DNA from: a bacterium
Lineage (GTDB): Bacteria; Myxococcota_A; UBA9160; UBA6930
Assembly: GCA_024228115.1 (NCBI GenBank)
Contig: JAAETT010000431.1
Location: forward strand, 1 to 39,285
DNA length: 39,285 nt
Direction of reading: 5' to 3'
Shown: positions 1-39,285 of the stretch, piece after piece
Layout of the letters: every line of letters starts with the position of its first letter
How positions within the stretch are numbered: the first letter of the stretch is position 1
Notes under the pieces: model-generated
What the model saw: the letters and a program-made list of their open reading frames with translations, nothing else
Database searches by the model: none
Told to the model about the DNA's origin: nothing
Position numbers and translations under genes: made by a program

Positions 1-87
1 CCTCAGGGGCGCGCCGAGCTGCGGATCGCTGCCGAGGCCTCCACCCGCCAACGATTCAATCGGGCCATCGAACAACTCGCCGCCTGA
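1..87 (+). CDS. C-terminal fragment of an unidentified protein
   Basis: The first 87 bases read through in frame 1 as 28 sense codons and end at TGA. The translated tail is charged and ends in RAIEQLAA, which looks like a normal helical C-terminus. The gene begins left of the window, so family and function cannot be named. About 50 bases separate its stop from the next start on the same strand. The very long open frame on the opposite strand across this point is an Arg/Asp-rich shadow and was not preferred. Confidence 0.45.
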   Translation, partial: PQGRAELRIAAEASTRQRFNRAIEQLAA

Positions 88-137
88 CCCGGACCGATAC
101 CCTCAGGGGCCCGGATCCAATGACGGATTGGGGCTAG

Positions 138-3100
138 GTGGTGGCCCCCGTCCTCGCTCGAGCCTTCGCGTGTTTGCTGCTGCTCCTGGTGGCGGCAGGC
201 GCGCAGGCGCAGACCGAGGTCCGGCTCTCCGGGGCGGGTCAGGTGGACAACGTTGCGCCCGACGCGAACGGGCGCTTCGTGTTCCCGGGGAAGCTGCTGC
301 GCAAGAACGCGATCAATACGTTCGCGGTGACGGCGGAAGACGCCGCCGGCAACGTCCGCACGGAAGAGATCAGCATCGCGCAGCTCTCTCTCGCCAATAT
401 CGTGGTGTCGCAGATCGTGGCCGAGCCGCTGCCGCCGGAGCGCATCGAGCAGCTCGTCGCGGACGGTACGATCGATCTGGAAGACCCCGAGAACTACAAC
501 GTCTCGATCTTCACCATCGTGCTCACGATCGAGAAGGAGCCGGTCGTCTTCGAGGTGCCGGTCGCGCGGCGCATCAACGAGCCCGAAGGCTTCGAGACGT
601 TCGAGATCCCAAAGGGGCGATTCGGTGGGGGCGGCGAGCCCCGTGTTCCGGACGCGATCATCTTCGAGTTCCAGCCGGGAGGAACCGCCGGCGGCGAGCT
701 GGTTCCAGCCATCCCTGGAGTCATCCTGATCGAGGGCCGCATCAAGACGCTGAAGGAGTTCTTCAGTGTGCGCCTGATGCTGATGAACACGTCCGGCATC
801 TTCACCCTCTCCGACGTGACCGGGATGATCAGGCTTCCAGAGGAAGGCCTCTCGAATACGCTCCCGAAGGACGGCTTGGTGCGCTTCGGCGACATCGATC
901 CCGGCGAGCCGAGCGCCCCTGGTCAGGTCGAGCGCGAGTTCATCGTACGGGGAGACGAGATCGGCGAGTGGCCGGTGTCGGTCGAGTTCGGCGGGTTCGT
1001 GACGGGCCCCGGGATTCCCGAGGACGCGCCCATCCCGTTCAACGGCTCCGCGGAGACCTCGCTCGAGGTCCTGGGTCCGCCGGAGATGCGGGTTCAGGTC
1101 TCGCACCCGGACTTCGTGGAGGCCTTCGAGCCCTACGACCTCACCGTCAGGATCACCAACGTCAGCGAGCAGCCCGCGCTGTATCCGAGTCTCGAGCTCG
1201 ATGTCGGCGCCGCCGCGGAGCTCTTGAACTGTAGCGTCGACGAGGCGGGAGATCCGTTCTGCGAGGTCGAAACCGGCTCCCAGATCCGAGAGTTCGCGCA
1301 CCTTTTCCCGGGCGAGAGCGTGACGGAGGTGTTCCGGGTCCTCCCGTTCGATAGCGGCCCGATCGGCTCCTGCACGGCTGGCGCCGATCAGAACCTGAAG
1401 CTCGAGGTCTTCGTCGGGAACCTGGGCTGTCTCGTCGGCAGCTTCCCGCCGCGGCGAGCGGATCCGGAGGGCCGACCCAGTGTCCGTGTGATCCCGACAC
1501 CAGGGCTGCTGGGCGTCAGCGACCAGGCTCCCGTGACCCTCTTCTTCAGCGAGCTGATGGCGTTGGACTCGATCAACAGCAGCTCGCTGAAGGTGCTCGA
1601 TGCGGAAGGGGAGGAGATCAGGGGACAGATCCAGACCACCGTCCTGAACGACCGAACGGTCGCGATCTGGCAGGTGAACGACGGCATCACGAACCGACTC
1701 CCCGGAAACGAGGAGATCACAGTGATCGTCAGCGATGACATCCGCGATCTCGACGGCTTCAACCTCGCGAACGGCTGGCAGAGTACGTTCACCACCACGG
1801 ACCCGAACAACGACATCACGCCTCCGACGATCACAGTCGACATCGAGCCGCCGACCGATCCACTGGCGGTGTCTCCGGGCGAGATCCTCCAGATCAACGC
1901 CTACCCGCAGGATCAAGGCAGTCGCGTCGCCCGCGTCGAGATCCGCCTGCGCGACGAGAACACCGAAGGCGCGGCCTTCGAGCTGATCGACCAGAAGACC
2001 GTCTTCGACAGCACAACGCTCCCGTGCATCTTCGCAATCGATACGACGACGCTGAATCCCGGCAACACCTATCAGGCGAAGGCCACCGCTTACGACGGGG
2101 CCGGCAACCTCCAGGACGCGACGGTCGGCTTCATCCTGGGGAATGCGCCGATTCTTCCGAGCATCGTGCTGCCCGACGATCCGGCCGACCCGGTGGCGCA
2201 GGGGATCACGCTCACCCTGGCGCCCGACGCGGTCGGCCCCACGGTGCGCGATGTCGCCTACTTCCTCGACGGTGCGCCGGATCCGATCGCGACCGTCTTC
2301 CTGCCGCCCTATCAGGTGGCGATTCCGACGACCGAGCTCACGGTCGGCCCGCATACGCTCGAGGCCGTCGCCAGCGATGGAAACGGAGACACCGCCAGCG
2401 ACAGCCTCGGCTTCGTCGTCGCGGTGAATCCCACGCGACCAGATGTGTCTTTCGCGATCGGCGACGGCGCGAGCTTCGTCCAGGGCTTCCCGTTCGCGGT
2501 AAATGCGGACATCACGGACTCAGTAGGCATCGTCTCCATTGAGTTCTATCTCGATGGTGACACCGCGAACCCGATCTCGATCGGCTCCGAGCCCTTCGTG
2601 ATCGACACCACGGGTCTCGCTCCCGGGCCGCACACCGTATCGGTGCTCGCTACGAACGCCTTGGGCGCGACGAACCTTCTGGTCGACCCGGCTTCGATCC
2701 TCGATTTCGTCGTGCTGGCGATTCCGCCGAACGGCGCACCGCCTCCGGCACCGGTCGTGACGAGTTTGACGCTGCCCGTCGACGACGGGACCGGAGAGAC
2801 GCAGACGGAGATCTCGGGAACCAGCGTTCCCGGCGCCCGGATACAAGTGACCAATACCAACCAGGGCACGTCCGCTGTCGTCTTCGCTGACGTCACCGGG
2901 GTCTGGAGCGCGACGCTCGTCGCGAACCCGGACGATGCGCTCGAGATCGTCGCCTTCGACCTCACGCAGTCCCCCGATGCGAGCGTGCCGGCCGCCGCCG
3001 TCGTTCCGTCTCCGCCGACCCTGCTCTCGATGAGCATCACCCCCGGCGCCCTCAACTTCGGTGAGATCGGGGCCTTCTCAGACGTCTCGGTCATCGCCGC

Positions 3101-6100
3101 CTTCGACGACGCGAGCTTCGTCGACGTGACGGACATGGCCAGCTACTCCTCGAACGATGTCGGTGTGGCGGGCGTCAGCACCACCGGCCGCGTGCTCGCG
3201 ACGGGCAAGGGCGCCGCCATCGTGACCGCGACGTATCAGGGCTTGCAGGGCACGACCAACGTCGTCGTCGACTTCGCGAGCTTGGACGCGATCACCGTGA
3301 CGCCGTCGAGCGTCATGTTCGACACGCTCGGCGCGACACAGCCGCTCGTCGTCGAGGGCGTCTTCAGCGACGGGTCGACCGGTCCCGTGGGTGTGCCGGT
3401 GTCGTTCTTCGGCAGCGCGCCTGCGGTTGTCTCGGTGGATTCGGCAGGCGTCGTGACCGCGATCGGTGGCGGCAACGCCACGGTCTTTGTCTCGGCAGGC
3501 GCGCTGATCCCCGTCGCTGTTCCGGTCAGCGTCGTCGCCAACGATCCCGCGCCCACGGTGACCATCCTGTCACCGCCGGACGGCAGCGACATCGAGCCTG
3601 GAAACCTGGTCGACTTCATGGTCCAGGGCGACGATCTCGGGGGCGGTGTCGCCCAGCTCATCGCGACGGCCAGCGGCCAGGCGAGTTTCAGCCAGACGTT
3701 GCAGATCCAACCGCCGTTGAATTCGGCCCCGGCCACATTCAATGTTCCGATCCCGGTGGGAGCGACGGTTGGCGGGCAGGTGCTCTTCAGCGTGCAGGCC
3801 GTGGATACCAACGGAACGAGTTCGCCGGTGGCGAGCATCACGCTGAACGTGACCGACCTGACCCGGCCCCAGGCCACGATCGTGGCTCCGGCTCCGGATA
3901 CGCCCTTCAACTTCGGCGATACGATCCAGCTCCAGGTCGATGCAACGGACGCGGTCGGCGTGACGGAGCTTCGCTACGACGTGACCGGGGCGTTCACGGA
4001 CTCCGGCTCTCAGCTCATTGCACCGTCCCAGACCAGTGCGTCCTTCACCTTCGGGATTCCCGTTCCCTTCGGGCTCACCAGCCCGGACGTGCTGATCACC
4101 GCCCAGGCACTGGACGGGCAGGGCAACATCGGCACGGCAACCGCGCTCCCGGTGCGGATCACCTCGGCCGACATCACGCCGCCGGATACGATCGTGACGA
4201 ACGTCAACGCACCGTCCGGTACGAGCGTGACGGTCGACTACCTCGTGCAGGCCGGCCTGGGCGATCTCGACCACGTCGAGCTCTTCTTCCGCCGCGACGG
4301 ATTCGGCACGTTCAACCGCTACACGGATTCAACCGGCGGAAACGCGAACGGCGAGTACCTGCCGCAAGCGGGCGCGAGCGGTAGCATTGTCTTCGACTCG
4401 ACCCGCATGGGTGGCGACGGCAGCTACGAGTTCGCGACTGTGGGCGTCGATACGGCTGGCAACCGGGAGCCGTTGCCGGATGACGGTCTCGGAAACCCGG
4501 TTGGAGATCTCGGCGCAACGGCTGCGATCACCGCAGGCACGATCTTCACGGTCCTGAACACGGACACACTGATCGTGGCCGGCGCGCTCGACGGCCAGAA
4601 CGTCCGCGTGGACGCTGCGCGCGTGACATTCGCCGGGACCCACCTGCTCCAGAATCTGGAGTTGGTGAACGGGGCCGTGGTGGATCACCTCCCGGCCGAC
4701 GCGGTCAGCACCGATCAGCTCGATCTCAGCGTCTGGACCCTTACGATCGACGCGACGAGTGTCATCGACGCGAGCGGGCTCGGTTACCTCGGCGGCAAGC
4801 TGCCCGATGAGTCCGGTCAAACCGCAGGCAATCTGCCTGGGTCCGAGGCGCGGCAGGGCGGCAGCTACGGCGGCCTCGGCGGGAACGAAACGTCGAACGG
4901 CCTGAATCCTGCCCCGGTCTATGGAGATCTCACCGAGCCGCTGCTTCCCGGCGGTGGTGGCGGCGCCAGCGGCAACACGGATGGTGGCGATGGCGGCGGA
5001 CTGGTGCTGCTCGGTGCCATCAACCTCGTCGTCGACGGCGCGATTCGCGCGGACGGCGGGATCGGCGCGGGCGGGTTGTCGGGAATGGGTGCCGGCGGTG
5101 GCATCAACCTCCGCACCCGCACGCTCTCGGGTACCGGTACGGTGGAGGCCGACGGTGGAACGAGGGCCAATGTCAACAACGTCGGTGGCGGCGGAGGACG
5201 CATCGCACTCCGTTTCCTCGACATTTCCACCTACGACCCGCAGCTCATCACGTCCTCTGGAGGCGACGGCTTCTACGCTGATGGAGCCGACGGAACCATC
5301 TTCCTCCTGGAGGAAGGCACGACGGTCGGCGACCTCGTGATCAACGGCAACGGGCCGGGCTCGCCGTTGACCAACCTGCTGATCCCGCCCGGCGCGACCT
5401 TCGACACGATCATCCTGCAAAACGGCGCAAACGTCGTCGCAGACGGAGCCATCCAGCTCGCTGAAGACCTGATCCTACGCGGCGGCTCGTCGTTGACGCA
5501 TGCGGACGGCGACGAGAGCTGCCTGGTCATCGATTCGAGCCGGGTCGAGATCGATGCGACCAGCGCCATCGACGTGACCGGGCGAGGCTACGCTGGCGGG
5601 ATCGCAGCGGGCGCGTCCGGAGAGACCCTGGCTGGGCAGCTGGGAGCCGGCCCGCGCGTCGGTGGTAGTTACGGTGGTGACGGCGGCTCGGACGGATCCG
5701 GCGGAGCGAGGAGCCCGCTCTACGGAGATCCGTCGCAACCCACGCTGCTGGGTTCCGGCGGCGGTGCGAGTGGCAACACGGACGGTGGTGCAGGCGGCGG
5801 CTGTGTGCGGATGATCGTCAGCAACGAGGTCGTCGTGGACGGCGCGATTCGCGCCAATGGCAGCATCGGCGCCGGCGGTCTGTCGGGAATGGGTTCCGGC
5901 GGCTCTGTCTGGATTTCGACCTCCCGGTTGGCCGGAGCAGGTGTGATTCAGACCGACGGCGGTGACCGTTCGGCCATCAACAACTTCGGTGGCGGCGGAG
6001 GCCGGATTGCCCTCGAAGTGGACTTCGTCGATCCCCAGTCCGATCTCGGCGGCTTGCGCCAGGTGACCGCCCGGGGCGGAGACGGCTTCTATGCCGACGG

Positions 6101-9023
6101 CGCACCCGGAACGGTCTTCATCCACCGCACCGGTGACATCGACGGCGAGCTGATCGTAGACGCCGGCCTCGCGACGGGCACCTGGCCGCTGGAATCGCGC
6201 TGGGTCCCGGTCGGGCCTGGGATCGCTTCGGCGGTTGGCCCCGATACGCTCACGACCGACGGCGCCGTGCCGCTGCTTCCCGGCGGGCTCGTCGGTTTGA
6301 GACTCAACCCGGACACGCTCCACAACGAGACCTTCGAGATCGCTGACAACACGGCGACTACGATTTCGGTGGTGACACCCAACGAGAACGGGTTCGGATT
6401 CCCTTCGCTCGCAAGCCCCGGGAACACGTACGCCGGGCATTGGCGTTTCGATCGCGTGACCCTCCAGGGCGGAGCCTTCGTGGAGATCGCCGATCCCGTC
6501 ACGGTCAATGACGTCTTCGAGGTCAACGAACGCTCCACGCTCACCCATCCGCAGACCTCCCAGATCTACGAGGCCCGTCTCGATCTCTCGGTGGATGCCC
6601 TGCACGTTGATGCGACCAGCCAGATCGACGTCAGCGCACGAGGCTACGAAGGCGGCCGCCTGCTCGACGAGCCCGGCTTCACGCTCGGGAACGTCGCGGG
6701 TTCAGCAACCCGCACAGGAGGCAGCCACGGAGGCCTCGGCGGGGCGGAAGTGAACGCCGGAGGACCTCCGAACCCCACCTACGGCAGCTTGACCGATCCG
6801 CAGGACCTCGGCTCCGGCGGCGGTGCCAACGGCAATTCGGATGGTGGTGACGGCGGGGGCCGCATCTTCGTGACGGCTACGAACGTCACCGTGGATGGAA
6901 CGCTGAATGCCAATGGAGGAATCGGAGCGGGGGGCCTGAGCGGTATGGGAGCTGGCGGCAGCATCAACCTGGTCGTGGACCTGCTCGGCGGCACCGGAAC
7001 GATCTCGGCGGATGGCGGCACGCGTGCGGATGTCAACAACGTGGGTGGCGGAGGCGGACGCGTGGCCATCCAGCACATCCAGCCGATCGCACTGCCGGTC
7101 GCAGACATCACGGCCCGGGGCGGAGATGGCTTCTACGCCGACGGTGGGCCGGGTACAGTATTCCTCCGCGGGAGCAGTCAGCTCTTCGGCGATCTGCTGA
7201 TCGACGGTCAGGGCTTCGTGAATCCGCCGGATCTCGCGATCCTGCCCGGAAACCTGACGTTCGACGACATCACGCTGCGCGGTGGAGCCCAGGTGCTCGC
7301 ACAGGGACCGATCCAGGCGACGGGTTCGTTGCGGATCGAGGGATCGTCCGTTCTGACCCATCCGGCTCGGGATGAGAGCTGTCTACAGGTCTCTGCGGCC
7401 AGCCTGGACATCGAGGCTGGCAGCGCGATCGACGTGACTTCGCGCGGCTACTCCGGAGGTACCGCAACCGGGGCCTTCGGCGAGACCCTGGCCGGCCAGG
7501 TCGGCGCGGGAACCCAGACGGGCGGTAGCCATGGCGGGCCCGGCGGGGTGGCCTCCGGGGCGACCGGATCTCCTGTTCCGGTGTACGGTGACCCGAAGCG
7601 ACCGGCCCTGCTCGGTTCGGGCGGAGGCTCGAATGGCAATACCGACGGAGGCGACGGCGGCGGTTGCGTGCGCATCCAGACCACGGTGGACGTGATCGTG
7701 GACGGCGCGATTCGCGCCAACGGCAGCATCGGCGCCGGGGGTCTGTCGGGCATGGGGGCGGGTGGCTCGGTCTGGATCACCACGGGGCGCCTCGCGGGCA
7801 CGGGCGTGATCCAGGCAGATGGTGGTGACCGCTCCAATGTCAACAACGTGGGCGGCGGCGGAGGTCGGATCGCCCTCGAAGTGGACTTCGTGGACCCGGC
7901 TTCGGATCTGGGTGGGTTGCGCCAGGTCACGGCTCGTGGTGGCGATGGGTTCTACGCCGACGGCGCCCCAGGCTCGGTGTACCTGCATCAGACAGGGGAT
8001 CTGGACGGCGAGCTGATCGTTGATGCCGGCCTTGCCACGGGAACCTGGCCTACCGCGGCAAGCTGGGTACCGATCGGCCCGGGCGTTGCTGCCGGCGTCG
8101 GCCCGGACACACTGCTGACCGACGGTGGTGTCCTGATTCTGCCCGGTGGGTTGGCGGGCATGCGCCTGAACCCGGACGTTGCCCAGAGCGAGACCTTCCA
8201 GATCGGCGGGAATACGGCCAGTGTGATCACCGTCGTGACGCCCAACGAGAACGGCGTCGATTTCGCGACGGTGGCTTCCGCCGGCGCAACGTACGCCGGG
8301 ACCTGGCGCTTCGATCGTGTGACCCTCCAGGGTGGCGCCTTCGTCGAGATCGCCGATCCGGTCATCGCCAACGATCGCATCGACATCACCGAGGGCAGTT
8401 GGCTAACGCATCCCGAGACCACCCAGAGTTATGAAGCAAGCCTGGATCTGGTGACGGGCGGCTTCTCGATCGACGCCACGGCCCGAGGCTACGAGGGTGG
8501 GCGGGCGACGGGCGCGTCCGGCTTCACCCTGGGAAACTTGCCGGGTTCCGGGACGCAGTCGGGCGGGAGCTACGGCGGCCTGGGAGGCCAAAACGGCACG
8601 GCTGGCGGCCCCCCGAATCCGCTCTACGGCGATCCGAACGATCCTCGCGACCTGGGTTCCGGCGGTGGATCAAGCGGCTCGACGGACGGCGGGGATGGCG
8701 GTGGCCGCGTATTCGTGACGGCGACGGATCTGGTTGTCGATGGAGCCATCCGAGCCGACGGCGGTATCGGCGCCGGGGGCCTCAGTGGCATGGGTTCGGG
8801 CGGAAGCGTGAATCTGGTAGTCGACACGTTGGGCGGCTCCGGCACGATCTCCGCCGGCGGCGGCGACCGGTCCAACGTCCTCAACGTCGGCGGCGGCGGT
8901 GGTCGCGTATCGATCGTGAACGTCCAGCCTCGGACCCTGCCCGCCGCCAACATCACGGCTCCTGGCGGCGACGGATTCTACGCGGACGGGCAGGACGGAA
9001 CGGTTTCTCTCCAAGGCCCCTAG
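138..9023 (+). CDS. Giant secreted Ig-like and glycine-rich repeat protein (2961 aa)
   Basis: A signal peptide (about residues 1-24, hydrophobic core then AGAQA|QTEV) sends it across the inner membrane. Residues 25-1470 are a chain of beta-sandwich domains: a SbsA/Big_5-like domain near 450-555, repeated Ig-like 'PPT..VSPGE' units, two BIG2-type domains near 965-1045 and 1052-1135, then further Ig-like units. A few cysteines lie near residues 365-430. Residues about 1535-2961 are five glycine-rich modules with motifs IGAGGLSGMG, GGGGGR and GGDGFYADG. No lipobox, LPXTG, PEP-CTERM, autotransporter barrel or other sorting tail is visible, so the attachment mode is unknown. GTG codons at 138 and 141 are both possible starts; no strong ribosome site is seen. 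A surface or matrix adhesin role is inferred from architecture only. Confidence 0.85.
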   Translation: MVAPVLARAFACLLLLLVAAGAQAQTEVRLSGAGQVDNVAPDANGRFVFPGKLLRKNAINTFAVTAEDAAGNVRTEEISIAQLSLANIVVSQIVAEPLPPERIEQLVADGTIDLEDPENYNVSIFTIVLTIEKEPVVFEVPVARRINEPEGFETFEIPKGRFGGGGEPRVPDAIIFEFQPGGTAGGELVPAIPGVILIEGRIKTLKEFFSVRLMLMNTSGIFTLSDVTGMIRLPEEGLSNTLPKDGLVRFGDIDPGEPSAPGQVEREFIVRGDEIGEWPVSVEFGGFVTGPGIPEDAPIPFNGSAETSLEVLGPPEMRVQVSHPDFVEAFEPYDLTVRITNVSEQPALYPSLELDVGAAAELLNCSVDEAGDPFCEVETGSQIREFAHLFPGESVTEVFRVLPFDSGPIGSCTAGADQNLKLEVFVGNLGCLVGSFPPRRADPEGRPSVRVIPTPGLLGVSDQAPVTLFFSELMALDSINSSSLKVLDAEGEEIRGQIQTTVLNDRTVAIWQVNDGITNRLPGNEEITVIVSDDIRDLDGFNLANGWQSTFTTTDPNNDITPPTITVDIEPPTDPLAVSPGEILQINAYPQDQGSRVARVEIRLRDENTEGAAFELIDQKTVFDSTTLPCIFAIDTTTLNPGNTYQAKATAYDGAGNLQDATVGFILGNAPILPSIVLPDDPADPVAQGITLTLAPDAVGPTVRDVAYFLDGAPDPIATVFLPPYQVAIPTTELTVGPHTLEAVASDGNGDTASDSLGFVVAVNPTRPDVSFAIGDGASFVQGFPFAVNADITDSVGIVSIEFYLDGDTANPISIGSEPFVIDTTGLAPGPHTVSVLATNALGATNLLVDPASILDFVVLAIPPNGAPPPAPVVTSLTLPVDDGTGETQTEISGTSVPGARIQVTNTNQGTSAVVFADVTGVWSATLVANPDDALEIVAFDLTQSPDASVPAAAVVPSPPTLLSMSITPGALNFGEIGAFSDVSVIAAFDDASFVDVTDMASYSSNDVGVAGVSTTGRVLATGKGAAIVTATYQGLQGTTNVVVDFASLDAITVTPSSVMFDTLGATQPLVVEGVFSDGSTGPVGVPVSFFGSAPAVVSVDSAGVVTAIGGGNATVFVSAGALIPVAVPVSVVANDPAPTVTILSPPDGSDIEPGNLVDFMVQGDDLGGGVAQLIATASGQASFSQTLQIQPPLNSAPATFNVPIPVGATVGGQVLFSVQAVDTNGTSSPVASITLNVTDLTRPQATIVAPAPDTPFNFGDTIQLQVDATDAVGVTELRYDVTGAFTDSGSQLIAPSQTSASFTFGIPVPFGLTSPDVLITAQALDGQGNIGTATALPVRITSADITPPDTIVTNVNAPSGTSVTVDYLVQAGLGDLDHVELFFRRDGFGTFNRYTDSTGGNANGEYLPQAGASGSIVFDSTRMGGDGSYEFATVGVDTAGNREPLPDDGLGNPVGDLGATAAITAGTIFTVLNTDTLIVAGALDGQNVRVDAARVTFAGTHLLQNLELVNGAVVDHLPADAVSTDQLDLSVWTLTIDATSVIDASGLGYLGGKLPDESGQTAGNLPGSEARQGGSYGGLGGNETSNGLNPAPVYGDLTEPLLPGGGGGASGNTDGGDGGGLVLLGAINLVVDGAIRADGGIGAGGLSGMGAGGGINLRTRTLSGTGTVEADGGTRANVNNVGGGGGRIALRFLDISTYDPQLITSSGGDGFYADGADGTIFLLEEGTTVGDLVINGNGPGSPLTNLLIPPGATFDTIILQNGANVVADGAIQLAEDLILRGGSSLTHADGDESCLVIDSSRVEIDATSAIDVTGRGYAGGIAAGASGETLAGQLGAGPRVGGSYGGDGGSDGSGGARSPLYGDPSQPTLLGSGGGASGNTDGGAGGGCVRMIVSNEVVVDGAIRANGSIGAGGLSGMGSGGSVWISTSRLAGAGVIQTDGGDRSAINNFGGGGGRIALEVDFVDPQSDLGGLRQVTARGGDGFYADGAPGTVFIHRTGDIDGELIVDAGLATGTWPLESRWVPVGPGIASAVGPDTLTTDGAVPLLPGGLVGLRLNPDTLHNETFEIADNTATTISVVTPNENGFGFPSLASPGNTYAGHWRFDRVTLQGGAFVEIADPVTVNDVFEVNERSTLTHPQTSQIYEARLDLSVDALHVDATSQIDVSARGYEGGRLLDEPGFTLGNVAGSATRTGGSHGGLGGAEVNAGGPPNPTYGSLTDPQDLGSGGGANGNSDGGDGGGRIFVTATNVTVDGTLNANGGIGAGGLSGMGAGGSINLVVDLLGGTGTISADGGTRADVNNVGGGGGRVAIQHIQPIALPVADITARGGDGFYADGGPGTVFLRGSSQLFGDLLIDGQGFVNPPDLAILPGNLTFDDITLRGGAQVLAQGPIQATGSLRIEGSSVLTHPARDESCLQVSAASLDIEAGSAIDVTSRGYSGGTATGAFGETLAGQVGAGTQTGGSHGGPGGVASGATGSPVPVYGDPKRPALLGSGGGSNGNTDGGDGGGCVRIQTTVDVIVDGAIRANGSIGAGGLSGMGAGGSVWITTGRLAGTGVIQADGGDRSNVNNVGGGGGRIALEVDFVDPASDLGGLRQVTARGGDGFYADGAPGSVYLHQTGDLDGELIVDAGLATGTWPTAASWVPIGPGVAAGVGPDTLLTDGGVLILPGGLAGMRLNPDVAQSETFQIGGNTASVITVVTPNENGVDFATVASAGATYAGTWRFDRVTLQGGAFVEIADPVIANDRIDITEGSWLTHPETTQSYEASLDLVTGGFSIDATARGYEGGRATGASGFTLGNLPGSGTQSGGSYGGLGGQNGTAGGPPNPLYGDPNDPRDLGSGGGSSGSTDGGDGGGRVFVTATDLVVDGAIRADGGIGAGGLSGMGSGGSVNLVVDTLGGSGTISAGGGDRSNVLNVGGGGGRVSIVNVQPRTLPAANITAPGGDGFYADGQDGTVSLQGP
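4741..5310 (+). repeat. Glycine-rich module A1 of the giant protein
   Basis: First of five related coding modules. It starts at a VIDASGLGY segment, passes through GGSYGGLGG, GGGGGASGNTDGGDGGG and IGAGGLSGMG, and ends at GGDGFYADG (TTC of that motif at 5271). It belongs to the A type, marked by a GNLPGS segment before the first glycine run. Boundaries are approximate. Confidence 0.8.
5549..6123 (+). repeat. Glycine-rich module B1 of the giant protein
   Basis: Second module, B type, recognised by LAGQLGAG in place of the A-type GNLPGS and by the GGCVRM and VWISTSRLAG strands. The FYADG codons begin at 6087, 816 bases after those of A1. The linker joining it to A1 carries a DESCL motif. Confidence 0.8.
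6606..7170 (+). repeat. Glycine-rich module A2 of the giant protein
   Basis: Third module, A type (GNVAGS, then GGSHGGLGG). FYADG codons begin at 7131, exactly 1860 bases after A1. A long linker with TWPLESRWVPVGPG and a RFDRVTLQGGAFVEIADPV segment separates it from B1. Confidence 0.8.
7409..7987 (+). repeat. Glycine-rich module B2 of the giant protein
   Basis: Fourth module, B type (LAGQVGAG). FYADG codons begin at 7950, 1863 bases after B1. Stretches near 7698-7755 and 5838-5895 are nearly identical at the DNA level, which suggests a fairly recent duplication. The linker from A2 again carries DESCL. Confidence 0.8.
8466..9020 (+). repeat. Glycine-rich module A3, terminal copy
   Basis: Fifth module, A type (GNLPGS, GGSYGGLGG). 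FYADG codons begin at 8976, 1845 bases after A2. The linker before it (TWPTAASWVPIGPG, RFDRVTLQGGAFVEIADPV) matches the one before A2. The protein ends ten residues after FYADG, where every other copy runs on into a linker. Confidence 0.8.
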
Positions 9024-9030
9024 CTGCCCG

Positions 9031-9121
9031 AGCGGGGACGTTCTTTCCGCTGTTTCCGTTGTTCAGTTTCCCGCGGAGCGGGAAACTGAACAACGGAAAC
9101 AGCGGAAAGAACGTCCCCGCT
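9031..9121. repeat. 91-base near-perfect palindrome, REP-like element
   Basis: Two 44-base arms (9031-9074 and 9078-9121) are exact reverse complements around a 3-base GGA loop. The element starts 7 bases after the stop of the giant gene and ends 11 bases before the stop of the convergent lipoprotein gene. It would form a very stable hairpin on either strand. It may act as a bidirectional transcription barrier, though no T-tract follows. Compact palindromes opening with this GCGGGGACG sequence resemble REP elements moved by RAYT-type (IS200-like Y1) transposases; no transposase lies in the window. Confidence 0.8.
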
Positions 9122-9132
9122 TCCGCTTCTGG

Positions 9133-9669
9133 CTAGCGTACGTCGAAGCGGTCGACGATCGGCAGGAAGATGCCAGCCTCGATCACGCCACGCTGGAGTG
9201 TGCGTGAACCTCCGCGTTCTACCGCGATCGCGAACGGTGCGGGACCGCCGGAAGCGCCATCACAGCGCCGTGGGAAGTCCACGCCCACCCGGTAACGCCC
9301 GGCCGGCGCCGGGCTCCAGCTGACGCGCTCGATCCGCGGCCCTGGCATTCCGCAGCGCATGTCCTTTTCGAGGACACCCCCGCTGCCGCTTCGATCGTTG
9401 GCGAAGTAGACGGTCTCCTGGAGCGGATCCGAGACGAACAGATCCAGGTCGACCGCATCCTCGAAGGCCAGGCGCACACGCAGGGTGCCATCAGGGGCCG
9501 TCGGAGCGTCCGCGAGGGTGGCCGCGAGGGCTTCGGCCCGTTCCAGCAGCTCCGAGGTCCACGGGATCGCAGTGGGAGGCCCGTCGGCGGGGGCGGGCGG
9601 CGCTGTCGAACAGGCCGCCAGGGCCAGGCTGGCCGCCACGACGCTCATTGCGCGCCGGGAGCTCCGCAT
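9133..9669 (-). CDS. Lipoprotein with DUF2135/YfaP-like domain
   Basis: The chosen ATG gives a 178-residue protein with a short signal peptide and a lipobox (SLALAAC), so it is probably lipid-anchored in the periplasm or outer membrane. The body carries the pattern DAVDLDLFVSDP...VYFANDRSGSGG...LEKDMRCGMPGPRIERVSW...PAGRYRVGVDF (shown in pieces), which is typical of DUF2135/YfaP-like beta-sandwich domains. The biochemical role of that family is unknown. A longer in-frame extension to 9918 was not used, because it would bury the signal peptide and overlap the divergent gene. It converges on the giant gene across the palindrome and diverges from the Vgb-type gene with only 37 bases between starts. 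Confidence 0.75.
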   Translation of the reverse strand: MRSSRRAMSVVAASLALAACSTAPPAPADGPPTAIPWTSELLERAEALAATLADAPTAPDGTLRVRLAFEDAVDLDLFVSDPLQETVYFANDRSGSGGVLEKDMRCGMPGPRIERVSWSPAPAGRYRVGVDFPRRCDGASGGPAPFAIAVERGGSRTLQRGVIEAGIFLPIVDRFDVR

Positions 9670-9693
9670 CACGGTATCTTCCGCCGGCGCACT

Positions 9694-9700
9694 GGGAGGA
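9694..9700 (+). promoter_or_regulatory. Ribosome binding site setting the start of the Vgb-type gene
   Basis: GGGAGGA lies 6 bases before ATG 9707. It decides against the upstream in-frame extension of this reading frame, which would run through the divergent lipoprotein gene. Confidence 0.7.
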
Positions 9701-9706
9701 GATGAG

Positions 9707-11524
9707 ATGGTGAACAGACGTCGAAACATCAGGGTGGGTCTCGCGGGAATGGTAGCGGGCCTGATTCTGGTTCCGCCCTCCTGGGTGGCAGCCGGTGTAT
9801 TGGCCGGAACGGTCCGTGACGCTGCAGGGCCAGTGGTCGGCGCAATGGTCAGCGCACAGCACGGCGACCCGATCCACACGTTGACAGTCTTCACCGATGC
9901 GGAGGGCTTCTTCCGCACCCCCGATGTCGAGGCCGACCGGGTCGAGCTGCGGGTTCGCCGGATCGGCTGGAAGGATCATCGGGTGCAGGTCGAAGTTCCC
10001 GAGGAAGGACTGCTGCTCGAACTCGAGCGCGAGACCGACCCCGCCGCGTTGGCGGCCCAGCTTCCCGCCCATCGCTGGCTTTCGCTACTGACCGCCCAGA
10101 TCGACGATCCCACCCATCGCGAGCAGTTCGTGCGCCAATGCACCTACTGTCATCAGCAGGGAAACCAGGCGACCCGGGTTCCGCGTGAGGATTGGCAATG
10201 GGAGAAGGTGCTCTCCCTGATGGCGCGCATGGGTGGCATCCTGCCGGAGGAGCTGCGGGCCCAGGTGCCCGAACTCTTCCGCGCGGCCTACGACCCGGCC
10301 ACCGCGATACCGGTGCTCACGGCCAATGCAGACTCCCCCGATTTCGCTCCGGCCCCTTCGGTCGAAGCGCGCCAGGCCGTCGTCGAGGAATGGGAGCTCG
10401 GCATGCGCGCCTCGATGCAACACGATCTCATCTTCCATCCGGACGGTCGCGCGTACTCCGTCGACATGACGCAAGACCACCTCTACAGGCTGGACCCGGC
10501 CTCGGGTGAGATGGCGTCCTTCCCGATCGAGAGCGATCTCTCCCTCGGTGGCGCATTCGGTGGGCGGGATCAGCCGATGCCACCGACGGCGAATGCGCGG
10601 GAGGGACCGCATTCCCTGCAGGTCGGGCCCGACGGCGACATCTGGATCACGTTCGCGCTCGGCAACAAGATGGGTCGCTTCGATACGAAGGCGGAGACCT
10701 GGAAGACCTACCCGCTGGAAGAGGGCTACTACCCGCATACGCTCCGTATCGACGGAAAAGGGCGGGTGTGGTTCACGCTCGCCGTGTCGAACCACCTCGG
10801 GATGTTCGATCCCGAGACGGAGACCTTCCGCACCCAGCGTCTACCCGCGGGCAGCCTCGGCCAGGATCTCGTGCTGCGAATGCTCCCGGTCATTCTCTGG
10901 CTCGCCGATGAATTCGGCGGTTCCTCCGGGGTTGGCATGGAGGGTGGAGATCCGGATTTCATGCCGGTTCCCTACGGAATCGACATCGCGCCGGATGGCT
11001 CGGTCTGGTTCAGCCAGCTGAACCAGCATCGCATCGGGCGGATCGATCCGGACACGTTCGAAGTGGAGATGATCGACACGCCGTTCCCGGCACCGAGACG
11101 TTTGCGTTTCGATGCGAAGAATGGCTTGTGGATTCCGAGCTTCTCCTCCGGTCTGCTGGCGCGCTTCGACGTGGTGACCCGTGACTTCAAGGAGTGGACG
11201 CTTCCGACCTCCAAGGAGGGTGTCGAGACGCCCTACTCGCTGAACGTGAACCGGCCCAGAAATGAGGTGTGGATCTGCGGGACCAACTCGGACACCTTGA
11301 TGCGCTTCCAGCCCGAGAGCGAGAGCTTCACGGTCTATCCGCTGCCGACGCGGGTCACGTTCACCCGGGATATCGACTTCGATGAACAGGGCCGCGTCTG
11401 GACCTCGAACTCCAATCTGCCGACCTGGCAGGTGGAGGGAGGCTTCCCGCGTGTGTTGCGACTGGATCCAGCCGGGGGTGCCGCGGCACGGCCCGTCCAA
11501 TTGGTTCAGGGGGTTCAGCCATGA
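9707..11524 (+). CDS. Carboxypeptidase-regulatory / cytochrome c / Vgb-type propeller fusion
   Basis: 605 residues with an N-terminal signal segment (about 1-30). A carboxypeptidase-regulatory-like beta-sandwich follows (AGTVRDAAGPVVGAMVSA, roughly 32-105). Next is a c-type haem motif CTYCH at residues 145-149. The rest is a beta-propeller of virginiamycin-B-lyase type, with repeats such as GPDGDIWITFALGNKMGRFD, GKGRVWFTLAVSNHLGMFD and APDGSVWFSQLNQHRIGRID. The haem and the signal peptide place it in the periplasm. Streptogramin-lyase activity is not implied; many propellers of this type have unknown substrates. Its stop overlaps the aldo/keto reductase start (ATGA at 11521), so the two are translationally coupled. 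Confidence 0.8.
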   Translation: MVNRRRNIRVGLAGMVAGLILVPPSWVAAGVLAGTVRDAAGPVVGAMVSAQHGDPIHTLTVFTDAEGFFRTPDVEADRVELRVRRIGWKDHRVQVEVPEEGLLLELERETDPAALAAQLPAHRWLSLLTAQIDDPTHREQFVRQCTYCHQQGNQATRVPREDWQWEKVLSLMARMGGILPEELRAQVPELFRAAYDPATAIPVLTANADSPDFAPAPSVEARQAVVEEWELGMRASMQHDLIFHPDGRAYSVDMTQDHLYRLDPASGEMASFPIESDLSLGGAFGGRDQPMPPTANAREGPHSLQVGPDGDIWITFALGNKMGRFDTKAETWKTYPLEEGYYPHTLRIDGKGRVWFTLAVSNHLGMFDPETETFRTQRLPAGSLGQDLVLRMLPVILWLADEFGGSSGVGMEGGDPDFMPVPYGIDIAPDGSVWFSQLNQHRIGRIDPDTFEVEMIDTPFPAPRRLRFDAKNGLWIPSFSSGLLARFDVVTRDFKEWTLPTSKEGVETPYSLNVNRPRNEVWICGTNSDTLMRFQPESESFTVYPLPTRVTFTRDIDFDEQGRVWTSNSNLPTWQVEGGFPRVLRLDPAGGAAARPVQLVQGVQP

Positions 11525-12537
11525 GACAGCGACGGCTCGGTCGGACCGGCCTCGTCGTTTCCCAGATTGGGATGGGCACGATGACTTTCGGTTCGATGGC
11601 CGAGGAGGGCGAAAGCCTGAAGATCCTCGATCGGGCCTTCGAAGGCGGTGTGGATTTCCTGGACGTCGCGGAGATCTATCCGGTGCCGCCGGATCGGAGC
11701 CATGCCGGGCGCAGCGAGGAGATCTGCGGGAAGTGGCTGGCCTCGAAGCCGCGGGATGCCGTGGTGGTGGCGTCGAAGATTTCAGGCCCGACCGGAGGCT
11801 GGTTCCAGGGGCCGGTACGGCATGGCAAGACGGCCCTCGACCGGCACCAGATCGAACGCGCGGTGGAGGACAGCCTGCGCCGCCTCGGGACGGACTACCT
11901 CGACCTCTATCAGGTGCATTGGCCGGACCCGGGCTTCCCGATCGAGGAGACCCTGGAGGGCCTCGACCGGGTCGTCGAGGCCGGCAAGGTGCGCGCCGTC
12001 GGCTGTAGCAACGAGACGTGTGGGGGCCTGATGGAAAGCCTCTGGGCCGCCGACAAGCACGGAACGATCCGATACCAGACGATCCAGAACAATTTCAGTC
12101 TGCTGAACCGTCGTTTCGAGGACGAGCTTGCAGCCGTCTGCCGCAAGCACGACGTGAGTCTGCTGCCGTACAGCCCTCTCGCGGGCGGCGTGCTTTCCTG
12201 CAAGTACCAGGAGGACGAGTGGCCCGAGGGTTGTCGCTTCACGTTGTACCGGGAGCACAGCAAGCGCACCAAGGCGATGGCCGGACGTTTTGTCAATTCT
12301 CGCAGTCTGGATGCAGCCAATCGCTTTGCGGCCGTGGCCTTCGAGCATGAGATTGCGCCGGTCACCTTCGCGATCGCCTGGACCCTGAGTCACGATTTCG
12401 TCGGCTCGACGCTGATTGGTGCCACCGATGCCCGTCAACTCGACGAGGCCCTGGCGGCGGCCGAGGTGACACTCGACCCCGCAGCCCTCACGGCCTGTGA
12501 CGCGATTTCGAGGGCGGTTCCGTATCCGCTGGGGTGA
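11521..12537 (+). CDS. Aldo/keto reductase
   Basis: 338 residues of the Tas/YajO-like aldo/keto reductase family, an NADPH-dependent TIM barrel acting in the cytoplasm on aldehydes or ketones. The catalytic tetrad is complete: D48, Y53, K86 and H133 (in DVAEIYP, ASKIS and QVHWPD). GTDYLDLYQVHW and the NNFSLLNR and YSPLAGG segments are typical. It begins at ATG 11521, inside the stop of the preceding propeller-cytochrome gene. The physiological substrate is unknown. The pairing with a periplasmic haem protein is odd, since the two act in different compartments. Confidence 0.88.
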   Translation: MRQRRLGRTGLVVSQIGMGTMTFGSMAEEGESLKILDRAFEGGVDFLDVAEIYPVPPDRSHAGRSEEICGKWLASKPRDAVVVASKISGPTGGWFQGPVRHGKTALDRHQIERAVEDSLRRLGTDYLDLYQVHWPDPGFPIEETLEGLDRVVEAGKVRAVGCSNETCGGLMESLWAADKHGTIRYQTIQNNFSLLNRRFEDELAAVCRKHDVSLLPYSPLAGGVLSCKYQEDEWPEGCRFTLYREHSKRTKAMAGRFVNSRSLDAANRFAAVAFEHEIAPVTFAIAWTLSHDFVGSTLIGATDARQLDEALAAAEVTLDPAALTACDAISRAVPYPLG

Positions 12538-12601
12538 ACGTGGCCGCCGGCCCGTGACAACCACCGTCGGGTAACCTCGCTGGCTACCAAGGGAGGAAGC
12601 G

Positions 12602-13465
12602 ATGGGCGAACGAGTGGGGTTCCTATGCCTCGGGGCGATGGGGTACCCGATGGCAGGACACCTGGCCGCCGCGGGGCATGATGTCGTCGTCTACAACCGT
12701 ACGACAGCGAAGGGGGACGCCTGGGTCGGAGAACACGGGGGACGCTGCTGCGACAATCCCGCCGATGCTGCGCAGGGCGCGCGTTTCGTTTTCTGTTGTG
12801 CCGGAAACGACGCCGATCTCCTGGAAGTCGCGCTGCCTTCGATCGACGCGATGGAGAAGGGCGCCGTCTTCGTCGATCACACTACGGCCTCGGCCGAGAG
12901 CGCGCGAAGCCTCGAAGCACGGGCTGCTGCCGGAGGTGTGGGCTTCGTCGATGCTCCGGTATCCGGTGGAGAGGAGGGGGCGAAGTTGGGCCGCTTGACG
13001 GTGATGGCGGGGGGCGAGCGCGCCCATTTCGACGCCGCGCTGCCGCTGATGAAGACGTTCGCGCGAAACGCGACCTGGATGGGCCCGGCCGGCAGTGGCC
13101 AGCTCTCGAAGATGGTCAATCAGATCTGCATCGCCGGAGTGATCGAAGGCCTTTCGGAAGGCCTGGCGTTTGCGGAGGCGGCGGGCCTCGATCCGCGCCG
13201 GGTCGTGGAAGTGATTTCGAAGGGAGCGGCGCAATCCTGGCAGATGGATCAGCGCGCCGAGACGATGATCGAGGGAAAGTTCGATTTCGGATTCGCGGTC
13301 GATTGGATGCGGAAGGATCTGGACATCGCCCTCGCGGAAGCCCGTCGCAGCGGTGCTCGGCTTCCGTTGGCGGCCCTCGTGGATCAGCTCTACGCAGCAG
13401 TTCAAGCAAGAGGCGGAGGCCGTCTCGACACCTCCAGCTTGATTTCATTGCTGCGGAAGCCCTGA
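12602..13465 (+). CDS. NAD(P)-dependent beta-hydroxyacid dehydrogenase (3-hydroxyisobutyrate dehydrogenase family)
   Basis: 287 residues, the usual length for MmsB/GarR-type enzymes, which oxidise 3-hydroxy acids or reduce semialdehydes. The N-terminal Rossmann motif reads CLGAMGYPMA, so the first glycine of GxGxxG is Cys9. The substrate loop DAPVSGGEEGAKLG and the catalytic lysine K170 in GQLSKMVNQI are intact. A GGGAGG ribosome site lies 6-8 bases upstream of ATG 12602. It sits alone, 64 bases after the aldo/keto reductase. 3-Hydroxyisobutyrate, tartronate semialdehyde or succinic semialdehyde are all possible substrates. Confidence 0.85.
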   Translation: MGERVGFLCLGAMGYPMAGHLAAAGHDVVVYNRTTAKGDAWVGEHGGRCCDNPADAAQGARFVFCCAGNDADLLEVALPSIDAMEKGAVFVDHTTASAESARSLEARAAAGGVGFVDAPVSGGEEGAKLGRLTVMAGGERAHFDAALPLMKTFARNATWMGPAGSGQLSKMVNQICIAGVIEGLSEGLAFAEAAGLDPRRVVEVISKGAAQSWQMDQRAETMIEGKFDFGFAVDWMRKDLDIALAEARRSGARLPLAALVDQLYAAVQARGGGRLDTSSLISLLRKP

Positions 13466-13522
13466 ACCACAAGCCGGAGTTGGCAGCTCAGCTCCCATCC
13501 ATGTGCGGCCGATGTACGAGCC

Positions 13523-15271
13523 GTGCATGCTGCAGTGATTCCCCTCTGGACGAGCTTCGGCGTCAATGCGGCGCTTGCGGTTTTGCTTGCCTGGCAATCG
13601 GGGAAAACCCGGATTCACTGGGTGCTGCTCTTCCTGCTGCTGGCATTGGGAATGTGGACCGGCGGCGCCGCCTGGCGTTACATGGCCGACGATCTGGCGG
13701 GCATCCAAGCGGCCTACCGCATCATGTTTCTCGGGATCGCGTTGACGCCAGGCACATGGCTCTTTCTTTGCGGGCTGTTTTCGCGGGTGGAATGGTTCGA
13801 AGTCCGGCCCGCCGCGGCGGTGTTCTGCCTGCTTCCCGGCTGCTGCTTCTACCTCGCGTTCGTCACCAATGATGCTCACGGCCTGGTTGCCGAGATCACG
13901 GCGGGAGATTTCATCAATGGTCCGCTGATGCGGGCTTTCCTGGCATGGGGCTACTGCCAGGTCGTGGTCAGCGTCGGATTGATGGCCCGGCACGCACGCT
14001 TTCTCGCAGGGCAATCCGGGCCCGCCCAGGCCGCCGTGGCCATTTCCGCCAGCATTGCACCCTTTGCTGCCAGTGCGGCCTATCAATTTGGCTGGGTGGA
14101 TCTCAGCTGGGATCCAACGGGCGCGGCTCTCGGGGTTTCCACCGCTCTGATGTTTCCCCTGGTGTTTCGCCTGGGCTTTCTCGGGCCGGTCTCTCTCGTG
14201 CGGCGTGACGTCTTCGACCATCTGCGCGATGGCGTGGTGGTGACCGATGCCGAGGGGGGTGTCGTCGACGCAAACCCGGCCGCGGAGGAACTCCTCGGAG
14301 CCTCCGTCGGGGAAGTCCGGGGACGAAAACTCCGGCGATGCCTGGAGGAGATCGTCGAGCCTTCGGACCACGGCAGCATCGCGATGGCACTGGCCGATCC
14401 GGGGCCCGATGGGCCGAGGATCCTGCCGAAGGTGAGCACGCTCTCCGGTAGACTGCTTCGCCTCTCCTGCGGCTCACTTGGCGATGCGGGTTGCGTGGTC
14501 GTGCTCCACGATCGCACCGAGGAGCGCAAGGCCGAGCGCGGCCTGCGTCAGGCCCAGAAGCTCGAGAGCGTCGGATTCCTGGCGGCAGGTGTAGCCCACG
14601 AAGTGAACAATCCACTCGCCTTCGTGCGCTCGAATCTGGTGCATATCCAAGGGGCGTGCGAATCGCTCGGGAAGGTCGTCGAACCTGCAGCCTCGGAGCT
14701 TCCGGCGGATCTGGCAGAGCTACCCGACGTCGTGGCCGAAACACTGGAAGGTGTCGAGCGGATCTCGACGATCGTCGATCAGATGCGTCGGCTTTCTCGC
14801 GACGCCACCGAGGAAGAAGGGTTGGTCGATCTGAACGACGTGCTTCGCGAGGCCATCCGGTTCGCCTCGCTGCACCGCGGGAGCCGGCAGGTGGAGGTGC
14901 AGCCCACGTTCGCGGCAGACTTGCCCTCGGTTCGCGGCAACCGGGCCGCCCTCGTGCAGGTCGTCCTCAACCTCCTGCTGAACGCCCGCCAGGCACTGGC
15001 CGAAGGCACGGGGGGGCGGATCGCGATCTACTCGGGCGTGGACGCGAACGGTGTCTTCGCCGTCATCGCCGACGACGGACCGGGCATCCCGGAGGAGATC
15101 CGGGAACGCGTCTTCGATCCCTTCTTCACCACCAAGGCACCGGATGAAGGCACCGGCCTCGGGTTGGCGATTGCCTGGGACATCGTGCGTGAGCATCGGG
15201 GAACGATCGAGGTCACGTGCCCACCCGAAGGTGGAAGCGTGTTCAAGCTGGGCTTGCCCGCAGCCCCTTGA
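13523..15271 (+). CDS. Membrane sensor histidine kinase (7TM-PAS-HisKA-HATPase)
   Basis: 582 residues. The first ~225 form about seven hydrophobic segments, as in the N-terminal 7TM histidine-kinase sensor domain. A PAS domain follows (about 230-340, [20 protein letters not shown]). The phospho-acceptor is H359 in [12 protein letters not shown]. The ATPase domain has the N-box [10 protein letters not shown] and the glycine boxes [10 protein letters not shown] and [11 protein letters not shown]. Translation from GTG 13523 gives a hydrophobic start. No receiver or response regulator gene lies next to it, so it is an orphan kinase here and its signal is unknown. Confidence 0.88.
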
Positions 15272-15289
15272 GCCCCCAGCCACATCGCT

Positions 15290-15318
15290 ACACTCCCCGC
15301 CCGGAACAGGGGGAGTGT
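15290..15318 (+). promoter_or_regulatory. Hairpin covering the ettA ribosome binding site
   Basis: The arms ACACTCCCC (15290-15298) and GGGGAGTGT (15310-15318) are exact reverse complements around an 11-base loop. The right arm contains the GGGGAG Shine-Dalgarno core for GTG 15321, so pairing would hide the ribosome site. No T-run follows, which argues against a simple terminator of the kinase gene. Confidence 0.45.
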
Positions 15319-15320
15319 CC

Positions 15321-16989
<1,669 letters not shown>

Positions 16990-16997
<8 letters not shown>

Positions 16998-18222
16998 ACG
17001 CCCTCTGAATGCGCGATACGGCTTCATCCACGTTCTCGCGCGAATTGAAGGCGGAGATCCGGAAGTAACCTTCGCCGGCCGGTCCGAAGCCCGATCCAGG
17101 GGTGCCGACGACGTGGGTCTTTTCGAGCAGGACGTCGAAGAAATCCCAGGAGCTCAGGCCATCCGGCGTGCGCAACCAGATGTAGGGGGCGTGTACGCCT
17201 GCGAAGACCTTGAAGTCTGCGGCGGAGAGCCCGTCACGTACGCGCCGTGCGTTCTCCATGTAGTAGGCCACTTGTTCGCCGGTCTGTTTCTGGCCTTCCG
17301 GGGAAAAGGCGGCCGCCGCGCCGCGCTGGATGATGTACGGCACTTCGTTGAATTTCGTGGCCTGTCGTCGCGCCCACAGGGAGTGGATCGACACCGGGTT
17401 GCCGTTGGAATCACTGCCTTGCAACGCCCTCGGGACGATGGTGTACGCGCAACGCATCCCGGTGAAGCCCGCCCGCTTCGAGAAGCTGCGCATCTCGATC
17501 GCGCATTCCCGGGCCCCGGGGATTTCGTAGATCGAGCGGGGCAGGGCGGGATCCCTGATGAACGCGTCATAGGCGGCGTCGAAGAGAATGACGGCGTCGC
17601 ATTCGCGCGCCCAATCCACCCAGGCCGTGAGCTGCTCGCGGGTCATCACGCTGCCGGTCGGGTTGTTGGGGGAGCAGAGGTAGGCGAGGTCGGCGCGCCC
17701 TTCCGGTGGTGCCGGAACGAAACCGTTCGCCTCGTTGGCGGGGAGATATTGGATGCCTTTGTAGTACCCGGCTCCATCTCCACCGCCGGTGCGTCCAGCC
17801 ATGACATTCGTATCGACGTAGACCGGGTAGACCGGGTCGGTCACGAGCACGCTGCAATCCGTGCCGAAGATCTCCTGGATGTTCCCGCTGTCCTGCTTGC
17901 TGCCGTCGGAGACGAAGACTTCGTCTGCGTCGAGCTCCACGCCGCGCGAGCGAAAATCGTGCTCGAGGATCGCCTCGACGAGGAACGGGTAGCCCTGGCC
18001 CGGGCCGTAGCCCTTGAAATCCTCGGCCCGGCCCATGTCATCGACTGCGTCGTGCAGGGCCTGGACGATCGCGGGCACCAGCGGAAGGGTGACGTCCCCG
18101 ATGCCCAGACGGATCACCGGTGCGTCCGGGTGGGCAGCCTGGTAGGCGCCCACCCGTCGCCCGATCTCGGGAAACAGGTAGCCGGCCTCGAGTTTCAGGT
18201 AGTCGTCGTTGATGTGCGCCAT
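16990..18222 (-). CDS. dapL: LL-diaminopimelate aminotransferase
   Basis: 410 residues, the normal DapL length. It is a PLP-dependent class I/II aminotransferase (EC 2.6.1.83) that converts tetrahydrodipicolinate directly to LL-diaminopimelate for lysine and peptidoglycan synthesis. Recognisable blocks are [50 protein letters not shown] and [18 protein letters not shown]. The PLP lysine is K249 in [15 protein letters not shown] 18222 ([12 protein letters not shown]) is chosen over a TTG three codons upstream. It converges on ettA with 8 overlapping bases, and its start diverges from the DUF3108 gene across ~60 bases. Confidence 0.95.
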
Positions 18223-18281
18223 GGCGCGCAACGATAACGCCCCCCATCGCGCCCGTCTGCGCCTCCTCTACCCTTCCCTGG

Positions 18282-19412
18282 ATGCCCTCTCACCGCTTGG
18301 CAAGACTCGGCCCTCTGGCGCTCGCGCTCCTGTTGGCCATCGGTGTAGCTGCGCCGGAAGCCCCGCCGAAGCCGGAACCGGCCTTCCTGCTCGACGCCCC
18401 GGGGCTCCGTGTTCTGGGACCGGACGGCCTCGGCGAGGCCCCCGCCCGCTTCCCTTTCGCGATCGGCGAGCGGCTTGACTATGACGTTTCCTGGTGGGGC
18501 ATCGCCGTGGGCCGGGCATCTCTCGAGGTCGCCCGCCTCGTCGAGTGGCGTGGCAAACGGCTGGCCCATGTCGTGGCGACGGCCCGCACGAACGAGTTCT
18601 TCTCCCTCCTCTATCCAGTGAACGATCGCAGCGAGTCCTGGATCGACGTGGACCGCATGCGGACGCTCCGCACGGCCACGCTCACCCGCCATGCCGAAAA
18701 GGAGACCTGGGAGGAGGTCGAATTCGATTGGACGACCCATCTCGTCCACGTCGTGGAGGAGAAGCGTCACGCCGGTCGCGTGAAGACGGCGACCCTGGAC
18801 ACCGGTCCCTACCTCTACGACACCTTCGATGCATTCTACGCCCTGCGCACCCTGCCTCTCCAGGTCGGCTACAGCGGGGACCTCCCCGTCTATGCCTCGC
18901 GCAAGATCTACGGCCTGCACGTGGAGGTCGAGCGCCGCGAAGACATCGACGACCCGGTGCTCGGCGAGGTTGGTGGCTGGGTGCTTCGCCCTTCCGACAG
19001 CCTGGATGGCGAGGTACAGGATGACGGCGCGGGCGAGGTCCTGGTCAGCGCCGATGCACCGCACGTGCCCGTTCGCCTTCGCGGTTGGTTTCGCACGGTG
19101 AGCGAGCGCATGCGCGTGGGCGGGGTCAAGGTCGTCCTCGCCGGCTACCGCGCGGGCGCTCCCGGCTGGCCTGCGCCTCTCTTCCGCACCGCACCGGCGC
19201 GTCCGTGGCCTGGGCGCACGGAACTCGGTGCGCCGGTCTGGGAGGTTCCTCCCGAGGTGGAGGCGGCCCGGGCCGCCGGCGATGAGATGCCGGGCAAGCA
19301 ACGTCTCGAAGGTCTTCTCGCTCCACTAGGGGGATGCGACGGCGCACCGGGCCGGGGCTGGGCGCGGGTGGCCTTGGCGTCGCCCGGCTGTCCGGCGGCC
19401 GAGGCGGACTGA
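18282..19412 (+). CDS. DUF3108-domain periplasmic protein
   Basis: 376 residues with an N-terminal signal-like segment (LARLGPLALALLLAIGVAAP). The core resembles DUF3108: FAIGERLDYDVSWWGIAVGRASLEV, read in pieces, then NEFFSLLYPVNDRSESWID and DTFDAFYALRTLPL. Function of the family is not established; members are exported beta-rich proteins. The last ~80 residues are proline- and alanine-rich low complexity, and its final 79 bases overlap the proposed start of the downstream multihaem cytochrome. It is the first gene of the redox operon. Confidence 0.75.
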   Translation: MPSHRLARLGPLALALLLAIGVAAPEAPPKPEPAFLLDAPGLRVLGPDGLGEAPARFPFAIGERLDYDVSWWGIAVGRASLEVARLVEWRGKRLAHVVATARTNEFFSLLYPVNDRSESWIDVDRMRTLRTATLTRHAEKETWEEVEFDWTTHLVHVVEEKRHAGRVKTATLDTGPYLYDTFDAFYALRTLPLQVGYSGDLPVYASRKIYGLHVEVERREDIDDPVLGEVGGWVLRPSDSLDGEVQDDGAGEVLVSADAPHVPVRLRGWFRTVSERMRVGGVKVVLAGYRAGAPGWPAPLFRTAPARPWPGRTELGAPVWEVPPEVEAARAAGDEMPGKQRLEGLLAPLGGCDGAPGRGWARVALASPGCPAAEAD

Positions 19413-20020
19413 ACCCTTTGGCGCGCTGGAAGCCCTGGATGATCGCCGCACTCGCGCTCGCAGCCGTGGCGGGCCCTTCGGGCTGGGTCCTCACCGATCG
19501 CCTCGAGCAGGACAACGCGTTCTGCGTCTCCTGCCATCTGGACGCGGAAAGAACTCTGCATGCCGACAATCGGAGGGATTTCGATGCCCGTCCTCCGGAA
19601 GCCCTGGCCCCCGCCCATGCCGCTGCAGGCCATCCGGACGAACGTCCCTTTCGCTGCATCGATTGCCACGGCGGTACCGGCTTCCTTGGCCGAGGCCGGG
19701 TGAAATTGCACTCAGCGAAGGACGCGTTCTGGTACGTTGTGGGCCGGTTCGAAGAGCCGGAGGGGATGCACTGGCCCATCGAGGACGAGGATTGTGTGAG
19801 CTGTCACGACGCCTTCGATCCGCCCGTGCGAGAGGCGTGGCAAGCCCCCGCATTCCACGCACTGGCCGTGCACAACACGGCGTTCGACGTTTCTTGTGTC
19901 AGCTGCCACATCGCCCATGAGCGCGGCGGGCTGACGGGCTCCCACTTTCTGCACCCGGCGATCGTTCGTGCCGGGTGCGCGACATGTCATTCGGAATTCG
20001 AAAAGGAGTTGGAGCAATGA
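19334..20020 (+). CDS. NapC/NirT-like pentahaem cytochrome c
   Basis: 228 residues with one N-terminal membrane anchor (WMIAALALAAVAGPSGWVL) and five CxxCH haem motifs at residues 64, 108, 154, 188 and 215 (CVSCH, CIDCH, CVSCH, CVSCH, CATCH). This is the layout of NapC/NrfH/CymA-type quinol-cytochrome electron carriers facing the periplasm; many family members have four haems, so the fifth is notable. ATG 19334 would overlap the previous gene by 79 bases. TTG 19418 or ATG 19439, directly before the anchor, are plausible alternatives. It overlaps the next gene by ATGA, which implies coupled expression. Confidence 0.85.
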   Translation: MRRRTGPGLGAGGLGVARLSGGRGGLNPLARWKPWMIAALALAAVAGPSGWVLTDRLEQDNAFCVSCHLDAERTLHADNRRDFDARPPEALAPAHAAAGHPDERPFRCIDCHGGTGFLGRGRVKLHSAKDAFWYVVGRFEEPEGMHWPIEDEDCVSCHDAFDPPVREAWQAPAFHALAVHNTAFDVSCVSCHIAHERGGLTGSHFLHPAIVRAGCATCHSEFEKELEQ

Positions 20021-20829
20021 CCTTCCGTATCCGGGGCGCACGGATCGCGCTCGCCATCTCGATCCTTTGCTTCCCGCTCGCGGCGGATGCCTATCCGGGT
20101 GGGACGCCCAACTTCCAGACGGACGCCGCTCCGTTCTGCGCAGGCTGTCACTCCTCCCGGCAGGAGTCCGCGTTCGCAGGCGCACCTCCTGGAATGGCGG
20201 CCAAACAACTCGTCGAGAACAAACACCTCGCGGTGATTCGTGCCGGCAAAGGTGGCTACGGCGATCTCACTGCGGAACAGCGTGAGGAACTCGTGGGTCA
20301 CATCCAGGCCCTCGACGCGGCATCCACCGTCCAGCTCAATGTGGTTCCGAAGGCAAAGCCTGGCGAGGTGATCAGCGTGACGGTCGATGTGACAGGCGGC
20401 GCTGGTCCCGTGGTCGGTATCGCGTTGGTCGATCGAGCACATCGCGCGCTGGCCCGACCGATTGCCGGCTCCGGCTGGCATGTCGTCGGTGAGCCCACCG
20501 TGCTCGGCCAGGATTTCAAGGAGCAGACGGAGTGGTTGCATCTGCGCCCGGCCGACGCCATGCGCAACCTCTCCTTCGTCAACGTGAAGGGCATCCGTTC
20601 CGATGCAGCCGCGGGAGATTGGGCTCGCGCCCAGGTGGTGTGGAAGCTCCGGGCGCCCATGGCGCCGGGCACCTATCCGCTCGTCGCTTCCTATTGGTAT
20701 GGAAGCGAAAAAGCTTCACCCCTCGGTATCATCGAAGATCCCATCCTCGGCAAGATGCTTCGCGGTGGATTCGCGGGCGGCTCGGGTCGCATCTTGTTCA
20801 GCGAGGTGATTGGAGTCAAGGTCCAATGA
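20017..20829 (+). CDS. Exported monohaem protein of unknown function
   Basis: 270 residues starting at the ATGA overlap with the pentahaem cytochrome, with AAAGGAG about 10 bases upstream. The signal peptide ends near [11 protein letters not shown] haem motif CAGCH lies at residues 41-45, close to the mature N-terminus. The rest is beta-rich, with an Ig-like middle ([20 protein letters not shown]) and [17 protein letters not shown] do not recognise a named family beyond the cytochrome-like start. Its position between a quinol-type multihaem cytochrome and a quinohaemoprotein dehydrogenase suggests an electron shuttle or assembly partner (inference). Confidence 0.75.
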
Positions 20830-22925
20830 AGATTCGAAGCCTTCTCTCTCTGGCCTGTCTGTCTCTGGCGGCTTGCGCATTTCTCCCCGGTGGCTCTGGG
20901 CCGCCCAAGCGTGTAGGTGCCGGCCAGGTCGACGACGCACGACTCCTGGCGGCGGCGGACGAGAACGACGTCTGGATGACCTACGGTCGGACCCAGAGCG
21001 AGCAACGCTTCAGCCCTCTCACCCAGATCGATGAGAACAATGTCGGCGGGCTCGGGCTGCACTGGGCCTTCGAGCCCGGTACGAAGCGCGGACTGGAGGC
21101 GACACCCCTCCTGGTCGATGGCGTGTTCTACACGACCGGCACCTGGAGCGTGGTCTTCGCCATCGATGCTCGTACCGGCGATCTGAAGTGGCGCTACGAC
21201 CCGCGTGTGCCGCGGAAGACGGCGGGCATTGCCTGCTGTGACGTCGTGAACCGGGGCGTGGCCGTGTATCGCGGCCGGGTCTATGTGGGCACCCTGGACG
21301 GGAGACTGGTTTCGCTCGACGCAGAGACCGGAGAGCCGATCTTCGAGATCGTCACCACCGATCCGACGCGCCCGTACACGATCACGATGGCTCCGCGCGT
21401 CGTGAAGGGGAAGGTGATTCTCGGCAACGGCGGCGCCGAGTTCGGCGTACGCGGCTACGTGAGCGCCTACGATTGGGAGACCGGAGAACTGGTTTGGCGC
21501 TTCTACACCGTGCCCGGGGATCCGTCCCAACCCTTCGAGCATCCGGAACTCGAGGCGGCGGCGAAGACGTGGACGGGCGAGTGGTGGAAGGTCGGGGGCG
21601 GAGGCACGGTCTGGGACTCGATCGCCTACGACCCGGAGCTCGATCTGCTCTACGTCGGCACGGGTAACGGCTCGCCCTGGAGCCGTTACGTCCGAAGCCC
21701 CGGAGGTGGCGACAACCTCTACGTCAGCTCGATCCTGGCTTTGCGGCCGGATACCGGCCGGCTGGTCTGGCACTACCAGAACACGCCTGGCGACAACTGG
21801 GATTACACCTCCACCCAGCACATCATGCTCGCCGAGCTCGAAATCGACGGGCGCGAGCGGCGCGTGCTGATGCAGGCGCCCAAGAACGGTTTCTTCTATG
21901 TCCTCGACCGCGAGACCGGAGAGCTGATTTCCGCGGAGGCCTTCGCCAAGGTCACCTGGGCCAAGGGCATCGACAAGAAGACAGGTCGACCCATCGAGGT
22001 AGAAGGCCTCGACTACCGGAACAAGGTCGTCGAGGTCTACCCCTCACCCCACGGCGCGCACAACTGGCACCCGATGTCGTTCAATCCCCAGACGGGGCTC
22101 GTGTACATCCCGGCGAACGAGGTGCCGTATTTCTTCCAGCTCGACCCGGAGTACGAGTACAAGCCCGGCGCCTGGAACCTGGGCTACGACTTCACGGTCG
22201 CCGACTCGTTCCCGCGGGAGGTCGTGTCCGGCCATCTTCTGGCTTGGGATCCCGTGGCCCAGAAGGAAGTCTGGCGCGCCCAGTACGTCGGCCCATGGAA
22301 TGGCGGGACGCTCTCGACGGCGGGCAACCTGGTCTTCCAGGGCACAGCCCATGGCACCTTCGTCGCCTACCGGGCGAGCGATGGCAAGCAGCTCTGGGAG
22401 ACGCCCTCCGGAACCGGAATCGTCGCGGCACCCATGACCTACGAGCTGGATGGTGCGCAGTACGTGGCGGTGATGGCGGGTTGGGGTGGCGGCTTTGCGC
22501 TGGCGGCGGGCGATGCCGCAGCGGTGGCCGGGACCACCGACAACACGGGCCGACTCCTCGTCTACAAACTCGGAGGCAAAGCGAAGCTACCCGTGCACGA
22601 AGCCATCGAGCGGCAGCTGGCCGCCATTCCGGCCGATCTCGATGCGGATCAGGTGTTGCGCGGCAATCACCTCTTCCATCGCTGGTGCGGAACCTGCCAC
22701 GGCTCCGGTGCGGTGAGCGGCGGCGTGCTGCCCGATCTGCGCAAGGCGACGCCCGGCATCTACGACACCATCGAAGACATCGTGCTTCGCGGTGTGCGCA
22801 TGCCAAACGGCATGCCGAGTTTTGCCGAGTGGCTCGAGCCCGCCGACGTCGCGGACCTGCGCGCCTACCTTCTGAGCCGCCGGGCAGCGTTGCTTGCAGA
22901 GCGCGTCTCCGCCCCGCCCCCCTGA
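20826..22925 (+). CDS. Lipoprotein quinohaemoprotein alcohol dehydrogenase (PQQ + haem c)
   Basis: 699 residues, the size of type II/III quinohaemoprotein alcohol dehydrogenases. An eight-bladed PQQ propeller carries the vicinal cysteine pair C137-C138 ([11 protein letters not shown]), the catalytic-type aspartate D326 in GDNWDYTS, and tryptophan-docking repeats such as LDAETGEP and [12 protein letters not shown]-terminal haem domain has CGTCH at 621-625. The signal peptide ends in a lipobox (LSLAAC, Cys17), so it is probably membrane-tethered rather than soluble. It should oxidise a primary alcohol or aldehyde in the periplasm and pass electrons to the haem proteins encoded just upstream. 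Start ATG 20826 overlaps the previous stop (ATGA). No PQQ synthesis genes lie in the window. Confidence 0.9.
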
Positions 22926-22967
22926 AGACCCGAGGAGAGCATTCCGGCGCTCGCCGCGAGCGCAACT

Positions 22968-23399
22968 CTACGGCGCTTCCAGGATGACCCGATCGGGGTT
23001 CGTTCGAGCCCTTGCGGCTCGTCCACCGAAGACCCGGACTGCGTGGAAGACGTAGTCCGCCCGTGTCTGTGACATCCCGTCTTCGAGACAGAGGAGCCAA
23101 AGCAGGATGTCCGCGGGTTTGCGTTTCCTGCCTGGAAGAAGGCCCTCGCGCATCAACTGGTAGAGCGCGTCGTGGACGAGGGAGCCGCGCATGAAATTCT
23201 TGGTGTCGATGGCGGGGCCGCTCGGGCCGTCCCACGCGTAGCCCTTCTTGATGGTGAGCCTTCCGGTCTTCGACAAGGCGGTCCAACCCCCGGCCATGGC
23301 CGCCTTTTCAGGAAGACTCCAGCCGGTGTCGTGAACGTATTTCTCCATGAGCTGGTATTTGTAGTCCTGGAGCTTCCGGTACCTGATGGATGCGGCCAT
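22968..23399 (-). CDS. DUF1353-like protein
   Basis: 143 residues, the family's usual small size. The pattern GYAWDGPSGPAI...RGSLVHDALYQLMREGLL matches DUF1353, a domain often found in phage genes and scattered bacterial genomes, function unknown. The HDALY motif is intact. The downstream ILLWLLCLEDGMSQTRADYVFHAVRVFG continues the family pattern. It lies alone on the minus strand, tail to tail with the alcohol dehydrogenase and head to head with the DUF3604 gene. No other phage gene is visible nearby. Confidence 0.75.
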   Translation of the reverse strand: MAASIRYRKLQDYKYQLMEKYVHDTGWSLPEKAAMAGGWTALSKTGRLTIKKGYAWDGPSGPAIDTKNFMRGSLVHDALYQLMREGLLPGRKRKPADILLWLLCLEDGMSQTRADYVFHAVRVFGGRAARARTNPDRVILEAP

Positions 23400-23463
23400 T
23401 CGAGATCTCCTCTTCGACCGTTCCTAGCCTACAAGGCCCGGGGCAAGAGCTGAAAGAGAGATT

Positions 23464-23501
23464 CGGGATGGGAACACAGGCGGAGCTGTGCTCTCATCCC
23501 G
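23464..23501 (+). promoter_or_regulatory. Leader hairpin immediately upstream of the DUF3604 gene
   Basis: A long stem pairs CGGGATG (23464-23470) with CATCCCG (23495-23501), continues through one G-T pair, two Watson-Crick pairs and one A-C mismatch, and closes with CACAG/CTGTG around a 6-base loop. The Shine-Dalgarno AGGGAGG begins one base after the stem ends. It may stabilise the 5' end of the message or tune translation; no T-run follows. Confidence 0.5.
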
Positions 23502-23502
23502 C

Positions 23503-23509
23503 AGGGAGG
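23503..23509 (+). promoter_or_regulatory. Ribosome binding site of the DUF3604 gene
   Basis: AGGGAGG lies 5 bases before ATG 23515 and 8 bases before ATG 23518. This favours the tandem ATG start over the GTG at 23488, which lies inside the hairpin. Confidence 0.7.
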
Positions 23510-23514
23510 CACTC

Positions 23515-25338
23515 ATGATGAATCGAGTCCTGGTCGCAATCGCGGTCGTGCTTGGCAGCCTTGTCGCAGCGGGGGCCGAGAGCCCGAACTACTCGCCGTA
23601 CGCCGGCGAAAGCTACCCCCAGGATCTCCTCTGGGGCGATACCCACGTCCATAGCTCCTTCAGCATGGATGCCAGCACGATGGGCAATACCCGGCTTCAC
23701 CCGGGCGAGGCCTATCGTTTCGCCAGGGGCGAGACCGTCACGTCCAGCACGGGCCAATCGGTGCAGCTGGATCGGCCGCTGGATTTCCTGGTCGTCTCCG
23801 ATCACGCCGAGTACATGGGTGTCCTGCCGAAGCTTCGGGCCAAGGATCCGGTGGTGCTCGCGGATCCTGCCGGCAAACGCATCTACGATGCGCTGTCGGG
23901 TGGTGAGGATGTTGCCCGCAAGATCATGGAGGAGTTGATCGGTTCCCTGGCGAGCAATGAGCCGATCTTCGCCAACGAAGAGGTGAAGCGCGGTATCTGG
24001 AACGAGATTACGTCGCTGGCTGATCGGCACAATCAACCCGGTGTCTTCAGTGCCCTGATCGGTTACGAATGGACCTCGATGCCCAAGGGCGACAACCTGC
24101 ATCGGGTCGTGGTCTACCGGGACGGCGCCGAGACGGCCGGGCAGATGACGCCGGTCTCCGCGTTCGATGGGGAACGCCCCGAAGACCTCTGGGCCTTTCT
24201 TCAGAAATACGAAACCAAGACCGGAGGCCAGATTCTCGCGATTCCCCATAACGCGAATCTCAGCAATGGCCGGATGTTCGCCGTCGAGGATTCGAGTGGA
24301 CAGCCGATCGGGCGGGCCTACGCCTCGCGGCGCGCGCGCTGGGAGCCCCTGGTCGAGGTGACCCAGATCAAGGGGGATGGCGAGACCCATCCGCTGCTCT
24401 CGCCGGATGATGAGTTGGCGTCCTTCGAGACCTGGGACAAGGGCAACTTGAATGTCGCCGGTTCGATTCCGAAGACGCCGGAGATGCTCGAGTACGAGTA
24501 CGCCCGCTCCGCACTGAAGTCGGGCCTGAGGCTCGGGGTCGCGACGGGTGTGAATCCGTTCAAGTTCGGGATGATCGGAAGTACCGATAGCCACACTTCG
24601 TTGGCGACCGCGGCTGAGAACAACTTCTGGGGCAAGGCGGTCCTGGTCGAGCCGGGGCGGGAAAGGACGAACGAGACGTTCATTCCTTCTGCCGGTGGCA
24701 AAGAACTCGACATCATGGGTTGGCAGCAGGTGGCGTCGGGCTACGCGGGTGTCTGGGCCACGGAAAACACCCGGGAAGCGATCTTCGACGCGATGATGCG
24801 CAAGGAGGTCTACGCAACGAGCGGGCCCCGCATGCGCGTGCGCTTCTTTGGTGGCTGGACGTTCGAGGCCGAGGATGTACTGCGCCCGGAAAGTGTGCGA
24901 ACCGGCTATCAGAAGGGCGTGCCCATGGGAGGCGATCTGCCCGAGAGGGCCGGTGATGCGCCCGGTTTCCTGATCCTGGCGCTGAAGGATCCGAGCGGCG
25001 CGAACCTGGAGCGATCGCAGGTCGTGAAGGGCTGGATCGACAAGGGAGGTGAGCTGAAGGAGCGGGTCTATGACGTCCGCGTGGCGGCTGAGACCGGGTC
25101 CACGGTGGATGGGACCACGTACACGAATACGATCGGCGAGGCCCAGCTGGCTTCCTACTGGCAGGATCCGGATTTCGATCCAGCACAGCGCGCCTTCTAC
25201 TACGCCCGGGTGGTGCAGATCCCAACGCCCCGCTGGACGGCCTACGACGCACTACGCCTGGGCACCGAAGTGACAGTCGATGCACCCATGGCGGTCCAGG
25301 ACCGCGCCTACACCTCGCCGATCTGGTACACGCCCTAG
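23515..25338 (+). CDS. DUF3604 exported protein (PHP-like)
   Basis: 607 residues. The signal peptide ends near LVAAGA|ESPN. The mature start has the PHP-like metal motif WGDTHVHSSFSMDA, then FLVVSDHAEYMG, EWTSMPKGDNLHRVVVYRD, IPHNANLSNG and IGSTDSHTSLA. These blocks characterise DUF3604, often a full-length ~600-residue protein. The His/Asp pattern resembles PHP-type phosphoesterases, but the natural substrate is not known. The gene ends with 4 bases overlapping the convergent DUF1330 gene and has its own leader hairpin. Confidence 0.88.
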   Translation: MMNRVLVAIAVVLGSLVAAGAESPNYSPYAGESYPQDLLWGDTHVHSSFSMDASTMGNTRLHPGEAYRFARGETVTSSTGQSVQLDRPLDFLVVSDHAEYMGVLPKLRAKDPVVLADPAGKRIYDALSGGEDVARKIMEELIGSLASNEPIFANEEVKRGIWNEITSLADRHNQPGVFSALIGYEWTSMPKGDNLHRVVVYRDGAETAGQMTPVSAFDGERPEDLWAFLQKYETKTGGQILAIPHNANLSNGRMFAVEDSSGQPIGRAYASRRARWEPLVEVTQIKGDGETHPLLSPDDELASFETWDKGNLNVAGSIPKTPEMLEYEYARSALKSGLRLGVATGVNPFKFGMIGSTDSHTSLATAAENNFWGKAVLVEPGRERTNETFIPSAGGKELDIMGWQQVASGYAGVWATENTREAIFDAMMRKEVYATSGPRMRVRFFGGWTFEAEDVLRPESVRTGYQKGVPMGGDLPERAGDAPGFLILALKDPSGANLERSQVVKGWIDKGGELKERVYDVRVAAETGSTVDGTTYTNTIGEAQLASYWQDPDFDPAQRAFYYARVVQIPTPRWTAYDALRLGTEVTVDAPMAVQDRAYTSPIWYTP

Positions 25339-25625
25339 CCAAGTCCGTTCACGACGATCAGCGTGCCCGGCGTCGAATCGAGGCGGAGCGGGAGGATCGC
25401 CTGGTAGTCGGCGGAGTCGTACCAGGTGCGGAATGCCTCTTGGCTGGGGAACTCGACGATCACGGTGCGCGGGTGCTCGACCTCGCCTTCGATCATCTCG
25501 GGCGTCTCGTCGAAGCCGAGGATCCGACCGCCCGCAGCGGTGATCGTCGGAATCACCTTGCTCACGTACTGGTCGAGCATCTCGCGGTTCTCGATTCGGC
25601 CCTGGGCTACGACATACACGGGCAT
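25335..25625 (-). CDS. DUF1330 small protein
   Basis: 96 residues from ATG 25625, which has GAGGAGAG upstream. MPVYVVAQGRIENREMLDQY, GGRILGFDETPEMIEGE and PRTVIVEFPSQEAFRTWYDS fit DUF1330, a dimeric alpha-beta barrel (ferredoxin-like) fold related to EthD/antibiotic monooxygenase-like proteins, with no proven reaction. It is the last gene of the minus-strand run behind the GalD-like enolase gene, so it may assist that pathway. Its stop overlaps the DUF3604 stop. Confidence 0.88.
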   Translation of the reverse strand: MPVYVVAQGRIENREMLDQYVSKVIPTITAAGGRILGFDETPEMIEGEVEHPRTVIVEFPSQEAFRTWYDSADYQAILPLRLDSTPGTLIVVNGLG

Positions 25626-25668
25626 TGCGGCTCTCCTCTGAGGCTGGCTGTGGTTCTGGTTCCTGCTT

Positions 25669-25682
25669 CGGACCGCGGTCCG
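25669..25682. repeat. 14-base perfect palindrome in the DUF1330 leader
   Basis: CGGACCGCGGTCCG is its own reverse complement. It lies in the 88-base gap between the GalD-like gene and the DUF1330 gene and could be an operator or part of an RNA structure. Confidence 0.55.
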
Positions 25683-25692
25683 TTGCAGGCCA

Positions 25693-25706
25693 CGTCGCGC
25701 GCGACG
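25693..25706. repeat. Second 14-base perfect palindrome in the same gap
   Basis: CGTCGCGCGCGACG is a perfect palindrome whose centre is 24 bases from that of the neighbouring one. GC-rich alternation makes chance self-complementarity easier, so its meaning is less certain. Confidence 0.45.
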
Positions 25707-25713
25707 AGACATC

Positions 25714-26901
25714 TCATCGCTTGATCGCATACTCCTCGAGCTTCTTCTCATCGATCTCGACGCCCAGGCCCGGCCGCTCGGGGAGCAGCAGGTCGCCGTC
25801 CTCCCACACGAAGGGCTCCTTCAGGAGCTCGTCGAAGAACAGCCCGGACTTGTGGATGCTCTCCTGGATCAGGAAGTTGGGAATCGCCGCATCGAGTTGA
25901 AGGGCAGCCGCCGTGATGATCGGCCCGCCCCAGACGTGGGGCGCCATCAGCACGTAGTGTGCCTCCGCCAGCGCGGCGATCTGTCGAGCTCCGGAGATTC
26001 CGCCGCAGCTCCCGAGATCCGGCTGCGCGAACGCGCAGGCACCCTGCGAGAAGAGGCGGTGGAAGTCGTGGATGAACGCCAGCCGCTCGCCCGTCGCGAC
26101 GGGAATCGTCGTGCTCGCAGCGATGCGGGCCATCTCCTCCGCGTTCTCCGGCGGACAGGGCTCCTCGAGCCAGAGGGGGTCGAATTGTTCGAGTCGTTTC
26201 GCCAGCCTTCGGGAGACGGAGGGCGTCATCTGGCCGTGGGTGCCGATCAGGATGTCCGCCTCGTTGCCCACGGCCTCCCGGATCGCACCGATCGTCGCTT
26301 CAGCGCTGTCGTAGTCTTGGAGCGAGAACTCGATCGGCGAGATCTCTCCCATGCCCGGCGGCGCGTAGGGCATCGGGTCCAGCTTCACGCCCGTGAATCC
26401 CTCGTCGACGAGCCGACGAGCCGCTTCGGCGACCGCCTTCGGGTTGCTTCTCCACTCCCCGATGGCAGCCGCGAGATCGCCCTCGCCCACGTTGGAATAG
26501 ATGTAGGTATAGGTTCGAATCCGTTCCCGATACCGCCCGCCGAGCAGATCACATACCGGCGCATCGAAATGCTTCCCGCAGATGTCCCACATCGCGACAT
26601 CGAAGGCGCTGATGATGCCCGAAGCGAAGTAGCCGGCGTTGTTGCTCGTGAGCCCTTCGTACATCCGCTTCGTCAAGGCGTCGCGATTGAGCGGGTCGTT
26701 GTCCCTCAGGTACCGCTCGAAGTTGTCTTCGACCAACTGGGCGAACGATCGATCGAGGCCGTACATGCTGAACAGGACCGCGCACTCCCCCCAGCCGACG
26801 AGGCCGGAATCGGTCTCGAGTCGGACGAAGTACCAGAAGATGCCCCCCAGGTTCGGCGGAGGGGTCTGGATGGCATAGGCCTTCGCGCTAACGAGCTTCA
26901 T
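25714..26901 (-). CDS. Enolase-superfamily protein, mandelate racemase / galactonate dehydratase-like
   Basis: 395 residues from ATG 26901 (AGGAGA ribosome site ~7 bases upstream). It has the capping domain (LVGWGECAVLFSMYGLD) and barrel of mandelate-racemase-type enzymes, which abstract the proton alpha to a carboxylate. E246, E272 and H322 and an upstream H222 keep the spacing I recall for D-galactonate dehydratase (24, 26 and 50 residues apart). However, the position of the first metal-binding Asp is Gly220 (LIGTHGQ). The second strand carries K173-L-D175. Sugar-acid dehydratase is the best guess; the altered ligand makes the reaction uncertain. It is transcribed with the Nramp-like and second enolase genes. 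Confidence 0.85.
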   Translation of the reverse strand: MKLVSAKAYAIQTPPPNLGGIFWYFVRLETDSGLVGWGECAVLFSMYGLDRSFAQLVEDNFERYLRDNDPLNRDALTKRMYEGLTSNNAGYFASGIISAFDVAMWDICGKHFDAPVCDLLGGRYRERIRTYTYIYSNVGEGDLAAAIGEWRSNPKAVAEAARRLVDEGFTGVKLDPMPYAPPGMGEISPIEFSLQDYDSAEATIGAIREAVGNEADILIGTHGQMTPSVSRRLAKRLEQFDPLWLEEPCPPENAEEMARIAASTTIPVATGERLAFIHDFHRLFSQGACAFAQPDLGSCGGISGARQIAALAEAHYVLMAPHVWGGPIITAAALQLDAAIPNFLIQESIHKSGLFFDELLKEPFVWEDGDLLLPERPGLGVEIDEKKLEEYAIKR

Positions 26902-27002
26902 GGCTGTTCTCCTGTCTGCGTCGGAACTTCGGCGGGCTTCTGGATGGCGGGGAGGGAATGCGCCCTGATCGGTGACGTACCGGGGTATGGATCGGCCGGG
27001 TG

Positions 27003-27043
27003 GGTCGGAGCACACCTATCCTATCACATGCTGCTCTCCGACC
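27003..27043 (-). other. Inverted repeat just after the Nramp-like stop codon
   Basis: GGTCGGAG (27003-27010) and CTCCGACC (27036-27043) pair exactly across a 25-base, more AT-rich loop. It begins 3 bases past the transporter stop on the minus strand. It could be a weak terminator, a processing site between transporter and GalD-like genes, or an operator. No T-tract is present. Confidence 0.35.
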
Positions 27044-27045
27044 TC

Positions 27046-28419
27046 CTACGAGATGTACCAGCCGAGGAACACGATCAGGAAGATCGTGACGCCGAGCATC
27101 GCTGCGAACCAGAGTGCGCCGCCCACGCCCGAGGGGCGGTCTTCTCCCAGGTAGGCGCGGCTGCGTTGGAGCAGGCAGAAGCCCAGGTAGGCCGCGGGCA
27201 GGAAGACCCCGCAGATGATGTTGGTGGGCACGGCGACCCAGACGGCGATGTCACTCCAGTAGACGCAGCCGAGGACGCCAGGCACGGGCAGCCAGGTCGC
27301 GAGCCGATGCTGCCAGCTGCCGACGCTGAGGCCCAGGAGTTCCACACCGACGAAGCCGCAAGTGAGCATCTGAAGTGTGATCGAGGAGAACGCCATGCCG
27401 AGCACGCCGAGGCCGAATACGAGGCGGCCTGCGACCGGGCCCACACCCTCGGCGAGTACCTGGGCCGCCTGGACCGGGGAGAGGCGCACGCCCTCGTAGG
27501 CCGGGTCGAGATGCAGGGTGTTGGCGGTGGCGATCACGACCAGGCTGACCGCGATCGTGTAGGGCACGAACATTCCGAGCAGCAGATCGAATTGGGAGAG
27601 CTCGCGGTGCTCGCGGCCCCAGCCGCGGGCCAGGAGTGTGTAAGGGTAGAGGAACACCATGTTCACGCCCACCGCAGCCGACACGCCCGACAGGATCAGG
27701 GTGACTCCGGCGATGCCGTTGCGTTCGTCGGGGATCTGGAAGCTGAAGAAGCCGCGGAAGAGTCCGTCCCAATCCGTGATGCCGGTCTGGAACACGACCC
27801 ATGCAAAACAGAAGACGATGCCCCAGACCATCGTCTGCAAGAGCCGCTCATAGGCACGGACCCAACGTTCCGAACGCCCGTACATGCTGGAGACGGAAAC
27901 GGCGGCGACGAGGATGAGGCCGCCGGTCAGCACGGGTGAGAGGCCCTTCATGCCGGCCAGATCGCCCAGATCGACGAGCACCGCGGAGGCCAGGGCGTAT
28001 TGAGGGAATTGCCAGATGATCGACGAGATCAGTGCACCGAGTGCCCAGGCCCAGGCGAAGAAGGGGCCGGCGTGCTCGTGCATGGCCGGCCAGGGCCGGC
28101 GTCCGGTCGAGAGCGTTTGCCAGGAAATCGCGGTCAACATCACCATGCCCAGGGCCATGGCGATGGGTGCGACCCAGAGCAGCTGGTAGCCGAAGATGGC
28201 ACCGGCAAAGAGTGCGGAGGAGACGGTTCCGCCGCCGAGGGTCATTGCGCTCTGCATGTAGCCCGGGCCGAGCATCCGCAGGTAGCCGCGTGCACGCGTC
28301 GCCAGGGGTTGTTCCGAGAGCTTTGCAAGGAACTCCCGCTCGCGATCCAGCACCACCGGATCCGGCGGGCTCGCCATGCGCAATCCTTGCCAACGTTCGT
28401 CGGGTGCCGGCTCGCTCAC
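27046..28419 (-). CDS. Nramp-fold transporter lacking the metal-binding motifs
   Basis: 457 residues with about 11 membrane segments. The first-helix region GPGYMQSA...FAGAIFGYQLLW aligns with the Nramp pattern GPG...DPGN...FGYSLLW. Where Nramp proteins have DPGN, this one has GGGT (residues 62-65), and where helix 6 has M-P-H it has Y-P-Y (258-260). Proton-coupled manganese/iron transport is therefore unlikely. It starts at GTG 28419, within the stop of the enolase-superfamily gene upstream (GTGA), so it is translationally coupled to a metabolic enzyme. An organic acid or other non-metal substrate is inferred from context. Confidence 0.8.
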   Translation of the reverse strand: MSEPAPDERWQGLRMASPPDPVVLDREREFLAKLSEQPLATRARGYLRMLGPGYMQSAMTLGGGTVSSALFAGAIFGYQLLWVAPIAMALGMVMLTAISWQTLSTGRRPWPAMHEHAGPFFAWAWALGALISSIIWQFPQYALASAVLVDLGDLAGMKGLSPVLTGGLILVAAVSVSSMYGRSERWVRAYERLLQTMVWGIVFCFAWVVFQTGITDWDGLFRGFFSFQIPDERNGIAGVTLILSGVSAAVGVNMVFLYPYTLLARGWGREHRELSQFDLLLGMFVPYTIAVSLVVIATANTLHLDPAYEGVRLSPVQAAQVLAEGVGPVAGRLVFGLGVLGMAFSSITLQMLTCGFVGVELLGLSVGSWQHRLATWLPVPGVLGCVYWSDIAVWVAVPTNIICGVFLPAAYLGFCLLQRSRAYLGEDRPSGVGGALWFAAMLGVTIFLIVFLGWYIS

Positions 28420-29813
28420 TTCGGGAGTTCCCTTTCCAGGCGGTCGAGCGGAAGTCGCTCGCTCCAGGAGATCGGCGAGTGGCAGCCGTAGCCCGCTGCG
28501 TGTTGGCAATCAAGAGAGAGCTGGCCTTCCCGGATCTTCAACACGATGCGTCCAGCCTGACGCTCATAGAGATCGGGCTGGGCCGCCAGGGCGGCTTCGG
28601 CCTCTTCCGGCGGGACGACACTGAGCCCCGGAAAGAAATGGTGACCGTTGCGCTCGGTATGCGGCAAGCCCAGGGCGGCAAGGGTCGTCAGATCCTGCTG
28701 GAGGGAGAGGACGGGAAGATTCGTCAGGTCCTCGGAGGTCTGGAACGCGCCGCCCCCGCGTGTGAGGCAGAGTGCGCGATTCGCCAGGGCGCGGAACACG
28801 CCCTTGCAGTTCTTCACCGAGACACCCTGGTAGCCGATTGCCAGGGCACGGGAGAAGGCGTCGATGGAATTGTCGGCCTCATCGATCAGGAGCGGGGCGG
28901 TCTGGGAGACTGCACGTACGTCGTCTGCACTGGCCGGGTCGAAGGTCTGTTCCCTCGGTAGGGGTTGCTCGATGTAGGCGAGCCCGTCCAGGATGGCGCG
29001 GCCATCCGCGTTCGTCGTCAACAGCTCGAGCAGGCGCGCCAACTCGCCGAGGTTGGCGTACTGCTCGTTGGCGTCGAGCGTGAAGATCGGGCCCGGCCTG
29101 GCGTGTTCGGCGACGACCCGGGAGATCGCCGTCAACCGGCGCAGATCCGTCGCCGGATCCCCGCCGAGCTTCAGCTTGAACGCGCGCAGATCGAAGCGTT
29201 GGATGTCTTCCTCGAGCGCAACCGGATGACCGTCGTCGCCGCGGAGTTCGGCAGTCACGTCGCCACGGGTCAGCGGATCCAGGCCGCCGACCGTGTGTCG
29301 CAGCAAGACATGGGACGGTGGCTTGGGAGCGAGAAGGGCAGGGCTGCCAATCCCGGCCGTCTCGGGCAGCAGCGCTCCCGGGTCGAATGCGAACAAGTCC
29401 GCTTCGAGGGCCGCGCGAAAGGAAATACCGGCGCATCGACACACGGCATCGAGCATCGCCCGTTCGACCAACGCGAGGCCGAAACCGTCGACGAGGCTCG
29501 TGGCGTTCGCGTGGGCGTCGCGCCAGACCTGGAAGGCCGTTCCCTCGCGACCTTCGAAAGCCTGGCCCGCACGCAAAGCGCTCGCGAACAGCTCACTCAT
29601 GTCCTGCCCGGCGGTTTTCCGGGCGTCCTTCTCGAACCACTTGGGTACCGCCAGGTCGGCGCCATGCCCGAGGGTCAGCTTGTCGCCGTCTGCGATTTCC
29701 ACCCGGGCCGTGATCAGGGGCGCTTCCGTGACCGTGACCTTTCCGAAGCGGAAGGGAATCCGGGCGCGCAGGAGTTGCCCGGCGAAGGCCACCGATTGGA
29801 TTCGGATCTCCAT
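28416..29813 (-). CDS. Enolase-superfamily enzyme, muconate-lactonizing subgroup-like, enlarged
   Basis: 465 residues, about 95 longer than usual for the superfamily. The catalytic set is complete and in order: K213-x-K215 (FKLKLGG), metal ligands D247 (TLDANEQY), E282 (YIEQPL) and D311 (LIDEAD), and K334 (SVKNCKG). A lysine on each side of the site is the muconate cycloisomerase / o-succinylbenzoate synthase / dipeptide epimerase arrangement. The extra length lies partly before the barrel (about 130-205) and partly in a C-terminal tail with cysteines. It diverges from tetR across 39 bases containing the probable operator and is coupled to the transporter by GTGA. Substrate unknown. Confidence 0.82.
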   Translation of the reverse strand: MEIRIQSVAFAGQLLRARIPFRFGKVTVTEAPLITARVEIADGDKLTLGHGADLAVPKWFEKDARKTAGQDMSELFASALRAGQAFEGREGTAFQVWRDAHANATSLVDGFGLALVERAMLDAVCRCAGISFRAALEADLFAFDPGALLPETAGIGSPALLAPKPPSHVLLRHTVGGLDPLTRGDVTAELRGDDGHPVALEEDIQRFDLRAFKLKLGGDPATDLRRLTAISRVVAEHARPGPIFTLDANEQYANLGELARLLELLTTNADGRAILDGLAYIEQPLPREQTFDPASADDVRAVSQTAPLLIDEADNSIDAFSRALAIGYQGVSVKNCKGVFRALANRALCLTRGGGAFQTSEDLTNLPVLSLQQDLTTLAALGLPHTERNGHHFFPGLSVVPPEEAEAALAAQPDLYERQAGRIVLKIREGQLSLDCQHAAGYGCHSPISWSERLPLDRLERELPK

Positions 29814-29821
29814 GAGGTGGC

Positions 29822-29845
29822 ATATAACTAACTGTTTGGTTATAT
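29822..29845. promoter_or_regulatory. Probable TetR operator (24-bp imperfect palindrome)
   Basis: ATATAACTAA and TTGGTTATAT face each other across 4 bases, with one mismatch. The element is strikingly AT-rich for this genome and fills most of the 39-base gap between the divergent starts. It likely overlaps both promoters and would let the adjacent regulator control both arms. Confidence 0.65.
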
Positions 29846-29852
29846 AGGCGCA

Positions 29853-30512
29853 ATGCCGGCTCAGACCCTCCGAAAGCTGCCCTACAGGCCGCGAGACGCG
29901 GAGCGCACCCGGGCTGGCATCCTTGCCGCCGCCACCGCGGCGTTCGCAGCCCAGGGCCTCGGCGGTGCTCGCGTCGACGAGATCGCCCGAGGAGCCGGCG
30001 TGAACAAGGCCCTCCTGTATCACTACTTCGGGAGCAAGCAGGCCCTGTTCCTCGCCGTCCTCGAGGAGGCCTATGCCGACATCCGGGGCGCCGAGGAGGC
30101 CCTGGAGCTCGAGGCCCACAGCCCGCCCGAGGCGATGGAGCGGCTGGTCGACTTCACCTGGGGTTACTTCCTGGAGCATCCGGAGTTCATCACATTGTTG
30201 AACAGCGAGAACCTTCACCGGGCCCGTCACCTGAAGCGCTCGAAGCAGGTTCGCGCCCTTCATCACCCTCTGGTCGATCGGATCGGCGAGATCCTCGAAC
30301 GAGGCGTCGCCCGCGGCGACTTCCGTGCGGACGTCGACCCGGTCCAGCTCTACATCTCCATTGCTGCTCTCGGCTACTTCTATCTCTCCAACGCATACAC
30401 GTTGGGCACGGTCTTCGAGCGGGACCTCCTCGCCGAGAGCGAGAAGGAGGCGCGGCGTACCCATGTGCAGGACGTCGTGCGTGGATACCTGCGCCCGGCA
30501 GTCGTCTCGTGA
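29853..30512 (+). CDS. TetR/AcrR-family transcriptional regulator
   Basis: 219 residues. The N-terminal helix-turn-helix is typical: VDEIARGAGVNKALLYHYFGSKQALFLAVL, written here as two parts of one block (about residues 43-72). The C-terminal ligand/dimer domain is all-helical (MERLVDFTWGYFLEHPEFI, IGEILERGVARGDFRADVDP). No clear ribosome site precedes ATG 29853, so the message may be near-leaderless. It sits next to an AT-rich palindrome between divergent genes, and its stop overlaps the next start (GTGA). It is probably an autoregulated local repressor released by a pathway metabolite. Confidence 0.9.
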   Translation: MPAQTLRKLPYRPRDAERTRAGILAAATAAFAAQGLGGARVDEIARGAGVNKALLYHYFGSKQALFLAVLEEAYADIRGAEEALELEAHSPPEAMERLVDFTWGYFLEHPEFITLLNSENLHRARHLKRSKQVRALHHPLVDRIGEILERGVARGDFRADVDPVQLYISIAALGYFYLSNAYTLGTVFERDLLAESEKEARRTHVQDVVRGYLRPAVVS

Positions 30513-31456
30513 GCGAAATCCATCCGAGCCAGCGGGTGCGGCCCGGTCGAAAGATCCGCGGCATGTCGGCCGTGTTGTTGCCCATCACAGAGGCGGGGGA
30601 GATCGACTGGCAGGGCTATCGCGCGTTGCTCTCCCAGACGGCCGAGGCGGGGCTCACGCCTGCAGTGAACATGGACACCGGCTATGTGCAATTGCTCGAC
30701 GATGCAACCCGCCACCAGGTGCTCGATACGGCGAAGTCCATTCACGGCGAGGGCTTCGTGGCGGGGGCCCATGTTCGCGACCAGGCCGGAGATGGTTGGA
30801 ACCCGGACGCGACTTCCGCGGCCATGGACGCGATCGAATCTCGCGGCGGAATACCGGTCGTCTTTCCCTCCAATGGCCTGACGTCGCTAGACGGGCCGGA
30901 ATGGGCCGGCGCCCATGCAGGGTTGGCACGCACGAGTGATCGTTTCATCGGTTTCGAACTCGGCTCGATGTTCGTGCCCTACGGACGCATCTACGATCTC
31001 GAGGCCTACGCCGAGCTGATGGCCATTCCGCAGTGCATCGGCGCCAAACACTCGTCGCTCTCACGCCAGCTCGAATGGGATCGGCTGACGCTGCGCGATG
31101 TCCGGCGGCCGGACTTCCTCGTATTGACAGGAAACGACCTGGCGATCGACATGGTCATGTACGGCAGCGACTACCTGCTCGGGCTCTCGGCCTTCTCGCC
31201 CGAGCACTTCGCATTGCGAGACCGCTTCTGGGAAGCCCGGGATCCCGCATTCTACGAGCTGAACGACCTGCTCCAATACCTGGGCTGCTTCGCGTTTCGC
31301 GACCCCGTGCCAGCCTACAAACACGACGCTGCCATGTTTCTCGAACTTCGTGGTCGCATCGCAAGCAGCCGTACCCATTCGGGTTCCCCGGAGCGTCCCG
31401 AAAGCGACCGCGCGGCGCTGGCGGATATCGCCGGGCGGCTGGAGGCCTACCTGTGA
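30509..31456 (+). CDS. DapA-like (dihydrodipicolinate synthase family) lyase/aldolase
   Basis: 315 residues, the normal size for the N-acetylneuraminate lyase / DHDPS TIM-barrel family, which uses a Schiff-base lysine. The candidate is K180 in IGAKHSSLSR. The N-terminus GMSAVLLPITEAGEIDWQGY has the family's entry strand. The usual GTTGE loop reads NMDTGY and the usual tyrosine motif reads VVFPSNGL, so it is an outlier. Possible roles are 2-keto-3-deoxy-acid aldolase or dehydratase; DapA activity is unlikely. It starts at GTG 30509 in the tetR stop and ends in the start of the OYE-like gene (GTGA). Confidence 0.78.
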   Translation: MSEIHPSQRVRPGRKIRGMSAVLLPITEAGEIDWQGYRALLSQTAEAGLTPAVNMDTGYVQLLDDATRHQVLDTAKSIHGEGFVAGAHVRDQAGDGWNPDATSAAMDAIESRGGIPVVFPSNGLTSLDGPEWAGAHAGLARTSDRFIGFELGSMFVPYGRIYDLEAYAELMAIPQCIGAKHSSLSRQLEWDRLTLRDVRRPDFLVLTGNDLAIDMVMYGSDYLLGLSAFSPEHFALRDRFWEARDPAFYELNDLLQYLGCFAFRDPVPAYKHDAAMFLELRGRIASSRTHSGSPERPESDRAALADIAGRLEAYL

Positions 31457-32877
31457 CCGAGCCCCGCAAGCTCTCGCGCCTTCGAAGTCTGGAAAAGCTC
31501 GAAGCCTATCTGGAGGAACTCGGGATCGAGCTTCCTCTCGACGAGGAGCTCGTACCCGACGGGCCTCTGGCGCAGCCGTTGGAGGTCGCAGGCCGAACGC
31601 TAGGCAACCGCTTTGCCATCCTGCCGATGGAAGGCTGGGACGCGACCGCCGACGGAAGGCCGACCGACTTGGTGCGACGCCGTTGGCAGCGTTTCGGAAC
31701 GAGCGGTGCAAAGCTCATCTGGGGCGGTGAGGCGTACGCCATTCGGCCCGAGGGGCGTGCCAATCCGAATCAACTGTCCCGCAATCCGAACAGCGGGCAG
31801 GACCTGGTCGAGCTGCATGACCTGCTGGTGGCTTCTCACGAGGAACACGCAGCCGGATCGGAAGATCTTCTGACGGGCCTCCAGCTCACGCACTCGGGCC
31901 GCTTCGCCCGGCCCCAAGGCCTGCCAGCCCCGCGCGTCGCCTTCCGCCACCCGGTGCTCGATGAGCGAGTCGGCATCCGTTCGGATGCGGCCTTGCTTTC
32001 CGACACGGAGCTCGACGACTTGATCGGCGACTACGCCGCGGTCGCGAAGTTGGCGCAGGAGGCCGGCTTCGGTTTCGTCGATGTGAAGGCTTGCCACGGT
32101 TATCTGGGCCACGAGTTGCTCGCCGCCCGAGAACGGCCGGGTGCCTACGGCGGCGGGTTGGAGGGACGTTCCCGCTTCTTGTTGCGAGCGATCGAGGCGG
32201 TGAAGCGCGAGGCCCCTGCGCTGGCGATCGGCGTGCGGCTCTCGATCTTCGATCTCCATCCGTTTCGCGCAGGTGAGGATGGCGTTGGCCGTCCGGAACC
32301 CTCCGCCCAACGACCTTTCGGCGGAAGTCAGGATGGCCTGGGGCTGGACCTGGACGAGACCGATGCGTTGTTGACCGCGCTTGGCGATGCAGGCGTGACG
32401 CTCCTGTGTACGACCGCCGGTAGCCCCTACTACAACCCACACATCCAACGCCCCGCCTTCTATCCGCCCTCCGATGGATACCGCCCGCCCGAGGATCCCC
32501 TGGTGGGTGTCGCACGCCAGTTGCGAGCCACCGCGGAGCTCAAGAGCCGCCATGCGGAGCTCTGCTTCGTGGGCTCCGGCTACACGTATCTCCAGGAGTG
32601 GCTTCCCCATGTGGCCCAGGCGGTGGTGGGGCGAGGCGGCGCCGACGTGATCGGTCTCGGCCGGATGGTGCTCTCGTATCCCGAGTTGCCGAGAGACGTC
32701 CTGTCGGGCCAGCCTTTGAAGCGGCCACTCGTATGTCGGACATTCAGTGATTGCACGACCGCCCCCCGCGGTGGCCTGATCTCAGGCTGCTACCCGATCG
32801 ATCCGTTCTACAAGCGTCGCGCCGAGGCCCATGAGTTGGCCGACATGAAACGCCAGGCGAAAGGTTCCGCGTCATGA
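31453..32877 (+). CDS. NADH:flavin oxidoreductase, Old Yellow Enzyme family
   Basis: 474 residues, longer than classical OYEs (~360) because of an N-terminal helical lead and insertions. FMN-barrel motifs are visible: NRFAILPMEGWDA, LQLTHSGRFARPQG, VDVKACHGYLGHELLAARER and GADVIGLGRMVLSYPEL. In the active-site strand the first His of HxxHGYL is K212, while H215 and Y217 remain. The C-terminal part has three cysteines in VCRTFSDCTTAPRGGLISGC (one stretch). It probably reduces an activated C=C bond using FMN. GTG 31453 overlaps the DapA-like stop, and its own stop overlaps the dehydrogenase start (ATGA). Confidence 0.83.
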   Translation: MTEPRKLSRLRSLEKLEAYLEELGIELPLDEELVPDGPLAQPLEVAGRTLGNRFAILPMEGWDATADGRPTDLVRRRWQRFGTSGAKLIWGGEAYAIRPEGRANPNQLSRNPNSGQDLVELHDLLVASHEEHAAGSEDLLTGLQLTHSGRFARPQGLPAPRVAFRHPVLDERVGIRSDAALLSDTELDDLIGDYAAVAKLAQEAGFGFVDVKACHGYLGHELLAARERPGAYGGGLEGRSRFLLRAIEAVKREAPALAIGVRLSIFDLHPFRAGEDGVGRPEPSAQRPFGGSQDGLGLDLDETDALLTALGDAGVTLLCTTAGSPYYNPHIQRPAFYPPSDGYRPPEDPLVGVARQLRATAELKSRHAELCFVGSGYTYLQEWLPHVAQAVVGRGGADVIGLGRMVLSYPELPRDVLSGQPLKRPLVCRTFSDCTTAPRGGLISGCYPIDPFYKRRAEAHELADMKRQAKGSAS

Positions 32878-35654
32878 TGCGACGGTTGCTCTGGGTCCTG
32901 CTCGGCCTTGGCATCGTTCTCGTGCTTGCCTGGCAATGGTGGCAAGGGCCGGATCCGCGCGAGATCCTGGCCCGCATCGAGGTTCCACCGTCACCGGTCC
33001 TCTCGCCCGAGCAGGCGCTTGAAACGTTCAGGACGGCGCCCGGCTTCCGCGTGGAACTCGTCGCCGCGGAGCCGCTCGTCGTCGATCCCGTGGCGATGGA
33101 CTGGGACGACGAGGGTCGGCTCTACGCGATCGAGATGCGCGGCTTCATGCCGGACATCGACGGCAGAGGGGAAGATCGTCCGGTTGGCCGTGTGGTCTTG
33201 CTGGAAGACACCGACGGCGACGGGCGGATGGATCGCAGCGATGTCTTCCTGGATGGACTCGTGATGCCGCGAGCGATCGCGGTGCTTCCGGAGGGTGTGC
33301 TGGTCGGTGAGCCGCCGAACCTGTGGCTGTGCAGGGATCAGGACGGCGACCGCGCGTGTGACGAGAAGATCCGCCTTACGGAGTACGCCATCGTCGGCAA
33401 TCCCGAGCATCAGGAGAACGGACTGCTCGCGGGCCTGGATGGATGGATCTACAACGCGAAATCGGATCGTCGGTTTCAGTTGAATGGGGAGACGATCGAG
33501 ATTCAAGGCACGGTCTTTCGCGGCCAGTGGGGAATCGCCCAGGACGACAAGGGCCGTCTCTACTACAACCACAATTCCGGGTTTCTCTACGGTGATTCGA
33601 TCTCGGGGGACTATGCCATGCGGCAGCCCGCGTCGGCCGCGGCCGTCCCGAAGCCCGGAGTGAACATCGATCTCGCAAGAGGCGAACAGGTCTTCGGCAT
33701 CCGAGTGGCTCCAGGCCTGAACCGCGCCTACTTGCGCGGCACCCTGCGGAGCGACGGTCGTCAGGCTGGGCCGACGGCAGTCAGCGGGCTGGCGATCCAG
33801 CGCGGAGATCAATACGGCCCGGAATTCGTCGGTGATGCCTTCGTTCCGGAACCCGGCAGCTCCGCCGTCGCGCATTTCGCCGTCGAGCGGGACGGCACGA
33901 CACTACGCGCGGAGCATCGGCTCTATCCTGACGAGCAATGGGGCCAACGGGAGTTCCTGGCCTCGACGGACGAACGCTTCCGGCCGGTCGACGCAGATTT
34001 TGGCCCCGACGGCTCGATCTGGTTGATCGACATGTACCGAGGGGTGATCCAGCACGCGGACTATGTCTCCGATCATCTTCGCGCCTACGTGGAAAAGCAC
34101 GATCTCGAGCCGCCGGGTGCGACGGGACGCATCTGGCGGGTCGTGCGCGAAGATCGGCCGATCACGTTCCAGCCGCCTCCCTTGGCTGCCCTGGAAGACC
34201 AACTCGCCGGCCTCGACCACCCGAACGGCTGGGTCCGCGATCGCGCGGGACGACGCCTGATCTTCGAGGCTGCGCCTGCTGCGGTTCAGGCGCTCCGCGC
34301 ATTCGAGAGCTTCGGTCCGATGGGTCGACAGCATGCGCTGCGGACCCTCGACCAGATGAACGGCCTGGATCTGGCGACCTGGCGACGCGCCCTGTCCGAT
34401 GCGGATGCGTCGCTCCGTGAGCTGGCCATTCGCGTCGGTGAGCCGCTTCTCGATGATCCTGGGGCGGTCGAAACCCTCTTGCCCTTCGTCTCGGATCCCG
34501 ACGCGACGATCAGGATCCAGGCGCTCCACTCGTTAGGCGCGGCTTCGCCCGCGCAGCGCCCGCTGGACGTTCTTCTCCGGGCCGGGCGAGAGGGCGACGC
34601 GCTCGAGGAGCAGGCCGTGATCTCGAGCCTGGCTGGCGTCGAGTTCGTGGCCTTGCGGCAGGAAATCGATTCCGATCGTGGAGCTGGTGAATGGCTGGCC
34701 AAGCTCGCGGGGGCAGCCCATCTCGCCGCTCAGGCTGCGGATGCGCCGCCGAACGCCGCGGCCGAGCTTCTCGATCTGATCGATTCGAGGCATGGAGACG
34801 ACTTGGCCGTGTCATTGCTCGAGGGGATCGAGACGGCGCAGCGAAGCCCGGGCGCGAGCAGAGTGGCGTTGTCGGCGCCCCATCCCTTGTTCGATGCGAA
34901 TCCGGACAGACCCGAGCGCGCCCAGTCCGTTCTGCGTCGTGTTCGTCGCCACTTCACGTGGCCCGGGGATCCCCGGCCCGGGGGTGCGCGGCCGCTCACA
35001 GCCGAGGAGCAGGAACGCAAAGAGCGGGGTGCCGAACTCTATGCGATGAGCTGCGGGACGTGCCATGGCGCCGAGGGGCAAGGTACCGTGGGGCTCGCGC
35101 CGAGCCTGGTCGGCTCGCCATGGGTACGCGATTCCGATGCGTGGTTGGTGCGTATTGCTCTCGGTGGTTTGACCGGGCCGATCCGCATCCGCGACGAAGA
35201 GTGGAATCTCACCATGCCCGGGCATCGGTACGATCCGCGCTTCGACGACGACGGCCTGGCAGGCGTCCTCACGCACTTGCGCCGCTCCTGGGGGCACGCG
35301 GAGGAGCCCGTCGCGCCGGCCTCGGTGGCGAAGATTCGCGCGGCTACGGACGCGCGTACCCTCCCATGGACGGCAGCGGAGCTCATCGAGTTGGAGGTCG
35401 ATCACAGGCTCGACCGCTATGCCGGCCTCTACAGCGTCCCGATCGTGGCATTCGAGATCCTGATCCAGCGAGACGCCTCGACCCTCTCGATCGGAATGCG
35501 CGAAGGAGGGAGGGCTCCGCTCGCCGAGGTCGACCTGGGCTTGTTCATCGGCGAGGGCATCACCGTCGAGTTCGAGGAAGACGAGGAAGGCGGGGTCAGC
35601 TCAGCCAGCGTCACGCGCGAGGGGACGACCTTCCCGATCTCGCGGGTCGAGTAG
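32874..35654 (+). CDS. Membrane-anchored PVC-type dehydrogenase with HEAT-like region and cytochrome c
   Basis: 926 residues. An N-terminal membrane anchor (WVLLGLGIVLVLAWQWW) is followed by a beta-propeller of the kind called 'membrane-bound dehydrogenase' in planctomycetes: GFRVELVAAEPLVVDPVAMD, WDDEGRLYAIEM, LLEDTDGDGRMDRSDVF and HQENGLLAGLDGWIYNA. A helical HEAT-like segment follows (about 440-660). The haem motif is CGTCH at 727-731, and a final ~90-residue acidic domain comes after it. It should act in the periplasm as an oxidoreductase donating electrons to the respiratory chain; the substrate is unknown. It is the last gene of the TetR-led run. Confidence 0.82.
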   Translation: MMRRLLWVLLGLGIVLVLAWQWWQGPDPREILARIEVPPSPVLSPEQALETFRTAPGFRVELVAAEPLVVDPVAMDWDDEGRLYAIEMRGFMPDIDGRGEDRPVGRVVLLEDTDGDGRMDRSDVFLDGLVMPRAIAVLPEGVLVGEPPNLWLCRDQDGDRACDEKIRLTEYAIVGNPEHQENGLLAGLDGWIYNAKSDRRFQLNGETIEIQGTVFRGQWGIAQDDKGRLYYNHNSGFLYGDSISGDYAMRQPASAAAVPKPGVNIDLARGEQVFGIRVAPGLNRAYLRGTLRSDGRQAGPTAVSGLAIQRGDQYGPEFVGDAFVPEPGSSAVAHFAVERDGTTLRAEHRLYPDEQWGQREFLASTDERFRPVDADFGPDGSIWLIDMYRGVIQHADYVSDHLRAYVEKHDLEPPGATGRIWRVVREDRPITFQPPPLAALEDQLAGLDHPNGWVRDRAGRRLIFEAAPAAVQALRAFESFGPMGRQHALRTLDQMNGLDLATWRRALSDADASLRELAIRVGEPLLDDPGAVETLLPFVSDPDATIRIQALHSLGAASPAQRPLDVLLRAGREGDALEEQAVISSLAGVEFVALRQEIDSDRGAGEWLAKLAGAAHLAAQAADAPPNAAAELLDLIDSRHGDDLAVSLLEGIETAQRSPGASRVALSAPHPLFDANPDRPERAQSVLRRVRRHFTWPGDPRPGGARPLTAEEQERKERGAELYAMSCGTCHGAEGQGTVGLAPSLVGSPWVRDSDAWLVRIALGGLTGPIRIRDEEWNLTMPGHRYDPRFDDDGLAGVLTHLRRSWGHAEEPVAPASVAKIRAATDARTLPWTAAELIELEVDHRLDRYAGLYSVPIVAFEILIQRDASTLSIGMREGGRAPLAEVDLGLFIGEGITVEFEEDEEGGVSSASVTREGTTFPISRVE

Positions 35655-35724
35655 GCCCGACGCACGCAGGTGGGGCGTTTTCTTCCTAGCTGACGCGCTG
35701 CCTCCGATCAGGCAAGCTCCCGAT

Positions 35725-38142
35725 GTGCAGTGCAAGCGTCTCCTGGTCCTGGTCCTGCTCCATGCCTTGGCGGCTTCGGCCTATGCGCAGCCTCCGGACG
35801 AGCCGGTTGCGCCCGAACCCTTCGAGCTGTCGAAAGTCGCAGATGAACTCGAGGCCCTGGCGCGGCTGAAGGCCGACGCTCGCGTGCTCGCGGTGGCGGA
35901 TCCCGCGGTCGATCGATTGCGCGAGGAAGTACGTGAAGCCAGCCGGGATCTCGTCCCTGCACGCCAGCAGCTCAGCGAGTCGCTCGCCGAGCTCCCGAGC
36001 CGGGCCCGGGTCATCGACCTCGAGCAGGCCTGGTTCGAGCGCGTCGGGCTCGCGGCCGCATGGAGAGAGGTCCTGGACCGACGCCTCACGTCTCTCGAGA
36101 CGACCCGAGACCAGCTGATCGAGCGGCGAGGTCGGTGGGAGGCGACCCTCTCGGAGGAACAGGAGACCCCCGCGCCCAGCGAGGTGAAGATTGCTGTCCA
36201 GGCGGCGTTGGCGGGCCTCGACGAGAGTGATCAGCTCGTTTCGGACAGCTTGGGTCGCCTGTTTGCGTTGCAGCAGGAACTCTCGGGCCTGGAGGCGGGC
36301 CTCGCGGAGGCGGAAGGTGAGCTCCGCGCGTATCGCGAATCACGGCGGGCGAGCCTGCTCGATGCCGAAGCTCCGCCCTTGTGGGCATTGGATCTCGGCG
36401 AGGGTGAACAGCCGCTGATGGTGCAAGCAGGCGCATCGGCCGGCAGCGACTTCATGGCGTTCGGTGAGTGGTGGCGCGCTCCGGATGCGCCCCGTGGCCG
36501 GGTTGCTGGCTTGGTGTTGGGTGCGCTCGCATTGATCCTCGGGCTCCGTGTGCGCGCACGGAGCTGGCCTGAAGACGATCCCCGGCGGGAGCGTGGCAGG
36601 TTGCTACTTCGCCGACCCTGGTCCATGGCGCTCATCGCCGGCCTTGGTGTTGCGGCCCTGACCACACCCGGGGTACCGCGCCCCGTCGTCGAGCTGATGG
36701 GCCTGGTGTTTCTGGTGCCGGCCTTGCGGGTTCTTTCGGTGGCGGTCCCCCGGCGGTTCCATGCCGCGCTGATCGGGCTGGCCGGGTTCTACGTCTTCGA
36801 TCGCATGCGGGGAATCCTCGAACCTCTGGAGCTTCTCGAGCGCTGCCTCCTGTTGGTCGAGCTGGTGGCGGCTCTCTGCATCCTGCTCTGGATGCTGCGC
36901 CCGAAGCGCCTCGAGAGGGACGAGGCATGGCAGCTCACGAGCCCGTTCCTCTTGTGGGGCGTCACGCGGCTGGGGGTGGCGTTGCTCCTGGTTTCGATCC
37001 TCGGGAACGTGCTCGGGTATGTGGAGCTGTCCCGGGTTCTCGGCGAGGGCGTGTTCCATTCGGCCTATCTGGGCGTCGTGGTCGTTGGCGTTCTACAGGT
37101 GGCTCGCAACTTCCTCGCCATCTCGTTGGGGAGCAGTTGGGCGACGACTGTGCGCATGATCCGCTTGCATCCGCGGCGTGTCGAACGCGCTGCGCGACGC
37201 GGTATGGCGTGGGCAGCCGCCCTGATCTGGCTCCACCTCTCCCTGGATCTGTTCAGCATTCGGGAGGCGGCCTACGGGGTGGCTTCCTCGCTCCTCACGA
37301 CGCCGATCCATCTGGGCGAGGTCGAACTCCGCCTGGGCGATCCCGTGCTCTTGGTCGTCGTGCTCTTTCTCGCCGTCCAGATATCAAAGCTGCTCCGCTT
37401 CGTGCTCCAGGAGGAGGTCTTTCCCCGGGTTCGGATGCAGCGGGGCGTACCGAACGCATTCTCGACGATGTTGCACTACGGCGTCATGCTGCTGGGCCTG
37501 TGGGTTGGTTTCTCAGCGATTGGCATCGAGTGGGACCGGCTCGCGATCGTGATCGGTGCGCTGGGTGTGGGAATCGGGTTCGGCATGCAGAACGTGGTCA
37601 ACAACTTCGTGTCCGGGCTGATCCTGTTGTTCGAGCGTCCGGTGCAGGTTGGCGACACGGTGCAGATGGGCACGGTCCACGGAGATGTCCGCCGCATCGG
37701 AGCCCGCTCCAGCACGATCCGTACCTGGGATGGTTCGGAGATCATCGTGCCCAATGCGGATCTGGTTTCCCAGCAGGTCATCAACTGGACGCTCTCCGAT
37801 CGGCGGCGCCGTATCGACATGGAGTTTGGTGTGGCCTACGGGACGGATCCGGAGGTCGTGCAAGCGATTCTGCGCGAGGCGGCGAGCCAGCATTGCGAGG
37901 TGCTCGAGACGCCGGCCCCGGCCGCCCTCTTCACCGGGTTCGGAGACAGCGCGCTTCTCTTCGAACTTCGCGCCTGGGTGCGGGATCCGGAGTTCTGGAT
38001 GCCCGCACGAAGTGATATCAACGTGGCCGTCAACACGGCGCTGGCGGAAGCAGGAATCGAGATCCCGTTCCCCCAACGGGATGTCCATTTTCGCACACCT
38101 CTCGAGGCGGCATCGCAAGGGGAGCCGGAAGAGGCGGAGTGA
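35725..38142 (+). CDS. MscS-family mechanosensitive channel with large periplasmic domain
   Basis: 805 residues starting at GTG 35725, with a signal peptide ending near ASAYAQ|PPDE. Residues ~35-210 are a charged coiled-coil periplasmic region. From ~255 onward there are about ten membrane segments. The conserved pore helix and beta-domain follow (GVGIGFGMQNVVNNFVSGLI, FERPVQVGDTVQMG, RTWDGSEIIVPNADLVSQQV). The layout resembles MscK/MscM-type channels, which open under membrane tension to release solutes. It lies 70 bases after the dehydrogenase gene, perhaps under its own promoter, and shows no clear link to the catabolic genes. Confidence 0.9.
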   Translation: MQCKRLLVLVLLHALAASAYAQPPDEPVAPEPFELSKVADELEALARLKADARVLAVADPAVDRLREEVREASRDLVPARQQLSESLAELPSRARVIDLEQAWFERVGLAAAWREVLDRRLTSLETTRDQLIERRGRWEATLSEEQETPAPSEVKIAVQAALAGLDESDQLVSDSLGRLFALQQELSGLEAGLAEAEGELRAYRESRRASLLDAEAPPLWALDLGEGEQPLMVQAGASAGSDFMAFGEWWRAPDAPRGRVAGLVLGALALILGLRVRARSWPEDDPRRERGRLLLRRPWSMALIAGLGVAALTTPGVPRPVVELMGLVFLVPALRVLSVAVPRRFHAALIGLAGFYVFDRMRGILEPLELLERCLLLVELVAALCILLWMLRPKRLERDEAWQLTSPFLLWGVTRLGVALLLVSILGNVLGYVELSRVLGEGVFHSAYLGVVVVGVLQVARNFLAISLGSSWATTVRMIRLHPRRVERAARRGMAWAAALIWLHLSLDLFSIREAAYGVASSLLTTPIHLGEVELRLGDPVLLVVVLFLAVQISKLLRFVLQEEVFPRVRMQRGVPNAFSTMLHYGVMLLGLWVGFSAIGIEWDRLAIVIGALGVGIGFGMQNVVNNFVSGLILLFERPVQVGDTVQMGTVHGDVRRIGARSSTIRTWDGSEIIVPNADLVSQQVINWTLSDRRRRIDMEFGVAYGTDPEVVQAILREAASQHCEVLETPAPAALFTGFGDSALLFELRAWVRDPEFWMPARSDINVAVNTALAEAGIEIPFPQRDVHFRTPLEAASQGEPEEAE

Positions 38143-38157
38143 GCGAAGTGCCGTCCT

Positions 38158-38178
38158 GGCGACGCACTGCACGTCGCC
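38158..38178 (+). other. Small hairpin after the MscS gene
   Basis: GGCGACG and CGTCGCC pair exactly around a 7-base loop, 16 bases after the channel's stop. It may mark the transcript end, but there is no T-run, so terminator status is uncertain. Confidence 0.35.
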
Positions 38179-38263
38179 GTGCTGCACCGGGAGCCCGTCG
38201 GGCCCTTCCTGAACCCGGAATTCGATTTCAACCATCGGGTGCTGACATCGTTACCCTGCCGGA

Positions 38264-39259
38264 ATGGGAGCGGATCGTCGGGAACGGTTGAGGGCGGGTT
38301 GGGCGTCGGCCGCGGTCGGTGCGTCGGTCTTCGCCGCCAAATTGGCAGCCTGGATCGTCACGGGCTCCGCCGCCGTATTCGCGGATGCCATGGAGTCCGT
38401 GGTCAATGTCGTTGCCGCGGTGCTTCTGCTCTTCAGCCTCTACGTGGCGTCTCGTCCGGCGGACGAAGGTCATCCCTATGGCCATGGGAAGGTCGAGTAT
38501 TTCTCTGCGGGGATCGAAGGCGCACTGATCGCCGTGGCCGCAGTGTTGATCGCCATCGAGGCCGCGAAAGCGTTGATTTCCGGCGCCATCCCTCAGCGGA
38601 TCGGCCTCGGGCTCGAGCTGGTCGTGGGGGCGAGTGTCGCCAACGCATGGCTCGGCATCTATCTGGTGCGAACCGGACGCCGGACCGACTCGGCCGCCCT
38701 GGTGGCGGATGGCAAGCATGTCCTCGCGGATGTCTGGACGAGTGCCGGGGTGATCGTCGGCATGGCGGCGGTCTGGGCCACGGGTTGGGCGCCGCTCGAT
38801 CCGCTGGTGGCATTGGGCGTGGCTGCCCACGTCTTGCGACAGGGTTGGCTATTGGCGAAGGATGCCGCCGCGGGCCTGATGGACGCGGCCGATACCGACT
38901 TGCTCGAACGCCTGGCGACAACGCTCAGCGAGCAGCGAAATGAAGGCTGGATCGACGTGCACGGCCTGCGTGCCTGGCGCGCGGGTGCTGACGTTCATGC
39001 GGATCTGCATCTGGTGGTCCCGCGTTACTTCGATGCCGACCAACTCCACGGCATCCACGATTCCGTAGAGCATGCCCTTCGAGACGACGTGCGGGCTGGG
39101 GACGTGGTGGTCCACTTCGATCCGTGCCGCCCGCCCTACTGCAAGGGCTGTGCGATGCAGGATTGCCCGGTCCGCAGCTCCACGTTCGAGAGCCGGCTAC
39201 CCCTCGACCGCAACCAGGCCGTCCGCGAAGACGCCGTCGTCGAACGCCACCTGGAATAA
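38264..39259 (+). CDS. Cation diffusion facilitator (CDF) transporter with Cys-rich tail
   Basis: 331 residues, typical of CDF/FieF-like antiporters that export divalent cations from the cytoplasm. Membrane helices include AGWASAAVGASVFAAKLAAW and AVFADAMESVVNVVAAVLLL. The helix-5 metal pair is present as HxxxD in VADGKHVLADVW, while the helix-2 site reads ExxxN (DAMESVVN) rather than HxxxD or DxxxD. Histidines in GHPYGHGK lie in the cytoplasmic loop, and the C-terminal ferredoxin-like domain ends in HFDPCRPPYCKGCAMQDC, a four-cysteine cluster. Metal specificity cannot be set from this; iron, zinc or manganese are all possible. Confidence 0.88.
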   Translation: MGADRRERLRAGWASAAVGASVFAAKLAAWIVTGSAAVFADAMESVVNVVAAVLLLFSLYVASRPADEGHPYGHGKVEYFSAGIEGALIAVAAVLIAIEAAKALISGAIPQRIGLGLELVVGASVANAWLGIYLVRTGRRTDSAALVADGKHVLADVWTSAGVIVGMAAVWATGWAPLDPLVALGVAAHVLRQGWLLAKDAAAGLMDAADTDLLERLATTLSEQRNEGWIDVHGLRAWRAGADVHADLHLVVPRYFDADQLHGIHDSVEHALRDDVRAGDVVVHFDPCRPPYCKGCAMQDCPVRSSTFESRLPLDRNQAVREDAVVERHLE

Positions 39260-39266
39260 GTCAACA

Positions 39267-39285
39267 AGCGGGGACGGGGTTTACA
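39267..39285. repeat. Start of a second REP-like element, cut by the window edge
   Basis: AGCGGGGACG at 39267-39276 is identical to the outer end of the palindrome at 9031 and likewise lies just after a stop codon (8 bases). The following bases differ, so it would be a relative rather than a copy. The window ends before a second arm can be seen. Confidence 0.45.

Follow-up and report, generated by a model that had tools for sequence, protein, structure and literature searches.

An Nramp-fold transporter encoded with an enolase-superfamily enzyme as a probable importer of organic acids

The window analysed here, a stretch of 39,285 nucleotides from a bacterial contig, encodes a protein that is placed by sequence profiles and a structural model in the Nramp superfamily, with the LeuT-type Nramp fold. 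We consider that this protein probably imports a small organic compound across the inner membrane, and not a metal; a carbohydrate derivative bearing a carboxylate is the most likely cargo. The evidence favours an organic substrate because the acidic residues of the metal site are missing and the gene shows conserved coupling to catabolic-type enzymes; import of an organic solute would explain at once why the metal site is lost, why a new site is conserved and why the gene is coupled to catabolic-type genes in several phyla. The original prediction, that a branch of the fold had been repurposed for an organic substrate, is thus supported by the loss of the acids and by the gene coupling as far as the substrate is concerned, but not in the direction of change that the word repurposed implies.

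Many bacterial proteins carry the name 'Nramp family divalent metal transporter' purely from homology. If the clade described here moves an organic acid, a group spanning several phyla is misnamed, as are several other branches met in this survey, and the result would bear on the origin of Nramp metal selectivity within a superfamily whose members carry amino acids and organic solutes. The defined cluster of four genes (enolase, OYE, carrier and DUF993/DHDPS) offers a direct route to seeking the substrate.

Fold and central site of the transporter

The transporter matches the Pfam Nramp family (PF01566) with 90 bits (E=2.1e-25; cut-off 29.8 bits) and is the sole protein with this match found in the host genome, which is 97% complete. 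The NCBIfam metal-transporter models match it only below their cut-offs (35.6 bits versus 50 for the equivalog Nramp_1). An AlphaFold2 model, computed with 49 sequences, gave a pLDDT of 86.9 and a pTM of 0.88, and the best Foldseek matches of this model were solved Nramps and NRMT with TM values of 0.65-0.74. The top matches all belong to the Nramp family and comprise DraNramp, EleNRMT, human DMT1/NRAMP1 and a model of YcsG; APC-type carriers, among them those of amino acids, follow at lower ranks. The alignment anchors that had been named from the sequence are indeed present, GPG at residues 51-53 and FGYQLLW at 76-82, and so is the described overlap with an upstream enolase-superfamily gene: on the minus strand, the GTG start codon (28419-28417) shares the bases GTGA with the TGA stop codon of EnoA (...CCG AAG TGA, 28418-28416). 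In the closest relative, which is 93% identical, the EnoA and transporter frames abut likewise.

Table 1. Features of the window, grouped as genes and as segments of the transporter
Feature	Position	Strand	Remarks
Nramp-fold transporter gene	27046..28419	-	457 aa, GTG start, intact ORF
EnoA, divergent MLE-type enolase-superfamily enzyme, conserved partner	28416..29813	-	Pfam MR_MLE_C 1.8e-8
EnoB, second enolase-superfamily enzyme, galactonate/mannonate-dehydratase-like	25714..26901	-	MR_MLE_C 2.7e-67; PDB 4e4u 7.8e-97
Divergent TetR-family regulator	29853..30512	+	TetR_C_29 3e-46
DHDPS/NAL-like (class I aldolase-type) protein, related to DUF993	30509..31456	+	Profile matches
OYE, NADH:flavin oxidoreductase	31453..32877	+	Oxidored_FMN 8.2e-23
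PVC-type haem (CxxCH) protein, beta-propeller-like DUF7133 and cytochrome c domains	32874..35654	+	
TM1 unwound segment G62-G63-G64-T65, at DPGN position	28225..28236	-	Ungapped alignments and helix break
TM6 unwound segment G251-V252-N253, at MPH position	27661..27669	-	Alignments and helix break
Y258-P259-Y260, helix 6b	27640..27648	-	Clade-conserved; misplaced at MPH in the original prediction

The replacement of DPGN by GGGT held in ungapped HMM and profile-profile alignments, which place it at residues 62-65, and the model predicts a break in helix 1 at 61-62, between residues 60 and 63. The assignment of Y-P-Y to the helix-6 MPH motif was a register error. HMM and profile-profile alignments, alignment with the solved structure of B. 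fragilis Nramp and the helix break in the model all rule it out, as the MPH position is occupied by G251-V252-N253 and YPY (258-260) aligns with a later H-S-x of canonical Nramps. Helix 6a is predicted to end at residue 249 and helix 6b to start at 252, with the unwound point at 250-251, so that the breaks of both helices fall at the expected unwound points.

Site conservation was assessed in an alignment of 49 sequences, whose homologues share 47-92% identity with the window protein. Over these homologues, down to 47% identity, 41 columns are invariant, which argues that the conserved site is not due to chance; they include Q56, A58, T60, L61, G62, G64, W136, N253 and P259. The DPGN position reads GGGT, GSGT, GAGT or the corresponding Ser forms, with Gly first in 49/49 and Thr or Ser at position 65 in every sequence. 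In TM6, where the window protein has A-A-V-G-V-N, Gly occupies the Met position (251) in 48/49 and Asn the His position (253) in 49/49, and the YPY element is nearly as constant (Y258 48/49, P259 49/49, Y260 47/49). The published signatures are DxxN-A/CxxM for canonical Nramps, DxxN-AxxT for NRAT and DxxG-TxxA/T for NRMT (PMC8806188); the clade signature, GxxT/S-AxxG, agrees with neither the canonical nor the NRMT form.

Four acids are invariant in nine canonical sequences, and the clade keeps two structural ones, the TM5 Glu (E191) and the TM7 Asp (D278), but lacks the TM1 Asp and the TM3 Glu. The column of the latter, which belongs to the proton path and is invariant in the nine canonical sequences, holds Y141 in the window protein and Tyr (48/49) or Phe (1/49) across the clade. 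In TM1 and TM6 of the model, not one column is acidic in at least half of the 49 sequences. Judged from alignments and model, the site fits the Nramp fold and would not fit a metal site built from known ligands.

Partner enzymes and gene neighbourhood

EnoA retains the residues expected of an active enzyme of its superfamily. The KxK motif (K213xK215), the metal ligands D247, E282 and D311 and the second Lys K334 are invariant in 31 sequences, and the AlphaFold2 model (pTM 0.93) matches muconate lactonising enzymes (MLE), dipeptide epimerases and talarate dehydratase in Foldseek. Enzymes of the enolase superfamily require Mg2+ and have as substrates carbon acids with an adjacent carboxylate; on these residues and this model, a carbon acid is also the expected substrate of EnoA. 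Distant paralogues of EnoA (34-40% identity) had no conserved neighbours and gave no functional hint. The DHDPS-like protein had no Pfam hit, and its family profile gave weak matches to 4dnh (1.7e-5, the best solved structure) and to DHDPS. Since 4dnh matches a Planctomycete DUF993 protein at 1.4e-50 and is itself of DUF993 type, the window protein and the Planctomycete DUF993, as judged by profile comparison, probably represent one enzyme type shared by the two lineages. K180, a candidate for the Schiff-base Lys of the DHDPS/NAL superfamily, is invariant in the aligned sequences of ten orthologues. In the library searched, no paper on DUF993 was found. The PVC-type haem protein matches DUF7133 (1.8e-98) and Piru_Ver_Nterm (6.7e-59).

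A genome scan yielded 140 relatives; 80 loci were kept, and the neighbour counts, which are sensitive to contig ends and similarity thresholds, rest on those: OYE lies near the Nramp clade gene in 40/80 loci, EnoA in 35/80 and the PVC haem protein in 25/80, and DUF993 was found in 27. The coupling to the upstream enzyme gene seen in the window is therefore conserved, although the survey revealed stronger partners in OYE and the DHDPS/DUF993 aldolase-like gene. In the window, EnoA-Nramp is divergent from TetR - DHDPS-like - OYE - PVC haem protein, and the TetR regulator is conserved in Myxococcota-type loci; in Planctomycetota the order is EnoA - OYE - Nramp - DUF993 on a single strand, with OYE mostly less than 100 bp upstream of Nramp. 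Among 343 Planctomycetota genomes, EnoA orthologues (at least 42% identity) occur in 26 and the short Nramp clade in 21, and all 15 genomes that carry both have them on one contig (hypergeometric 6e-15 for the co-occurrence, a value that ignores phylogeny and uses thresholds picked after the list was seen). Within 61 relatives of the host, six genomes have an EnoA orthologue and all six have the Nramp gene. A literature search for the combination of Nramp, enolase and OYE returned nothing relevant, and no published report of a link between the clade and EnoA, OYE and DUF993 was found.

The coupling is not universal. Counting loci with enough flanking sequence, both EnoA and OYE are absent nearby in 6/16 Myxococcota-type, 6/30 Planctomycetota/other and 15/15 Acidobacteriota loci. 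Clade members without EnoA adjoin a GHMP kinase, fused to a nucleotidyltransferase in some, and in Acidobacteriota such members adjoin the PVC haem protein and an ABC importer of the sugar type. At two loci (L162:1376-3028 and L249:5967-7628) the Nramp clade gene has as its direct neighbour a fusion of a GHMP sugar kinase with a sugar-1-phosphate nucleotidyltransferase, which by its motif may resemble glucuronokinase. Conversely, three EnoA-OYE-DUF993 clusters (L236, L238 and L241) have no Nramp gene and no other carrier was seen alongside. The idea that a swapped carrier serves these loci found no support: the products of ten scanned ORFs there included a transketolase, an aldehyde dehydrogenase, several peptidases and a protein of AAA/DUF4143 type, but no transporter; the transketolase and aldehyde dehydrogenase genes lie close by in L238 and L241.

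The second enolase-superfamily gene that had been noted after the transporter is real but is not conserved beside the orthologues. EnoB had no match in the loci of relatives and is thus strain-local, which rules it out as a component of the system. Upstream of the cluster, the window also encodes proteins with CxxCH haem motifs, a PQQ alcohol dehydrogenase and a DUF3604 protein (19334-25338, + strand), and the PQQ alcohol dehydrogenase gene is kept near Nramp in two close relatives. Further away, a single ORF of 2961 aa (138-9023, + strand), with long repeated glycine-rich blocks following Ig-like-looking stretches, probably encodes a very large surface or secreted protein.

Substrate and origin of the clade

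In the mechanism that we propose, the glycine-rich break in helix 1 (L-G-x-G-T/S) would offer backbone amides and a hydroxyl to the carboxylate of the substrate, and the remaining wall of the pocket would be formed by N253, Y258/Y260 and W136/Q140. Glycine-rich helix-1 breaks likewise serve as carboxylate sites in amino-acid carriers of this superfamily. Once the substrate has entered the cell, EnoA would remove a proton from the carbon alpha to the carboxylate, a redox step may fall to OYE, and the aldolase-like protein may cleave or hydrate the product. At loci with the haem dehydrogenase, the acid may be made by that enzyme in the periplasm. The cargo is most likely sugar-acid-like or cyclitol-acid-like.

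Several observations count against an importer of organic acids. The genome context points to a pathway and not to a substrate, EnoA and OYE are absent near some members, and Nramp-less EnoA-OYE-DUF993 clusters exist. Enolases also need Mg2+, so that a metal role in the operon is not absurd, and we regard it as quite unlikely that the protein is still a divalent-cation carrier (Mg2+/Mn2+) which holds a hydrated ion on backbone carbonyls, T65 and N253 and supplies the Mg-dependent enolase. Such a carrier would agree with the Nramp fold, with the binding of hydrated Mg2+ by NRMTs in a widened site (PMC8806188) and with the report of YcsG, a motif-less Nramp-related protein according to a preprint (PMC12873925), as a Mn2+ importer (PMC10448178), a report that equally weakens the case for an organic acid. 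However, NRMTs retain the helix-1 Asp, mutation of which strongly compromises transport (PMC8806188), and the clade has Gly there in 49/49; the helix-3 Glu is Tyr or Phe, and helices 1 and 6 are without a conserved acid. The retention of this Asp in NRMTs, together with the presence of MgtE and CorA in the host genome, makes a hydrated metal the weaker explanation, and a metal carrier would give no special reason for OYE, aldolase-like and sugar-kinase neighbours.

These sugar-kinase neighbours, the GHMP kinase/nucleotidyltransferase genes, and the sugar-type ABC importers beside members without EnoA could also speak for a cargo that is organic and not a carboxylate, namely a neutral sugar, polyol or cyclitol used directly by the cluster or by a sugar-1-kinase. 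We consider this unlikely, because EnoA, which together with OYE is the most frequent partner, has a complete set of catalytic residues for carboxylate-adjacent chemistry. It is very improbable that the protein does not import the pathway substrate at all, but exports a product, acts as an exchanger or controls the operon as a membrane sensor: the clusters without Nramp would suit such a role, but the central motif is highly conserved, working LeuT-type broken helices are predicted and Myxococcota-type loci have a separate TetR regulator.

The clade spans at least three phyla, with hosts among Deltaproteobacteria/Myxococcales MAGs (Myxococcota-like), Acidobacteriota (Thermoanaerobaculia, Holophagales) and Planctomycetota; most genomes behind the survey are MAGs, and the Planctomycete Pla86 provides a complete genome carrying a member. 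A maximum-likelihood tree of 76 sequences, unrooted, calculated under one model and with YcsG and PxpT left out, gives the clade 100% support and a long stem; canonical and NRMT-like sequences lie outside it and cluster with each other. A longer sister subfamily in Planctomycetota (517-610 aa; L243, L244, L245, L251-L255) has the motifs LG[GA]GS and AVGINMTFL.PYS; its genes follow the order EnoA-OYE-Nramp in L243 and L245, lie beside EnoA-OYE in L244 and are without EnoA at the other loci.

The loss of the motifs is not novel in itself. In a 2026 preprint (PMC12873925), Nramp-related proteins are described with diverse residues where canonical Nramps have DPGN and MPH, groups other than NRMT-like and MntG are called uncharacterised, and a rooted tree shows the motif-less proteins as paraphyletic and basal to canonical Nramps. 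Nramp-related proteins without metal motifs are thus an already recognised, largely uncharacterised group. The word repurposed assumes a direction that, given this paraphyly, may run backwards, with the metal site as the derived state. In a bolder reading, which we hold to be slightly less likely than not, the multi-phylum branch imports a carboxylated carbohydrate derivative through a glycine-rich carboxylate site into a novel EnoA/OYE/DHDPS-DUF993 pathway; taken with PxpT and the branches linked to pectin and CoA-transferase genes, organic-acid import would then be widespread and perhaps ancestral in the Nramp family, the metal site having come later.

Other Nramp-related genes were seen in the course of the survey. 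Several loci from the phylum of the host (within L060-L083) represent a large group with the TM1 sequence VGVSHLVQSTRAG, also without DPGN. On a plasmid of Croceibacterium (NZ_CP156083.1, L168, 3748-9666), a distinct Nramp-related gene with GTGD in TM1 and LLYPY...RGW in TM6 has the gene of a four-carbon acid sugar kinase on one side and that of a pectate lyase on the other, apparently in one operon, with PdxA, a DHDPS-family gene and pectinases as neighbours; its product is a strong candidate for an acid-sugar carrier. The Nramp-related genes of four plasmid loci (L178-L181) are all annotated as divalent metal transporters, and adjoin a CoA-transferase and an FAD-linked oxidase (Mycobacterium, Rhodococcus), a CoA-transferase and a thiolase (Mesobacillus) or an amidase (Rhodococcus). 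The contexts of all these plasmid genes speak for organic cargoes in the window protein's wider family as well.

Comparison with known systems

Measured against canonical Nramp/MntH/SLC11 transporters (DraNramp, B. fragilis Nramp), the window protein has a query-normalised TM of 0.61-0.70 and shares the GPG and FGYxLLW anchors, the TM5 Glu and the TM7 Asp, but is without DPGN, MPH and the TM3 Glu. Identity to Nramp and NRMT structures is 14-20% in structural alignments. EleNRMT matches with a TM of 0.69 by query and 0.78 by target, and NRMTs likewise have no soft Met ligand; in contrast to the clade, which has GxxT/S-AxxG and is separate in the tree, they have DxxG-TxxA/T with a helix-1 Asp. 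The G-motif and orphan-outgroup clades of Nramp-related proteins are likewise without the substrate motifs, and have been described as diverse and, save for NRMT-like proteins and MntG, uncharacterised (PMC12873925; Cellier, PMC10606218).

The closest precedents for an organic cargo are PxpT of Corynebacterium glutamicum and YcsG of Bacillus subtilis, NRAMP-family proteins that are needed for 5-oxoproline use, deletion of PxpT leading to a loss of growth on 5-oxoproline (PMC13274462); YcsG is also known as MntG. Like the window protein, they belong to the NRAMP family by homology and are encoded with a catabolic enzyme, in their case in 5-oxoprolinase operons, and the YcsG model 9a52 matches the fold of the window protein with a TM of 0.66-0.74. 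The partners differ: those of PxpT and YcsG are pxpABC, and no pxp-type gene was found among the annotated neighbours in the window or the annotated conserved neighbour families, whereas the window protein is accompanied by an enolase, OYE and an aldolase.
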